A stretch of DNA of 53,459 nt from Deltaproteobacteria bacterium (GTDB lineage Bacteria; Myxococcota; Myxococcia; Myxococcales; 40CM-4-68-19). Position numbers and translations under genes: made by a program. Under the pieces are notes generated by a model. That model had not been told where the DNA came from. It worked only from the letters and a program-made list of their open reading frames with translations, and ran no database searches. This document shows positions 1 through 53,459 of this stretch, piece after piece. The stretch lies in the NCBI GenBank assembly GCA_005879315.1, contig VBLC01000109.1, positions 1 to 53,459 on the forward strand, read 5' to 3'. The stretch's first letter is position 1. The number at the start of each line of letters is the position of its first letter.

Positions 1-9
1 TCTCGGGGC

Positions 10-345
10 TCATCCGGCGGTTTGGAATCTGCGGATGAGACCCGACAACAAAGCGTGGACTGCCCGCGCATGGAGGAGCCCGCGGCGAGCGGGTTTCGCC
101 ACACAGAGTCCTCCCGAAAGCGCGATGTCCAGGGCCGCCGCAGCCTCGCAATTTTCGCCGCGGGCGATCCCGTAGACCCGTGCCTTGTCGGCTGCTCCAG
201 AGCGCCCAGCACCCTCGGAGATGTTCAGGCAAACGCTGGTCGCAGCGCGCAGCGCTTGATCCCGCAAGCGGCCTTCCGAGATGGCGGCTTCGCGCACAGC
301 GTCGAGCAACTTGCGCGACTCCTGGTAGGCCTGAAGCTTTTCAAA
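10..345 (-). CDS. Four-helix bundle protein (S23/IVS-type), start uncertain
   Basis: The reading frame ends at the TGA at 12-10 and carries the signature of the small four-helix-bundle family first seen in rRNA intervening sequences: an N-terminal 'FEKLQAYQESRKLL' helix, then 'LRRAATSV.LNISEGAGR'-like text (here LRDQALRAATSVCLNISEGA) and a later Leu/Ala-rich helix. Family members are about 115-120 residues of unknown biochemical role. Homology runs upstream to about 345, but no ATG/GTG/TTG lies there in frame; the first usable start is TTG at 309, which would lose the first helix. Either the start codon is unusual or the 5' end is damaged. It stands alone downstream of the MarR gene on the same strand. 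Confidence 0.6.
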   Translation of the reverse strand, partial: FEKLQAYQESRKLLDAVREAAISEGRLRDQALRAATSVCLNISEGAGRSGAADKARVYGIARGENCEAAAALDIALSGGLCVAKPARRGLLHARAVHALLSGLIRRFQTAG

Positions 346-524
346 GGGAAGATTTCCCCGAGAAGCAGGCGCGCCGAAGGCGCAGGTTTTTTCCTTCCCA
401 CAATGCAGGCGCCAGTGACAATGCCGCAGGCATTGGCGCGCGCCTGCTGCCCCTTCCCTTTCCCGCTTCCAGGCTCTCTGAAGAGCTTTGGCGTCAACCG
501 TGGCTTAATCGATAGGCATTGGGG

Positions 525-971
525 CTAGAGGCGAGTCAGCGGTGACGGCAGCGCGGTCCGGAGCCGGGCAAAGGTAGTCTTCCCGAGCTCCTCCTCCGCG
601 GCCGCTTGCGCCTTCTCCCAGGCGTCCCGCACTTCGAGCAGCAGCCTCGATCCGGCACGGGTGAGCGTCACCCGGCGTCCAGTGTCGCCGGCGGCGGGCC
701 CGGCGCGCACCCAGCCGATCTTCTCCATCCTTTTCAGATCGCGGCTGAGCGTCGATTTCTCCAGCTCGAGCACTCGCGCGAGGTCGACTGCTCGCACGCC
801 ACCGGTAGCCGCGATCGCGGAGAGGAGATTGAGCTGGGCGGCGCTGACACCGTGAGGGGCGAGCGCGCCGTCGTAGAGGCGGGTGATCAGGCGCCCGAGA
901 CGGCGGATGCGGACCGAGAGGCACTCCGAGGCGATCAAACGCCCGATCTGCCCGGCATCCATCTTCTTCAT
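525..971 (-). CDS. MarR-family transcriptional regulator (1)
   Basis: A 148-residue winged-helix regulator. The central part reads as a MarR DNA-binding domain: helix 'VSAAQLNLLSAIAATGGVRAVDLARVLELEKSTLSRDLKRMEKIGWV', followed by a beta-wing with 'DTGRRVTLTRAG' and a C-terminal dimerisation helix. ATG at 971 has a good GGAGG 5 nt upstream, and its ATG overlaps the TGA of the upstream hydrolase gene (ATGA, 971-968), so the two are cotranscribed and probably translationally coupled. A perfect palindrome ahead of the hydrolase (2810-2823) is a plausible operator, giving an autoregulated MarR/enzyme operon. The ligand is unknown; an alkyl sulfate or its alcohol is a guess from the partner enzyme. 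Confidence 0.9.
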   Translation of the reverse strand: MKKMDAGQIGRLIASECLSVRIRRLGRLITRLYDGALAPHGVSAAQLNLLSAIAATGGVRAVDLARVLELEKSTLSRDLKRMEKIGWVRAGPAAGDTGRRVTLTRAGSRLLLEVRDAWEKAQAAAEEELGKTTFARLRTALPSPLTRL

Positions 972-2788
972 CGTCCCTCCGCCGTTGGACCCGCAACCGG
1001 TCGCAAAGGAGCATTCGCCCACTGCGAATAGATGATGAACCGGAACGGATCGACCGGGCCGTATCGTTCGATGAGCATCGAGAGCGCCTTCGCGCGCGCA
1101 CGCTGCAGTTTTTCGTTGGCTGGGTGGCGGAGCAAGCCCATCTCGGCGACGTTCAACGCGAGAGGCCCATCCCCTCGCGCCAGCAAGTTCTCGACAAGCC
1201 GGACGAACGGAGCTTCGCTGCGCTGCCCCATCTCGTCGAGCAGCGCGGCCCACTCCGAGCGCGTGAGCACCTCCATGCCTTCGCCGTCGGCTTGCCAGTA
1301 GCCGGCGTTCTGCAGATGGAGCCGCTGGAGGAAATGATCCCGGACGAGGAGATAGGGAAGGACCGCCTTCGGCGCTTCGCGCAAAGACGGAGGCAGGTAT
1401 TCGTCGTGCAGGATGTCCGCGATCGGCCGGCTGCGGAGGACGTCCGGAAGGTAGCGGTCGTGGAGACCTCTCAGTGCCATCTCCAGGCCGGGCGCGGCGT
1501 CCATGTTGAAGTACCGCGTCAGCGGCGGGTGGCCATGGATCAACCTGCGCGGCGCGAGCGCCCGCACCTGCGCGAGAGCCTCGAGATACCCATCCGGCGA
1601 GCCCTCCGAGAGAAAGGGCGGCCCGAGGTAGGGCATGAACGCGTCGCCCACGAAGAGGAGTCCCTGCCGGGGAAGATGGATGAACAGCGCATCGTCCGTC
1701 TCGCCGCCGCTGACGGGGATGAGCTGAAGCTCCAGTTTGCCGAACCGCAGCGATTCCTTCGACGACACCGTCCGATCGACGCGGACGTCGAGGCCGACCG
1801 GCCTCTTGCCAAAGAACCAGCTGAAGGTCCGCTGTGAGCTTCGCATCCGTCTCAGCTCGCCGGCGAAGTCCGCCCGCGCGATCACGACCGTGCCGGGCTC
1901 GCGGATGGCGGCCAGGCCTCCGACGTGGTCCCAGTGGGAGTGGGTCAGGATCACCAATCGGATCGGCGCGTCCGTGATCTGGCGCAGCGCCTTTTTCGCG
2001 GCACCGGCGGTCTCCGCCGTCGTGCCGGCGTCGATGGCCACGACCCCGGCCGCATCGACGAGGAAGGCGATGTTGGCGAAGTCGAATCCCTCGGCGACGT
2101 AGACGCCGTCCGCCTCGCGCACCAGCTTGGGATTGGTGAAGCGGAATCCCTCTTCGGCTCCGACGGAGAAGTTGCTCGCGACCTCTCCGTCGTCGAGCGA
2201 GCGGATCCCCGCACGCTGCTGCATCTCTCGAGACCGGCCTTCGTTGCCCTGGGTATGGAACGCGCGCGCGAGCCCGCGGTAGAGGGCGCGATCGAGATCG
2301 CCGGGGAAGCTCTCGCGGCTGTCGAGCGATGCTTCCAGATCCGCCACCGCCTGCTTCGCCTTGCCGAAACGCTCCGGGAGATCGGCGAAGACCAGGCCGC
2401 GCAAGAGACGCCCCGCTCCGGGATCGGCCTCCGCGCCGCGGTCGAGCTTGCGGATCGCGTCCTCGACCCAGGAGACGCGGCTGAGCAGGGCGATCTCTCC
2501 GGCCGCCCGCGCCTGGAGCAGACCCTCCAGCGAAACGAGAACCGGGCGTTGCGGCTGTTCGCGCGCGAGCTTCTGGAAGTACTCGTATCCGTCCCGCTCG
2601 TGCCGCGCGGCGATGAATTCCTGCGCGGCGATGATCGCGATCAGCGGCTCGGCGTTCGGCCAGGCGGCCGCCTGGGCGAACGATCCGAGCTCGCGGTTCT
2701 GGGCAAGCGTGGGCGGCGGCCTGGGATCGGTGGCGCACGCCACACCGAAGAAGAACATCCAGGGCAGCGCGGCAAGGCGAGCAGTCAT
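968..2788 (-). CDS. Exported alkyl-sulfatase-like metallo-beta-lactamase-fold hydrolase
   Basis: A 606-residue protein with an N-terminal signal-like segment (MTARLAALPWMFFFGVACA), a helical domain of about 190 residues, and an MBL-fold domain with the zinc motif H283-S-H285-W-D287-H288 followed by later ligands in 'VGDAF' and 'HGHPP'. The C-terminal part ('GYWQADGEGMEVL...LARGDGPLALNVAEMGLLRHPANEKLQRARAKAL') resembles the dimerisation domain of BDS1/SdsA1-type alkyl sulfatases, which hydrolyse long-chain sulfate esters. Substrate is therefore suggested, not shown. ATG 2788 is chosen because AGGAGG sits 6 nt upstream. It overlaps the following MarR gene by 4 nt. The final residue of the signal region (VACA) could be read as a lipobox-like Cys, so it may be membrane-tethered. 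Confidence 0.85.
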   Translation of the reverse strand: MTARLAALPWMFFFGVACATDPRPPPTLAQNRELGSFAQAAAWPNAEPLIAIIAAQEFIAARHERDGYEYFQKLAREQPQRPVLVSLEGLLQARAAGEIALLSRVSWVEDAIRKLDRGAEADPGAGRLLRGLVFADLPERFGKAKQAVADLEASLDSRESFPGDLDRALYRGLARAFHTQGNEGRSREMQQRAGIRSLDDGEVASNFSVGAEEGFRFTNPKLVREADGVYVAEGFDFANIAFLVDAAGVVAIDAGTTAETAGAAKKALRQITDAPIRLVILTHSHWDHVGGLAAIREPGTVVIARADFAGELRRMRSSQRTFSWFFGKRPVGLDVRVDRTVSSKESLRFGKLELQLIPVSGGETDDALFIHLPRQGLLFVGDAFMPYLGPPFLSEGSPDGYLEALAQVRALAPRRLIHGHPPLTRYFNMDAAPGLEMALRGLHDRYLPDVLRSRPIADILHDEYLPPSLREAPKAVLPYLLVRDHFLQRLHLQNAGYWQADGEGMEVLTRSEWAALLDEMGQRSEAPFVRLVENLLARGDGPLALNVAEMGLLRHPANEKLQRARAKALSMLIERYGPVDPFRFIIYSQWANAPLRPVAGPTAEGR

Positions 2789-2809
2789 CGGCGTCCTCCT
2801 GGACTTCTG

Positions 2810-2823
2810 GTTGTATATACAAC
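2810..2823. promoter_or_regulatory. Perfect 14-bp palindrome, candidate MarR operator
   Basis: GTTGTATATACAAC reads identically on both strands and lies 22 nt upstream of the ATG of the MBL hydrolase, in the short gap between two minus-strand operons. MarR proteins bind such AT-centred dyads with TTG/CAA ends. The most economical reading is an operator (possibly overlapping the -10 region) for the hydrolase-MarR1 operon. No binding evidence can be seen from sequence alone. Confidence 0.6.
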
Positions 2824-2867
2824 CCACTGCCGAAGAGATGCGCGGCCGAAGGGAAGGTTTCACAGGG

Positions 2868-3356
2868 TCAGAGTCTCCTGTATCCCGGGTGCACGCCGGG
2901 GGTGAGCCCCTGATCCTCGGCGATGCGGAGCAGCAGATCCGCCAACTGGTCGCGCTCGCGCGGTTCGAGCGCCTTGCACAGTGCCTCCTGGTGCTCGCGC
3001 GCGACGCGTCCCACCTCCGCCAGCGTGCGGCGGCCCTTCTCGGTGAGGCGCAGCGCGTAGCTGCGGCGATCTTCGGGATCCTCATGGCGCTGCACGAGAC
3101 CGCGCTGCTCCAGGTCGTCCACAAGGGCAACCGCTCTGCTGGGGAACATCCCCAGCCTGTCCGCCAGCTCGCGCTGGGTGAGGCCCTCCTTGGCAGAGAG
3201 GATGCGCAGGGCACCCGCGTGCTGGGGCTGGAGCTGCAGCCGCGCCAGGCGCTCGGCGAAGCGCGCGGCAGCGTGCGCACCAACCTGGGCGAGGAGGAAC
3301 GCAGCGCCGGGGGTCCTGGGTTGCATGGTGGAAACGTACTCGTTAGATTCATTCAT
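2868..3356 (-). CDS. MarR-family transcriptional regulator (2)
   Basis: A 162-residue MarR regulator: dimerisation helix 'AAFLLAQVGAHAAARFAERLARL', winged helix 'LQPQHAGALRILSAKEGLTQRELADRLGMFPSRAVALVDDLEQRGLVQR', wing 'PEDRRSYALRLTEKG', and a C-terminal helix. Two starts are possible: ATG 3356, inside the large palindrome and without a Shine-Dalgarno sequence, or ATG 3326, also without a clear one. From 3356 the protein begins MNESNEY, mirroring the MNHSNEY start of the divergent gene because the palindrome encodes both. The gene diverges from a membrane-protein gene and probably represses both through the palindrome. Confidence 0.9.
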   Translation of the reverse strand: MNESNEYVSTMQPRTPGAAFLLAQVGAHAAARFAERLARLQLQPQHAGALRILSAKEGLTQRELADRLGMFPSRAVALVDDLEQRGLVQRHEDPEDRRSYALRLTEKGRRTLAEVGRVAREHQEALCKALEPRERDQLADLLLRIAEDQGLTPGVHPGYRRL

Positions 3357-3380
3357 ACCATGAATCATTCTAACGAGTAC
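3336..3380. promoter_or_regulatory. 45-bp near-perfect inverted repeat spanning both divergent start codons
   Basis: Arms 3336-3356 and 3360-3380 are complementary at 19 of 21 positions; the outer 12 bp (GTACTCGTTAGA / TCTAACGAGTAC) match perfectly, and the centre is ACC (3357-3359). The ATG of MarR2 (3356) and of the divergent membrane protein (3360) both lie at the inner ends of the arms. It is a strong candidate MarR operator. If the ATGs are used, both mRNAs would be nearly leaderless. Confidence 0.8.
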
Positions 3381-4049
3381 CGAAGCCGGCAGCACCCCAG
3401 CCCCTCGCCGGGCGCCCTGGCCATCGTTCACACGGCGCTGTTCGCCGCCTCGCTGGCGGCCTTCGCAGCCCTCACGGGGGGAGGACACATCCCCTCGCCC
3501 TTCGCCCCCGCCTCCGAGTCGCTCCCCTACCTCGCTCAGCAGGGAACGGCCTTGCGTTGGAGCGCCTTCTTCCTCTTCGGCTCGGCGGTGCCGCTGGGCC
3601 TCTTCGCCGCCACCGCCGCGAGCCGGCTCCGCTTCCTCGGCGTGCGGGCGGCTGGAGCCACCATCGCGCTCTTCGGAGGCATCGCCGCGTCCGCTGCACT
3701 GGCCGCGTCCGCCTTGTCGTTGTGGGCCCTGTCCGATCCAGCGGTGGCGCAAGCGGCCGGCACGGCGCGCGCGATGCAGCTCGTCTCGTTCGCCGCGGGA
3801 GGGCCGGCCTTCGCGGCGGCCTTCGGGCTGCTGGTTGCCGGCGTGTCGGTGAGCGCGGGGCTGACCGGCCTCCTGCCGCGCTGGACCTTGTGGTTCGGGC
3901 TTGCCATCGCCGCCGCGGGCGAGCTGTCGTCGCTGAGCCTTCTGTTCGCGCCGGCCGCGCTCCTCTTGCCGCTCACCAGATTCCCCGGGTTGGTCTGGCT
4001 CATCGCCGCGGGGTTCTTGCTGCCGCGGGCAGCGAAGGAGACGCCATGA
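3360..4049 (+). CDS. Multi-pass membrane protein, DUF4386-like layout
   Basis: A 229-residue hydrophobic protein with about six predicted membrane segments (for example around 'LAIVHTALFAASLAAFAAL', 'LRWSAFFLFGSAVPLGLFAATAAS', 'AGATIALFGGIAASAALAAS', 'SFAAGGPAFAAAFGLLVAGVSVS', 'LWFGLAIAAAGELSSLSLLF', 'LVWLIAAGFLLP'). No catalytic motif is recognised; size and helix pattern resemble small integral membrane proteins often paired with MarR/TetR regulators (DUF4386-like). The ATG at 3360 lies in the palindrome and has no Shine-Dalgarno, so either translation is leaderless or the operator has captured the 5' end. It diverges from MarR2, its likely repressor. Confidence 0.75.
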   Translation: MNHSNEYRSRQHPSPSPGALAIVHTALFAASLAAFAALTGGGHIPSPFAPASESLPYLAQQGTALRWSAFFLFGSAVPLGLFAATAASRLRFLGVRAAGATIALFGGIAASAALAASALSLWALSDPAVAQAAGTARAMQLVSFAAGGPAFAAAFGLLVAGVSVSAGLTGLLPRWTLWFGLAIAAAGELSSLSLLFAPAALLLPLTRFPGLVWLIAAGFLLPRAAKETP

Positions 4050-4068
4050 TCACGCGCGAGCAGAATCT

Positions 4069-4908
4069 TTACTGCCTTCCAGTCTCGTGGCGGCGCGCTT
4101 CGGCGTCCTTGCGGAAGACGTCGTTGGTGAGCGAACGCGCCACGCCGACGGCGAGGTTGGGAAAGAGTTGGGCGAAGGCGAAGGTGAGCCGCGCGGGCCC
4201 AGGGCTCACCGCAACTTCGGCGAGGTCGCGCTTGACGACCCGCACCACCGCTTTGGCGACGGCCTGCGGCGTGGTGGTGCCGAGCAACGGCGACGGCCGG
4301 GCGCCCGTCCGCTCCAGCATGCGCTGGTACATTCCGGCCTCGGTGATGAAACCGGGACAGACCGCCGAGGCGCTCACGCCGGTGCCCAGGTACTCGGAGC
4401 GCAGCGCGTGCGCGAACTCGATGAGACCTGCCTTGCTGGCTCCGTAGGCGACCTGGAAGGCGGGCCCGAACTTCCCCGCCAACGATGCGATGCAGACCAC
4501 GTGCCCGCGCCGGCGCTCCAGCATCCCAGGCAGCACGAGGCGCGAGAGGCGCATCGGCGCAACCAGGTTGACCGCGATCATGCGTTCCAGGTCGGCAAGC
4601 GGAGTCTCGTGGAACACCGACGACTGCTCGATGCCGGCGTTGTTGACCAGCACGTCGATGGGTCCGAGCTCGCGGCCCACGCGCTCCAACAGCTCTGCGG
4701 CGGAGTCGGCCGCGGCCACGTCGGCGACGAAGGCCCGCGCGCGCACGCCTTGGCCAGACAGCTCCGCCGCGAGCGCATTCAGCTCGGCCGCGGAGCGAGC
4801 GGCGAGGGCGAGTTGCATCTTCTCCTTGGCCAGAGCCCGGGCGATGTACACGCCGACCCCGCGAGAGGCGCCGGTAACGAGAGCGGTCAGTCCACTGAGT
4901 TCGCGCAT
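4069..4908 (-). CDS. Short-chain dehydrogenase/reductase (SDR)
   Basis: A 279-residue classical SDR. The nucleotide-binding Rossmann motif T12-G-A-S-R-G-V-G19 is at the N-terminus, the structural NNAG is at 89-92, and the catalytic triad is S142, Y155 and K159 (YGASK). The C-terminal extension after about residue 200 (TTTPQAVAKAVVRVVKRD...) is typical of SDRs acting on lipid or steroid-like substrates, but the substrate is unknown. Start ATG 4908 gives the canonical length and puts the Rossmann motif at the expected distance; a longer frame upstream lacks homology. It converges with the membrane protein, 19 nt apart. NAD(P) preference is not evident. Confidence 0.92.
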   Translation of the reverse strand: MRELSGLTALVTGASRGVGVYIARALAKEKMQLALAARSAAELNALAAELSGQGVRARAFVADVAAADSAAELLERVGRELGPIDVLVNNAGIEQSSVFHETPLADLERMIAVNLVAPMRLSRLVLPGMLERRRGHVVCIASLAGKFGPAFQVAYGASKAGLIEFAHALRSEYLGTGVSASAVCPGFITEAGMYQRMLERTGARPSPLLGTTTPQAVAKAVVRVVKRDLAEVAVSPGPARLTFAFAQLFPNLAVGVARSLTNDVFRKDAEARRHETGRQ

Positions 4909-5066
4909 GGGGCCTGGATAGACGAGTCGAGCCGGAAAGTCGAGGCTGTAGCAAATGAAGCGAAGACGTCGCATTGCATGCCGCGCGCCTTCCCCGCCCC
5001 ACACCGTCGCGCTACAGTGCCGTCACGGCGAAGGCTGAGGGGACCGCGCCGGGAGGCAGGCGTAGC

Positions 5067-6065
5067 GTGGGTCCACCTCAAGCCGATCTGCGGGCAACGC
5101 CAGCGTCGATCATACCCACCGAGCAGATCGGCAGCATCCCAAGACCCGCCGATCTCATCGAGAGAATCGCAATCGCCGGCAGCGAGGATCCCGACCTCGC
5201 TCTTCTCTACGACATTGCCATTCGGGACACCATCGAGCGGCTCGAAGCGACAGGCTCTCCGGTCGTCACCGACGGCGAGCAGAGGAAGTATCACAATTTC
5301 GCGACGTACTGCGTGCATGGGCTTCGGAATACGGCCCCGGACGGTTTCAAAATCCCTTTCTCGGACGGTCACACGCGCCGCATGGCGCGGCTCACAGGCG
5401 GGCCGTTCCGTTACAGGTGTTACGCAGACGGTTTCCTGGATGTCGCCCTGCGCTATGCGCACGTGCCGGTCAAGCAGGCGGTGATCTCGCCTTCGTGCCT
5501 GAGCCTGATGTACCCATCCGAAAGGATTCCGGACTATTCGCGCGAGCAATTCATCGAGGATCTTCAGACGGATCCGGATGCTCTTCAAGAAGGGGACTCC
5601 GCAGCGGGAATTGGTCGATGTCAACAAGTCATTCGAGAGACGATTCCCCTCCTGCGCAGCGAGGCGACGCGATACTCGATCTCCGTCCGGACCGAGCTGG
5701 CGGCGAGCGTTCCCCGGATCCTGGGAGATCGCGTGCAATTGCAGCAGGTGCTGATGAACCTCTTGGTGAACAGCATCGAGGCGATGAAGGATATCGACGG
5801 GACCCGGGAGCTCGTCATCACCTCGCAGCGCGGAGAGAACGAGCAAGCCCTGGTGTCCATCAGCGACACCGGCGTGGGGATTCCTCAGCAGCACGCCGAC
5901 CAGATCTTCAATGCATTCTTCACCACCAAGCCTCACGGCACCGGCATGGGACTTCGCATCAGCTCCTCCATCGTCGAATCGCATGGCGGACGCTTGTGGG
6001 CAGCAGGCAACTCTCCGCGCGGCGCAACTTTTTGCTTCACCCTGCCCGCCGAAGCCGAGACATAG
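5067..6065 (+). pseudogene. Chimeric remnant: methionine-synthase-like head joined to histidine-kinase tail
   Basis: A single open frame contains parts of two unrelated genes. From about 5100 to 5563 it matches the start of the cobalamin-independent methionine synthase-like family (ILPTE-type 'IIPTEQIGSIPRP', 'ATGSPVVTDGEQRK', 'LTGGPFRYR', 'VKQAVISPS'), stopping well before the zinc-binding catalytic half. From about 5563 it matches a hybrid-type histidine kinase tail: 'RRIRMLFKKGTPQRELVDVN' is in another frame (5569-5628), and after an apparent one-base loss near 5625 the main frame resumes with 'VIRETIPLLRSEATRYS', the N-box 'QQVLMNLLVNSIEAMK', G1 'DTGVGIP' and G2 'GTGMGL'. The phospho-accepting His is missing. 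Both halves are therefore non-functional fragments; an expressed fusion cannot be fully excluded. Confidence 0.75.
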
Positions 6066-6069
6066 GTTG

Positions 6070-6615
6070 GTGATCACGCTGCTGACCATCCCGGGACTGT
6101 GGAGCAGTGGCCCCGACCACTGGCAGACGTACTGGGAGCGCGAGCGCAAGCACACCCGCCGCGTCGAGCAAGAGAACTGGGAGACGCCCAAGAGGGCCGA
6201 TTGGATCGAACGCATCCGGGCCGCCGTACGCAACGCGCCCGGGCCGGTGGTGCTGGCCGCGCACAGCCTCGGCTGCGCCGCGGTCGCCCATCTCGCAAGG
6301 CAAGCAACGCCCTCCGAGTTGGCGAGGATCAAGGGCGCGCTCCTGGTCGCGCCGAGCGACGTCGAGTCCCCGAAGTACCCGCCCGGGACTGACGGCTTCG
6401 TGCCCATGCCGCTCGAGCGGTTGCCGTTCAAGGCTGCGGTCGTGATCAGCAGCGACGACGAGTGGGTGACCCCGGAGCGCGCGCGGCAATTCGCCTCTGC
6501 CTGGGGAGCGCGCATCGTCGAGGTCGGCGCGAAAGGTCACCTGAACAGCGCGTCGAAGCTCGGATCGTGGCCCGAGGGCCAGGCGCTCTTGCGCGACTTG
6601 GGCCTCGATTCGTGA
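6070..6615 (+). CDS. RBBP9/YdeN-type alpha/beta serine hydrolase
   Basis: A 181-residue single-domain hydrolase. The N-terminal 'TIPGLWSSGPDHWQTYWE' motif is diagnostic of the RBBP9/YdeN family, as are the nucleophile elbow A64-H-S66-L-G, the acid in 'SSDDEWV' (D129 or D130) and the catalytic His in 'GHLN' (H157). These small cytosolic esterases have poorly defined substrates. GTG 6070 (or the TTG just before it, 6067) gives the family's normal length; the Shine-Dalgarno is weak. The TGA overlaps the GTG of the following HAD gene (GTGA), so the two form an operon. Confidence 0.88.
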   Translation: MITLLTIPGLWSSGPDHWQTYWERERKHTRRVEQENWETPKRADWIERIRAAVRNAPGPVVLAAHSLGCAAVAHLARQATPSELARIKGALLVAPSDVESPKYPPGTDGFVPMPLERLPFKAAVVISSDDEWVTPERARQFASAWGARIVEVGAKGHLNSASKLGSWPEGQALLRDLGLDS

Positions 6616-7319
6616 TTGACGCAGCGATCTTCGACCTGAACGGAACCCTGATCGACGACATGCGGGCGCACGGCCGCGCCTGGTCCACGATCGTTCGCGA
6701 GCTGGGAGTGGACGTGCCGGCCGAGCGGTTCGAGCGCGAGCTGGCAGGAATGAAGCACGGCGAGACCTTCGAGGCGGTGCTCGGGCGCAAGCTGCCGACT
6801 GCGGAGGTGGCGCGGCTGGCCGCCCACAAGGAAGCTCTCTACCGCGAATTGTACGCGCCGGATCTGCGCCTTCTGCCCGGCGCGCGGGAGTTGCTCGAGC
6901 GGCTGCGCGCAGAAGGCGTGCGCACTGCCATCGCCACCGCGGCGCCGCCGGAAAACCGCGACTTCGCGCTGGACGGGCTCGGCATCCGGCCGCTCTTCGA
7001 TGCGGTGGTGGGCGAGGAGGCCGCGGCGCGCGGCAAGCCGGCGCCGGATCTGTACCTCGCGGCTGCGCGCGCGCTTGGCGTCGCACCGGAGCGCAGCATC
7101 GCTTTCGAGGACGCGGTGAACGGAGTGCGCGCCGCACGGGCGGCCGGGATGCGCTCCGCGGCCGTGACCACCACCACCTCGGCCGACCGGCTGCGCGAAG
7201 CCGGGGCAGAGTTCGTCCTGCCCGATTTCGCGCACTTGCCGCCCGAGCTGGAGGTGCTGCTCTTCGCCGCGGGTCGGGTCGGACGATTGACCGACCCGAG
7301 CAAGGGATACGCAACCTGA
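6612..7319 (+). CDS. HAD-superfamily hydrolase (beta-phosphoglucomutase-like)
   Basis: A 235-residue HAD subfamily IA protein. Motif I is F7-D8-L-N10-G-T12, motif II the Thr in 'AIATAAPP', motif III the Lys of 'GKPAPDLYL', and motif IV 'AFEDAVNGVRAARAAGM'; an alpha-helical cap lies between motifs I and II. It most likely dephosphorylates or isomerises a sugar phosphate or similar metabolite. The second Asp of the usual DxD motif, the general acid/base, is Asn (N10), which may lower phosphatase activity or mark a special subgroup. GTG 6612 overlaps the upstream hydrolase stop. Confidence 0.9.
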   Translation: MIDAAIFDLNGTLIDDMRAHGRAWSTIVRELGVDVPAERFERELAGMKHGETFEAVLGRKLPTAEVARLAAHKEALYRELYAPDLRLLPGARELLERLRAEGVRTAIATAAPPENRDFALDGLGIRPLFDAVVGEEAAARGKPAPDLYLAAARALGVAPERSIAFEDAVNGVRAARAAGMRSAAVTTTTSADRLREAGAEFVLPDFAHLPPELEVLLFAAGRVGRLTDPSKGYAT

Positions 7320-7370
7320 CCGCTGCCGCTCCTTGTCGTCCGGTCGCTACGGTCGGCGCCGGAACATCGC

Positions 7371-8477
7371 ATGCCCTCCCGGCCTCCCACGCTTGGCGCC
7401 ATCGCCGGCCTCCTCGCGGCGGTCGGATTCTTGTCGGGCTGCGGAGGCGACCAGGAGACTGCGGATTTCGAGAACGAGCCGCGCCTCTTGCAGCAGGCCT
7501 ATACCTGCGCGGTCGGATGCGGCGGCGCGCTCGGCTCAGCGGCCCTGCCCGGTCCCCACGGCGCGGTGACGCTGACGGCCTGGTCGAATTCGCCGCAGCT
7601 CGGGACCGACTACGATTGCGATCCCACCCGCTGCGCGGGCTCGTCTCCGGTCACCGCGCAGAACGGCTACCTCAGTTACGGCTGTCCCTGGCAGTGCGTC
7701 GAGCTCGTCAACCGCTACTTCCAGGGCACCTGGGGCGCACCGAAGATCGCGGCCAACGCGGGCGCCGGCTTCTGCCAGTTCGCCGCCTCCAGCTCGCTGC
7801 CGCAATACTGGGTCTACGGCCAGTACGGAGCGAGCACGTCCGGCCACGCGCCGATGGCGGGCGACGTCCTCGTCTGGTCGAGCCACGTCGCCATCGCCAC
7901 CAACTCCGTGTCGGCCGGCGCCGCCGGCACGATCGACTTGATCGAAGAGAACGCAACGTGCTCGGGAGCCGACACGGTGTCATGGAACGGCTCGATGTTC
8001 GGCGCCAAGTACGGGCTGAGCGCGCTCTGCTGGGTCCACCTCATGGCCAACACCGGCGCGACAGGTCCGACGTGTCCCACGGGCGGCAACTGGCACCTTG
8101 CCGGCAAGTACTGTGGCAGCGAGCCTGGGATGCAGCACGCCGACGGCAACACTCTCTATTCGTGCAGCGCCGCCGGCGGGGCGGCCAGCGTGGTCCAGGT
8201 GTGCAGCGCCGGGTGCCAGCAGATGCCGGCGGGCCAGGACGATCGCTGCGCCTCTCCACAGGTCGCGGATGCCGGAGTCGGGATCGATGCGGGAGTCGAT
8301 GCCGGCACGCAACCCGATGCCGGAGCAGATGCGGGAACGCCGGCCGCCAGCAATGATCCTCCTCCTCCGGCGGCCCTCTCCGCTGGATGCACGTCCGGCG
8401 GCGCGGCTTGGACATCCTGCATCGCACTCGTCGGGCTCTCCGTCTCTCGTCGCAGACAGCGACGATGTGCCAGGTGA
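7371..8477 (+). CDS. CHAP-domain lipoprotein with MYXO-CTERM-like tail
   Basis: A 368-residue exported protein. A lipoprotein signal ends at the lipobox 'FLSGC24'. The CHAP amidase/peptidase core has the nucleophile C109 in 'CPWQCVELVNRYF' and the partner H172 in 'WSSHVAIATN'; CHAP domains cut peptidoglycan cross-bridges or stem amides. A Cys-rich segment (about 225-300) follows, then an Asp-Ala-Gly repeat linker ('DAGVGIDAGVDAGT'). The C-terminus, 'GCTSGGAAW', a hydrophobic stretch and 'SRRRQRR', matches the layout of the MYXO-CTERM sorting signal of Myxococcota. Carrying both a lipobox and a C-terminal sorting tail is unusual. ATG 7371 fits the signal peptide. Confidence 0.85.
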   Translation: MPSRPPTLGAIAGLLAAVGFLSGCGGDQETADFENEPRLLQQAYTCAVGCGGALGSAALPGPHGAVTLTAWSNSPQLGTDYDCDPTRCAGSSPVTAQNGYLSYGCPWQCVELVNRYFQGTWGAPKIAANAGAGFCQFAASSSLPQYWVYGQYGASTSGHAPMAGDVLVWSSHVAIATNSVSAGAAGTIDLIEENATCSGADTVSWNGSMFGAKYGLSALCWVHLMANTGATGPTCPTGGNWHLAGKYCGSEPGMQHADGNTLYSCSAAGGAASVVQVCSAGCQQMPAGQDDRCASPQVADAGVGIDAGVDAGTQPDAGADAGTPAASNDPPPPAALSAGCTSGGAAWTSCIALVGLSVSRRRQRRCAR

Positions 8478-8673
8478 AGATCTGTCAGAGTCTCGGTGCC
8501 CGCCCTCGAGGCGGTGACGAGCGCCCGCTTGTCTTCCAGCTTCGAAGTCCAACTGCGAGCCGCATTCTGATCTGACGTGCAGCGAATCCAGCGGGCGAGC
8601 GCTCGACGCATGCAACCCGGACGACCACTCCCCAACATTCTTGTGCTCTGCACGGGCGGGGGAGGGCACGGGA

Positions 8674-11600
8674 ATGTGGATCACGGGCCTGCTGGCGCTT
8701 CTCACGGCGACGGATGTAGCGCACATCGGCGGCGGGAACGCTCTCACGCTGCCGGCCGCGCGACATCTGGTGCGACTCGAACCAGGCGGAGGCAAGCAAG
8801 CGATCTGGCTTCTGGCGCTGCAGCAGGACGGCGCTGAGGGGCACTGGCTCGGCTTCCACCGCAGCGACGACGAGGCGCAGACCTGGCGCCGGTACGCGGC
8901 CATCCAGGACAGCTCGTCCGAGCGCGACACGGCCGACCTTCTCGCCGTCGGCATGGATGTCGCGCTGGTCTATTCCTATGAAGGGCCCACCCTCTCGGGG
9001 TCGGCGCTGCACGACGTCTACTTCCAGTGGTGGCGCTGGAATGGGACCTCCGACTGGTCGCCACAGACGTCGGTCAAGGTCTTCGACGCGACCGACAATT
9101 CGACGGCGTATGCGCGCGCCGAGCTGGCACGTGACTCGCTCGGCCGCATCTGGGTCTGGGCGCAGCGGCTCAACTCCGACGGCCGATTCACGATGGTGAT
9201 CTCGGTCAGCACCGACGGCGGCGCGACCTTCCAGGAGCAGCCGTCGTTGGACAGCTTCGTCGGCCGCCCCGGCGGACGCATCATGCCGGTGAACGGCAAC
9301 CAGATGATGCTTCTCTACAGCGCGCTGGGCGGCGCCGCCGGATACATGCGGCTGCGCTCCGACTCCGATGCGCTCTCGTCGTGGAGCAGCCCGCAGGTCG
9401 TCTTTCCCGAGGGCATCTATCATGGCGCGGCGATGAGCGCGGCCAGCGACGGCAGCGGCGGCGCGCACCTGGTCTACAAGGCGAACGACCAGCTCTTCTA
9501 TCGCCATTACAGCGGCGGGTCGTGGAGCGCGCGGCAATTGATCGAGAGCTCCGGCGACTGGGCCTCGCAGCCCGCCATCACCCGCGTGGGCAGCAGCGTG
9601 GTGCTCTTCTGGAATCGGGTCATCTCTACCAACACCAACTATTCCTTTTATACGCGGACTCTCGACGGCAGCGCGCGCGCTCTCGATACGAGCAGCGGGT
9701 TCAAGGGTTATCCAGCGGCGGTGGAGGTGCTGCCAGCGTCGGTGCCCGCGGTGCCTTGCGTCTATGGAAATACGGCCGACTCCAACAGCTCGGGCAGCGC
9801 AACCGTGGTCTTTGCTCCGACTCCGAACGCAACGCCGCCGCCGCCACCGCCGCCACCTCCTCCGCCACCTCCTCCTCCAAGCGGCGGCGGGACGCTCTTC
9901 TCCGACGACTTCAACCGCTCGCTCTCCTCCGGCCTCGGACCTTCCTGGCGCATCGTCTCCGGCCTCTGGCGCGACGATGGCCGCGCCAACTCCGATCTCG
10001 ACGGTGCCGATCAGGCCGCGGTGCAGACCCTGAGCTGCACCGACTGCACCGTCCAGGCGAAGGTGGTGAATTTCCGCGCGACCGCGGCAGCGCTCGATCT
10101 GCGCGAGAGCGCAGCGAACGACCGCTATGACGTTGCTCTGCTGGCAAACGGGCACATCCAGATCCGGCGCCATCTCGGCGGCGTCACGACTGTGCTCGGC
10201 GATGCGGCGAGCGGAATCTCCGACTTGACCAACTGGGCGACCCTCTCCCTGACCGCCGCGGGAACCTCGCTCTCCGCCTCGGTGAACGGCTCGGTGAAGC
10301 TCATGGTGAGCGACTCGGCGATCAGCGCGGCGGGCACTGCCGGAATCTCGACCGATCGCGCCGGCATCTGGTTCGGCAGCTTCGTCGTGACGGGGGCAAG
10401 CGCAGCTCCGCCGCCGCCGCCCCCTCCTCCGCCGACTGCTGCGAACGACTGGCCCTTCTATCGCCATGACTCGAGCGGCAGCGGCAACGACGGCGGCTCG
10501 ATCACGGCCGCGCAGGCGAGAGGGCTCAAGCTCGTCTTCCAGGTCAAGCCCGGCCTCAGCGTCGCCAATCCCGTCGTCGCCGGCGGCAAGATCTACCTAG
10601 TCTACGGCGGAGGGAAATTGATCGCGCTCGACGCAAGCACAGGCGCGCAACTCTGGTCGCAGAGCACCGGCAGCAGCCAGACCGGACCGTGCGTCTCGCG
10701 AAAGCAGGGGCCGGTCGGCGCAGCGGCGGTCGTGGGACAACGGGTCTTCGCGCCCGGCGCCGACGGCAGCGTGCATGCCTTCGACAAGGATTCCGGCAGT
10801 CAGCTCTGGTCGACGCAGATCGCCGACACCTCCGCGAACAACTTCCTCTGGTCGAGCGCCTTCCCTGTCGGCGACAAGGTCTACCTGGGCGTCGCCACGC
10901 TGATCGAAGATCAGTGCGCGACGGTGGTGCCAGGACGGCTCGTCGCTCTCGACCAGTCGACCGGCGCAGTCACCGGCACGTGGTGGGCCGATCAGAACCA
11001 CGGCAACGGCGGTGGCATCTGGACTTCGCCCGCGTACGATCCGGCGAGCAATCGCGTCTTCGTCGCTACCGGCAACGTCGACGCCGGCAAGCTCCCTAGC
11101 GACGAGCCCTGGCAGCAGGCCATCGTCGCCATCGATCCCGCGACGATGAAAACGGCGGCGGCGTTCCAGCCCATCCACACCGACTTCGGCACTGACTGGG
11201 ACTTCGGCGGCTCGCCTACGCTGTACGATCTCTCCGACGGACGCCATCTCGTCGCCGATACCAACAAGAACGGCAACGTCTACGCGTTCGATCGCGACAA
11301 CCTCGGCAGCGGCGTGCTCTGGACCACCGAGATCAGTGCGCCGGGCACATCGCCCGACGTGGGCGAGAGCAGCATCGTCAGCCCCGTCTACGCCAATGGC
11401 TTGCTCTTCGTCGCCGGTGGCAAGACCTCCGACGGCAAGCCCGGGGCGATCGCGGCCCTCAATCCCGCGACCGGCGCAGTGGTCTGGAAGATCAATCCCG
11501 ACGGCTTCGTGCTGCCGGCGTTGGCGGCCTCGGGCGGTGTGGTCGCCGCGGCGGTGTCAAAGCTTCCCGACAACACCGGCAAGCTCTACGTGCTCGACCA

Positions 11601-11724
11601 GATCACGGGCGAGGTGCTCTTCACCCTGTCGACGTCCGAGAGGCTCTTTGCCCAGCCGACCTGGGCCAACGGAACGCTGTACGTGGTCGATCTCGCCGGC
11701 AATCTCTATGCGCTGCGCCCCTGA
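8674..11724 (+). CDS. Secreted three-module protein: sialidase-like propeller, LamG-like domain, PQQ-type propeller
   Basis: A 1016-residue exported protein. ATG 8674 is preferred over the earlier TTG because GGAGGG precedes it and a signal peptide follows (MWITGLLALLTATDVA). Residues about 20-375 look like a BNR/sialidase-type propeller with repeated Ser/Asp-box-like text ('VSTDGGATFQEQPS', 'SDDEAQTWRRY'). A run of 15 prolines at about 387-401 leads to a concanavalin/LamG-like jelly roll ('DDFNRSLSSGLGPSWRIVSGLWRDDG'). A second polyproline stretch (about 578) precedes a PQQ-enzyme-like propeller with repeated 'VYGGGKLIALDASTGAQLW' and 'VYAFDRDNLGSGVLW' blades. No catalytic residues are identifiable; it may bind glycans or act as a surface protein. 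Confidence 0.85.
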   Translation: MWITGLLALLTATDVAHIGGGNALTLPAARHLVRLEPGGGKQAIWLLALQQDGAEGHWLGFHRSDDEAQTWRRYAAIQDSSSERDTADLLAVGMDVALVYSYEGPTLSGSALHDVYFQWWRWNGTSDWSPQTSVKVFDATDNSTAYARAELARDSLGRIWVWAQRLNSDGRFTMVISVSTDGGATFQEQPSLDSFVGRPGGRIMPVNGNQMMLLYSALGGAAGYMRLRSDSDALSSWSSPQVVFPEGIYHGAAMSAASDGSGGAHLVYKANDQLFYRHYSGGSWSARQLIESSGDWASQPAITRVGSSVVLFWNRVISTNTNYSFYTRTLDGSARALDTSSGFKGYPAAVEVLPASVPAVPCVYGNTADSNSSGSATVVFAPTPNATPPPPPPPPPPPPPPPSGGGTLFSDDFNRSLSSGLGPSWRIVSGLWRDDGRANSDLDGADQAAVQTLSCTDCTVQAKVVNFRATAAALDLRESAANDRYDVALLANGHIQIRRHLGGVTTVLGDAASGISDLTNWATLSLTAAGTSLSASVNGSVKLMVSDSAISAAGTAGISTDRAGIWFGSFVVTGASAAPPPPPPPPPTAANDWPFYRHDSSGSGNDGGSITAAQARGLKLVFQVKPGLSVANPVVAGGKIYLVYGGGKLIALDASTGAQLWSQSTGSSQTGPCVSRKQGPVGAAAVVGQRVFAPGADGSVHAFDKDSGSQLWSTQIADTSANNFLWSSAFPVGDKVYLGVATLIEDQCATVVPGRLVALDQSTGAVTGTWWADQNHGNGGGIWTSPAYDPASNRVFVATGNVDAGKLPSDEPWQQAIVAIDPATMKTAAAFQPIHTDFGTDWDFGGSPTLYDLSDGRHLVADTNKNGNVYAFDRDNLGSGVLWTTEISAPGTSPDVGESSIVSPVYANGLLFVAGGKTSDGKPGAIAALNPATGAVVWKINPDGFVLPALAASGGVVAAAVSKLPDNTGKLYVLDQITGEVLFTLSTSERLFAQPTWANGTLYVVDLAGNLYALRP

Positions 11725-11847
11725 CTGAAGCGCGAGCGGCAAGTCGTTCCGTTGGCATCAGCGCAGCGCAAAGCCAGCTGCCCGATTGCGCAGCCGTTGG
11801 TGCTCGCGCGATGTTACATCCCTGCACTCTCGCACTGGAGGTCTCGG

Positions 11848-12171
11848 ATGATGCGCGCTGCCGCCCTCGGGCTGGTCTTCGCTTCCGGATGCATCTACGC
11901 CAACGTCGCCACACCGCTCGCCTACCGCGCGCCGACGGCGCAGGAGGCGAAGGTGGAGGGCGCGGCCGATGCGGAGGGTACAGCTTGTGATTACGCCATC
12001 CTCTTCCTGGTGGCGTGGGGCGATGCCGGATACGCCGCCGCGGTCGCGGACGCGAGAGCGAAATCGGGAGGGGCGCAGCTCGCCGACGTCCGCGCCGACA
12101 CCACCTTCGTCAATGTGCTGGGCGTCTACCAGAGGGCGTGCACGCGCGTGACCGGGAAGGTCGTCAGATGA
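11848..12171 (+). CDS. TRL-family lipoprotein (1)
   Basis: A 107-residue lipoprotein with signal and lipobox 'LVFASGC' followed by the TRL-like signature 'YANVATPLAYRAP', a central 'AWGDAGYAAAVADARAKSGG' and a final 'LADVRADTTFVNVLGVYQRACTRVTGK'. TRL proteins are small envelope lipoproteins of unknown function. GGAGGT lies 6 nt before the first of two adjacent ATGs (11848, 11851). Its TGA overlaps the ATG of a paralogous gene, so the pair is cotranscribed. Confidence 0.8.
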   Translation: MMRAAALGLVFASGCIYANVATPLAYRAPTAQEAKVEGAADAEGTACDYAILFLVAWGDAGYAAAVADARAKSGGAQLADVRADTTFVNVLGVYQRACTRVTGKVVR

Positions 12172-12527
12172 GAGCGCTCCTCACCGCGGTCGCGCTGCTC
12201 GCGGCGGGGTGCTTGCCGAGGCTCACCTTCCCGCAGCCGCCGGGTGTCATCTTCGAGGACAGTTCGGGCCCGCTCCTGTATCGCGGCGACGTTCGCCGCG
12301 GCACGCGCGAGGTGCGGGGCGAGTCGTGTCGCCAGGGGTTGGTCTTCCCCACGCCGTTCGCGACTTTGAGCGCCGACTGGGGAGAGGCGGGCTACCGCGA
12401 GGCGCTGGGCAAGGCGAGCGAAGCAGCTCAGGGCGCACCGCTCTCCGACGTGCGCGCCGACCTGCACTTGATCGGCATCCTCATCTGGCGCGAGGAATGT
12501 CTGGTGGTGACGGCGCAGGCCCCCTAG
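12168..12527 (+). CDS. TRL-family lipoprotein (2)
   Basis: A 119-residue paralogue of the preceding gene: lipobox 'LLAAGC', then 'FEDSSGPLLYRGDVR', 'SADWGEAGYREALGKA' and 'LSDVRADLHLIGILIWREECLVVTAQA', which aligns with the same TRL landmarks (GDAGY and DVRAD). Its ATG overlaps the upstream TGA (ATGA, 12168-12171). The tandem pair may form a hetero-oligomer or simply reflect duplication. No function is assigned to the family. Confidence 0.78.
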   Translation: MRALLTAVALLAAGCLPRLTFPQPPGVIFEDSSGPLLYRGDVRRGTREVRGESCRQGLVFPTPFATLSADWGEAGYREALGKASEAAQGAPLSDVRADLHLIGILIWREECLVVTAQAP

Positions 12528-12599
12528 CGCATCCGTTGCTCGCAGAACCAGTCGGGCTGCCGTGCATCTCAACGGCTCACCTTCACGGGGATCTCCGCC

Positions 12600-13613
12600 G
12601 TGTCCGAGACTTCTGCCCTCTCCACTGTTCGGCCCGGCCGCCTCGAGGCAATCTCCGCCTTTCTTGCCATCTACGTGATCTGGGGCTCGACGTTCCTCGC
12701 CATCCGCTATGCGGTCGAATCGATCCCGCCGTTGTTCACCGCGGCAACCCGGCATTTGATCGCGGGGTCCATCCTCCTCGGCTGGGCACTGTGGAAAGGA
12801 GAGCGGCCGACGCGCCAGGGCTGGCGTGCCGGAATCGTTCTCGGCTTCCTCTTCTTTTTCGTCAGCCACGGGCTGCTGCACTGGGCGGAGCTGAGCGTGC
12901 CTTCCGGCGTGGCGGCGCTGGTGATCGCCATCGAGCCGGCGATCGTGGCCCTCCTGCTGCCGTTGTTGAAGCTGGGTCCGAGGCCGCGAGGCGTGACCTG
13001 GGCCGGGCTGGCGTTGGGCGCAACGAGCGTCGCGTTGCTCTTCCGGCCGGACGTATCCGCCGGACCGGAGGTGCTGACCGGCCTTGTCGCCGTGCTGGTC
13101 AGCGCCATCGCGTGGTCGTTTGGCATCGTCTACTCACGCAAGCTGCAGCCGGCCAACGGCTCCACCCTGAATGCCGCCTTGCCGCTCGTGTGCGGTTCCT
13201 TGATGCTGCTCGTCGGCGGGTTCGTCCGGGGCGAGCATCACGCGCTTCAATTCAGCCGCATCCTGCCGGAATCGGTCGTGGGGCTCCTCTTCCTCATCTT
13301 CTTCGGGTCGCTGACGGCGTTCAGCGCCTATGCGTGGTTGCTCAAGCATTACCCGCCGACCCTCGTCGCAACTCACACCTACGTCAATCCGATCGTGGCG
13401 GTGCTGTTGGGATGGGCGATGGCCGGAGAAAAGCTCACCGCCTCGATCCTGTCGTCGATGGCGCTGGCCATCCTCGCCATCTCGTTGGTGAACCGCGGGA
13501 GTCAAGTCGAATTGAAGATGAGCCCTGATCGCTCCTCGGGAATACCGCTGGCCGTGCGCATGGACGACCCTTCGGTCATCGTCGGACCCCGAGGCAGCGC
13601 AAAGGAAGGCTGA
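12600..13613 (+). CDS. EamA/DMT-superfamily transporter
   Basis: A 337-residue inner-membrane protein with ten hydrophobic segments in two EamA repeats. The first begins 'AFLAIYVIWGSTFLAIRYAVESIPPLF' and the second 'LTGLVAVLVSAIAWSFGIVYSRKL'; both show the family's 'W/F.S.F...R' and 'SG.AALV.AIEP' features. YedA/RhaT-type DMT proteins export amino acids or other metabolites; the substrate cannot be told. GTG 12600 is the first start that keeps the whole first helix. The final 40 residues after the last helix are hydrophilic, longer than in most members. Confidence 0.9.
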   Translation: MSETSALSTVRPGRLEAISAFLAIYVIWGSTFLAIRYAVESIPPLFTAATRHLIAGSILLGWALWKGERPTRQGWRAGIVLGFLFFFVSHGLLHWAELSVPSGVAALVIAIEPAIVALLLPLLKLGPRPRGVTWAGLALGATSVALLFRPDVSAGPEVLTGLVAVLVSAIAWSFGIVYSRKLQPANGSTLNAALPLVCGSLMLLVGGFVRGEHHALQFSRILPESVVGLLFLIFFGSLTAFSAYAWLLKHYPPTLVATHTYVNPIVAVLLGWAMAGEKLTASILSSMALAILAISLVNRGSQVELKMSPDRSSGIPLAVRMDDPSVIVGPRGSAKEG

Positions 13614-13666
13614 CTTGTTTGGAAACCCGGGGCGGCGCGGCACATCCAAGGTGTGAGAACCGGTCT

Positions 13667-16345
13667 ATGTCGGCAAGGGCAAAGAGACGTGCGCCCGCGC
13701 TCCTGGGGGGTGAAGCCCGGGACCGACTGCTCGCCCACGTCGCCTTCGAGGCGACCTGGGAAAGGGACCTCGACAGCCAGGCGATGAGCTGGGATGAGAG
13801 CGTCGAGTCGATCTTCGGCTATGACCGCGGCGAAGTGGTGGGCCACCTCTCCTGGTGGCGCGAGCGCGTTCATCCGGAGGATCTCCAGCGCGCGGAAGAG
13901 ACGGCCGTCGAGGCGATCCGCAGCGGAGGCTCTGTCTGGTCGAACGAGTACCGCTTCCGCCGCAAGGACGGCTCCTGGGCTTGGGTGGCCTCACGCTGCG
14001 CCATCGAGCGTGACGGCGAGGGACGGGCCGTCCGCGCGGTTGGCGCGATGATCGACATCAGCGCGCTCAAGGAGACCGAGGCGCGGATGCGGCTCTTCAC
14101 CGACCAGATCCCCGCCCGAGCCACCGCCACGGATCGGGAGCTGCGCGTCGTGTGGGACGCGGGCGCGGGCTTCCCCGGCAGTCCCAGCGCGGTGGGCAAG
14201 ACAGTCTCCGAGCTCTTCGCGGAATCCCCGGACCGCGAGCGCGTCCTGGAGGGATGCAGGAAGGCCTTGGCCGGCGAATCGTGCAAACTGCAGATCGACA
14301 ACGGGGAGGCGGCCGCGGAACTTCAGCTCGGTCCGGTCCGCGATCTGGCCGGGAACGTGATCGGCGTGACGGGTGTGGCGTTCGACGTTACCGAGCGCGT
14401 GCGTGCCGAGAGAGCGATGCACGAGGCCCAGCGCTTCCTGCTCGCGGCGCAGCGGGTGGGCCGGATCCGCTCCTGGGAGGATGACCTGCGCACCGGCATG
14501 GTGAAACTTGATCCGGTCGGCCCCGCGGCGGCGACCGGAGCGGCGCATTTCGAGCAGTTCAGCGAGGAGGCAGCTTGGAAGAAGATCCATCCCGGGGACT
14601 TCCCGCGGATGATGGATCTGCGCCGCCGCTTGATCGAGGAGGGCGGGCCCTTCGAGACCGAATACCGGTCGCTGCATCCCGACGGTACCGAACGAAACAT
14701 CCTGGTGCGCGGCGAGCTGATGCGCGACGCTGCTGGACGACCCGAGCGGATCATCGGGGTCTCCCTCGACGTCACCGACCGCGTGCGGAACGAGGAGGAA
14801 GTCCGCGCGAGTCAGCGGCTTTTGCAGCAGGTCCTCGAAACGCTGCCGGTGGGCGTGGTGGTGGTCGATCGCGCCGGGAGCATGCTCCTCAGCAACCCGG
14901 CGTCCAGCCGCATCTGGGGCGGTGTGATCGTATCCGGACCGGAGCGGTGGGCGAGGAGCAAGGGCTTCTGGCACGGTTCAGGGAAACCGATCGGCCCCGG
15001 TGAGTGGGCCTCGGAACGCGCGCTGGCCAAGGGCGAGACGAGCCTCGACGAATTGATCGACATCGAAACCTTCGACGGCCGGCACAGGACCATGGAGAAC
15101 TCGGCCGCTCCCATCCGCGACGCGCAGGGGGCCATCGTCGGCGCGGTGGCGGTCAACCAGGACGTCACCGAGCGCAAGCGCGCCGAGGAGGAAGTGGCCC
15201 GGCTCGCGCGGCAGCAGGCGGCGGTGGCGCAGCTCAGCCTCTTCGCGCTGAAGGGCGACGGCCTGCAGCGGCTTTTCGAGGAGGCGGCCGCGCTGGTGAC
15301 GAGCACGCTGGGCGTCGAGTACGGCGTCGTCGCGGAGTGGCTCCCTGAGAAGGAGGAGATCGCCATTCGCGCCACCGCGGGCCCGTGGAACGAGGAGATT
15401 TTTCGGCGCCACACGGTCCGGACGCTGCCCGGACTGATGGCGTGGTTCTACCTGCGCTCGCACCTCCCGGTGGTGGTCGCGGACCTGGCGCACGAGACGC
15501 GCTTCGCTCCCTGCGAAATTCTCCTCGAGCACGGCGTGAAGAGTGGAATCGCGGTGCCCATCGCCGGCAAGCAGCGGCCCTTCGGCGTGCTGGAGGGGAA
15601 CACGAAGCAGTTGCGCACTTTCAGGGACGACGAGGTGAACTTCGTCTGGTCGATGGCCAACGTGCTGGCGACCTCTGTCGAACAGAGGCGGGTCGCAGGC
15701 GAGCTGGAGGAGAAGCGCCAGCAACTGCAGGCGCTGTCGCGAAAGCTGATCGAGGCGCAAGAGGCCGAGCGCCGCGCGGTCGCCCGTGAGCTCCACGACG
15801 ATCTCGGCCAGGTGCTGACCGCCATCAAGCTCAACCTGGAGCGACACGAACGCGATCCGGCGGAGAGCATCGCGCTGGTGGATGGGGCCATCGACCGCAT
15901 GCGCGATCTCGCCCAGGACCTGCGCCCGCCGCTGCTCGACGAGCTGGGCCTGGAAGCGTCGTTGCGATGGTACGTGGAGCGCGAGGCGAAGCGCGCGGGG
16001 CTCGAGTACGCTCTGGCATTCTCACCTCTGGCGAAACGGCCTGCGCCCGCAGTGGAGACTACCTGCTTCCGCGTCGCGCAAGAGGCGCTGACCAACATCA
16101 TCCAGCACGCTCATGCGCGCAGCGTAGCCATCGAACTGGGTGGAGCCGACGGCGCACTGGTCCTGGCAGTCCACGACGACGGGCGGGGCTTCGACGTCGC
16201 CGCCGCGCGCAAGCGGGCCGCCAGCCAGGGGCTGCTCGGCATGCAGGAGCGCGTCGCGCTGGTGGGCGGAGAGCTTCGCATCGAGTCGGGGCCCGAGGGC
16301 ACGACTGTCCGCGCCCGCCTTCCCTTCGATGGAAGCGCCCGATGA
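13667..16345 (+). CDS. Orphan cytoplasmic sensor histidine kinase (4 PAS, GAF, HisKA_3, HATPase)
   Basis: An 892-residue kinase with no membrane segment. Four PAS-like domains fill roughly 25-505 (the first with 'IFGYDRGEVVGHLSWWRERVHPEDL' and PAC text 'YRFRRKDGSWAW'), then a GAF domain (about 515-670). The HisKA_3 domain follows, with phospho-accepting H710 in 'RAVARELHDDLGQVLTAIKLN', and an HATPase ('RVAQEALTNIIQHA', 'VHDDGRGFD', 'GLLGMQERV') of NarX/DegS type. Such kinases normally phosphorylate NarL/LuxR-type regulators, but none is adjacent, so it is an orphan. ATG 13667 is used although the Shine-Dalgarno is poor. Signals are probably soluble ligands, redox state or light. Confidence 0.92.
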   Translation: MSARAKRRAPALLGGEARDRLLAHVAFEATWERDLDSQAMSWDESVESIFGYDRGEVVGHLSWWRERVHPEDLQRAEETAVEAIRSGGSVWSNEYRFRRKDGSWAWVASRCAIERDGEGRAVRAVGAMIDISALKETEARMRLFTDQIPARATATDRELRVVWDAGAGFPGSPSAVGKTVSELFAESPDRERVLEGCRKALAGESCKLQIDNGEAAAELQLGPVRDLAGNVIGVTGVAFDVTERVRAERAMHEAQRFLLAAQRVGRIRSWEDDLRTGMVKLDPVGPAAATGAAHFEQFSEEAAWKKIHPGDFPRMMDLRRRLIEEGGPFETEYRSLHPDGTERNILVRGELMRDAAGRPERIIGVSLDVTDRVRNEEEVRASQRLLQQVLETLPVGVVVVDRAGSMLLSNPASSRIWGGVIVSGPERWARSKGFWHGSGKPIGPGEWASERALAKGETSLDELIDIETFDGRHRTMENSAAPIRDAQGAIVGAVAVNQDVTERKRAEEEVARLARQQAAVAQLSLFALKGDGLQRLFEEAAALVTSTLGVEYGVVAEWLPEKEEIAIRATAGPWNEEIFRRHTVRTLPGLMAWFYLRSHLPVVVADLAHETRFAPCEILLEHGVKSGIAVPIAGKQRPFGVLEGNTKQLRTFRDDEVNFVWSMANVLATSVEQRRVAGELEEKRQQLQALSRKLIEAQEAERRAVARELHDDLGQVLTAIKLNLERHERDPAESIALVDGAIDRMRDLAQDLRPPLLDELGLEASLRWYVEREAKRAGLEYALAFSPLAKRPAPAVETTCFRVAQEALTNIIQHAHARSVAIELGGADGALVLAVHDDGRGFDVAAARKRAASQGLLGMQERVALVGGELRIESGPEGTTVRARLPFDGSAR

Positions 16346-16688
16346 CACCCGTGCTGGCTGGCGCCTGACTTCTCGGCATCGTCAGTCAACTTGTCGGCGC
16401 ACGCGATCCAGCGGGAAGAAACCGGCGCAGGTCTTCGAGCAGGGCGGAAATGCCGCCGCGCCGGGCGAGCGCCGCGGCGAGGGCGAGTTCGAGCGCGCCA
16501 GCCCGCGGCGCTTTCGTTCGCGGCCGGACGCTACCTGCGCGTGCATCGCGACGGCGCCGTGCCGATGACCGCCCTCCTCTTGCGACCGCGCAGCAACGTC
16601 AGCGCCTACCTCGGTGGCTGCGCTCGCGTGCTCGACCGCTCGGAGTGCGAATTCTAGGCCCAGCCGGAGAGCCGGGCTGGTCAGGCCG
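16346..16688. other. Intergenic stretch without a convincing gene
   Basis: This 343-nt gap between converging genes holds short open frames on the plus strand, one ending at 16657 with 'MTALLLRPRSNVSAYLGGCARVLDRSECEF'. They have no start with a Shine-Dalgarno and no recognised family. One could be the tail of a lost secreted protein. No terminator hairpin with a U-tract was found. Confidence 0.4.
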
Positions 16689-17222
16689 TCATGGCCGCTG
16701 CGCTGGAAAGAGGGCGATGGCCACTTCCATCACCTCGCCCTTCTCCTGGGAGGGATCGAGCGACTGCACCACCTCGATCAAGCGTTTGCGCAGGCGCCCG
16801 ATCTGCGCTGGATGGAGTCGAACGAAAGTGCGCATGACCAGCGTGGGGTCCTTGCCTTTGCTGGGCCGGTCCAGGGCCTCGCGGAAGTCGACCATCGCCT
16901 GGTCGAGGATGCGGGCGCGCGCGCGCGCGACGCTCTTGCCACCGCCGATGAGCTTGGCATCGACCCGGAACCAGCGCGCCACCGCGCGATAGATGCGCTC
17001 CACGCGCCGGCCGGCCGGGCGCTCCGCCACCACCCGGATGAGGCCGTTCTTCGCCAGCAGATCGAGGTGGTAGTAGACGCGGGTCTGCGCGACACGAAGA
17101 CGCGAGGCCAACTCGGCCGCACCGAGCGGCGCGCCGACCAGCAAATTGAGGATGCGCTGCCGCTGGTCGTCGCTCACCGCGCGCAGGGCGGCGGTGTTGC
17201 CGATGACGTGCTCCGGCTTCAC
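16689..17222 (-). CDS. ArsR-like winged-helix regulator
   Basis: A 177-residue protein whose N-terminal part is a winged-helix domain of ArsR type ('AVSDDQRQRILNLLVGAPLGAAELASRLRVAQTRVYYHLDLLAKNGLIRVV', with a 'YRAVARWFRV' wing end). The C-terminal 80 residues are helical and resemble the ligand or dimerisation part of regulators with an 'HTH_20/ArsR plus tail' layout. GTG 17222 overlaps the TGA of the upstream hydrolase gene (GTGA), so it is coexpressed with it and probably controls it. An imperfect AT-rich dyad lies ahead of the operon (18661-18698). No metal-binding CxC motif is present, so it is not a classical metal sensor. Confidence 0.85.
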   Translation of the reverse strand: MKPEHVIGNTAALRAVSDDQRQRILNLLVGAPLGAAELASRLRVAQTRVYYHLDLLAKNGLIRVVAERPAGRRVERIYRAVARWFRVDAKLIGGGKSVARARARILDQAMVDFREALDRPSKGKDPTLVMRTFVRLHPAQIGRLRKRLIEVVQSLDPSQEKGEVMEVAIALFPAQRP

Positions 17223-18652
17223 GGGCGCAGCCGCTCCGTCAAAAAGCGGACCAGCGGATCGATGACCTCGGGCGCGACGTGGAAGGCGGGAAGGAAGACG
17301 GTCTGGACGAAGCCGTCGGGATCGGGAATCAGGTTGTGGCCCAGGTGCGGAACGAGCCTCACCGTCACGTCGGCCGCGCCGTCCTGGCGCATGGCGGCCG
17401 CGAGTTTTGCCGCCGAGCGCGGCGGCACGAAGATGTCGGCGCCACCTTGGGCGATGAAAGCGGGGCATCTCACCTGCGAGGCCCAGGCAAGCGGATCGAT
17501 CTCCATGAACGAGCGCTCGCGTGGAGTGAGTGGCTCGGCGAGTTGCTTCTCCACCTCGGCAGCGCGCTTTTCGGGCGGCACAGAAGGATCCCGGGCAACG
17601 ATGTTTTCCGTCTGGTAGCGAGCCAGTTCCTGCGCAGGCACCCCCGGCCCCGAGAGGCAGACGATGGCCGCGATGGCCTTGTCCTTGGCGGCGACCATCG
17701 GGGCGATCAGTCCGCCCTCGCTGTGACCGACCAAGGCGATGCGCGCGGCGTCGATGCCGGGCCGCGCCCTGAGCCAGCGCACCTCGGTGGCCACGTCGTC
17801 GGCTTCGTCGTACGTCGTGGAGCTCTTCCGGTCCCCGGTCGAAGCGCCCACTCCGCGATCGTCGACGCGGAGCACGGCGATGCCGGCCCGGGTCAGAGCA
17901 TCGCTCAGGTCGCGGAAGGGGATCCAGGGCGGTCCGCCGTCGTTGCGCTCGTGCTCGCCGAGACCGGTGATCATCACCGCACCGGGGACGCGCGCCTTGT
18001 GCTTGCGCGGCAGGGTCAGCGTGCCGGCGAGGATGTGGCCAGCCGGAGCAGGAATGCGAACCTCGATCGCCCGATAGGCGCCGTCGGGCGGCGCGCCATA
18101 GGGCGGCCAGGCCGGATAGAGATCGCGCGGCAAGCTCGAGCGCCGCTCGAAGACCACGCCGTAGGCCGGTAACGAAGCGGAGAGCAGGCAGCCTTCCGCG
18201 TCACTGACCACCTGGTAGCGCTTGCCGCGATCGGCCACGACCCAGTCGCTGGGGCCGAGCTTCTGCACCTCCAGATCGGTGATCGAGTCGCTGAACGGAG
18301 ATGCCCCGCGCACGCGCGCCGTCGCCTCGCCCATGGCGAGCGCGTGCCGCACGGCGAGCTCCAGCGAATGCGGGATCATGTGCTGCCAGAGGATGGTCGG
18401 AGCATCGAACGTCCGTTCCTTGCGGGCGGGCGCCGCGCCGGCAGGACCGGACTGCCCCACCATCTGCGCAACGGTGCCGTCGGGGCGGAGCTGGGCGGTG
18501 GCGTCGAGCACCAGGGATTGGTTGATGACCGCGTGCAGGCGGACGTCGTCACCAGCCGGTTCGCTCCAGCTCACGGCGGCCACAAGGCCGGACTGCAGTG
18601 TGACGAGCGCGGAGGGAGCGCATTGCGCCACGGCAGCGAGGAGAGCGAGCAC
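17219..18652 (-). CDS. Secreted alpha/beta hydrolase (esterase/peptidase-like)
   Basis: A 477-residue exported hydrolase. The N-terminus (GTG 18652, 'LALLAAVAQCAPSALV') is signal-like. A 190-residue beta-rich domain precedes the alpha/beta-hydrolase domain: oxyanion region 'GLGEHERNDGG', nucleophile in 'VGHSEGG', acid in 'QGGADIFVPP', and His in 'PHLGHNL'. It resembles the large secreted hydrolases of the S9/BAAT-like group (YqkD/EstA type), which act on acyl esters. It heads an operon with the ArsR-like regulator (4-nt overlap). The Shine-Dalgarno is weak. Confidence 0.85.
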   Translation of the reverse strand: MLALLAAVAQCAPSALVTLQSGLVAAVSWSEPAGDDVRLHAVINQSLVLDATAQLRPDGTVAQMVGQSGPAGAAPARKERTFDAPTILWQHMIPHSLELAVRHALAMGEATARVRGASPFSDSITDLEVQKLGPSDWVVADRGKRYQVVSDAEGCLLSASLPAYGVVFERRSSLPRDLYPAWPPYGAPPDGAYRAIEVRIPAPAGHILAGTLTLPRKHKARVPGAVMITGLGEHERNDGGPPWIPFRDLSDALTRAGIAVLRVDDRGVGASTGDRKSSTTYDEADDVATEVRWLRARPGIDAARIALVGHSEGGLIAPMVAAKDKAIAAIVCLSGPGVPAQELARYQTENIVARDPSVPPEKRAAEVEKQLAEPLTPRERSFMEIDPLAWASQVRCPAFIAQGGADIFVPPRSAAKLAAAMRQDGAADVTVRLVPHLGHNLIPDPDGFVQTVFLPAFHVAPEVIDPLVRFLTERLRP

Positions 18653-18660
18653 GGCTCACT

Positions 18661-18698
18661 GTTCAACTAATTTAGAATAAAGTCAATCGTTGATGAAC
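18661..18698. promoter_or_regulatory. Imperfect AT-rich dyad upstream of the hydrolase/ArsR operon
   Basis: GTTCAAC (18661) and GTTGATGAAC (ending 18698) form an interrupted inverted repeat around an AT-rich core that stands out in this GC-rich region. A TTGACT hexamer lies within it on the minus strand. Position just upstream of the GTG at 18652 fits an ArsR-type operator/promoter. Confidence 0.4.
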
Positions 18699-18805
18699 AA
18701 ACCCAGCCGACGAGATGCACAACACGAGCAGGCAGCTCGGCCGGCCAGACGGTTGGCGCCGCAAGCGGTAAGTGCGCACCTTGATCCCTCGAGCAAGGAG
18801 GAAGC

Positions 18806-18964
18806 ATGAGACGCAAGCAGATCTCGTCAGCACGCCGCAACGTCAAGAAGGCGGCCAAGGCTGCGCGGGCCAGGCGGACCATCGCGCATCTGCCCAAGCG
18901 CACGCGCACTGCGCTCTCCAGGCAGGCAGCCAAAGTCGCCCGGCGCAAGAGCGCGCGCAGCTGA
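18806..18964 (+). CDS. Very basic 52-residue protein
   Basis: A small gene with a strong AAGGAGG 5 nt before ATG 18806. It encodes MRRKQISSARRNVKKAAKAA followed by '...RTIAHLPKRTRTALSRQAAK...'; more than a third of the residues are Arg or Lys and there are no acidic residues. This suggests nucleic-acid binding (nucleoid or ribosome association), but no family is recognised with certainty. It lies 19 nt before a second basic gene with an equally good ribosome-binding site, so the two are probably one transcript. Confidence 0.7.
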   Translation: MRRKQISSARRNVKKAAKAARARRTIAHLPKRTRTALSRQAAKVARRKSARS

Positions 18965-18983
18965 TCTCGCATTGGAGGCAAGC

Positions 18984-19466
18984 ATGGACGGCATGGAAGG
19001 AATCGACACTCACGTGAGGTCGCTGAGGCGCGGGCTCCTGGAAAAGAAGCCCCTCGAGCGGCGCCGCGGTCCGGTGAGCGAGGAAGAAGTGAACGCCGAG
19101 CGCGCTGCACTCGCACGCATCAAGGCTGCCGCGACGATGGCGCCGCCGTCGGGCTTCAAGACGCACAAAGCATCGTCGCTGGGCAAGAGCGTCCGCGGCA
19201 GCAGCAACGAGGCCGACAAGGCCGGCAAGGTGGGCAAGCGCGGCCGGGCCGGACGCGCAGCCGCAGCTCGCGGCGCCAAGAAGGGCACGCGCGGCGCCGG
19301 CAGGCCGTCGAAGCAGCGGAAGCGACCGATGCACACGCAGTCGCGCACCAACGTGCGCGGTCAGCCCGGCGGCGGCAGCAAGGGCGGCGGCCGCGGGTCG
19401 CAGAAGGGTGCGCGGGGCAAGAGCGGCGCCAAAGAGCGGCCCTCGCCGCGCAAAGGCACCAAGTAG
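18984..19466 (+). CDS. Lys/Arg/Gly-rich disordered protein (histone-H1-like composition)
   Basis: A 160-residue protein. ATG 18984 follows GGAGG by 5 nt. The first 60 residues contain a short helical acidic/basic segment ('RRGPVSEEEVNAERAALARIKAAATM'). The rest is low-complexity Lys/Arg/Gly/Ser ('KAGKVGKRGRAGRAAAARGA', 'GQPGGGSKGGGRGSQKGARG') with no aromatic core, so it is probably disordered. Composition resembles bacterial histone-H1-like or plasma-membrane-stress small proteins, but that is only similarity of composition. It pairs with the preceding 52-residue basic protein. Confidence 0.7.
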   Translation: MDGMEGIDTHVRSLRRGLLEKKPLERRRGPVSEEEVNAERAALARIKAAATMAPPSGFKTHKASSLGKSVRGSSNEADKAGKVGKRGRAGRAAAARGAKKGTRGAGRPSKQRKRPMHTQSRTNVRGQPGGGSKGGGRGSQKGARGKSGAKERPSPRKGTK

Positions 19467-19584
19467 GCGAGCTCATGGGGCTCACGCACCAACGTCCGCC
19501 GCTCTTCTTCAAGTGGAATTCGTAGCTGACGCCTGGCGCAGGCGGCGCTTCAGTTCCTTATCGCATCGGGGAGAAGCGACACTT

Positions 19585-19764
19585 TCAGCAGACGTCGTCG
19601 CAGCCTCGCGGCTGTAGCAGCCGCTGGACCGAAGCGGCGGAGGCAATGGAAGGGAGAACCGTGGCGAGTTGAAAGAGCAAGAGGGCGGAGACGACCACCC
19701 ACAGGGTCATCACCGTTGCGGGGTAGGCCCAGAACCGGATCGCCCTCAGAGCTGCATTCGCCAT
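19585..19764 (-). CDS. Small membrane protein (59 residues)
   Basis: A short gene with AGGAG 6 nt before ATG 19764. The product begins MANAALRAIRFWAYPATVMT and contains one long hydrophobic helix ('LWVVVSALLLFQLATVLPSIASA') before a short 'VQRLLQPRGCDDVC' tail. The helix, good ribosome-binding site and position between other genes support a real product. No family is recognised. Confidence 0.6.
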   Translation of the reverse strand: MANAALRAIRFWAYPATVMTLWVVVSALLLFQLATVLPSIASAASVQRLLQPRGCDDVC

Positions 19765-19859
19765 CGCGATCTCCTCGCTCGACACCTTGGATAGGCGCGA
19801 GGGGAGAAAACGTGACCTGGCTTCTGTCACTGTGGTGTGCGACGGGCGGGTGCACTGCC

Positions 19860-19985
19860 TCAGCTCAGAGCGTAGCCGAGTGCGCGCGCCGTTTCCTTGC
19901 GCTTGCCGCCCATCTTCTCCAAGACGCGCAGGATGTGGCGGCGCTCGACCTCGGCCAGCGCGAAAGGCCTCTCGTCCCTCGCGTC
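19860..19985 (-). pseudogene. C-terminal remnant of a sigma-54-dependent regulator (Fis-type HTH)
   Basis: The frame reads 'ERPFALAEVERRHILRVLEK' and then 'MGGKRKETARALGYALS' before a stop. This is the start of the Fis-like HTH that ends NtrC-family activators ('LAEVERRHI..VLE...GN...AA..LGISR.TLY'). The AAA+ core is absent and the HTH is cut after its second helix. It abuts, back to back, a fragment of a flavin oxidase on the other strand. Confidence 0.65.
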
Positions 19986-19993
19986 GCCGCACC

Positions 19994-20590
19994 CTTCAGC
20001 TGGGAAAGTTCTACACGGCGCCCGAGGAACCGAATCCTCTTCCCCTCGAGGACGGCTTGCGATTCCGCTCCCGGGCCGAGCCGGTGCGGCTGTCCTATTC
20101 GCAATACCTCCATCGGTTCGACGCCAGAAACGCCGACGAGATCGCCAGCGGGAGAGCATCCCGCCCGACTCCGAACATCGCGGTCTGGATTCCGGCTTCG
20201 GCCATCAAGGACTATGTCGCGCGCATCTTGCCGATGTCATCGGATGTTGCCGGAGTCGACCTGTTCTCCTTCTGGCCACTCAAGACTCGCCGCTTCACCC
20301 GTCCGCTGTTCAAGGTGCCCGACGAAGAGATCATGTTTTCCATCTGGATGAACCGGAGTGTCGCGCCCGATGACCCCGCCGCGCTCTCGGCGATGCTGGC
20401 GAGCAACCGCTCGCTGTTGGAGCAGATGACCGCGGTGGGCGGCAAAGCCTACCGGCAATACGGAATCGTGATCTCGCAGAACGAGTGGGCGGAGCATTTC
20501 GGGCCCGAGGTCTGGCGACGATTCTCGGCGGCCAAGAAGAAGTTCGACCCGAATCGAGTTCTGACCCCGGGGCCAGAGATCTTCCATTGA
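19994..20590 (+). pseudogene. C-terminal remnant of an FAD-linked (cytokinin-dehydrogenase-type) oxidase
   Basis: The frame from 'LQLGKFYTAPEEPNPLP' to the TGA at 20590 matches the substrate-binding half of FAD-linked oxidases: 'DLFSFWPLKT', 'FSIWMNRSVAP', 'YGIVISQNEWAEHFGPEVWR', 'KKKFDPNRVLTPGPEIF'. The whole N-terminal FAD-binding domain (PP-loop, HxxGxxxGG site) is missing. There is no start codon with a ribosome-binding site at the junction, so this is a truncated gene. Confidence 0.7.
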
Positions 20591-20650
20591 CCTGTCTTTT
20601 CGACGATCCCCGCCAGGATGGCGAAAGCTGCCCGGTCGATCTGTGAGACT
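20591..20650 (-). pseudogene. Short remnant of an MqsA/HTH antitoxin
   Basis: The minus strand reads 'VSQIDRAAFAILAGIVEKTG', almost the same as 'VSHIDRAAFGILAGIVMEKA' in the intact MqsA-like antitoxin at 39025-39489, and the nucleotide sequences agree too. Only about 20 codons survive, directly after the oxidase remnant. Confidence 0.6.
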
Positions 20651-20735
20651 CGGGCGGTCACCAGGGTGATTCTACATCCCACAAGGGGAGCAGAGGCGGG
20701 TCAAACGGTCTTCCGCCCGCAGCGATTCTCGCCTG

Positions 20736-22130
20736 TTGGCTTCGCAGTCGACGGAGCCCCCTCTACCTGGGTTATGCTGCACCCATCGCGGGGGGTACAG
20801 CCTGCAGGTTTGCAAGTTCATTGTCGGCGTCACCATCAGCCTGATGCTCGCATTCGATGCCGCGGCGCAGACCGCGCCTGGCACTAGCGCGCCTGAGACG
20901 GGTACCGTCGCGCCTGACACTGGCGCCACCGCGACTGCGCCCAAGAAGGTTTCGAAGAAGAAGAAGACCCCGCGGAAGAAATCTTCGCAGAAGGCTGCGA
21001 AGAAAACCTCGAAGAAGAAGAAGGCCGCGCACGCGCTGCCAAACCGCGACATGGACGCGCAGAGGCGCAACGCGCTGGAATCGTTGTTGCCCGCCACGCC
21101 CGCCGCTGCGCCCGCCGCAACACCTGAGCCCGCCGCAATACCGGCGCGCGCCGGCTCGTCCGAGAGCCCTCTCCCGGCGGACCTCGAGGCGGAGAAGAAG
21201 ATCATCGTCAAGCCGCCCAGCGAGCCGCTCGCGATCACCAACGTAGTGGTGGAGCAGCAGGGCGGCGCGCCGCCCGCCATCACGCACACTCCGGTCACGC
21301 AGGCCAGCAAGGGACACTCGATCGCGATCAACGCGCGCTTCGTCGGCGACACCGGCGTGCAGGCCGCCACCGTGATGTTCCGGCACGCGGGCGAGAAGGA
21401 GTACAAGGCGCTGGCCATGGACAACGCCGGCGGCGACAACTACTCCGCCACCGTTCCCGGACAGATGGCAAGCTCCGACATCGAGTACTACCTCGAGGCG
21501 TCCGACAGGTACGGCCACGGCCCGAGCCGCTCGGGTGACGCGAGCACTCCGTATCTCGTCAGAGTCAACGCGCCGGCGATCGCCGCGGCGATGACGCAGC
21601 CGCCGACGAAGCCGCCTGAGCGCGACACCCTCATCGGCATCGGCTTCGACGCAGGCGCTCCCGGCGGCGGAGGCTTCACCCTCCTGGTTCGCCCCCTTTG
21701 GTGGCTGCGCCTCAACGGCGGCATCGCCTACAACTATGCCGGGTTCGGGTTCCGCGGCGGACTGTCGCTCGCGCCCTGCTGGTGCGCCGTCACGCCGACC
21801 CTGAACCTCGACGCAGGCCGCTTCCTCAGCGGCGACTTCAACAAGTTCGCCAGCGTCAGCGACCCCAACGCGAGGGCCTTGCTCTCGCACGTGAACTACA
21901 CCTTCGCCACGGCGCAGCTCGGCCTCGAGTTCGGGTCCCAGCGCTGGTTCAACTTCTACTTGCGCGGCGGGCTCGCCTACTTCGAGTCCAGTTTCTCGGG
22001 GGCGGACCTCACCGCGCTGACGCAGGGCAAGATCGCGAGCGACCCCAGCACCAGGTACAAGGCTGGCGATGGCAAGTTCACCTCAGTGGCCCCGTGCCTG
22101 TCGCTGGGTTTTCAAGTCTTCGTCTACTAG
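20736..22130 (+). CDS. Outer-membrane beta-barrel protein with Lys-rich and Ig-like regions, start uncertain
   Basis: The mature part is clear: signal segment 'FIVGVTISLMLAFDAAAQ', a Lys/Ala-rich stretch ('KKVSKKKKTPRKKSSQKAAK'), an Ig/E-set-like region ('QAATVMFRHAGEKEYKALAM', 'IEYYLEASDRYGHGP') and a C-terminal 160 residues with alternating hydrophobic strands ending in 'SLGFQVFVY', typical of an outer-membrane barrel. No ATG or GTG lies at the signal peptide. TTG 20736 gives 464 residues but puts about 25 extra residues ahead of the signal; CTG 20802 would fit the signal better. It is cotranscribed with the lipoprotein 9 nt downstream. No named family recognised. Confidence 0.7.
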   Translation: MASQSTEPPLPGLCCTHRGGYSLQVCKFIVGVTISLMLAFDAAAQTAPGTSAPETGTVAPDTGATATAPKKVSKKKKTPRKKSSQKAAKKTSKKKKAAHALPNRDMDAQRRNALESLLPATPAAAPAATPEPAAIPARAGSSESPLPADLEAEKKIIVKPPSEPLAITNVVVEQQGGAPPAITHTPVTQASKGHSIAINARFVGDTGVQAATVMFRHAGEKEYKALAMDNAGGDNYSATVPGQMASSDIEYYLEASDRYGHGPSRSGDASTPYLVRVNAPAIAAAMTQPPTKPPERDTLIGIGFDAGAPGGGGFTLLVRPLWWLRLNGGIAYNYAGFGFRGGLSLAPCWCAVTPTLNLDAGRFLSGDFNKFASVSDPNARALLSHVNYTFATAQLGLEFGSQRWFNFYLRGGLAYFESSFSGADLTALTQGKIASDPSTRYKAGDGKFTSVAPCLSLGFQVFVY

Positions 22131-22139
22131 CGAGGAGCC

Positions 22140-22748
22140 ATGCATCTCTCCCGTTTCAGAATCCTGATCGCGGCCGGCTCGCTCGCCTCGTGCTACGCAC
22201 AGGTCGAAGACGGCTCCGTTCAGATCACGCACTCGCTCTGCTCGCCCAGCACGAACAACTGCATCCCGGGCGGCGGCCTCTCCCTCAGCACTTTCAAGGC
22301 GAACGGCAACAACACCTTCACGGTGCCTGTCGCCGACGTGCCGTTCCTCAATGGCTCCAAATCGCTGGGGCCGGCGACGGTCAACACCACCATCGCCCTC
22401 AACAATGCCACCTTCGACATGGTCCCCCAGCCCAACGCCGATTTCAAAGGCCTCACCCAGGTGCAGCTTCTCAAGGCGCCCCGAGCCTCGACCGGGCCGA
22501 CCGACGATCCTTGCGCCGCCCCCGTGAACTGTCCGGTGCTCGCGGCCTACAACCAGGCCACCGACGGCGTCGCTGACCAGCACATCGTGCTCAAGAGCCA
22601 GGTCTCGAACCTGCTCGATTCCATCGACCAGACCAATCACAACATCATCTTCGAAGTGACTGCGAAGGGCACCGCCCCAACGCCCGCCTTTTGGAGCGCG
22701 GACTTCACGATGGATCTTGGGCTCAAAGCTCGAGCCGGTGTGCCCTGA
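22140..22748 (+). CDS. Predicted lipoprotein of unknown function
   Basis: A 202-residue protein with a lipoprotein signal (MHLSRFRILIAAGSLASC; Cys18). ATG 22140 follows GAGGAG. The mature part is beta-rich with Asn/Thr patches ('ANGNNTFTVPVADVPFL') and a disulfide-capable pair in 'DDPCAAPVNCPVL'. It sits directly after the outer-membrane barrel gene, which suggests an accessory envelope lipoprotein. No family recognised. Confidence 0.75.
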   Translation: MHLSRFRILIAAGSLASCYAQVEDGSVQITHSLCSPSTNNCIPGGGLSLSTFKANGNNTFTVPVADVPFLNGSKSLGPATVNTTIALNNATFDMVPQPNADFKGLTQVQLLKAPRASTGPTDDPCAAPVNCPVLAAYNQATDGVADQHIVLKSQVSNLLDSIDQTNHNIIFEVTAKGTAPTPAFWSADFTMDLGLKARAGVP

Positions 22749-22962
22749 GATGGGGGCGCGGTCCTGATGAGCAATGGGCATTCGATCGCAAGATCTCCAA
22801 CGCGTCGCTGAGCGCCTGGTATTCGTTACGCAAGATCGACCGCGTTTCTCGCGTGAGCGTCTTCTCGTTGAGCGCGAACTCTGCCTGATGAGAGCGACGT
22901 TCGCTCTCTGGGCGTGGGAGTCAAGGCGGTAGCCAACCCGGCGGCGGTAGAAGACGCTGACC

Positions 22963-23928
22963 ATGACGACTCCAAAGAGCCCGTTGATCGAGGTTGCGAT
23001 CTTCATCCCGCTCGCGGTGCTGGGGAGCTGGACGATCTTCGGCGTCCTTGGCGGGCCAGGCCGCTGGCAGGTCGTGCAGTGGGTCATGTTCTGGCCAGCC
23101 ATCGCGGGATTCGGGGTGGCCTGGCTCTTCCGCCGCGAGCCGCCGCGCGCCGCCGGATTCGAGTACACCGGAGCTCTTCCCTGGCTGGCGGCATTCTTCT
23201 ATCCGCTGGCGATGGTCGCGGCCGAGGTCGGGCTGGCGTACGCGCTCCGACTCGATATCCGCTTCCAGCCAGAGGCGGTGGGCGGGCTGAATGGCTTCGA
23301 GGAAAAGCTGCAACGAACCATCTTCGTGCCGCTGACCATCCTCTTTATTGCCCTCGCCTATCGCTGGCGCTGGCCCGAGCGCGTGCGCGACGCTCTTCCA
23401 CCGCGGCTGCGCTTGCTACACCACGGCTTCCGCGCGCTGCTCTTCGTTCCCGCTCTCTGGATCTACCACTTCGGACAGCTCGCCCCGCCGGGAAGCTACG
23501 GCGAGGAACTGGGCTGGCGGGGCTACCTGGTGCGCCGGCTGCGCGAGACCCCGGTCCGCGCGGCGCTGATCAGCGGCGCGGTGTGGGCCGCATTCCACGC
23601 GCCGGTGCTGATCGGGCACAATCCGTTGCGCACGGCGGCGGGCTTTGCAGCGATCTTCGCCGGCGGACTCATCTTCTGCGCGCTCTACCTGTGGTCCGGC
23701 TCGGTGTGGCCCTGCGCGGCGATGCACTTCACCTGGAACGAGTGGAACCCGTTCTTCCTCGGCGATCCCTACGGGGACGGCCAGGGAATGTTCGGTGGCG
23801 CGAGTTGGATCTTCAACGGCGAGGGCGTGTTCGGAATGGCGCTGAATCTCCTCGTCGGCGCGGTGCTGCTGCGCCTGCGCGTCCCGCGCGAGGACGTGAC
23901 GTTAACGGGAGTAACTCGTACCCCGTGA
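22963..23928 (+). CDS. CPBP-family intramembrane metalloprotease
   Basis: A 321-residue multi-pass membrane protein with the CPBP/Abi (type II CAAX protease-like) motifs: E181-E182-x-x-x-R186 in 'YGEELGWRGYLVRRL', the second motif with H212 in 'WAAFHAPVL', and the third with H255 and N259 in 'AMHFTWNEW'. The Glu and His residues form the metal and catalytic site in the membrane. Bacterial members process prenylated or small peptides, confer bacteriocin self-immunity or regulate stress. ATG 22963 keeps the first helix. It has no operon partner. Confidence 0.9.
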   Translation: MTTPKSPLIEVAIFIPLAVLGSWTIFGVLGGPGRWQVVQWVMFWPAIAGFGVAWLFRREPPRAAGFEYTGALPWLAAFFYPLAMVAAEVGLAYALRLDIRFQPEAVGGLNGFEEKLQRTIFVPLTILFIALAYRWRWPERVRDALPPRLRLLHHGFRALLFVPALWIYHFGQLAPPGSYGEELGWRGYLVRRLRETPVRAALISGAVWAAFHAPVLIGHNPLRTAAGFAAIFAGGLIFCALYLWSGSVWPCAAMHFTWNEWNPFFLGDPYGDGQGMFGGASWIFNGEGVFGMALNLLVGAVLLRLRVPREDVTLTGVTRTP

Positions 23929-24385
23929 ATCAACTCTCTTTCAGTTCCAAAATGCACGACCAGGGGCGCACTCGCCGATGGTCGCGCCGGGTTGACCACG
24001 GAGAGGCGGACAACCTCCGCCGCGAACGCGTTGCGGTCCGCCGCACCCGTGAGGCAGATGGCAAGGGTCTGCTAGGTCGGCCAAGCGGTGAAGAAGCACG
24101 TCAACCCGGGAAACCCGGTTGAGCTTGGCAGCAACAGTCAGGGCAACTCAACGCTTTTGATCAAGCCGTTTTGCACGGTATAGCGCACCCAGCCCGCATC
24201 CCATGGGTCAGGTCGCTCTGGCCCGCGGCCGGTGATGATCTCAAGGACGGATTTTAGCGCGGCATCCCGGCTGCTGGCCGTTCAAGTAGAAAATTCCAAC
24301 CTCCCAGGTTGACCTCGCCCCCGCTCTTGCCGCTCAATACGTTCCCTGCGCGCCGTCCGGCAGCCGAAAGAGGGGGAGGCAGAGC
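23929..24385. other. Intergenic stretch with a possible gene remnant on the minus strand
   Basis: The 457-nt gap before the propeller gene holds no full gene. On the minus strand 24138-24275 reads 'ASSRDAALKSVLEIITGRGP' and then 'ERPDPWDAGWVRYTVQNGLIKSVELP' before a TGA. This has protein-like composition and GC-rich third positions but no start codon, and an in-frame stop lies just upstream. It looks like the C-terminal tail of a lost small protein. Unidentified. Confidence 0.35.
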
Positions 24386-27300
24386 ATGCGTCGCAATTCC
24401 AGAATCATCGTGAGAGCCGTGTGCGCGCTCGCAGCGATCGCGGCCGTCGCGCCGCGCGCGGTCAAGGCTTACGACCAATGGCAAGAGACCCGCAGACAGG
24501 CGTGGATGGCTCAGGCGAAAGCCGCCATCGAGTCGGGACAGGAGCAGCTTCCCCCTGTGCCGCTCGGGGTCACGCTGGTCGACGACGTCGAGGGCAAGCC
24601 CGGCCAGGAGATGGACGATCCCCAAGCGCGCGAGCTGCAGCAGTTGCTCATGTTCGGCTCCCGCACCCCGGAATATCAGGCAGACATCCTTCGCACTGCC
24701 GTGCTGGAACAGCAGAAGGCGACGGCCATCGCAACGGCGTTGCAGACGGACCGGACGGTAGCGCCTCTCGCCGGCATCGCATCGAGCGTCGTGGCGGCGA
24801 ACCTCGGTCCGGCGGGTGCGCGGTCCGAGTTCAACGGCAGCTTTTACAAGGCGCAGGATACCGGCCGCATTCGCGCCATCCGCGTCCACCCGGCGGATGC
24901 CAACACGGTCTACATCGCCACCTCGGGCGGAGGCCTCTGGAAGACCACCAACTTCCACACCGCGTCGCCGCAGTGGGCGCCTTTGATGGATTCGCTCGTC
25001 GGCTCCATCGACCTGGGCGCTATGGATATCGATCCGAGCAACCCGAGCACGATCTACGTCGGCACCGGCGAGCATGGCGACGGCCTTCCCGGCGGCGCCA
25101 TTCTCAAGAGCACCGATGGCGGCGCGACCTGGAGCACGCCGGTGCAGCTGACCGGCACCTATACTTCCGGCACTTCCAGCGTCACGGCCACTTCGACGCA
25201 GGTGCGATCGCTAGCCGTAGATCCGAACAACTCGAACATCGTGGTGGCTAGCGGGGATCGCGCCTTCTATCGTTCTGTCGACGGCGGCGCCACCTGGGCG
25301 GTGATCAACCTGCCTGCTCCGGCGGCCTACAACCTTTCCGCCACCTTCACCCAAGCGATTCTCGGCGCGTGGGACATCGTCTATCTCGGCACGGCGAGCG
25401 GCCAGTCGCAGTGGGCTCTCAGCGGCGTGTACGGCTGCCCAGGCTTCTTTGCGCCGGTGCGATTCGGAAGCGTGGCCAACTGCACCACCGTCAATAGCAA
25501 AGGCCCTACCACCGGAAACCTGGGCGACATCTGGAAGAGCGCCGACAGCGGCGTGACCTGGACGTCGATGCGGGTGAACAGCAAGCTGCCGACGCAGGAT
25601 CCAACCTGGGGCATCACGCCGGACACAACGGGGCTGCCGGACATCGGTCGCACCGCGCTGGGCGGCGCGTCCAATGTCGATCCCAACCTGGCCGCGATCT
25701 ACGCCGAGGGCGCCTCGGTCGACGACAACAACTCGAAGACGGTGATCCTCTTCAGCTCGCGCGACGGCGGCGCGACCTGGAACAAGCTTGGCACACCGAA
25801 ATCGACCAACCTGACCAATCCGACCATCAGTACTGCCTGCACCAGCCTTGACATCGGCCACAACCAGAGCTGGTACAACCTCGCGGTCGGCGTCGACCCC
25901 GGCAATCCCGACCGCGCAATGGTGGGCGGCAACCTCTGCAGCGCGAGGACGGTCGACGGCGGGGCCACCTGGCAGCTCACCAGCCATTGGCTGCCGAGCA
26001 GCGGCACCTCCGAGACGAGCGACGGAGCCGGCGCGCTCCCTTACGTGCATGCCGACTGGCACACCATCACCATCTCGCGCGTCGGCGGCCGTTTCGTCAC
26101 GCTGGTCGGCTGTGACGGCGGCCTCCACTCGTCGTACAGCGTCTTCGACATCACGCCCACGCAGCTGGCGAGCTGGAACCAGCCCGACTACGGCCTGATC
26201 ACGCACCTCCCCTACGGCCACGGCACCGGAGATCCGGTTCTGGGCAACGCGCGCGTATTCTACGCGGGCTTCCAGGACAACGGCACCCGTTGGCGGCTGA
26301 GCCATACCGAGAACGTCGATCTCGTCACTACCCTCAATTGGGACCAGATCGTCGGCGGCGACGGCACGGGCAACGCCGTGGCGACGGACGTGAATGGGCA
26401 GAACGCCGTCTATTGGGGCGGCACACCGGGCGCGCGCCGGTTCTGCCGGCCGACGCAATCGCGCGACTGCGGCGTCGCCACGCACATCACTGACGGTACG
26501 GAGTTCTCGAACTGGATCCGCGCCTTGAATCCGAACCTGCCGAGCGGAGACTCCGAACCGTTCACCCTCCGCTTCAGCCCCACCTACGACAGCGCCTCGA
26601 GCGTGATCAGCGCGAGCACGTTCAACGTCTTCAAGATCAGCGTCGACTCGAACGACGCCTTCAGCTACACGCGCCTCACGCCGGCCGGCCTGCCCGGCGG
26701 GCGCAACACGCAACTGCAGGCGGTCTACGCCTCGCCGTGGCCCTACCAGATCAACGGCACGCCGACGCGCGTCTACGGCGTGGTGGTCACCGGCGGCCGC
26801 TTCGTCACTCTGGCCGATACGGGGGTCGGCACGCCGACCCTGAGCCTCTCGGCCACGCAGATGCAGTTCAACGGCACGACCGTCACCGGCTCGAGCAGCA
26901 TGGCCTTCCCGCGCGTGCCGGAGGATTTCGGCGCGCCGACGGGTACGGCGGTCACCAACACTTATCTGGGCGCGACGGTGAACCCAACGCCCGCCGCGAT
27001 GGGCAAGCTCTTCAAGACCATCGACAACGGAGCGCACTGGATTCCAGTGCACGGCAACGGCACGCCGGCGCCGGGAGGGGGCACCCTGGATCTGCCCAAC
27101 ATTCCCGTCTACGTCGTGCGCGTCGACTACAGCGACCCGACGGAGAAGACCTGGTACGTCGGGACCGAGCTCGGCTTCTACCGGACCACCGACGGCGGCA
27201 ATACCTGGGCCCGATACGGCAGCGTGCCGGCGGCGCGCATCATCGACGCGACGGTCTCGCTCAATGGCAGCTTGATCCGCCTCTCGGCATACGGCCGCGG

Positions 27301-27568
27301 GCTCTGGGAGATGTACCCGCACAGCGAGAACGGGTCCGCCGCGGGCGACGGCGACTGGGACAAGAACGGCGTGGTCGATTTCCGCGACCTGATCGCCGTC
27401 TCCTCGCGCTTGGGCAAGACGCAGGCGATGAACGACAACAACACCGCTGACGTCCCCGCTTTCTTCCAGGAGCCGCGCTACGACGCGGCCTCCGATACGA
27501 ACTCGGACGGGAACCTCGATGACACCGACCTCGGCGGCGTCATCGCGAAGTTCGGAGGCACGCCATGA
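24386..27568 (+). CDS. Secreted VPS10/sialidase-like beta-propeller protein with dockerin-like tail
   Basis: A 1060-residue exported protein. ATG 24386 follows GGAGG by 6 nt; the N-terminus is signal-like (RIIVRAVCALAAIAAVAPRA). From about 150 to 950 it has VPS10/BNR propeller repeats: 'SGGGLWKTTNF', 'LKSTDGGATWS', 'YRSVDGGATWAVI', 'FSSRDGGATWNKLG', 'FYRTTDGGNTWARYG'. The last 75 residues hold two EF-hand-like dockerin loops, 'DWDKNGVVDFRDLIAVSSRLG' near 987 and 'DTNSDGNLDDTDLGGVIAKFG' near 1036, as in type I dockerins that bind cohesins. The catalytic residues of true sialidases are not evident. It overlaps the next gene by 4 nt. Confidence 0.88.
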   Translation: MRRNSRIIVRAVCALAAIAAVAPRAVKAYDQWQETRRQAWMAQAKAAIESGQEQLPPVPLGVTLVDDVEGKPGQEMDDPQARELQQLLMFGSRTPEYQADILRTAVLEQQKATAIATALQTDRTVAPLAGIASSVVAANLGPAGARSEFNGSFYKAQDTGRIRAIRVHPADANTVYIATSGGGLWKTTNFHTASPQWAPLMDSLVGSIDLGAMDIDPSNPSTIYVGTGEHGDGLPGGAILKSTDGGATWSTPVQLTGTYTSGTSSVTATSTQVRSLAVDPNNSNIVVASGDRAFYRSVDGGATWAVINLPAPAAYNLSATFTQAILGAWDIVYLGTASGQSQWALSGVYGCPGFFAPVRFGSVANCTTVNSKGPTTGNLGDIWKSADSGVTWTSMRVNSKLPTQDPTWGITPDTTGLPDIGRTALGGASNVDPNLAAIYAEGASVDDNNSKTVILFSSRDGGATWNKLGTPKSTNLTNPTISTACTSLDIGHNQSWYNLAVGVDPGNPDRAMVGGNLCSARTVDGGATWQLTSHWLPSSGTSETSDGAGALPYVHADWHTITISRVGGRFVTLVGCDGGLHSSYSVFDITPTQLASWNQPDYGLITHLPYGHGTGDPVLGNARVFYAGFQDNGTRWRLSHTENVDLVTTLNWDQIVGGDGTGNAVATDVNGQNAVYWGGTPGARRFCRPTQSRDCGVATHITDGTEFSNWIRALNPNLPSGDSEPFTLRFSPTYDSASSVISASTFNVFKISVDSNDAFSYTRLTPAGLPGGRNTQLQAVYASPWPYQINGTPTRVYGVVVTGGRFVTLADTGVGTPTLSLSATQMQFNGTTVTGSSSMAFPRVPEDFGAPTGTAVTNTYLGATVNPTPAAMGKLFKTIDNGAHWIPVHGNGTPAPGGGTLDLPNIPVYVVRVDYSDPTEKTWYVGTELGFYRTTDGGNTWARYGSVPAARIIDATVSLNGSLIRLSAYGRGLWEMYPHSENGSAAGDGDWDKNGVVDFRDLIAVSSRLGKTQAMNDNNTADVPAFFQEPRYDAASDTNSDGNLDDTDLGGVIAKFGGTP

Positions 27569-30500
27569 ACCGCACCGCGAACCTCGCGATCGCAGCGCTC
27601 GCGCTCTTGGCTGCGTGCTCGGGCAAGGAGTCTACGCACGTCGACCTGTTCCAGGCCTCGCCAGCGACCATCCAGGCGGGCGAGTCGACGACGCTGTTGT
27701 TCGCCACCAGCAACGCCAAGTCGATGACCATCGACAACGGAGTCGGCGATGTGACCGGTAAGTCGTCGATCGTCGTCACGCCCGCAATGACGACTGCCTA
27801 CACTCTGACGGCGGTCTCCAAGGACAACAAGGCCGACACGTCGTCGGTGACGGTGACCGTCGTGCCGGCGCGAGCATCGGCGTTTCTCGTCGAGCTGCCG
27901 GCGACGGCGATCGCGGGCCAGGCTGTGACGGTGACCGTGACGGCGTTGCGCGCCGACGACACGGCGCTCGACGCATTCGTCGGCTCGGCCACGCTATCGA
28001 CGGACGACGTCCAGGCCACCTTGCCAGCGTCAGTGGTCTTTGCAGCCGGCGCGCACGGCAAGGCCACTGCGCAGGTCACTTTCAAGACGGCCGGCGCCCA
28101 CCAGATCGGCGCGGGCAATGCGGCGAATTCGGCAGCCCGCGGAGGTGCCAGCGTCACCGTCAAGAACGCTGCGGCGTCCAAGCTCACGCTGTCGGGGCTG
28201 CCGGCCAATGTGCGCGCTGGCGATACCGTCAGCGTGCGCGTGGCGGCGCTAGACGCGTTCGGGAACTTCGCCGTCGACTATCGCGGCACGGTCGCCCTAT
28301 CGACGAACGACGCATCGGCGACGCTTCCTGCGGCGGCGGCACTCGGCGCCGCCGATGCGGGCGTGCGGAGCTTTGGCATTTCATTCGCCACCTCGGGCGC
28401 CGCTACGCTGGCCGCCAGTGACGGCGCGCTAAGCGCCAGCGCCACGGCCACTGTGCGCAACGCGCCAGCGAGCCGCATCGCGGTCGGCCTGACCGCAGAC
28501 AGCGTCACCGCCGGCGACAATCTGTCGATCGCCGTGATGATGCTCGACCGCTTCGACAACGGGGCCGTCGATTACATGGGCACGGTCCACCTGCTCTCCA
28601 GCGACGCCGCCGCGCCGACATTCGCCGACGTCGCTTTCGGCGCTACAGATCAAGGCAGCAAGTCCATCTCGGTGACGCTCGTCACCGAGGGAACGCAGGT
28701 CATCCTCGCGCAGGACGCGGCTTCGCCGGCTTTGACCGGCGCCAACTCGGTCCGCGTCAAGCACGGCGTCGCGATCAAGTACGCTCTCTCGGCGCTGCCC
28801 GGCGCGGCCGCGGCGGGCGATCCGCTCCCGCTGACGATCACCGCGCTCGATGCGCACAACAACGTGGTCACGGACTACGCCGGGACGGCGCATGTTTCTT
28901 CGGCCGACACGACGGATCGTCTGCCGGCCGACGGCAGCTTTTCGGGCGGCGTGCGCACCGTATCGCTCGCGTTCGTCAAGGCCGCCTCGCACTTCGTCTC
29001 GGTGAACGAAGTGGGCGGCTCGATCACGGCGACCTCGACCACCACTGCCGTCGGCCCGGCAGCCGCCAGCGTCCTCCAGATCACGGGGCCAGGCTCGGCC
29101 ACGTCCGGCGCAACCGCGACGTGGCAGGTCAGCGCCTTCGATCCATACGGCAACCTGGCCACGGGATATCGCGGAACCGTTCATATTTCGAGCGACGACG
29201 GCGCGGCGTTACTGCCTGCCGACTTTGCGTTCGGGTCAGCGACGTCAGGAACGAAGCAGTTCTCCGCCACGATGGCGACGGCGGGGGCGCACACGCTGAG
29301 TGTCGCCGACACCGCGTCCTCATCGATACGCGGCGGGCTGATCGTGCAGGTCTCGCCAGGAGCCGCCGCGAGCTACCAGCTTTCATCGTTGCCGGCGACC
29401 ACGACTGCGGGCTCGCCCATCGCGGTGACCGTCACGGCGCGCGATGCGCACGGGAACGTCGCCACCGGTGAGACTTCCAGCGCGCACTTCTCGACTGGCG
29501 AGGCAACGGACGTGCTCCCGGCCGACCCGGCGTTCTCTGCCGGCGTCCTCTCGGTCTCCGTCTCGCTGCTCAAGGCGGGCACGCGCGCGCTGACCGTCTC
29601 ACAGGTCGGCGGCTCGCTGCAGGCGGTATCCGCGAACGTGCAGGTGAACCCAGCCGCGGCGGCGTCACTCGCGCTGGGAGGAGCGGGAGCAAGCACTGCC
29701 GGAGACGCAGTGTCGTTCACGGCCACCGCCCACGACGCGTATGGCAACCAGGCCACCGGCTACGCAGCGATAGTGCACGTCACGAGCAGCGATGGGCAGG
29801 CCGTTACGCCGGCGGACTTCGCAGCCGCCGTGGGTGCCGCAAATTTCCAGGTGACGTTCAAGACCACAGGCCTGCAGACGGTCCAGATCGGCGACGGCAG
29901 CATTTCGACATCCAGTTCCGTCACCGTCTCGGCGGCAGCCGCCGTATCCCTGGCGGTCTCGGATGTCCCCGCGTCAGCGAACGCCGGCGACTCGCTGCCC
30001 GCCAACGTCACTGCCAAGGATCTCTACGGCAACGTCGCGCCGACGTATGCCGGTACCGTCTCGTTCACGACCGACGGCGACGGCAAGGCCGCTCTGCCCG
30101 CCAGCTACGCATTCACGCCGGGCGATGGCGGTCGGCACACATTCAGCTTCGCGCTCGGCACCACCGGCACCTGGAAGCTCGGCGTATCGGACGGGCACTT
30201 CAGCGCCACCAGCGCAGGCACGTTGGTTTCGCCCGGCGTGGTCGACCGCTTCGTCATCGCAAGTCTTCCTTTGTCGGCACATGCCGGTGATGCACTCTCC
30301 GCCATCATCACCGCCAAGGACCGCTTCGGGAACACCACGACCAGCTACGCAGGCACCCTGCACAGCGTGCTCACGGATACCGCCGCCCCGGTGGTGAGCG
30401 ACAAGCAGGCCTCGGCCGGGTCGGCGACCATTTCCTTCACCTTGGTGACGGTGGGCAAGCAATCGATCATCGTCTCCGACGCCGCATTTTCGTCGCTGAG

Positions 30501-32241
30501 CAGCTCGAGCGAGCTCGAGGTGACGCCTGCTGCGGCGACCCGTTATCAGCTTGCGACGTTGCCGGCGATGGCCGTCGCCGGACAGCCTCTGACGCTGGCG
30601 GCGCTCGCGCTCGATGACTTCGGCAACGTCGACACGAGCTACGCGGCGCTCGCGCACGTGGCGGGGAGCACCGGGGACGAGTTATCCCCAGACAGCGCCT
30701 TCAGCGCCGGCCGGCTCTCGGTGGGCGTCTCGTTCACCAAGATTGGCTCGCACAAGGTCACGCTCAGCGAAGTGAACGGCACCATCTCGAAAGACTCGAG
30801 CTTCGTCTCGGTGACCTCCGACGATGCCGTCGCACTGTCGGTTGCGCCGAACGCGGCCACCGCAGTAGCAGGCGCAGGCGCTGACTTCACGGTCACAGCA
30901 CGCGATCGTTTCGACAACCAGGTCGCTACTTACGCGGGGCAAGTCGACTTCACCTCCAACGACGCGCAGTTCGTCTCGCCCGGGCCGCACACTTTCAATT
31001 CGGGCGACGCCGGCTCGCACGCGTTCACGGCCACTTTCAAGACGGCGGGCGTGGCACGGGTCGATGTGCGCGACACCTCGGCCACCTCGATCTCGGGCGG
31101 CGCGGCTTGGACGGTCGTGCCGGGCGCGGCGGTGTCCTGCGCGGTCGACCAGACGCCCACCGCGGCGGCACCCGTCACGCAGATCACCTTCCGGGTGACG
31201 ATCAGCGACGCATTCGCGAACAAGGCTACCAATTACCAGGGAACCATCGGCGTTGCTTCCAGCGACGGAGGAGCGCAGTTCGCGAGCAGCAGCGTCACGT
31301 ACGATCCATCGGTAGACCGGGGCTCGCACATCTTCACGGTGTCCTTCGGCGCGAACGGCCTGAAGCAGCTGACGGCGACGGACAGCGCCAACTCGACGCT
31401 CACCTGCTCGCAGCAAGTGATGGTCGAGCCCCTGGTGCACTACGTGGTGGCGCTGCCTGCCGACGCGAATGTCGGCGTGCCGACCAGCATCACCATCACC
31501 GTGCAGGACGCGACCAACCAGATCATCACGAACTACGCCCAGACGGTGGTGCTCACCTCGAGCGACAACGGTGTGACTCCGCCGGGTCCCGTGGCGTTCG
31601 ACGGCTCGCAAAACGGCACGACCACCGTACAGGTGACCTTCGCCAGCCTTGGCGTACAGACAGTGGTCGCGACACAACAAAACAATTCCGTCATCACCGG
31701 CAGCGGCGCGACGAACGTGCACGGCCTGGTCTATAGCGACCCGCCCGCTGGACTGGGCGTGGTGCGGTTGATCGCCAATCGCGGCGTGACCACGCCCGGG
31801 CTCGTACAGCTCGACCTGGTCGCGGCGCAAGGAGTGCCGATCGGCTATGGCGTGGGCATGAACCTGCCGGCGAGCACGTCGCGCGTGCTTCCCGACGATA
31901 CGATGCTCGTGACAGGCAACGTCTTCGACCCAGGCGACGGCACGCGCGAGACGCGCGCAGTCGCCGCATCGCTCACAATGCTGGGTCCGACGGCGAATGT
32001 CCTCTATACCGGCCTCAGCTCGAAGAACGCGGGCGTGCGGCCGGTGGTCCGGGACGTCAAGATCGCTGCGGGCGGCCTTTTCTACTCCATCCGCCTCAAG
32101 CTGAATCCGGCCGCGCAGCCGGGTGTGGTGTTCGACGGTGCAATCGCAATGGCGAACTTCCGCGCGGCCGTGCGCGACCGGCTTGGCAACGACACGGTGG
32201 CGCAGTCCGACTTCGCGGTCGGAAGGCTCGAAGTCCGCTGA
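27565..32241 (+). CDS. Giant Ig-like repeat lipoprotein (1558 residues)
   Basis: The lipobox 'LLAACSGK' (C18) anchors it to the envelope. An N-terminal Ig-like domain ('ASPATIQAGESTTLLFATSN') is followed by about 13 tandem repeats of roughly 95-100 residues. Each opens with a 'LP..A.AGD.....VTA.DAFGN....Y.GTV..SS' pattern and ends with '...AG.....V.D......' strands; the repeats resemble Big_1/filamin-type adhesion modules. The C-terminal 180 residues, from 'YSDPPAGLGVVRLIANRGV', are different in kind and unassigned. ATG 27565 overlaps the upstream TGA (ATGA), so it is coexpressed with the dockerin-tailed propeller protein. It is a likely surface stalk or scaffold. Confidence 0.88.
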   Translation: MNRTANLAIAALALLAACSGKESTHVDLFQASPATIQAGESTTLLFATSNAKSMTIDNGVGDVTGKSSIVVTPAMTTAYTLTAVSKDNKADTSSVTVTVVPARASAFLVELPATAIAGQAVTVTVTALRADDTALDAFVGSATLSTDDVQATLPASVVFAAGAHGKATAQVTFKTAGAHQIGAGNAANSAARGGASVTVKNAAASKLTLSGLPANVRAGDTVSVRVAALDAFGNFAVDYRGTVALSTNDASATLPAAAALGAADAGVRSFGISFATSGAATLAASDGALSASATATVRNAPASRIAVGLTADSVTAGDNLSIAVMMLDRFDNGAVDYMGTVHLLSSDAAAPTFADVAFGATDQGSKSISVTLVTEGTQVILAQDAASPALTGANSVRVKHGVAIKYALSALPGAAAAGDPLPLTITALDAHNNVVTDYAGTAHVSSADTTDRLPADGSFSGGVRTVSLAFVKAASHFVSVNEVGGSITATSTTTAVGPAAASVLQITGPGSATSGATATWQVSAFDPYGNLATGYRGTVHISSDDGAALLPADFAFGSATSGTKQFSATMATAGAHTLSVADTASSSIRGGLIVQVSPGAAASYQLSSLPATTTAGSPIAVTVTARDAHGNVATGETSSAHFSTGEATDVLPADPAFSAGVLSVSVSLLKAGTRALTVSQVGGSLQAVSANVQVNPAAAASLALGGAGASTAGDAVSFTATAHDAYGNQATGYAAIVHVTSSDGQAVTPADFAAAVGAANFQVTFKTTGLQTVQIGDGSISTSSSVTVSAAAAVSLAVSDVPASANAGDSLPANVTAKDLYGNVAPTYAGTVSFTTDGDGKAALPASYAFTPGDGGRHTFSFALGTTGTWKLGVSDGHFSATSAGTLVSPGVVDRFVIASLPLSAHAGDALSAIITAKDRFGNTTTSYAGTLHSVLTDTAAPVVSDKQASAGSATISFTLVTVGKQSIIVSDAAFSSLSSSSELEVTPAAATRYQLATLPAMAVAGQPLTLAALALDDFGNVDTSYAALAHVAGSTGDELSPDSAFSAGRLSVGVSFTKIGSHKVTLSEVNGTISKDSSFVSVTSDDAVALSVAPNAATAVAGAGADFTVTARDRFDNQVATYAGQVDFTSNDAQFVSPGPHTFNSGDAGSHAFTATFKTAGVARVDVRDTSATSISGGAAWTVVPGAAVSCAVDQTPTAAAPVTQITFRVTISDAFANKATNYQGTIGVASSDGGAQFASSSVTYDPSVDRGSHIFTVSFGANGLKQLTATDSANSTLTCSQQVMVEPLVHYVVALPADANVGVPTSITITVQDATNQIITNYAQTVVLTSSDNGVTPPGPVAFDGSQNGTTTVQVTFASLGVQTVVATQQNNSVITGSGATNVHGLVYSDPPAGLGVVRLIANRGVTTPGLVQLDLVAAQGVPIGYGVGMNLPASTSRVLPDDTMLVTGNVFDPGDGTRETRAVAASLTMLGPTANVLYTGLSSKNAGVRPVVRDVKIAAGGLFYSIRLKLNPAAQPGVVFDGAIAMANFRAAVRDRLGNDTVAQSDFAVGRLEVR

Positions 32242-32641
32242 GGCAGCGCGGCATTGTCCCTTGTGCAGGGCGATGGCCGCACCGGCGGTGGCGGCTCGGG
32301 AGCGCTGTCACCGTGTAACAGCGGGAGCCCGCTGTTACGCCAACAAGGCGCGGGCGCTGCGGCTCGAGTCCGCATGTTCTGCTTCCTCCTGCAGACATGG
32401 AGCTGAGCGGGCCGTGGCTGTGAAATTTGGTCAGCCCGAGGTCAGCGAGCCCCTTCTCGAGCCGCGGCAGGAGCGCCGAGAGCCGTCTCGAGCACCTGCG
32501 GGCAGTCAATGCGCTCGTGAAGCCCGCCGGCCGCCGTTGCTGCGTTCGCGCTTGACCTACTCGCCTCCATGGCGGCGTGCCCATGCATCCTCCAGCGCCG
32601 GGGATACACTGCTGAAGGTTCCAAATCCGGGGGCGTGTCGA
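32242..32641. other. Intergenic stretch between converging genes
   Basis: This 400-nt gap contains a strong hairpin (32315-32338) and no convincing gene. Short open frames on both strands lack ribosome-binding sites and family features. Confidence 0.4.
32315..32338. terminator. Perfect 11-bp hairpin downstream of the Ig-repeat lipoprotein
   Basis: GTAACAGCGGG, AG, CCCGCTGTTAC forms a perfect dyad 74 nt after the lipoprotein stop. With a two-base centre the real loop would open further. There is no U-tract, so it may be a rho-independent-like stem for both converging operons, a transcript-end stabiliser or a protein-binding palindrome. Confidence 0.4.
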
Positions 32642-35188
32642 TCATGGACGCGTGCCTCCACCGGGAGACGACCGTCCCGCGCTGCGCGAGGCGGCGGCAT
32701 TGCGGACGAGGATCGCTGCGACGCTGCCGCCCAGGAGGACCATTCCCACCACGCCGAGCAGCGTGCTCCACGAGAGGACCCGGGGGATCGGGCTGAGCCC
32801 GTCACCGGTGAGGATGAACGCGGCCCAGTAGCGCGGGTGCCGCAGCGCCGTCCCGGAGCGCAGAAAGCGCAGCTTGGCAAGGCGCAGCGCCTCTGCCTTT
32901 GGCTTCCCACGGTTCAGATCGAAGTACAGTTGCGCCATGAAGTCACGCGCAGGCTCGTCCGCCACGCGCCAGAGTGTGGTCACCGCGGCGCGCGCCCCGG
33001 CGGACAGGAGCGCGCGGCTGAACGCGTACGCGCCCTCGCCGCGAACGAGCTTGCCGCGCTCGGTCTCGCAGGCGGAAAGGGTGGCGAGGTCGACCCCGCG
33101 CAAGTCGAGGTCGTAGACTTCCTTGAGGAACAGATAGTCCGCCCCGTCCTGCTCGCGGTCCGGCGAAAAGAGGATCCTCGATCGTTCGGCGCTGGCCATA
33201 TCGGCGACGGCATGGGTCGCAAGGTGCAGCAGCGGCACGCCGGTCGCAGCGCCCTCCACCAGGTGTCTCTTCAGATTCTCGTTCCCGAGGAACAGCTGGG
33301 CGCGGCCGGGGCAGGTGCGCGCAATGGCGCGGGCCTCCTCGGCCGAGGCGGGAAGCGGGTTGCTCAGCTCCGCGCCGCCGAGCTCCATCGCCGCGCTGTG
33401 CGACGCCGGCTGGATCCGCGGGGCGGCGAATGAGACCAGCTGGCGCTTCCAGGGCGGTGCCCAGAAACGCGAGCGGTCGGAGGAATCACGCAACAGGACC
33501 GCTGCCGAGGGTAGGTAGGAGACATCGAACCGCTCGATGATCGGTGAGCCTGTGCCGGCGTCCAGCAGCTCGAAGGGAATTTCGCCCAGGGCTCCGTCGG
33601 GAACGACGATCAGATGGGTGGCGTCGGGCCGCCCGAGCGCCGGGATTCCGCCGAGCAGCCGGGCTCCAATCGTGGCCGCCGGCCGCTTCCACCCGTCGGT
33701 CGTGCCCGCCGATGCCTCGTTCAACAGGGAGGAGATCTCCCCGAGAGTCGGACCGACGGCGGGGAGCGAGGCGATGCCGGCCGCTTCCCGCGTCGCCCAG
33801 AGCACCGCCGCGCTGCGCGGCCCTACCCAGTATTCGAGAAGGACGGTTCCCGCCTCGAGCCGCGCCTGCACCGCGGCGAGCGTCGGCTGCGCCACCGCCA
33901 GGCGATCCTGGAACATCCGCGCCCGCGCTCGTTCCAGCACTTCGAAAAACGCCGCCGCGTCTGGCCGCTCCAGGAGGATCTCGAGCAGCGCATCGTAGAC
34001 GTCGCGTTTGTCCGCAAGGAAATCCGTCTTGAGCGAGGCGAGCTGGAGCTGCGCCCGGACCGATTCGATCGCGGAGAGCGCGTCGCGAAAATGCGTGGAG
34101 GCCATCTCGTCGCGGTGGGCGGAGCGCGCCAGCCGGCCCAGTCCGTACAGCGCCTTCCATTGCTCCTCCGTGGTTCCGAGCTGCCGAGCCGTTGCGAGCG
34201 CCGCCTCGAAGTTGCGCGTGGCTCCACCCGCGTCGCCCTGCCTGTAGAGACTTTCGCCGCGATAGAGATGAGCCAGAATCGCCTCCCTGCGGTCGCCGCT
34301 CTGTTCAGCGAGCGCGAGCGCGTCGGTAAAGGCCGCGACCGCGACGGGGAGGTCGCCCAGGTCGAGTGCCTGGACGATGCCGATGTTCGTGAGCACGCGG
34401 ATCCGCGCCTGCTTGTGTTCGTTGCCGGCCAGCAGCCTCTGGGCGACCCGGTACGTCTCGAGCGCTTTGATCGGGTCGCCGAGGCTCTGGTACAGATCAC
34501 CGAGGTTGGAGAGCAGCCGCGCCTGCTCGTTCGGTGTCAGCGCTTCCGGCGCGTTGCGCAGCTCCCCATAGAGCTGGATCGCCTGATCCTCGTGCCCGAC
34601 CCGCTGGAAGAGGGCTGCCAGATTCGTGAGCGTGATGCGCCGCAGCCGCATGCTCCACGGCGCGGCTCCCGCCTGCCCGGCGCTGTCGAGCGCTTCGCGA
34701 TACGCCCGCAGCGCGTCGAGGTAACGGGCCTGGTGGAAATGGATGCTCCCCACGTTGTTCAGCACCGCGACCTCGCGCTCCCGATCGCCGATGGTCCGGG
34801 CGAGCGCAAGCGCTGTGTCCAGCTGATGGAGTGCGGACGCGTAATGCGCCTGGTAGATCTCTGCCACGCCGAGGAGTTGGATTGCGTGCGCCTCGCCGCC
34901 CTTGTCTCCGAGCGCACGATGAACGTCGGCCGCTTCGCGAGCCCTTGCGGCGGCGGAGTCGTATTGTCCCTGCGACGAGGCGATCTGGCTCAGCGCATTG
35001 AGAGCCGCGCCGAGCGCGGCCGGATCGGAGGACCGCAGTTCCGGAAGCAGGGCTTCATAGGCCTTCTGCGCTTCGCGAAGCGCGCCCCTCTGCTGCAGCG
35101 CCCGCGCCTCGGCGAGCGCCGGCGGCGCGCCGCGCGCCGCGCCCGTCAGCAAGGAGATCAAGCCCAGACTGATCGCGCAGAGTCGCAC
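32642..35188 (-). CDS. Exported, membrane-anchored TPR-CHAT protease
   Basis: An 848-residue protein. GTG 35188 starts a signal peptide (MRLCAISLGLISLLTGAARG). Residues about 25-400 are TPR repeats ('YDSAAARAREAADVHRALGD', 'YLDALRAYREALDSAG', 'PIKALETYRVAQRLLAGN'). The C-terminal CHAT domain, a caspase/separase-like Cys protease, has catalytic H659 in 'LHLATHAVAD' and C707 in 'LSACETERGK', preceded by 'VVPDGALGEIPFELL'. A hydrophobic helix at about 806-829 and a basic tail would anchor it with the protease in the periplasm. It ends an operon of ECF sigma factor, anti-sigma factor and secreted protein; the gap to the preceding gene is 9 nt. The target is unknown. Confidence 0.9.
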   Translation of the reverse strand: MRLCAISLGLISLLTGAARGAPPALAEARALQQRGALREAQKAYEALLPELRSSDPAALGAALNALSQIASSQGQYDSAAARAREAADVHRALGDKGGEAHAIQLLGVAEIYQAHYASALHQLDTALALARTIGDREREVAVLNNVGSIHFHQARYLDALRAYREALDSAGQAGAAPWSMRLRRITLTNLAALFQRVGHEDQAIQLYGELRNAPEALTPNEQARLLSNLGDLYQSLGDPIKALETYRVAQRLLAGNEHKQARIRVLTNIGIVQALDLGDLPVAVAAFTDALALAEQSGDRREAILAHLYRGESLYRQGDAGGATRNFEAALATARQLGTTEEQWKALYGLGRLARSAHRDEMASTHFRDALSAIESVRAQLQLASLKTDFLADKRDVYDALLEILLERPDAAAFFEVLERARARMFQDRLAVAQPTLAAVQARLEAGTVLLEYWVGPRSAAVLWATREAAGIASLPAVGPTLGEISSLLNEASAGTTDGWKRPAATIGARLLGGIPALGRPDATHLIVVPDGALGEIPFELLDAGTGSPIIERFDVSYLPSAAVLLRDSSDRSRFWAPPWKRQLVSFAAPRIQPASHSAAMELGGAELSNPLPASAEEARAIARTCPGRAQLFLGNENLKRHLVEGAATGVPLLHLATHAVADMASAERSRILFSPDREQDGADYLFLKEVYDLDLRGVDLATLSACETERGKLVRGEGAYAFSRALLSAGARAAVTTLWRVADEPARDFMAQLYFDLNRGKPKAEALRLAKLRFLRSGTALRHPRYWAAFILTGDGLSPIPRVLSWSTLLGVVGMVLLGGSVAAILVRNAAASRSAGRSSPGGGTRP

Positions 35189-35197
35189 CGGCGCGAA

Positions 35198-36124
35198 TCA
35201 TCGCGCCGGCGCCTGCCATACGTCCAGCGCTCCGGAACAGGCGAGCGCGGGCAGGACCGGCATGACCGAACCATCGTTCTCGTTTCCGCTCAGTCCCAGC
35301 ATCTGGACTGCGACGGTGGCCGTCAGCCGGAAAAAACTTCCGGCGCTGGGAATGACGCCAGGAAAGAGCTCCGAGACTTCGCGGGAGACCCTGGTCAGCG
35401 GGGGCAGCGCCAGCAAAGCGGACGCGACCACCAAGCCTGTGTCCCACAGCTCGACCAACACGATCGATTCGACCGGCTCTGGATTCTGCAGGGCGAGCCC
35501 GAAGAATGTTCCGCTCGTTGGCGCCGCAACCAGAGCACGCGATTGCTTCGCGACTGGAAAGGTCACCTCGGTGGCGGCGAGCAGCGGCCTCGCACTCTTG
35601 CCGAGGTCGGTGGTGGGCAGGTACGGCGAGTCGCTGGCGCCAGTGCCTTCGGGGTTGCTGACATCCAGCGCACAGGGGGCCCCGAATGGAGCCAGGGACG
35701 CCGACGCTGCTGGATCAGGCGTCAGGCTGGCCGTCGTTCCTGCTGGAGCCTGATCGGGAACGGCGATGGTCACCGCGATCATCGGGGCGGAAGACAGTCC
35801 CAGCGTGGCGGGGGGCGAGACCGTGCTGACGACCAGTGAGTTGCCGGAGATCGCGGCGGTGCCCGCTGCGTCCGGCGCACCCGACAGCGTCACCTGCTGG
35901 ACCGCGCCGAGATCTGCTCCAACGCCGAAGGACTGCAGGTCGATGATGATCGGCGTGGGGTCGTTGGGGTCGAAAGGCAGCTGGCACTGGATCGATATCC
36001 CGGTCCCAGCCGCATCGAGCACCTGCAGACAAATGCTGTCGGCAAGTGCGATCGACGGCAGCGTCAGGGCAAAGACCGCCGCGACCAAACAATCACGCAA
36101 CCGACACATCCCGATGCTGCTCAT
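35198..36124 (-). CDS. Secreted protein of the CHAT/ECF operon, unknown function
   Basis: A 308-residue exported protein. ATG 36124 follows a purine-rich GGGGGG stretch and starts a signal peptide ending 'PSIALA'. The N-terminal half is beta-rich with a cohesin-like rhythm ('QQVTLSGAPDAAGTAAISGN', 'MIAVTIAVPDQAPAGTTASL'), and the second half resembles a repeat of 'SGTFFGLALQNPEPVESIVL' type found in secreted proteins of Acidobacteria and Myxococcota. No catalytic motif. It lies between the anti-sigma and TPR-CHAT genes and could be the CHAT substrate or a signal-binding partner (inference). Confidence 0.75.
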   Translation of the reverse strand: MSSIGMCRLRDCLVAAVFALTLPSIALADSICLQVLDAAGTGISIQCQLPFDPNDPTPIIIDLQSFGVGADLGAVQQVTLSGAPDAAGTAAISGNSLVVSTVSPPATLGLSSAPMIAVTIAVPDQAPAGTTASLTPDPAASASLAPFGAPCALDVSNPEGTGASDSPYLPTTDLGKSARPLLAATEVTFPVAKQSRALVAAPTSGTFFGLALQNPEPVESIVLVELWDTGLVVASALLALPPLTRVSREVSELFPGVIPSAGSFFRLTATVAVQMLGLSGNENDGSVMPVLPALACSGALDVWQAPAR

Positions 36125-36146
36125 CTTCCCCCCCTTGATCCTCTGG

Positions 36147-36899
36147 CTACTTCCTGAGCCTGAACCGCTGTTTCCCGGACCACGCGACCGCCCTGCCGGC
36201 CGCATCTTTCGCGACCACCTCCCAGAGGATCGGCTTGCCGGGAACGATCCGCGCCCGGAGTGCCGGAGGCAGGGCGATGCTCGCGTCGCGGGTCTCGGCG
36301 TTCCACAGCTCGGCGAAATCGGCTTCCATCACCTGGACCGAATACGACGCGGCGTCGGTCCGCGGCGCCCAGCGCAGCTCGTTGGGCTGCGCGTCCAGGT
36401 CTCCGGCAGGAGAGAGGGGCGTGATCCCGGCCGACCGCAAGACTGCAGACGCGGTCGCCGAGGGCTGCGCCAGCTCCGGTGCGCGGCCTTCCCGCAGCCC
36501 GATGGTCACGGCCGCGGACAGCGTCGCGGCCGCCAGGGCGAATCCACCCACGTTCAGGGCCGTGAACCAGGAACGCCTCGGCAGCGCCGCCCCGCGGTCG
36601 GTCCGCGACGGTGAAGGTCCTGCGCTCGCCTCCGAGAACCGGCGCTCCAGGCGCGCCGAAATCCAGCTCACTGCGCCCTCCTCGTCGGGCCCCGGAGCGG
36701 CGTTCTCGAACTCCTTCAAGAGCGTCAGTTCGGTCTGGCAGCGCGCGCAGCCCGAGACGTGATCGCTCAGGCGCGTAGCCGCGGGTTGTGCGAGCGACCC
36801 GTCGGCCAGGCCGCCCAGCTCGAGCGGAGTGGCACACGCGCAGGAAGGCGACAGGGCCTTCCTTAGCAACGAGCGTTCCCTGGATCTCGCTTGCGCCAT
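36147..36899 (-). CDS. Zinc-finger anti-sigma factor with periplasmic domain
   Basis: A 250-residue single-pass protein. The N-terminus has the ZAS-type motif H47-x-x-x-C51-x-x-C54 ('SDHVSGCARCQTEL') that binds ECF sigma factors. One membrane helix lies at about 111-135 ('WFTALNVGGFALAAATLSAA'). The periplasmic part from about 150 carries an Fn3-like region ('NELRWAPRTDAASYSVQVME', 'ILWEVVAKDAAGRAV'). ATG 36899 has GGAG about 9 nt upstream. It directly follows the sigma-factor gene and precedes the secreted protein and CHAT protease, so it presumably inhibits that sigma factor until cleaved or bound. Confidence 0.85.
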   Translation of the reverse strand: MAQARSRERSLLRKALSPSCACATPLELGGLADGSLAQPAATRLSDHVSGCARCQTELTLLKEFENAAPGPDEEGAVSWISARLERRFSEASAGPSPSRTDRGAALPRRSWFTALNVGGFALAAATLSAAVTIGLREGRAPELAQPSATASAVLRSAGITPLSPAGDLDAQPNELRWAPRTDAASYSVQVMEADFAELWNAETRDASIALPPALRARIVPGKPILWEVVAKDAAGRAVAWSGKQRFRLRK

Positions 36900-36916
36900 G
36901 CTCTGATCTCCCGGTC

Positions 36917-37531
36917 CTACGCGATCAGTCTTTCGCTCGCTCGCCATCGGCTCAGGACGCGGGCCAGCTTGCGCCTCGCGCTGACGAGATACGCCTTCGC
37001 GCCGCTGGGGTTCTCGAGCCCGAGCAAGCGGGTGATGGTCAGCAGCGGCACGTCGTCGCCGTAGTGCAGTATGAAGACGCGCTTTTCCGTATCGGTGAGC
37101 TCGCGATCCAGCAGAGCGCGGGCGGCCAGGACGGAGGAATGCAATTCGAAAACGTGTTCCGGCCGCGACTCCGGATCGTCGGGCAGCGCCTCTGCGACGT
37201 CGTCGTCCAGCGCATCGTCGAGCAGACAGCGCGATTTCAGATAATTCAGGCATTCGCTTCTCGTGATCGAATAAAGCCACGTGGACACTTTCGAATCTCC
37301 GCGAAAGGCCCCGAGATGGCGCTGCGCCTTCACGAACACTCCCTGCGCGAGGTCATAGGCTTCCTCGCGGTCACCGGCGACCCGCAGGCACCAGGTCACC
37401 ACCTTCGTGTAGTGCCGGCGGAAGAGCTCCTGCAGCCAGATGCTCGCCCCACTGCCACCTGCAGCGAGGTGATTTGACACCAGATCCGCATCGGACAGCG
37501 CTTCCAGATCTCCTCCAACAAGATGAGACAA
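36917..37531 (-). CDS. ECF-type RNA polymerase sigma factor
   Basis: A 204-residue group 4 sigma factor. Region 2 runs from 'ASIWLQELFRRHYTKVVTWC' through 'EEAYDLAQGVFVKAQRHLGA' to 'VSTWLYSITRSECLNYLKSR'; region 4 is 'LTDTEKRVFILHYGDDVPLL' with the HTH 'TITRLLGLENPSGAKAYLVS'. The start is uncertain: TTG 37531 gives a full region 2, but the best Shine-Dalgarno (GGAGGAG) falls inside the frame, so a downstream CTG may be used. It heads an operon with the anti-sigma factor, secreted protein and TPR-CHAT protease, typical of a dedicated envelope-sensing module. Confidence 0.87.
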   Translation of the reverse strand: MSHLVGGDLEALSDADLVSNHLAAGGSGASIWLQELFRRHYTKVVTWCLRVAGDREEAYDLAQGVFVKAQRHLGAFRGDSKVSTWLYSITRSECLNYLKSRCLLDDALDDDVAEALPDDPESRPEHVFELHSSVLAARALLDRELTDTEKRVFILHYGDDVPLLTITRLLGLENPSGAKAYLVSARRKLARVLSRWRASERLIA

Positions 37532-38000
37532 TCAGCGGGGCAGGCGTGGAACAACTCTGTTGTCCGCGGATCGCCAGCCGCCCACAGTCGACTCCTAGTT
37601 GAGACGGCTGTCCATCTACGACCAAGGTCAGATAGGCGGAACGCCTGCCGGACGATTGCTGTTCCGCGCAGCGCACTGCGGTTGTCGAACCGGTACGTGC
37701 GCAAGGGCAAGGCGTGATCGAGGAGGACACGCGAGTGAAGATCGCCGCCTACGACCGCTGTGGCCTGTCCCCCTGAGAACGTCAGCGGCACAAATTGTCG
37801 ATGGCGCGTGCGATGCGTGTCCGAGGACGTCCGCGACTCGGGCGCAGCCGTGAAGCAGGCCGGGGCGCGAGAGTCCCCCCACTCGTGCCCCGGCCTGCTT
37901 CCGGAGCGTCCCTCCCGGAAGTCCCTTTTATCAGTTCCCGGCTTTCTCACTACGGGGCGTCGACGTCGTTTCGAAGGCGCTCGGGAAACAGCATGTAGCC
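37532..38000. other. Intergenic stretch between divergent ECF and PilZ genes
   Basis: This 469-nt region should hold promoters for both operons. No -35/-10 pair is convincing. It contains a strong orphan hairpin (37852-37901). Short open frames in it lack ribosome-binding sites. Confidence 0.4.
37852..37901 (+). terminator. Strong 15-bp orphan hairpin followed by a U-rich patch
   Basis: GAAGCAGGCCGGGGC (37852-37866) pairs perfectly with GCCCCGGCCTGCTTC (37887-37901) around a 20-nt loop. CCCTTTTATC follows about 20 nt later on the plus strand. Both flanking genes point away from it, so it does not end either of them. It could terminate an unannotated short RNA or be a stable leader structure of the PilZ mRNA. 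Confidence 0.5.
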
Positions 38001-38699
38001 ATGGAAGCGGACGCCAAAGTAATGCCGAGGATGCGGTTCGAAGAGCTGGCCCAGCTTCGCAACCACCTGCATGTGATTGACGGACGCACGCTGCTCTTCT
38101 GCCGCGATCCGGGAGGCATCCTGCAGGCCGGCTCTCCGGTCACGGTGGAGCTGCTCGTGACCCGCGGCAGGCTGGCGGCCACGTTGAGCGGGACCGTGCT
38201 GATGCGCGTCGGCGAAGGCACGCGGTCGTCGGGGGCATGGCTCGTCTTCAGCGATACGAAGCTGGCGCGCAGGCTCGAGGCGGACGGCAGCGCTCTGTCC
38301 GCGCGGCAGCAACCCCGGTTCGCGTGCGAATTCCTCGCCGAGGTGAACTATCTCGGTGCAAAGTTTCTCTGCCGAATCGAGGACGTAAGCGCGGGCGGAG
38401 CGCGCCTCGGAGACGCTGCGGGCCTATGCCCCGGAATGGAGATCGAAGTGCGCTTCCGCGGAGTTGGACCCGACGTGCCAGATAGCGTGGGGCGCGCCCT
38501 CGTGGTGCGCGCCAACGGCCCAGACGCGGGCGTGCGGTTCCTGCGCTCAGACCAAGCCACCCGGCAGGCTTGCACGAGGTTGTTCGATGCGGTCCAAAAG
38601 CAGCGGGCCGCTGCGCCGGAGTTGATGCATCTGCCGGTGTGCTGCCGAGGCGGCCAGTTTCTCGAGCCGCCGCTGCCGCGCATCAGGCCGCGCATTTGA
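38001..38699 (+). CDS. PilZ-domain protein (c-di-GMP receptor)
   Basis: A 232-residue cytosolic protein. Residues 1-95 form an N-terminal YcgR-like beta domain. The PilZ domain follows with R102-x-x-x-R106 ('RQQPRF') and D128-x-S130-x-x-G133 ('DVSAGGARL'), both c-di-GMP-binding motifs complete. It ends with a basic tail (PRIRPRI). Such proteins control motility, exopolysaccharide or transcription through partners. ATG 38001 is the first in frame, with no strong Shine-Dalgarno. It diverges from the ECF operon. Confidence 0.88.
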   Translation: MEADAKVMPRMRFEELAQLRNHLHVIDGRTLLFCRDPGGILQAGSPVTVELLVTRGRLAATLSGTVLMRVGEGTRSSGAWLVFSDTKLARRLEADGSALSARQQPRFACEFLAEVNYLGAKFLCRIEDVSAGGARLGDAAGLCPGMEIEVRFRGVGPDVPDSVGRALVVRANGPDAGVRFLRSDQATRQACTRLFDAVQKQRAAAPELMHLPVCCRGGQFLEPPLPRIRPRI

Positions 38700-39024
38700 T
38701 CTTCCGGGTACCGGCGCACCTAACAGGAGCGTCGGCATGCGCTGAACGCAGGCACGCAGGGAATGGGCACAAGCCAAGCGAACGGCTCCGCGTTCGCGCG
38801 GCGACTTATAGGCACAGCACCGCGTGTGTTCACCTCAGCCGGATCGACTTTTGGCCAACGACACCCAGCATGGTCCAGCCGTCGACCGCGTTTGCCTTCA
38901 TAGGGTCCCGCCTCGTGCCGATAGAGTACCGTTGAGCTTGTCAGCAACAGTCTCAGCAAGGCTGATCGATGAACTGCTCCATGAAGCCATTCGATCGGCG
39001 TGGCAGAGCGAAAAACCAAGCAGG
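38700..39024. other. Intergenic stretch holding a solo IS end
   Basis: The 325-nt gap between PilZ and the antitoxin gene contains no gene. At 38826-38863 it carries a copy of the right inverted repeat of the IS at 43.5-44.8 kb (described separately). The rest shows nothing recognisable. Confidence 0.45.
38826..38863 (+). repeat. Solo right-end remnant of an IS related to the one at 43502-44795
   Basis: The last 24 bases differ from the right end of the intact IS (44772-44795) at one position and share 'TTTTGGCCAACGACA'; similarity extends weakly about 15 bases further inward (GTGTTCACCTCAGCC against GTGCTTGACCCAGCC). It has the same orientation. No transposase sequence remains beside it. 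Confidence 0.65.
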
Positions 39025-39489
39025 TCACACGTCGATCTGAACCATCTGACTCAGCCGAGCGGGATTGCGCAAAGCCCGGAGTCGCTCGATTGTGTCGGAC
39101 CTATGGTCCGCCTTCTCCATGACGATTCCTGCCAGGATGCCGAAAGCGGCCCGATCAATGTGCGAGACGCCGCGCTCCCATCGAGAGACAGTCTCCGGCG
39201 ACGTGTCGAGCAATTCAGCCAAGGTTACCGCCGGCAGGCCAACTGCCTTCCGCATGAACTTGATGGCTTCACCTTCGGATACTCCTGCGCGAGCAAGCTT
39301 GTTAGCCACGGCGAGATCAAAGTTCCCGAGCGCAGGTCCGTTGAAGTAGACGGCACCACAAGAGTCACATACGAACGCTGGGATAGAGGCCTTGAAGCTA
39401 TGTCCTGCGACGGTGCGCGTCGCTGTACGCTTCTTCTCGTGTAGACCTGCGTTGCCGCATCGGGAGCACTTGCGCTTCACGCTCTTCAT
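39025..39489 (-). CDS. MqsA-type zinc-finger HTH antitoxin
   Basis: A 154-residue antitoxin. The N-terminal zinc domain has two CxxC pairs (C8/C11 and C41/C44, 'KCSRCGNAG' and 'FVCDSCGAVYF'), and the C-terminal HTH is 'VGLPAVTLAELLDTSPETVSRWERGVSHIDRAAFGIL'. It matches the MqsA/YgiT family, which neutralises a cotranscribed RNase toxin and represses the operon. ATG 39489 overlaps the TGA of what was the toxin frame (ATGA), which supports this start. The upstream toxin is frameshifted. A 20-codon remnant of a paralogue lies at 20591-20650. Confidence 0.87.
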   Translation of the reverse strand: MKSVKRKCSRCGNAGLHEKKRTATRTVAGHSFKASIPAFVCDSCGAVYFNGPALGNFDLAVANKLARAGVSEGEAIKFMRKAVGLPAVTLAELLDTSPETVSRWERGVSHIDRAAFGILAGIVMEKADHRSDTIERLRALRNPARLSQMVQIDV

Positions 39490-39726
39490 TCGTCACCTCG
39501 GTACACAGTGATGACCAGCAGGTCATCATGCGATCACCCGCAACACGTCACCGTCAGGATCTCGTCCAACCACCAGCCAGCGGCCGTTCGGCTGCAATCT
39601 GCACGATTCCGCATGCTCGAGTGCATGCCGGAGATCGACGAAAGGGACACAGCGCTCCTCCATCGCGGCCCACGCATGATCTTCGACGATCTCCTCATCG
39701 GCAACTTCATTAAGGTCACGCTGCAC
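39486..39726 (-). pseudogene. DUF4258-like toxin, frameshifted near its C-terminus
   Basis: From GTG 39726 the frame reads 'VEDHAWAAMEERCVPFVDLR', then 'HALEHAESCRLQPNGRWLVV' and 'GRDPDGDVLRVIA' before a TGA at 39526. This is the DUF4258 pattern (HA..M..R.I...D...AL...C....GRW.V.G.D..GD.L) found beside MqsA-type antitoxins. The expected final strand is present one frame over: 'DDLLVITVYRGDE' (39525-39486), ending in a TGA that overlaps the antitoxin ATG. A single-base change near 39530 therefore appears to have cut about 14 residues. The N-terminus also looks short. Confidence 0.65.
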
Positions 39727-39734
39727 GGCGAATG

Positions 39735-40007
39735 GGGACCGGGTCGCCTCTATCCGGACTTCAGTCCCTTCGTGGCCAAATATGGCGACAACGGGCGCGC
39801 GCACACGCTGAAGGAGCTGCGCGAGTTCCACTGGTCGTATTTCCGCCGCGCGCCGGCGAGTACCTCCGGCATCGATTCGAGACCGGCTTCCTGATGCCCT
39901 TGCAGCTGGCAACTTCCTCGCTGCTGCGCTCGCGGCTCGGCGCGAACTCGGCGTTCTTCCGGACTGCGAAGAACGCGTACTGGTCCGCGCGCACGCGCTT
40001 CTTCTGA
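39735..40007 (+). pseudogene. C-terminal fragment of an unidentified protein, frameshifted
   Basis: Two adjoining frames read as one protein tail: 'GRLYPDFSPFVAKYGDNGRA' and 'HTLKELREFHWSYFRRAPA' in one, then, after a shift near 39855, 'GEYLRHRFETGFLMPLQLAT' and 'SSLLRSRLGANSAFFRTAKN' to a TGA at 40007. The combined text looks natural and ends in a basic 'ARTRFF'. The N-terminal part is missing. The family is not recognised (methyltransferase-like tails are possible). Confidence 0.45.
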
Positions 40008-40060
40008 TCCTCCGCCGGCGCGATCTCGGTCATCCTGGTGGCGCGCACGGCGCCGCATCG

Positions 40061-41218
40061 TCAGACCGCCGTGACTCCCTGTACCGCGGGCGCTGGCCGC
40101 GCCACGGCCGCCGCCAGGTAGTGCTGCTCGACGCACCGGAAGAACGCGAAGGTGGTTGCGAACGCGAAGGGAACGGCGATGGCCAGCTCGAGCCGTGCGG
40201 AGGTCACGCCCGCCGCGCGCAACGTGACGAGCGCAAGGGACAGCGCGATGGGATGGACGAGGTAGAGCGAATACGACGCTTTCCCGATCCGAACCAGCAG
40301 CGCACCGGGTTTCGCCGCGATTCCGCAAGCTCCGGCGATGGACAGCGCGAAGAGCGGGGGAAGCAGCGTTGCGCTCCAGAGGGACCCGTACGGGAGCAGA
40401 TGCCGGATGCCGAGGGCGATCAGATAGGTGGCGAACAAGCCGACCAGCAGGGTGCGCAGCTTTGGCGTCATCTCCACGCCACGGTTCACGATCCGCTCCG
40501 CCAGCCAGCAGCCGAGCGTCCATTCCCAGAAGCGGCCGGGGAAGTTCTTCTCGAGAATCAGCCTGGTCGCATCGTCGAACGCGAAGAGCCTGCCACTCGC
40601 GCGGAGCGCCAGGGAGAGCCCGAGCAGGACGACACAGAGGGTCCCGACGCCGACCCGGCGCCGGGCGGCGAGAAGCAGCGGGTAGAGCAGATAGAAGTGC
40701 GCCTCGACCGCGATGGTCCAGAGGACGTGGTTGATGCTGTAGAACGCGCTCGGCACGAACGTGTGCACCATCAGGAAGTGCGCGGCCAGCTGCTTGAAAG
40801 TCGGCGCGGAGATCATCGGATGTACGCCGAAGTGTCCGAGCGGAAGCGCGGTGGCGAGGACCGCGCTCAGCGCCAGCGCGATCAGGTGAGGCGGATAGAT
40901 GCGACGGAAGCGGCGCCGGAAATAGGCCGCGGGCTCGATCTCCGGGAGCGCCCCCAGCGCCACCTTCCGCGCCAGCGGCAGATGGATGCAGAGCCCGCTG
41001 AGCACGAAGAAGATGCCGACCCCCCACGCCCCTGCCTCCTCCATCGCGCTCCTGAGCGGAGTGGCCCATGGGCTTCCTCCACTCGACATCCATCGCGGAG
41101 ACCAGACCGTCGTGGCCTGGATTGCGTGGCAGGCCAGCACCGCGAGCGCCGCCAGCGCGCGCACGGCGTCGAGGCCCGGCAGGTGCTTCGGAACCGCCGT
41201 GGCGGCCACCCGCGCCAT
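40061..41218 (-). CDS. Acyltransferase-3 (OafA/YrhL-like) membrane protein
   Basis: A 385-residue integral membrane protein with about ten helices. The N-terminal family motif is 'HLPGLDAVRALAALAVLACH31', followed by 'GVGIFFVLSGLCIH', the conserved Arg cluster 'YFRRRFRRIYPPHLI', and 'HVLWTIAVEAHFYLLYPLLL'. OafA-type enzymes O-acetylate surface polysaccharides or lipids using acyl-CoA. ATG 41218 puts the first motif close to the N-terminus as in the family; a longer TTG start at 41272 adds no homology. No sugar-biosynthesis genes flank it. Confidence 0.88.
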   Translation of the reverse strand: MARVAATAVPKHLPGLDAVRALAALAVLACHAIQATTVWSPRWMSSGGSPWATPLRSAMEEAGAWGVGIFFVLSGLCIHLPLARKVALGALPEIEPAAYFRRRFRRIYPPHLIALALSAVLATALPLGHFGVHPMISAPTFKQLAAHFLMVHTFVPSAFYSINHVLWTIAVEAHFYLLYPLLLAARRRVGVGTLCVVLLGLSLALRASGRLFAFDDATRLILEKNFPGRFWEWTLGCWLAERIVNRGVEMTPKLRTLLVGLFATYLIALGIRHLLPYGSLWSATLLPPLFALSIAGACGIAAKPGALLVRIGKASYSLYLVHPIALSLALVTLRAAGVTSARLELAIAVPFAFATTFAFFRCVEQHYLAAAVARPAPAVQGVTAV

Positions 41219-41452
41219 TGGCTCGACCCGGGCGCGATGCGCCCAGGGCAGGTTCAAGATGCGGAACTGCAAGGACCGCCCCCCAGATTGCGCGAAGATG
41301 GGCAGCGGTCATCAGGGCGGCAAGCGGCCGTTCGTGCGTTTACTGTCCATTTCTGGCCGCGAGCCGGCGAGTCAGGGCATCGGCGAGCCCTTGATGGGTC
41401 AAGCGCAACCAGCAACGGTCTCAATCCAGTTCCCGTGCCAAAGGCCGTTGCG

Positions 41453-41795
41453 CTAGGGTCGCAGCCCTGCCGTCCCCATAGCCTCCCAGACCTGGCGCTT
41501 GAGCGCGAGGAATTCCGCGGAGAAGCGGGTCTCGAACGAGCGCGGCCGGGGAAGATCCACCACGAAGCGCGCCTTGACCCGCCCCGGACGTTGCGACAGC
41601 ACTACGATCCGGTCGGCGAGATAAAGAGCTTCCTCCGCGTCGTGAGTCACGAAAAGCACCGTCTTCCGCCGTCGCTCCAGAGCCCGGCCAGCGTGTCCTG
41701 CATCCGGGCCCGCGTCTGGGCGTCGAGGGCCCCAAAGGGCTCGTCGAGCAGCAGGATGGAAGGATCGGTCGCGAGCACCCGCGCCACCTATGACG
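41453..41795 (-). pseudogene. ABC-transporter ATPase remnant (SsuB/TauB type)
   Basis: The fragment starts inside the ATPase, right after the signature motif: '[20 protein letters not shown]' (Walker B and D-loop), then shifts frame at '[22 protein letters not shown]', consistent with one lost G near 41687. It ends normally with 'LYLADRIVVLSQRPGRVKAR' and a C-terminal tail at 41453. Walker A and the signature are gone. It derives from a nitrate/sulfonate/taurine-type importer. Confidence 0.7.
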
Positions 41796-41870
41796 ACACC
41801 GATTCCAGCAAGAGGTCGATCCCGGCTCGCGCGCGCGCGTAGCCCTTGCCGAGCGACTCACCCCTGTGAT

Positions 41871-41890
41871 CCTCTCGGCTCCCCGAGAGG
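41871..41890. terminator. 8-bp hairpin between the ABC remnant and the M20 gene
   Basis: CCTCTCGG, loop CTCC, CCGAGAGG at 41871-41890. It is compact and GC-rich, with no U-tract. It could be a leftover terminator of the lost transporter operon. Confidence 0.3.
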
Positions 41891-41981
41891 GGAAGGAGGG
41901 AGGCGCGATCTTGCTGCGGACGGAGCTCAAAATTCCTGCGGCCGCCTTCGTCCACGACTGGCCATCGGCTAGATTCCGCGC

Positions 41982-43451
41982 ATGAAACGATTCGGGCTGG
42001 CCACCGTCGCGCTCCTCCTCGCCGTCATCGCGGTGGTCGTCGTCCGCGGCACTCGCGCCGCACCTCCCGCGCTGCCCGCCGAGAAGCTCGCACCGCTGGC
42101 GGTCGACGCCGCCGCCGCCGCCGAGCACCTTGCCGCCTTGCTGCGCTTCGAAACGGTTTCCAAGCAGGACGGCGCGCCCGATCTGGCCACCTTCGACAGG
42201 CTCCGTGGCATGCTCGAGGCCACCTACGCCAAGCTCCACGCGGCGCTGGTCCACGAGCGCGCGGGCGAGGACGGGGGCAGCCTGCTCTACACCTGGAAAG
42301 GAAGCGACCCGACCGCGAAGCCGCTCCTCTTCATGGCGCACCTCGACGTGGTGCCGGTGGAGCCGGGCATCGCATGGACCGAGCCGCCTTTCGCGGGAAA
42401 GATCGCAGGCGGTTTCGTATGGGGACGCGGCGCGCTCGACGACAAGAGCAGCGTCATCGGACTGTGCGAGGCGGTCGAGGCGCTCCTCGCCACCGGCTAT
42501 GCGCCCCGGCGGACGATCTACCTGGCGTTCGGGCACGACGAGGAGGTCGGCGGCAGGCGCGGGGCCAGCCGGATGGCCGCGCTGCTCGAGTCGCGCGGGG
42601 TGAAGCCGGAGCTGGTCCTCGACGAGGGGCTCTTCATCGTGCACGGGGTGCTGGAGGGCGCGCCGGCGCCGGTGGCGATGATTGGGATCGCCGAAAAGGG
42701 CTACGCGTCCGTCGAGCTCCTGGTAGAGAGCGCCGGCGGGCACTCGTCGATGCCGCCGCCGGAAACCGCGGTGGGAATCCTGGCGGGAGCGTTGAGCCGC
42801 CTTGAGCACGCGCAGATGCCCACGCGTCTTGCCGGCGCGCCGCGCCAGCTCTTTGAGACCGTGGCGCCCTTCATGCCCGCCTGGAAACGGCTGGTGCTCA
42901 CGAACCTCTGGCTGTTCTCGCCGATGGTTCAGCGCTCCCTCGCCGGCAAGCCCACGACGAATGCGCTGGTGCGCACGACTACCGCGCCCACCATCCTCGA
43001 GGGGAGCGTCAAGGACAACGTGCTCGCCACCCGCGCCCGCGCCGTGGTGAACTTCCGCATCCTCCCCGGCGACTCCGTCGCCGGTGTGGTCGCCCACGTG
43101 AACGCCGCGGTAAACGACAACCGCGTAAGGGTGACCTTGCTGCAAACCACGGTCTCCGAACCGTCGCCGCAGGCGTCGACCGAATCGGCGGGCTACTCGT
43201 CGATCGTGCAGGCCATCCACCAAACGTTTCCGGATGTCCTGGTGGCGCCGGGGCTGATGGTGGCGGCCACCGACTCGCGACACATGCGGGTGCTCGGCGC
43301 GGACACGTATCGATTCGCGCCCCACGTGCTCGCGGCGGAGGACCTGAAGCGGATCCACGGGACCGACGAGCGGATCGCGCTCACGGACCTCGAGCAGGGA
43401 ATCCGGTTCTATGCGCAGGTGATTCGCAACGCGGACGCCGCGACGCGGTAG
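41982..43451 (+). CDS. M20-family metallopeptidase (carboxypeptidase S-like), membrane-anchored
   Basis: A 489-residue protein with an N-terminal signal anchor (FGLATVALLLAVIAVVVV). Zinc ligands and catalytic residues of the M20/M25/M40 family are in place: H120-x-D122 ('MAHLDVVPVE'), bridging D153 in 'GRGALDDKSS', the catalytic Glu pair E187/E188 in 'GHDEEVGG', and a final His in 'TDSRHMRVLGAD'. The size and 'PTTNALVRTTTAPTILEGS' text match carboxypeptidase S / PM20D1-type enzymes that hydrolyse N-acyl amino acids or peptides. ATG 41982 fits the signal. It is a single gene followed by an IS. Confidence 0.9.
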   Translation: MKRFGLATVALLLAVIAVVVVRGTRAAPPALPAEKLAPLAVDAAAAAEHLAALLRFETVSKQDGAPDLATFDRLRGMLEATYAKLHAALVHERAGEDGGSLLYTWKGSDPTAKPLLFMAHLDVVPVEPGIAWTEPPFAGKIAGGFVWGRGALDDKSSVIGLCEAVEALLATGYAPRRTIYLAFGHDEEVGGRRGASRMAALLESRGVKPELVLDEGLFIVHGVLEGAPAPVAMIGIAEKGYASVELLVESAGGHSSMPPPETAVGILAGALSRLEHAQMPTRLAGAPRQLFETVAPFMPAWKRLVLTNLWLFSPMVQRSLAGKPTTNALVRTTTAPTILEGSVKDNVLATRARAVVNFRILPGDSVAGVVAHVNAAVNDNRVRVTLLQTTVSEPSPQASTESAGYSSIVQAIHQTFPDVLVAPGLMVAATDSRHMRVLGADTYRFAPHVLAAEDLKRIHGTDERIALTDLEQGIRFYAQVIRNADAATR

Positions 43452-43501
43452 CGTCCTGCCATGAAACGCAGGGATGGTTGCCGGAATCGTCCCGATCATC
43501 C

Positions 43502-44795
43502 TGTGGTTTGCCAAAACTCGATCGTGACATTGGACGAGACGTTGGCGCCGAACGAGGCTGGAGCGCAATGCCATTCGTGCTAGCTCTCTTGGGCTCCCTC
43601 CGCGCTGCGCTCCGAACCCGCACGGATCTCGCTTTCGAGAACCTCGCGTTGCGACAGCAACTCGCTCTGCTCCGCCGCCGATCGAAGCGACCCCGGTTCG
43701 GGCGCCTCGATCGCGCCTTCTGGGTGTGGCTCTCCAACCGGTGGGCTGGATGGCGCGGCGCGCTTCACGTCGTTCGCCCCGAGACGGTGATTCGCTGGCA
43801 CCGGCAGGGGTTCCGAGCCTTCTGGAACTGGAAGTCCCGCCGTGGACGAACGGGTCGACCGCCAGTCGGCTCGGAGCTTGCCGAACTCGTCCGCACCATG
43901 GCGCTCGCCAATCCTCTCTGGGGCGCGCCTCGCATCCACGGCGAGCTGCTCAAGCTCGGGTTCAACGTCTCGCAGCGTAGCGTTGCCCGACTCATGCCCC
44001 GCCGCGTCAAACCACCCTCGCAGCCGTGGCGAACGTTCCTCCATAACCACATCAGCGACCTCGCCTCGGTTGACTTCTTCGTCGTACCGACGGCGACCTT
44101 CCGCGCGCTCTTCGTGTTCGTGGTCCTGCTGCACCATCGCCGCAGGATCGCGCACTTCAACGTGACCGATTCCCCCACCGCCGCTTGGACCGCGCAGCAG
44201 ATCGTTGAGGCTTTCCCCGAGGATTCGGTGCCGTGCTACCTACTCCGTGATCGCGACAGCATTTACGGCGCCGAGTTCCGTCGACGGGTGAGGGGCATGG
44301 GCGCTGCCGAGGTCCTCACCGCACGCCGCTCGCCTTGGCAGAACCCGTTCGCCGAGCGCGTGATCGGCACGACCCGCCGCGAGCTCCTTGACCACGTGAT
44401 CCTCCTCAACGAGGGGCACCTGCGTCGGCGTCTCCGTAGCTACCTCCGCTACTACCACGGCTCACGAACACACCTCGCGCTCGATAAGGATGCGCCCGAG
44501 CCCCGAACGGTCGAGCCACCTGAGCGCGGCCGCATTGTTGCCCTGCCCGTCGTCGGTGGTCTCCACCACCGCTACGTCCGCAGCGCGGCGTAGTCGCGGT
44601 CGTTCATCCTCTCGCTCTCCGCGAAAACGCTCGGGGCCCGATTGCGCACTCGCGAGATGGATCTCGACACCAGATCACCGTCACGCTGCCCGCCGAGTTT
44701 GCACACCAACGCACGTCGAGGAGTGCAACCCTCGGCACTGCTGATCGGGTGTTCGTGCTTGACCCAGCCGTCGGATCGAATTTTGGCCAACGACA
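43502..44795 (+). mobile_element. Insertion sequence with rve-type transposase and inverted repeats
   Basis: The ends form imperfect inverted repeats: left 43502-43524 begins TGTGGTTTGCCAAAACTCGA, right (read inward from 44795) TGTCGTTGGCCAAAATTCGA, 19 of 23 positions alike, with TGT...ACA termini typical of rve-transposase elements. It contains one full transposase. No target-site duplication is visible (flanks ATCATCC and GGTCAGT), so it may have lost it by rearrangement. A related right end lies alone at 38826-38863. Confidence 0.8.
43568..44593 (+). CDS. Integrase-core (DDE) transposase
   Basis: A 341-residue transposase. The N-terminal helix-rich part ('ALRQQLALLRRRSKRPRFG') and 'GWRGALHVVRPETVIRWHRQGF' are as in the 'integrase core domain' IS family common in Acidobacteria, Myxococcota and rhizobia. 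The rve domain has all three acidic residues: Asp in 'ASVDFFVV', Asp in 'LLRDRDSIYG' and Glu in 'NPFAERVIG'. It appears intact. ATG 43568 gives the usual length. Confidence 0.88.
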   Translation: MPFVLALLGSLRAALRTRTDLAFENLALRQQLALLRRRSKRPRFGRLDRAFWVWLSNRWAGWRGALHVVRPETVIRWHRQGFRAFWNWKSRRGRTGRPPVGSELAELVRTMALANPLWGAPRIHGELLKLGFNVSQRSVARLMPRRVKPPSQPWRTFLHNHISDLASVDFFVVPTATFRALFVFVVLLHHRRRIAHFNVTDSPTAAWTAQQIVEAFPEDSVPCYLLRDRDSIYGAEFRRRVRGMGAAEVLTARRSPWQNPFAERVIGTTRRELLDHVILLNEGHLRRRLRSYLRYYHGSRTHLALDKDAPEPRTVEPPERGRIVALPVVGGLHHRYVRSAA

Positions 44796-44826
44796 GGTCA
44801 GTAACCGGGGAAATGCCCCAAAAGGT

Positions 44827-44870
44827 GAAGGCCCGGCTCCGCGAAAATCCTTCGAGGAAACCGGGCCTTC
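44827..44870 (-). terminator. Rho-independent-like terminator downstream of the tRNA fragment
   Basis: GAAGGCCCGG (44827-44836) and CCGGGCCTTC (44861-44870) form a perfect 10-bp stem. On the minus strand it follows the tRNA 3' end at 44875 by 4 nt and precedes ACCTTTTGG. This is the expected terminator of the original tRNA-Met gene. Confidence 0.6.
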
Positions 44871-44874
44871 CGTG

Positions 44875-44919
44875 TGGTTGCGGGGGCGGGATTTGAACCC
44901 GCGACCTTCGGGTTATGAG
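44875..44919 (-). tRNA. 3' half of tRNA-Met (anticodon CAT), 5' half missing
   Basis: On the minus strand the sequence begins at the anticodon loop CTCATAA, then variable region, a perfect T-arm GCGGG-TTCAAAT-CCCGC, the acceptor 3' strand CCCCGCA, A73 and an encoded CCA. The D-arm, the 5' anticodon strand and the 5' acceptor strand (expected TGCGGGG) are absent upstream (44920-44960). This is a partial tRNA, the usual trace of an integration site in a tRNA gene. A terminator follows. Confidence 0.7.
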
Positions 44920-45070
44920 GGCGATTTCACCCAACCGGCAGACGGGCGTCGCCCCTCGTGTTTTTAGTCCTCCCGAATGCTTAGCCGAAACGCGAAGTCC
45001 ACCAAAGTCCACGCAGGGAGCCCGAAGTCCCCTCCTGTTTGGACAAGATCTGGTCAAAGTTTTGATGAGC

Positions 45071-45109
45071 CCGTTCGAACCGGCGACCTTCGCCTTGGCA
45101 AAGGTGATG
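45071..45109 (-). other. Degenerate tRNA-Gly-like (GCC) segment
   Basis: The minus strand reads CACCTTTGCCAAGGCGAAGG and then TCGCCGGTTCGAACGGG, recalling the anticodon arm (TTGCCAA) and T-arm of tRNA-Gly(GCC). The anticodon arm carries an extra T and the T-stem keeps only three pairs. It is at best a decayed relic. Confidence 0.3.
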
Positions 45110-45125
45110 CTTGTCCGACACGCCC

Positions 45126-45347
45126 TCAGGAGCTCGACGGCCGCCATTCGAGCCGAAGCTGTTTACGCCGTGCCGCGCAGTCGCGGAGATACATGTTGAT
45201 AAGCGTCTGGTAGGGAAGCGCGGCTTCATCGGCCAGCCTCTTGAAGTAGGCGAGCGTATCGCTGTCCAGCCGAATCGTGACCTGCTTCTTCAGCCGCCTC
45301 GCGTGTGGGTTCTTCTCCGAACGGGAAAAGTCGTATTCCTTCCTCAT
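45126..45347 (-). CDS. brnA: BrnA-family antitoxin
   Basis: A 73-residue ribbon-helix-helix antitoxin: 'MRKEYDFSRSEKNPHARRLK' is the typical BrnA opening, then 'KQVTIRLDSDTLAYFKRLAD' and 'LPYQTLINMYLRDCA' form the RHH DNA-binding domain. ATG 45347 is chosen because it overlaps the TGA of brnT (ATGA); a longer start at 45359 lacks this. It neutralises BrnT and represses the operon as a complex. Confidence 0.88.
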   Translation of the reverse strand: MRKEYDFSRSEKNPHARRLKKQVTIRLDSDTLAYFKRLADEAALPYQTLINMYLRDCAARRKQLRLEWRPSSS

Positions 45348-45649
45348 CGCTTCCACCATTGCGCGTAGGTCGCGCGTTCTTTGCGGGTCGCCTTCCGAGC
45401 CGAGATGATCCGAATGATGTCCTCGCCGGTACGGTAGCAGTGACAGACGACGAGCATGCGAAGCGCGGAACTGAAGCCCAGCAGCACGAAGCGATCCTCG
45501 TCGTCCGAGTGATCGGGGTCATGCATGATCCGGCCATGTTCGTCCAGAAAGGCCGTCCGGGCTTCATCGAAGGAGACGCCATGTCTCTGCCGGTTCGCCC
45601 GGTCCTTGGCGGGGTCCCATTCGAACCGGAGCTCGTTCGCCACAACCAC
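45344..45649 (-). CDS. brnT: BrnT-family ribonuclease toxin
   Basis: A 101-residue RelE-fold toxin: 'FEWDPAKDRANRQRHGVSFD', 'EARTAFLDEHGRIMHDPDHS', 'ED IIRIISARKATRKER'-type C-terminus and a final 'YAQWWKR'. These are the landmarks of BrnT, which cleaves mRNA and halts growth under stress. Frame and motifs are intact, unlike the other toxin in this window. The start is GTG 45649 or the GTG two codons on. A short dyad, CTAC-ATC-GTAG (45657-45667), just upstream may be the BrnA operator. It precedes and overlaps brnA. Confidence 0.88.
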   Translation of the reverse strand: MVVANELRFEWDPAKDRANRQRHGVSFDEARTAFLDEHGRIMHDPDHSDDEDRFVLLGFSSALRMLVVCHCYRTGEDIIRIISARKATRKERATYAQWWKR

Positions 45650-45777
45650 AGTGTACCTACATCGTAGTTCCGCTGCAAATCATTATCCTTGTAGAACGAT
45701 TCGCGCCTTGCAACTGGAACGCCGACCTCCCGCCGCGGGCAAATCGCGGCTCTGGGGATCTGCATCGGCCTACCAAG

Positions 45778-46018
45778 GACCTGAACGCTGACGAGCTGGT
45801 CCGTCTCAGGGAGCTGCCCAAGCCTTGGTCCCCAAGGGCCACCGCCCTGGGATCGATGCGCTTCTCATCGGGTTGCTCTCGCTGGTCGCGCTCGTCACGG
45901 GGACGCCCTTCGTCTTCCCCTCGCTCGGGCCGACGGCATTCCTCTTTTTCTTCGACCCGCGCGCGCCCAGCGCATCGCCGCACCATGCGATGATCGGGCA
46001 TGCCATCGGCATCGCCTG
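45778..46018 (+). pseudogene. N-terminal remnant of an HPP-family membrane protein
   Basis: One frame reads 'DLNADELVRLRELPKPWSPR' and 'ATALGS' (45778-45855); the next frame continues 'IDALLIGLLSLVALVTGTPF' and 'VFPSLGPTAFLFFFDPRAPS' and 'ASPHHAMIGHAIGIACG' (to about 46018), the HPP-family signature. A frameshift near 45855 and loss of everything beyond the first half make it a pseudogene. It is joined tail to tail with a ferritin-like fragment on the other strand. Confidence 0.6.
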
Positions 46019-46021
46019 CGG

Positions 46022-46082
46022 CCAGATCGAGGGCGTCTTTCAGAGTCAGGGCCGCGAAGTTGATGCCCATGGTGGTGATCAC
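46022..46082 (-). pseudogene. N-terminal stub of a ferritin-like protein
   Basis: GTG 46082 with AGGAG upstream, or ATG 46070, begins 'MGINFAALTLKDALDLA', which matches the start of rubrerythrin/ferritin-like proteins ('MGI.F..LTL.DALDLAI.IE'). Homology stops after about 17 codons where the sequence runs into the HPP fragment. The promoter and ribosome-binding site may survive. Confidence 0.45.
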
Positions 46083-46223
46083 GTCGTGTCTCCTCGGCGC
46101 GGGAGAAAGAGATTCGTCTCATTGCAAGAACGGGGACAGGTCGCCGCGCTGCAGTCCTCGACGGGCAGGGCTGCAGAGAGTGCGCGACCCGCCTAGCCCC
46201 GCGCAACGGATGCGCGGGAGCTA

Positions 46224-47288
46224 TTACGGACCAACCAGGCGAGAGGTATGGCGGGCGATGATGCGCTCCTCGTCTGCGGCGACGACGCGGACCGCACAGG
46301 GCCCGCGCGAGATCGTGGGCTCGGAGCGAGCATTGCGCGCGCCATCGAGCTGCATGCCCAGATGCTCGAGGCCGGCGCAGATCCGCTCGCGCACTTCGGC
46401 CGAGTGCTCGCCGATTCCGCCGGTGAAGACCAGCGACTCGATCCCGCCCAGCGCCGCGGCGAGCGCCCCGACGAACTTGCGCGCCACCTGGCAGAACATC
46501 TCGACCGCAAGCCTCGCCTGCGGATCTTGCGAGGCGAGCAGCGCCCGCATGTCCGAGGTTGCGCCCGAAACGCCAAGAAGGCCGGATTCGCGATCGACCA
46601 GCCGTTCGATCTCGCGCGCGCCGTACCCGCGCTCGCTCATCAAGAAAATGAGCACGCCGGGATCGAGATCGCCCGTGCGCGTGCCCATCATCAGACCTCC
46701 CGAGGGAGTGAAGCTCATGGTCGTGTCGATCGAGCGGCCTTCGCGGACGGCGCACATCGAAGCGCCGTTCCCGAGATGCGCGATGACCGCGCGGCCGAGA
46801 TCGGGCGCGGCTTGAACCACTGACTCGTAAGAGAGGCCGTGAAAGCCGTAGCGGCGCACGCCCATCGCCTCCAGCTCGGCGGGGATCGGCAGGCGGCGCG
46901 CGACGTCCGGCATGTTCCAGTGGAAGTCGGTGTCGAAGCAGGCGACTTGCGGCAACTGCGGAAATCGCGCCGCGACCGCGTCGATCGCCGAGAGAGCCGG
47001 CGGCAAGTGCAGCGGCGCGAATCGGACCACCGAGCGCAGCGACCCGACCAAGTCCGCATCGATGCGCGAGGGCGCGTGGTGCACCGGCCCGCCGTGCACC
47101 AGCCGATGGCCGACGGCCTGCAGCTGGACATCGCCAAGCGTGTCGAGCGCCTCATGCACCGCGTGCGCATGCGTTTCATGTCCGCCGGGAACGCCGATGC
47201 GCTCGATCTTCCCCTCGCGCACTCGCCGCTCAGGGTCGAAAACCGCGTATTTCAGCGAGGAGGAGCCGCAGTTGAGCGCCAGGATCAC
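46224..47288 (-). CDS. ackA: Acetate kinase
   Basis: A 354-residue ASKHA kinase that converts acetyl phosphate and ADP to acetate and ATP. Motifs: '[11 protein letters not shown]' (N6), 'GHRLVHGG' (R62), 'ACFDTDFH' (D119), 'YGFHGLSY' (H150), 'HLGNGAS' (171-177), 'GTRTGDLDP' (R204) and 'TGGIGEHS'. It is about 40-50 residues shorter than the usual 400, mostly in loops of the first domain. GTG 47288 overlaps the TGA of the phosphoketolase gene (GTGA), so both enzymes of the phosphoketolase shunt are made together. Confidence 0.93.
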
Positions 47289-49618
47289 GGCGTCCAGATC
47301 CAGTCGCGGATCTCCGGCATGTCCTCGAGATGCTGCTTCACGTAGGCGGCGTGGCGCCGCAGCATCGTCTCGCACTCGTCGATGAGCGCGTCGGCATCGT
47401 CCGGCGGCCGCCGCGCGCGGCGCAGCGCCTCGATGGCGAGGTGGAAGCGGCTCATCCCGTTGAGGACCACCATGTCGAAGGGCGTGGTGGTCGTGCCTTC
47501 CTCGCGGTAGCCGCGGACGTGGAAGCGGCTCGCGTTGGAACGCCCGTGCAGCGCCGCGTGGATGACGTTGGCGTAGCCATGGAAGGCGAAGACGACGTCG
47601 GCGTCGCGCGTGAAGAGGCCGACGAACTGATCCTCAGGCATGCCGTGCGGATGCTCGCTCGGATCGGCGATGGCGAAGAGATCGACCACGTTGACGACGC
47701 GCACCTTCAAGCGCGGCGCGCGCTTTCGCAAGAAGGCCGCGGCCGCGACGATCTCCTGCGTCGGGATGTCGCCGGCAGCCGCCAGCACGACGTCGGGATC
47801 GTCGGGCTCGTTGGAGGCCCATCCCCAGATCGATGCCCCCCGCGCGCAGTGCGCCCGCGCCGCGTCCATCGGGAGCCACTGCAGCTGCGGCTGCTTGTCG
47901 ATGACGATCAGGTTCACGTAGCTGCGGCTGCGCAGGCAGTGGTCGGCGACCGAGAGCAGGCAGTTCGCGTCGGGCGGCAAGTAGACGCGCGCCACCGTGC
48001 CCTGCTTGGAAATGAGCGTATCGATGAAGCCCGGCCCCTGGTGCGAGAAGCCGTTGTGGTCGTTGCGCCAGCAGGTCGAGGTCAAGAGGATGTTGAGCGA
48101 GGCGATGGGGGCGCGCCAGGGAAGCTGCCGGCACATCTCCAGCCACTTGGCGTGCTGCGTGGCCATCGAGGCGACGATCATCGCGAAGGCTTCGTACGTG
48201 CAGAAGAGACCGTGGCGGCCGGTGAGCAGATAGCCCTCCAGCCAGCCTTCGCAGTCGTGCTCGGAGAGGACCTCGAGCACCCGGCCCTCGGGCGAGAGAT
48301 GATCGTCGCCGGGCAGGATGCGCTCCATCCAGCGGCGGTTCTCGACCTCGAGCACGGCGCCGAGCCGGTTCGAGGTCAGCTCGTCGGGGCAGAAGATGCG
48401 GAAGTTCCTCTCCGTCGCGTTGCGGAGAAAGATGTCGCGCAGCATCGCGCCGAGCTGCCGCGTCGACTCGCGGCGCTCGATCGCGGGCCGTTTCACCTCG
48501 ATCGCATATTGGGCGTAGTCGGGCAGATCGAGGGGGACCAGCACGCGGCCGCCGTTGGCGTGCGGGCTTGCGCTCATCCGCCTCTGGCCGCGGGGCGCAA
48601 GCTCGAGGAGAGAATCGCGCGGGCGTCCGGCACCGTCGAAGAGCTCTTCTGGGCGATAGGTCTTCATCCACTCTTCCAGCCGACGCAAGTGATCGGGATT
48701 CTCGCGCACTGCGGCCAGCGGCACCTGGTGCGCGCGGAAGGTTCCTTCGATCTGCGCGCCGTCCACCACCTTGGGGCCGGTCCAACCCTTCGGCGTGCGC
48801 AACACGATCGCCGGCCAGCGGCTGCGCCTGCCCTTCTGCAGCTCGAGGATGCGATCGTGGCAGGCGACGAGCGTCTCGGCAAGCGCGGCGTGCACGCGCG
48901 GCGGATCGTCTCCAACGACAAAGTACGGGTCGTAGCCGTGGCCGCGCAAGAGCGCGCCGACCTCCTCGTCGCTCTTGCGCGCGAGGACGGTCGGGTTGGC
49001 GATCTTGTAGCCATTGAGGTGGAGAATCGGCAGCACCGCGCCGTCGCGGGCGGGATTGAGAAAGCTGATCCCTTTCCACGATCCCTCGAGCGGACCGGTC
49101 TCCGCTTCGCCGTCGCCCACCACTGCCACGACCAAGAGGCCCGGGTTGTCGAACGCCGCGCCGAACGCGTGCGTGAGCACGTAGCCCAACTCGCCTCCTT
49201 CGTGAATCGACCCCGGCACGGGCGGGCTGACGTGGCTGGGCACGCCGTAGGGCGTCGAGAACTGGCGGAAGAGCTTGCGCATTCCTTCCGCGTCCCGGGT
49301 CACGTCGGGATAAATCTCGCTCCAGGTCCCTTCGAGCCAGACGTTGGCGATCAGCGCCGGCCCGCCGTGGCCCGGTCCGGCGAGGAAGAGCGCGCTCACG
49401 TCGCGCGCGCGGATCAAATGGTTCAGGTGCGCGTACAAGAGATTGAGGCCCGGCGAAGTGCCCCAATGGCCGAGCAGGCGCGGCTTGATGTGCTCGGCGC
49501 GCAGCGGCTCGCGCAAGAGCGGATTGGACTGCAAGTAGATCTGACCGACGGTCAGGTAATTGGCGGCTCGCCACCAGGCATCGAGCAGCCCCAACTCTTC
49601 GGATGACAGAGCGGACAT
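47285..49618 (-). CDS. xfp: Xylulose-5-phosphate/fructose-6-phosphate phosphoketolase
   Basis: A 777-residue thiamine-diphosphate enzyme that cleaves xylulose 5-phosphate or fructose 6-phosphate with phosphate to acetyl phosphate plus an aldose phosphate. Family motifs: '[13 protein letters not shown]', 'GPGHGGPA' (81-88), '[12 protein letters not shown]' (137-148), the TPP site '[14 protein letters not shown]' with N in '[11 protein letters not shown]', '[13 protein letters not shown]' and 'HGYANVIH'. Its product feeds the overlapping acetate kinase for ATP. The length is normal. ATG 49618 is the natural start. Paired with ackA it gives an energy-yielding phosphoketolase bypass. Confidence 0.95.
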
Positions 49619-49904
49619 GAGCGGGCTCCAAGTCTATGCGTGCTCTTCGACGGCGCTCGATCCTCGAGCGCCTTGCGTGCGGATCCTCGCCGGCGAATAT
49701 ACTCGCGTGTTCGCGTGGCAACACCGTCCCTTGCGCTCGCTTCGTCGGTGGGCAACGCGCCGCTCAGGCGGCGCGAGCCGTATCGCCTGCTCTTTCCTCT
49801 CGGCGTCGCCGATCAAGATCCTTGGGTAGGCGCTATGGATGGCCGCGGCGGTGGCGTCCGGGATGAACGCCGCGTCGACACCGAAGTCGACGCTGACCCC
49901 GGCC

Positions 49905-50325
49905 GACGGCATGGCACGAGACGCGTTGCAAAGGCCGTCCTGATCGCCGCCGTCCCACCGATCATGCTGAAGTCCGCGGCCAATCCCGAGGGCGTCCCGT
50001 TGGATGTATTCGACGGATTGCGGACCAGCCTCGCCAGAGACCGGTCGCAGTTCTACAAAGATTTCGCTCTGATGTTCTACGGCCAATCGACCCGGTGCGA
50101 AGGTCTCCCAGGGGACGTTGGATCAGTTCTAGCTCTGGAGCATGCAGGCCGGCCTCAAGAACGCGTACGAGTGCATCAAGGCCTTTTCCGAAACGGACTT
50201 CACCGAAGACCTAAAGAAGTTCGATGTCCCCACGCCTTCCGCACGGTCTCACGGCCACGCATGCGGATCTCGTCAACCGCGACTTGCTCGCGTTCTGCCG
50301 CCAAAGCAAAGAGAAGGCGGCGTGA
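49905..50325 (+). pseudogene. Haloperoxidase-like alpha/beta hydrolase, truncated with frameshifts
   Basis: Three segments in different frames follow the order of non-heme chloroperoxidases: '[20 protein letters not shown]' and '[20 protein letters not shown]' (49918-50080), '[20 protein letters not shown]' and '[11 protein letters not shown]' (50142-50234), and '[20 protein letters not shown]' plus 'SKEKAA' (50249-50325). The N-terminal third with the nucleophile Ser is missing, and the segment with the catalytic Asp is deleted between the last two parts. A His in 'THADLVN' remains. Confidence 0.75.
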
Positions 50326-50393
50326 TCGGGCGAGGGCTTCTCCACGAGTTCCCCATAGGATATGTCGACGCCCACGTGCTTTCGGAGGAACGG

Positions 50394-51323
50394 ATGGAGA
50401 AGCCTCGCATCTTCCTTGGCTCGTCAGGAAAGCAGCAGAAACTGCTGCAGGCGCTGACGCGCGGTCTCGAAGCCGTGGCGCACGTGGATCCCTGGACGAC
50501 GTCCTTTCATCCGGGGACCACCACGCTGGACCGCCTCCTCGAGCTTGCGCATGAAGTCGACTTCGCCGCGTTCGTCTTTGCTCGCGACGACTGGACGACC
50601 ACCACTCCGCCCGCGTCCACTTCCAAAGGACCGGGCCAGGCTTCTCCGAGAGACAACGTCGTCTTCGAGGCCGGGCTGTTCGGTGGAGCCCTCGGAATGC
50701 ATCGAACCTTCATCATTCATGCGAACGGCTCGAAGCTCCCGACCGATCTCCTCGGCCTCACCTCCGTCCGGTACGACGAAGCGATGACCTCTCTCGAGAT
50801 CAGGGTCGTCAACCAGAAGCTTCGAAAGGCGATCGAAAACGAGGGCCGCATCGCGCGCATCGAAGGCGACTGGTGGCAGTTCTCACTGACCGAGCGCGGC
50901 CCGCGGGAGCCTTCGGCGGTGAGCCTGTTGCGGATCTCGCGAAACCGCGACGGCTCGCTGGAGCTTGCCGGCCGCTCGTGGCAAGAGGACGGCAGCCTGT
51001 CGGCGAGATACTGGAGCGAAGCGGCAAAGGAGAAGAAGGAGCCTTCGGGCGTGTTCTACTACTGGAATGGAGAACGGCCCTTGCACCCGAACGCGCCGCA
51101 GTTGGACGGCACTGGGGAGATCTTGATGGAGTCCGCCGATCGCGCAGCAGGATACTGGACGACTCGTGCGGACACGCACCCGAAAGTGAACGCACGAACG
51201 TCCGGTGTCTACCTGCGCGCCGCGCCGGAGGACATGACCATCCTGGATGGACGCGACGCTCGGCAGCGCGTGGGGCTGATCGCTGAGCGGCTGAAGGATT
51301 GGAAGTCGATCACGACCGCGTGA
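50394..51323 (+). CDS. TIR-like nucleotide-binding protein (Cap12/PF10137 type) with unassigned C-terminal domain
   Basis: A 309-residue protein; GGAGG lies 5 nt before ATG 50394. Residues 1-130 match the TIR-like domain of CBASS/Pycsar effectors (PF10137): '[18 protein letters not shown]', '[13 protein letters not shown]', '[16 protein letters not shown]' with the likely catalytic E92, and '[14 protein letters not shown]'. Known members hydrolyse NAD+ when activated by a cyclic nucleotide. Residues about 150-309 ('[12 protein letters not shown]', '[20 protein letters not shown]', '[13 protein letters not shown]') look beta-rich, possibly a lipocalin-like barrel, and are not STING, SAVED or PYCSAR-type. 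No cyclase gene is nearby. Confidence 0.8.
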
Positions 51324-51430
51324 GATCGCGCGCACGCTTTCGACGGCGCGTGGACGTGCGAAATCCGGTGAAGAGAAGGAACCGCGGGAGCAAGACCGGA
51401 ACAGGCCACCGCAAGGCCCGGGAAGCCGGT

Positions 51431-53459
51431 CTAACGCTCTTCGCGTCCTTCGGGCGCGACCGTGCCGGCCGAGCCGTCGACCACGATCCGTTCGCCCATC
51501 CCGATCCGCGTCGTCGCGTCCGGAACGCCCACAACGGCCGGGATCCCGTACTCGCGCGCGACGACCGCGCCGTGCGACATCATCCCGCCCATCTCCATCA
51601 CGAGCGCGCTCGCCGTGAGGAAGAGCGGCGTCCATCCGGGGTCGGTCGCCGGCGCGACGAGGACCTCGCCAGGTTCGAGCCGCGCCCCCGCCGGCGAGAA
51701 CAGCACGCGCGCGACGCCGCGCGCGGTGCCTGGCGACGCCGGTGTGCCGCGGATCGCGCCGTCCTCGGCGGGCGACGTGAACGCAGCCTCGGCATCGGTC
51801 CCATCGGACAGAAGCACGCGTGGGACGTGACGCCGCCGCTCCTCGCGGCGGTACTCCGCCCGGCGCTCGGCGACGCGCTGGCGCATGTCTTCGCCAGCCA
51901 GCGCGCGGCGCGCGTCGGGGAGCGTGAGGAACCAGATGTCGTCCGCCGTGGCGACGCTTCCTTGGGCGGCAAGCGCCACGCCGACCGGCGCGAGGATCGC
52001 TCGGCCTTGCGCGAACACGCGGACCACGTGGAACTTCGGCGCCTCGCGCGCGCCGGCGAGGGCACGGACCCGGCGCAGGAGCTTGCGGGCGAGAAGGCGG
52101 CGCGGACCGTGAACGCGGGACAGCAGCGTGGCGATCGTCGCCTCCGCCTCGCGCGCACCACGCGCGAACTGCACGTCAGGCGCCAAGGCAGCCGCGTCGA
52201 GGCGCTGGTAATTCGCGATCGCGCCAAGAAGATGTGATGGATCTTCCGACCAGCGCGGCAAGCCGAGATCGATCTCGGCGATCGCGCGGTGCCCATAGCG
52301 CACCAGGAACGTCTCGAGCTCGCGCTGGAGCAGCGGCGGTAACGTGCCGCGACGGAAGGCCGCGCTGAGCTCGGCCGGCGCCCGGTCCGCGAGTGCTGCT
52401 CGCGTGGGCGCGTCGTCCCGAGTGCGAAGGGCGATGGCCCAGAGCTCCAGGTCCATCTCGGTCGTCGGGTTGAACGGCAAGCCCCGCAGCACGGTCCGCA
52501 TCTCGTCGTCGCTCGCTACACCGCGGAGCAGCCGCGCGGCGAGGTTGTACGAGATCAACCCGGCGCCGACCATCGCGACGAGCCGCTGGAAGATGCGCGG
52601 CGGTGTCGTGATGAGCAGTCGCTCGAACGCGTCGAGCCGCTCGACCGGAGTCGTGAGCGGTCCGGCGTCGCGCATGACGATCGCGTCCACGTCGCGCAGG
52701 ATCTGGTCGCGCGTCGTCTCGGGACAAAGGAGCGCGCGGATCACCCACGGCGGCACTCCCGCATGCATGACCGCGTGAAGAATTGACGCGAGCGAGCGCA
52801 GGCGCGAGCCGCCGCGCGGTGCGAGGCGCGGATCGTCCAGCAGCCGCGCGAAGATCGCCGAGCTCCGCGCTTCCATGATCGACAGCACCCGGACCGGTAT
52901 TCCCCGCGCGGCCGAGTTCCGGAACACCCTGGTGAGATCGACCCATAGGCGCAGGCCGGCGTCGACGATGACGGAGGTCCCCGCTGCCGGATCGGCAAGG
53001 GGCCTCCCGACCGCCGACGCGAACGCCGCGCCCAGCAGCCGGAAGGTCTGGATGCCCATCGGCGTGAAGGGCTGGAGGACACCCTGCGCGACGTTGGCCG
53101 AGAGGTAGACGCGCAGGTCGCGCTCCGGATCGGGGGCGCTCGCGGGGATCGGATACAGCGTCGTGATGTCGCGCGACTGCACGATCCACAGCTTCTCGCC
53201 GTCGATCGCCCACTCGATGTCCTGCGGCTTCCCGTAGTGCGCCTCGATGCGAGCGCCAATGGCCGCGAGCTCGCGAAGGCGGGTGTCGTCAACGATGTCG
53301 CCGCGCCGCTCGAGGACCGCGCCACTCCTCACATCGACGAGGTAGTGGTCCGGATTCACCGCGCCCGAAACGACCTGCTCGCCGAGACCGCGGACCGCAT
53401 CGATGGCGGCGCGCCGACGGCGTCCGGTGATCGGGTCCGCGGTGAAGAGGACGCCGGCG
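51431..53459 (-). CDS. PEP/pyruvate-utilising enzyme (rifampicin phosphotransferase/PEP synthase-like), partial
   Basis: The gene runs off the right edge; the first visible residues are 'AGVLFTADPITGRRRRAAID' and 'AVRGLGEQVVSGAVNPDHYL', the C-terminal part of the ATP-grasp (PPDK_N) domain. A helical linker of about 450 residues follows, and the C-terminus is the swivelling PEP-utiliser domain with the phospho-His in 'GGMMSHGAVVAREYGIPAVV'. The ATP-grasp / linker / His-domain order without a TIM barrel fits Rph-type dikinases that phosphorylate rifampicin or another small molecule, rather than PEP synthase. The stop is TAG at 51433-51431. Confidence 0.88.
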   Translation of the reverse strand, partial: AGVLFTADPITGRRRRAAIDAVRGLGEQVVSGAVNPDHYLVDVRSGAVLERRGDIVDDTRLRELAAIGARIEAHYGKPQDIEWAIDGEKLWIVQSRDITTLYPIPASAPDPERDLRVYLSANVAQGVLQPFTPMGIQTFRLLGAAFASAVGRPLADPAAGTSVIVDAGLRLWVDLTRVFRNSAARGIPVRVLSIMEARSSAIFARLLDDPRLAPRGGSRLRSLASILHAVMHAGVPPWVIRALLCPETTRDQILRDVDAIVMRDAGPLTTPVERLDAFERLLITTPPRIFQRLVAMVGAGLISYNLAARLLRGVASDDEMRTVLRGLPFNPTTEMDLELWAIALRTRDDAPTRAALADRAPAELSAAFRRGTLPPLLQRELETFLVRYGHRAIAEIDLGLPRWSEDPSHLLGAIANYQRLDAAALAPDVQFARGAREAEATIATLLSRVHGPRRLLARKLLRRVRALAGAREAPKFHVVRVFAQGRAILAPVGVALAAQGSVATADDIWFLTLPDARRALAGEDMRQRVAERRAEYRREERRRHVPRVLLSDGTDAEAAFTSPAEDGAIRGTPASPGTARGVARVLFSPAGARLEPGEVLVAPATDPGWTPLFLTASALVMEMGGMMSHGAVVAREYGIPAVVGVPDATTRIGMGERIVVDGSAGTVAPEGREER

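Follow-up and report, generated by a model that had tools for sequence, protein, structure and literature searches.

An exported TPR-CHAT protein linked to an ECF sigma/anti-sigma pair in Myxococcota and Acidobacteriota: a putative split version of the DdvA-type system

The window, that is, the whole stretch of DNA that was analysed, spans 53,459 nucleotides of the genome of a soil myxobacterium (4.43 Mb, 97.6% complete), and the query locus occupies positions 32642-37531. Four genes on the minus strand code for an ECF sigma factor, an anti-sigma factor, an exported protein and a TPR-CHAT protein, the last being the sole CHAT protein of the genome. These four genes had been proposed in an earlier note based on the DNA letters alone; they are indeed present, and Pfam and topology signals agree with their assignment, apart from the start codon of the sigma gene. 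PADLOC gave a generic TPR match and nothing else.

The sigma factor ORF (36917-37531, minus strand) matches Sigma70_r2 with an E-value of 5e-15, so that its identity as an ECF sigma factor stands. The start previously placed at TTG 37531 does not, since this codon falls within the -10 element of a predicted sigma-dependent autoregulatory promoter, TGTTCC-N18-GTCTCA, on the same strand (37524..37553), whose motif is shared by the regions upstream of sigma in core loci. If the promoter is right, translation must therefore begin downstream. CTG 37498 is preceded by the Shine-Dalgarno sequence GGAGGAG, the G005 orthologue has ATG at the same position, and this CTG is most likely the true start, giving a revised gene at 36917..37498.

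The second gene (36147..36899, minus strand) encodes a protein of 250 residues. Its match to zf-HC2 is below the Pfam cut-off (17 vs 22.2 bits), and all four zinc ligands characteristic of Class I (zinc) transmembrane anti-sigma factors are present (C22, H47, C51 and C54, in the pattern Cys...His-x3-Cys-x2-Cys), being invariant in 10 homologues. A transmembrane segment at about residues 115-135 separates the zinc finger from a putative extracytoplasmic Ig/Fn3-like domain (36150..36437), for which the homologues give a weak match to Ig_Rha78A_N, and in which W, Y and P residues are invariant in 10 homologues. Arg155, in the juxtamembrane linker, is kept in 23/23 core anti-sigma factors. We considered it as a CHAT-specific cleavage site and rejected it: the residue is equally kept in 13/13 relatives lacking a neighbouring CHAT gene, is therefore no marker of a CHAT cut site, and serves as a lead only.

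The exported protein (308 residues; 35198..36124, minus strand) has a signal peptide and no Pfam match. The AlphaFold model of its homologue from locus L034 (pLDDT 82.7) consists of an N-terminal cohesin fold (TM-score 0.75-0.79 depending on the target), a TIG domain that is subthreshold by profile, and a C-terminal beta domain. By this model the query protein would combine a cohesin-fold domain with a C-terminal beta domain; its alignment with the G003 orthologue shows that the central TIG domain is largely gone. Dockerins (PF00404) gave no match in eight genomes carrying the system, and a cohesin-dockerin pairing of the cellulosome type was rejected on this ground.

The TPR-CHAT gene (848 residues; 32642..35188, minus strand) starts 9 nt behind the exported-protein gene and is probably co-transcribed with sigma. 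Its product belongs to the CHAT family both by profile (PF12770, E=1.4e-57, 195.8 bits vs a cut-off of 24) and by its catalytic pair, His659 (33212-33214) and Cys707 (33068-33070), which was reported earlier as intact and is confirmed here. A TPR superhelix (residues 23-380; 34049..35122; TPR_12, 2e-24), modelled as confident helices, precedes the CHAT region (residues 441-797; 32798..33868). The N-terminus carries a signal-peptide-like hydrophobic stretch (residues 3-15), and the CHAT domain is followed by a transmembrane segment (residues 810-828; 32705..32761; Kyte-Doolittle 2.51) and a basic tail. Such a combination of signal peptide and C-terminal anchor is kept in most core CHATs. Judging from the signal peptide and transmembrane segments, the protease and the anti-sigma exodomain are predicted to share one compartment, in line with the earlier proposal.

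The set of sigma factor, anti-sigma factor, exported protein and TPR-CHAT is common to one Myxococcota family and, widely, Acidobacteriota. Within the genus of the host, CHATs are 83-94% identical to the query (G003, G004 and G005), and another member of the family, G008, has one at 51% identity. CHAT is absent from G001 (a congener, 96% complete) and from G006, and strong anti-sigma matches are absent from both as well. Among 195 Myxococcota, the anti-sigma factor was found in 4 genomes only, all of the same family as the query locus. A scan of genome contigs revealed full-length CHAT homologues in Acidobacteriota at 38-47% identity. Thus, when genomes were searched, the neighbourhood proved to be conserved past close relatives, in two phyla and in several gene orders. 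All genes lie on the same strand at the query locus and in G003, G005 and G008; CHAT is convergent in L034, L036, L039, L041 and L097, divergent in L037/L096, L038 and L099, and on a separate contig in G060 (L033/L093) and G075 (L170/L100). Since orientation varies among loci, the linkage of CHAT is not a mere operon artefact. Some core CHATs (L033, L035 and L170) have no linked anti-sigma gene. In the CHAT tree, drawn with a midpoint root, Myxococcota form one clade among acidobacterial branches (support 96/96), pointing to a transfer out of Acidobacteriota.

Co-inheritance could be followed in several ways. In a sample of 347 Acidobacteriota, strong matches to the core-type anti-sigma factor (E below 1e-28, the thresholds being chosen by eye) came from 8 genomes, each of which also has core CHAT; the latter is present in about 10 of the 347 genomes (hypergeometric P=9e-15). 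Distances between CHATs correlate with those between sigma factors (Mantel r 0.84) and anti-sigma factors (0.76), and the latter two correlate with each other (0.78); none of 2000 permutations reached the observed values in these tests, which carry no species-tree control and include two genomes with CHAT on another contig. Being adjacent and co-diverging, the sigma and anti-sigma factors form a putative pair in which the latter would hold the former. The association extends beyond the core family: among 44 acidobacterial CHAT genes sampled outside it, 30 (17/22 of the next-best and 13/22 of the lower-ranked ones) lie no more than 3.5 kb from a gene that encodes an ECF factor or combines a zinc motif with a TM segment, compared with 4 of 34 size-matched control genes drawn from other stretches of largely the CHAT-bearing genomes (Fisher P=6e-7 combined); as zinc anti-sigma factors were called by a motif rule, these counts are approximate. 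The recurrence of the gene set in two phyla thus points to an association beyond chance.

DdvA of Myxococcus xanthus is already a published structural precedent for the association of CHAT outside the cytoplasm with an ECF anti-sigma factor. In a Foldseek search of the PDB with the AlphaFold model of the query CHAT (mean pLDDT 71), the best match was DdvA (8rw5/8rot, 3.4e-12), followed by Csx29 (2e-9) and separase. Since the model is confident in its TPR part alone, the fold match to DdvA has to be taken with caution. A phmmer search of the PDB with the CHAT domain alone retrieved no CHAT structure, so that the links to DdvA and Csx29 rest on fold and, for DdvA, also on the zinc-finger profile. 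The anti-sigma profile matches DdvA (8rlz) and a 991-residue 'CHAT domain-containing protein' (8rot, 8rw5), which shares the zinc finger with DdvA 8rlz and is named transmembrane anti-sigma factor DdvA by Foldseek. Its active-site positions, THG and LAAC, are kept. In Myxococcaceae, all 20 DdvA-like loci examined carry CHAT within the anti-sigma chain (zinc finger-TM-CHAT), and 15 of them have a called ECF gene immediately upstream. The parts of the DdvS/DdvA system, namely an ECF sigma factor, a zinc-finger transmembrane anti-sigma factor and a TPR-CHAT with its His/Cys pair beyond the membrane segment, are all found here by sequence, the extracytoplasmic placement of CHAT being predicted. 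However, DdvA is one chain of 991 residues, whereas at the query locus the zinc finger and a tail-anchored CHAT are encoded by separate genes, and the locus adds an Ig/Fn3-like exodomain on the anti-sigma factor and a separate cohesin-fold protein. By these features, the query system is a putative split version of the DdvA-type CHAT anti-sigma system. The signal activating DdvA was not known as of 2015 (PMC4374960). According to passages of a later report (PMC12288465), DdvS controls an island of CBASS and type III-B CRISPR; by comparison, the host genome of the query locus has one exact promoter site, that of sigma, and no RAMP gene.

A second parallel is Craspase, in which the cleavage of the sigma inhibitor Csx30 by Csx29, a TPR-CHAT protein, is established and the sigma factor is CASP-sigma (PMC10028731). 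Both systems associate TPR-CHAT with an ECF sigma factor and the inhibitor of that factor. However, Csx29 is soluble and pairs with Cas7-11, target RNA being its activator, whereas the query CHAT is predicted to be exported and anchored, and the inhibitor at the query locus is, unlike that of Craspase, a transmembrane zinc-finger protein. The RAMP family (Cas7-like, PF03787) has no match in the 97.6%-complete host genome, and the label 'CRISPR-free' given to the locus in the earlier note is therefore consistent with our results. Membership in type III-E CRISPR is rejected because of the same missing gene, and the signal-peptide-like N-terminus and C-terminal anchor of CHAT likewise differ from a cytosolic TPR-CHAT. 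The description of the locus as a counterpart of Craspase consequently survives in the sense of 'works like', but not in the sense of closest relative, DdvA being the better match (about 3e-12 vs 2e-9 for Csx29). The RseA/DegS/RseP pathway is alike in having a transmembrane anti-sigma factor with an exodomain, and the site-2 metalloprotease family (PF02163) is present (best E 4e-65), which is weak evidence because the family is near-universal. DegS is a PDZ serine protease; the site-1 protease proposed here would instead be a cysteine protease of the CHAT family. Genes for metacaspases (Peptidase C14) and EACC2-caspases adjoining sigma factors, including in myxobacteria, are described in passages of two papers (PMC3501461, PMC8195603); they represent other families, and those passages mention neither an exported TPR-CHAT nor an anti-sigma exodomain. 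A literature search covering few subscription papers found no account of an ECF factor and a zinc anti-sigma factor with a separate exported TPR-CHAT.

Two rearrangements bear on the way in which the parts may work together. In G008, the anti-sigma factor and the exported protein share one uninterrupted reading frame, and none of the frames between them encodes a signal peptide. In G313 (L115), a response-regulator receiver domain (PF00072, 3.4e-19) replaces the zinc domain of the anti-sigma factor, and the transmembrane segment, exodomain, exported protein and CHAT are all kept. The fusion and the swap agree with a sensory cassette, made up of exodomain, exported protein and CHAT, which can be separated from its cytoplasmic output.

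We propose a split transmembrane system in which a regulated extracytoplasmic CHAT protease cuts the anti-sigma exodomain and a site-2 step frees sigma, a reading to which we give about an even chance. The zinc-finger anti-sigma factor would hold the ECF sigma factor and expose its Ig/Fn3-like exodomain outside the cytoplasm, in the compartment to which the tail-anchored TPR-CHAT is predicted to be exported. CHAT would be the trigger and would itself be regulated: a cue from the envelope or the extracellular space would activate the protease, probably through the TPR superhelix as its reader and/or the cohesin-fold protein as its carrier, and the protease would then cut the exodomain close to the membrane. 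An RseP-type site-2 protease could subsequently release sigma, which would transcribe its own operon and, where visible, adjacent exported-protein genes. Some observations speak against this reading: Arg155 is kept without CHAT, the query CHAT is probably co-transcribed, and the CHATs of L033, L035 and L170 have no anti-sigma gene linked to them. A further one is that G008, the genome with the fusion, has a broken CHAT, in which the His region is lost and the frame is shifted, possibly through an assembly error.

Alternatively, CHAT might bind the signal outside the cytoplasm and touch the exodomain as a scaffold or co-inhibitor, the switch being conformational and not proteolytic and DdvA being its one-chain version. 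The nearest solved fold is indeed that of DdvA, a dimeric transmembrane anti-sigma factor, ligand binding is known for TPR superhelices, and the core genes are co-inherited. We nevertheless consider this explanation rather unlikely, since a protein that does not act as an enzyme would hardly be expected to retain both His and Cys so strictly, whether split or fused. The two residues align in 21/21 core CHATs, in 43 broader acidobacterial CHATs plus one read in two pieces, in 7 other myxococcal CHATs plus four read in two pieces, and in 20/20 DdvA-like CHATs. With the broken CHAT of G008 left out of these counts, the pair is kept in every intact CHAT examined in the four groups, as was anticipated for the orthologues.

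According to another explanation, the sigma and anti-sigma factors sense stress alone, and sigma drives the expression of CHAT, a protease that would serve for execution or for remodelling the envelope. An effector role is common for caspase-fold proteases, and CHAT comes last after sigma, anti-sigma and the exported protein on the same strand at the query locus and in G003 and G005; co-transcription with sigma at the query locus would suit an output role too. The distribution of the sigma motif argues otherwise. In 14 core loci, the sequence immediately upstream of sigma contains TGTTCC-N17/18-GTC(T/C)(T/C)A, which has near matches in G005 and G008 and occurs 19 times in 418 kb of core loci (1.2 expected) and 3 times in 1.02 Mb of non-core loci. 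The single exact site in the host genome is sigma's own promoter. G061 has five exact sites, four of them near the module, before sigma and three exported-protein genes, and in L100 the motif also precedes another exported-protein gene. Yet no motif was found upstream of CHATs lying outside the sigma operon in seven loci (L033, L035, L036, L039, L041, L098 and L099), L097 being an ambiguous case with a weaker site before the same-strand gene upstream of CHAT. Because the motif precedes sigma but generally not such CHATs, CHAT is, with moderate support, predicted to be a component of the signal side and not an output. Moreover, in DdvA, CHAT is found inside the anti-sigma chain. We therefore regard the output role as unlikely. 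That CHAT cuts the exported cohesin-fold protein, the product being a ligand of the exodomain, seems quite improbable: most core sets do include the exported protein, which in G008 is joined to the anti-sigma exodomain, yet in L098, L101, L102, L116 and L121 CHAT and anti-sigma genes are adjacent and no exported protein is recognisable.

To our knowledge, neither a site-1 protease nor a signal is known for most transmembrane anti-sigma factors. The recurrence of the four genes together in two phyla points to a caspase relative, located outside the cytoplasm by prediction, that would switch genes on, probably by cutting the inhibitor. It is tempting to speculate further, with somewhat less than even confidence, that extracytoplasmic CHAT site-1 proteases are widespread and release ECF sigma factors via exodomain cuts in both split and single-chain (DdvA) forms, that the exodomain, exported protein and CHAT make up a portable cassette whose output is either released sigma or, in one relative, a response-regulator receiver domain, and that Craspase is a cytosolic, CRISPR-linked parallel. 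Conserved linkage, co-divergence and fused chains tie this caspase relative, which apparently sits on the outer face of the membrane, to ECF anti-sigma factors in many Acidobacteriota and in myxobacteria. If CHAT does cut the anti-sigma factor, it would represent a new class of site-1 protease and would suggest a mechanism for DdvA, and the CRISPR-linked Craspase would then belong, as a single branch, to a wider theme of CHAT-sigma systems.

In the acidobacterial loci L034 and L100, the sigma-type promoter motif, TGTTCC-N17/18-GTC(T/C)(T/C)A, is found in front of nearby genes for exported proteins (three in L034, at 3397-3879, 11356-12681 and 12685-14343, and one in L100, at 5623-7359), and we regard these genes as a candidate local regulon. 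In the window, the gene convergent with that of TPR-CHAT (27565-32241) codes for a predicted lipoprotein of 1558 aa with many Ig/filamin-like repeats, possibly a surface partner; a search for the sigma motif before this gene found none. The window also contains an MqsA/YgiT-like antitoxin gene (39025-39489) and a BrnT-like toxin gene (45344-45649), both assigned by eye.

Loci L104-L114, L117 and L120 have a related ECF/anti-sigma pair whose exodomain is of the same type, with no CHAT nearby. These pairs, found in small acidobacterial genomes, mostly lie by uvrA, DNA polymerase III delta'-like and ftsK-like genes, as assigned by eye. In some Acidobacteriota (L157, L164 and L165), a single ECF/zinc anti-sigma pair is placed between two oppositely oriented CHAT genes, and L164 and L165 additionally have a multi-TM protein of ~460 aa. 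Myxococcaceae genomes each carry several candidate single-chain anti-sigma factors of the DdvA-like zinc finger-CHAT type (L232-L251), most of them overlapped upstream by an ECF gene.

At the Myxococcota locus L046 (G008:C201, 7673-10135), one open frame spans the anti-sigma factor and the exported protein, with no signal peptide between the two parts; the CHAT gene there has lost its His region and is frame-shifted. At L115 (G313:C431, 6769-8829), the zinc domain of the anti-sigma homologue is replaced by a response-regulator receiver, and the exported protein and TPR-CHAT adjoin it. In other words, this locus has the same sensory cassette with an exchanged output domain.
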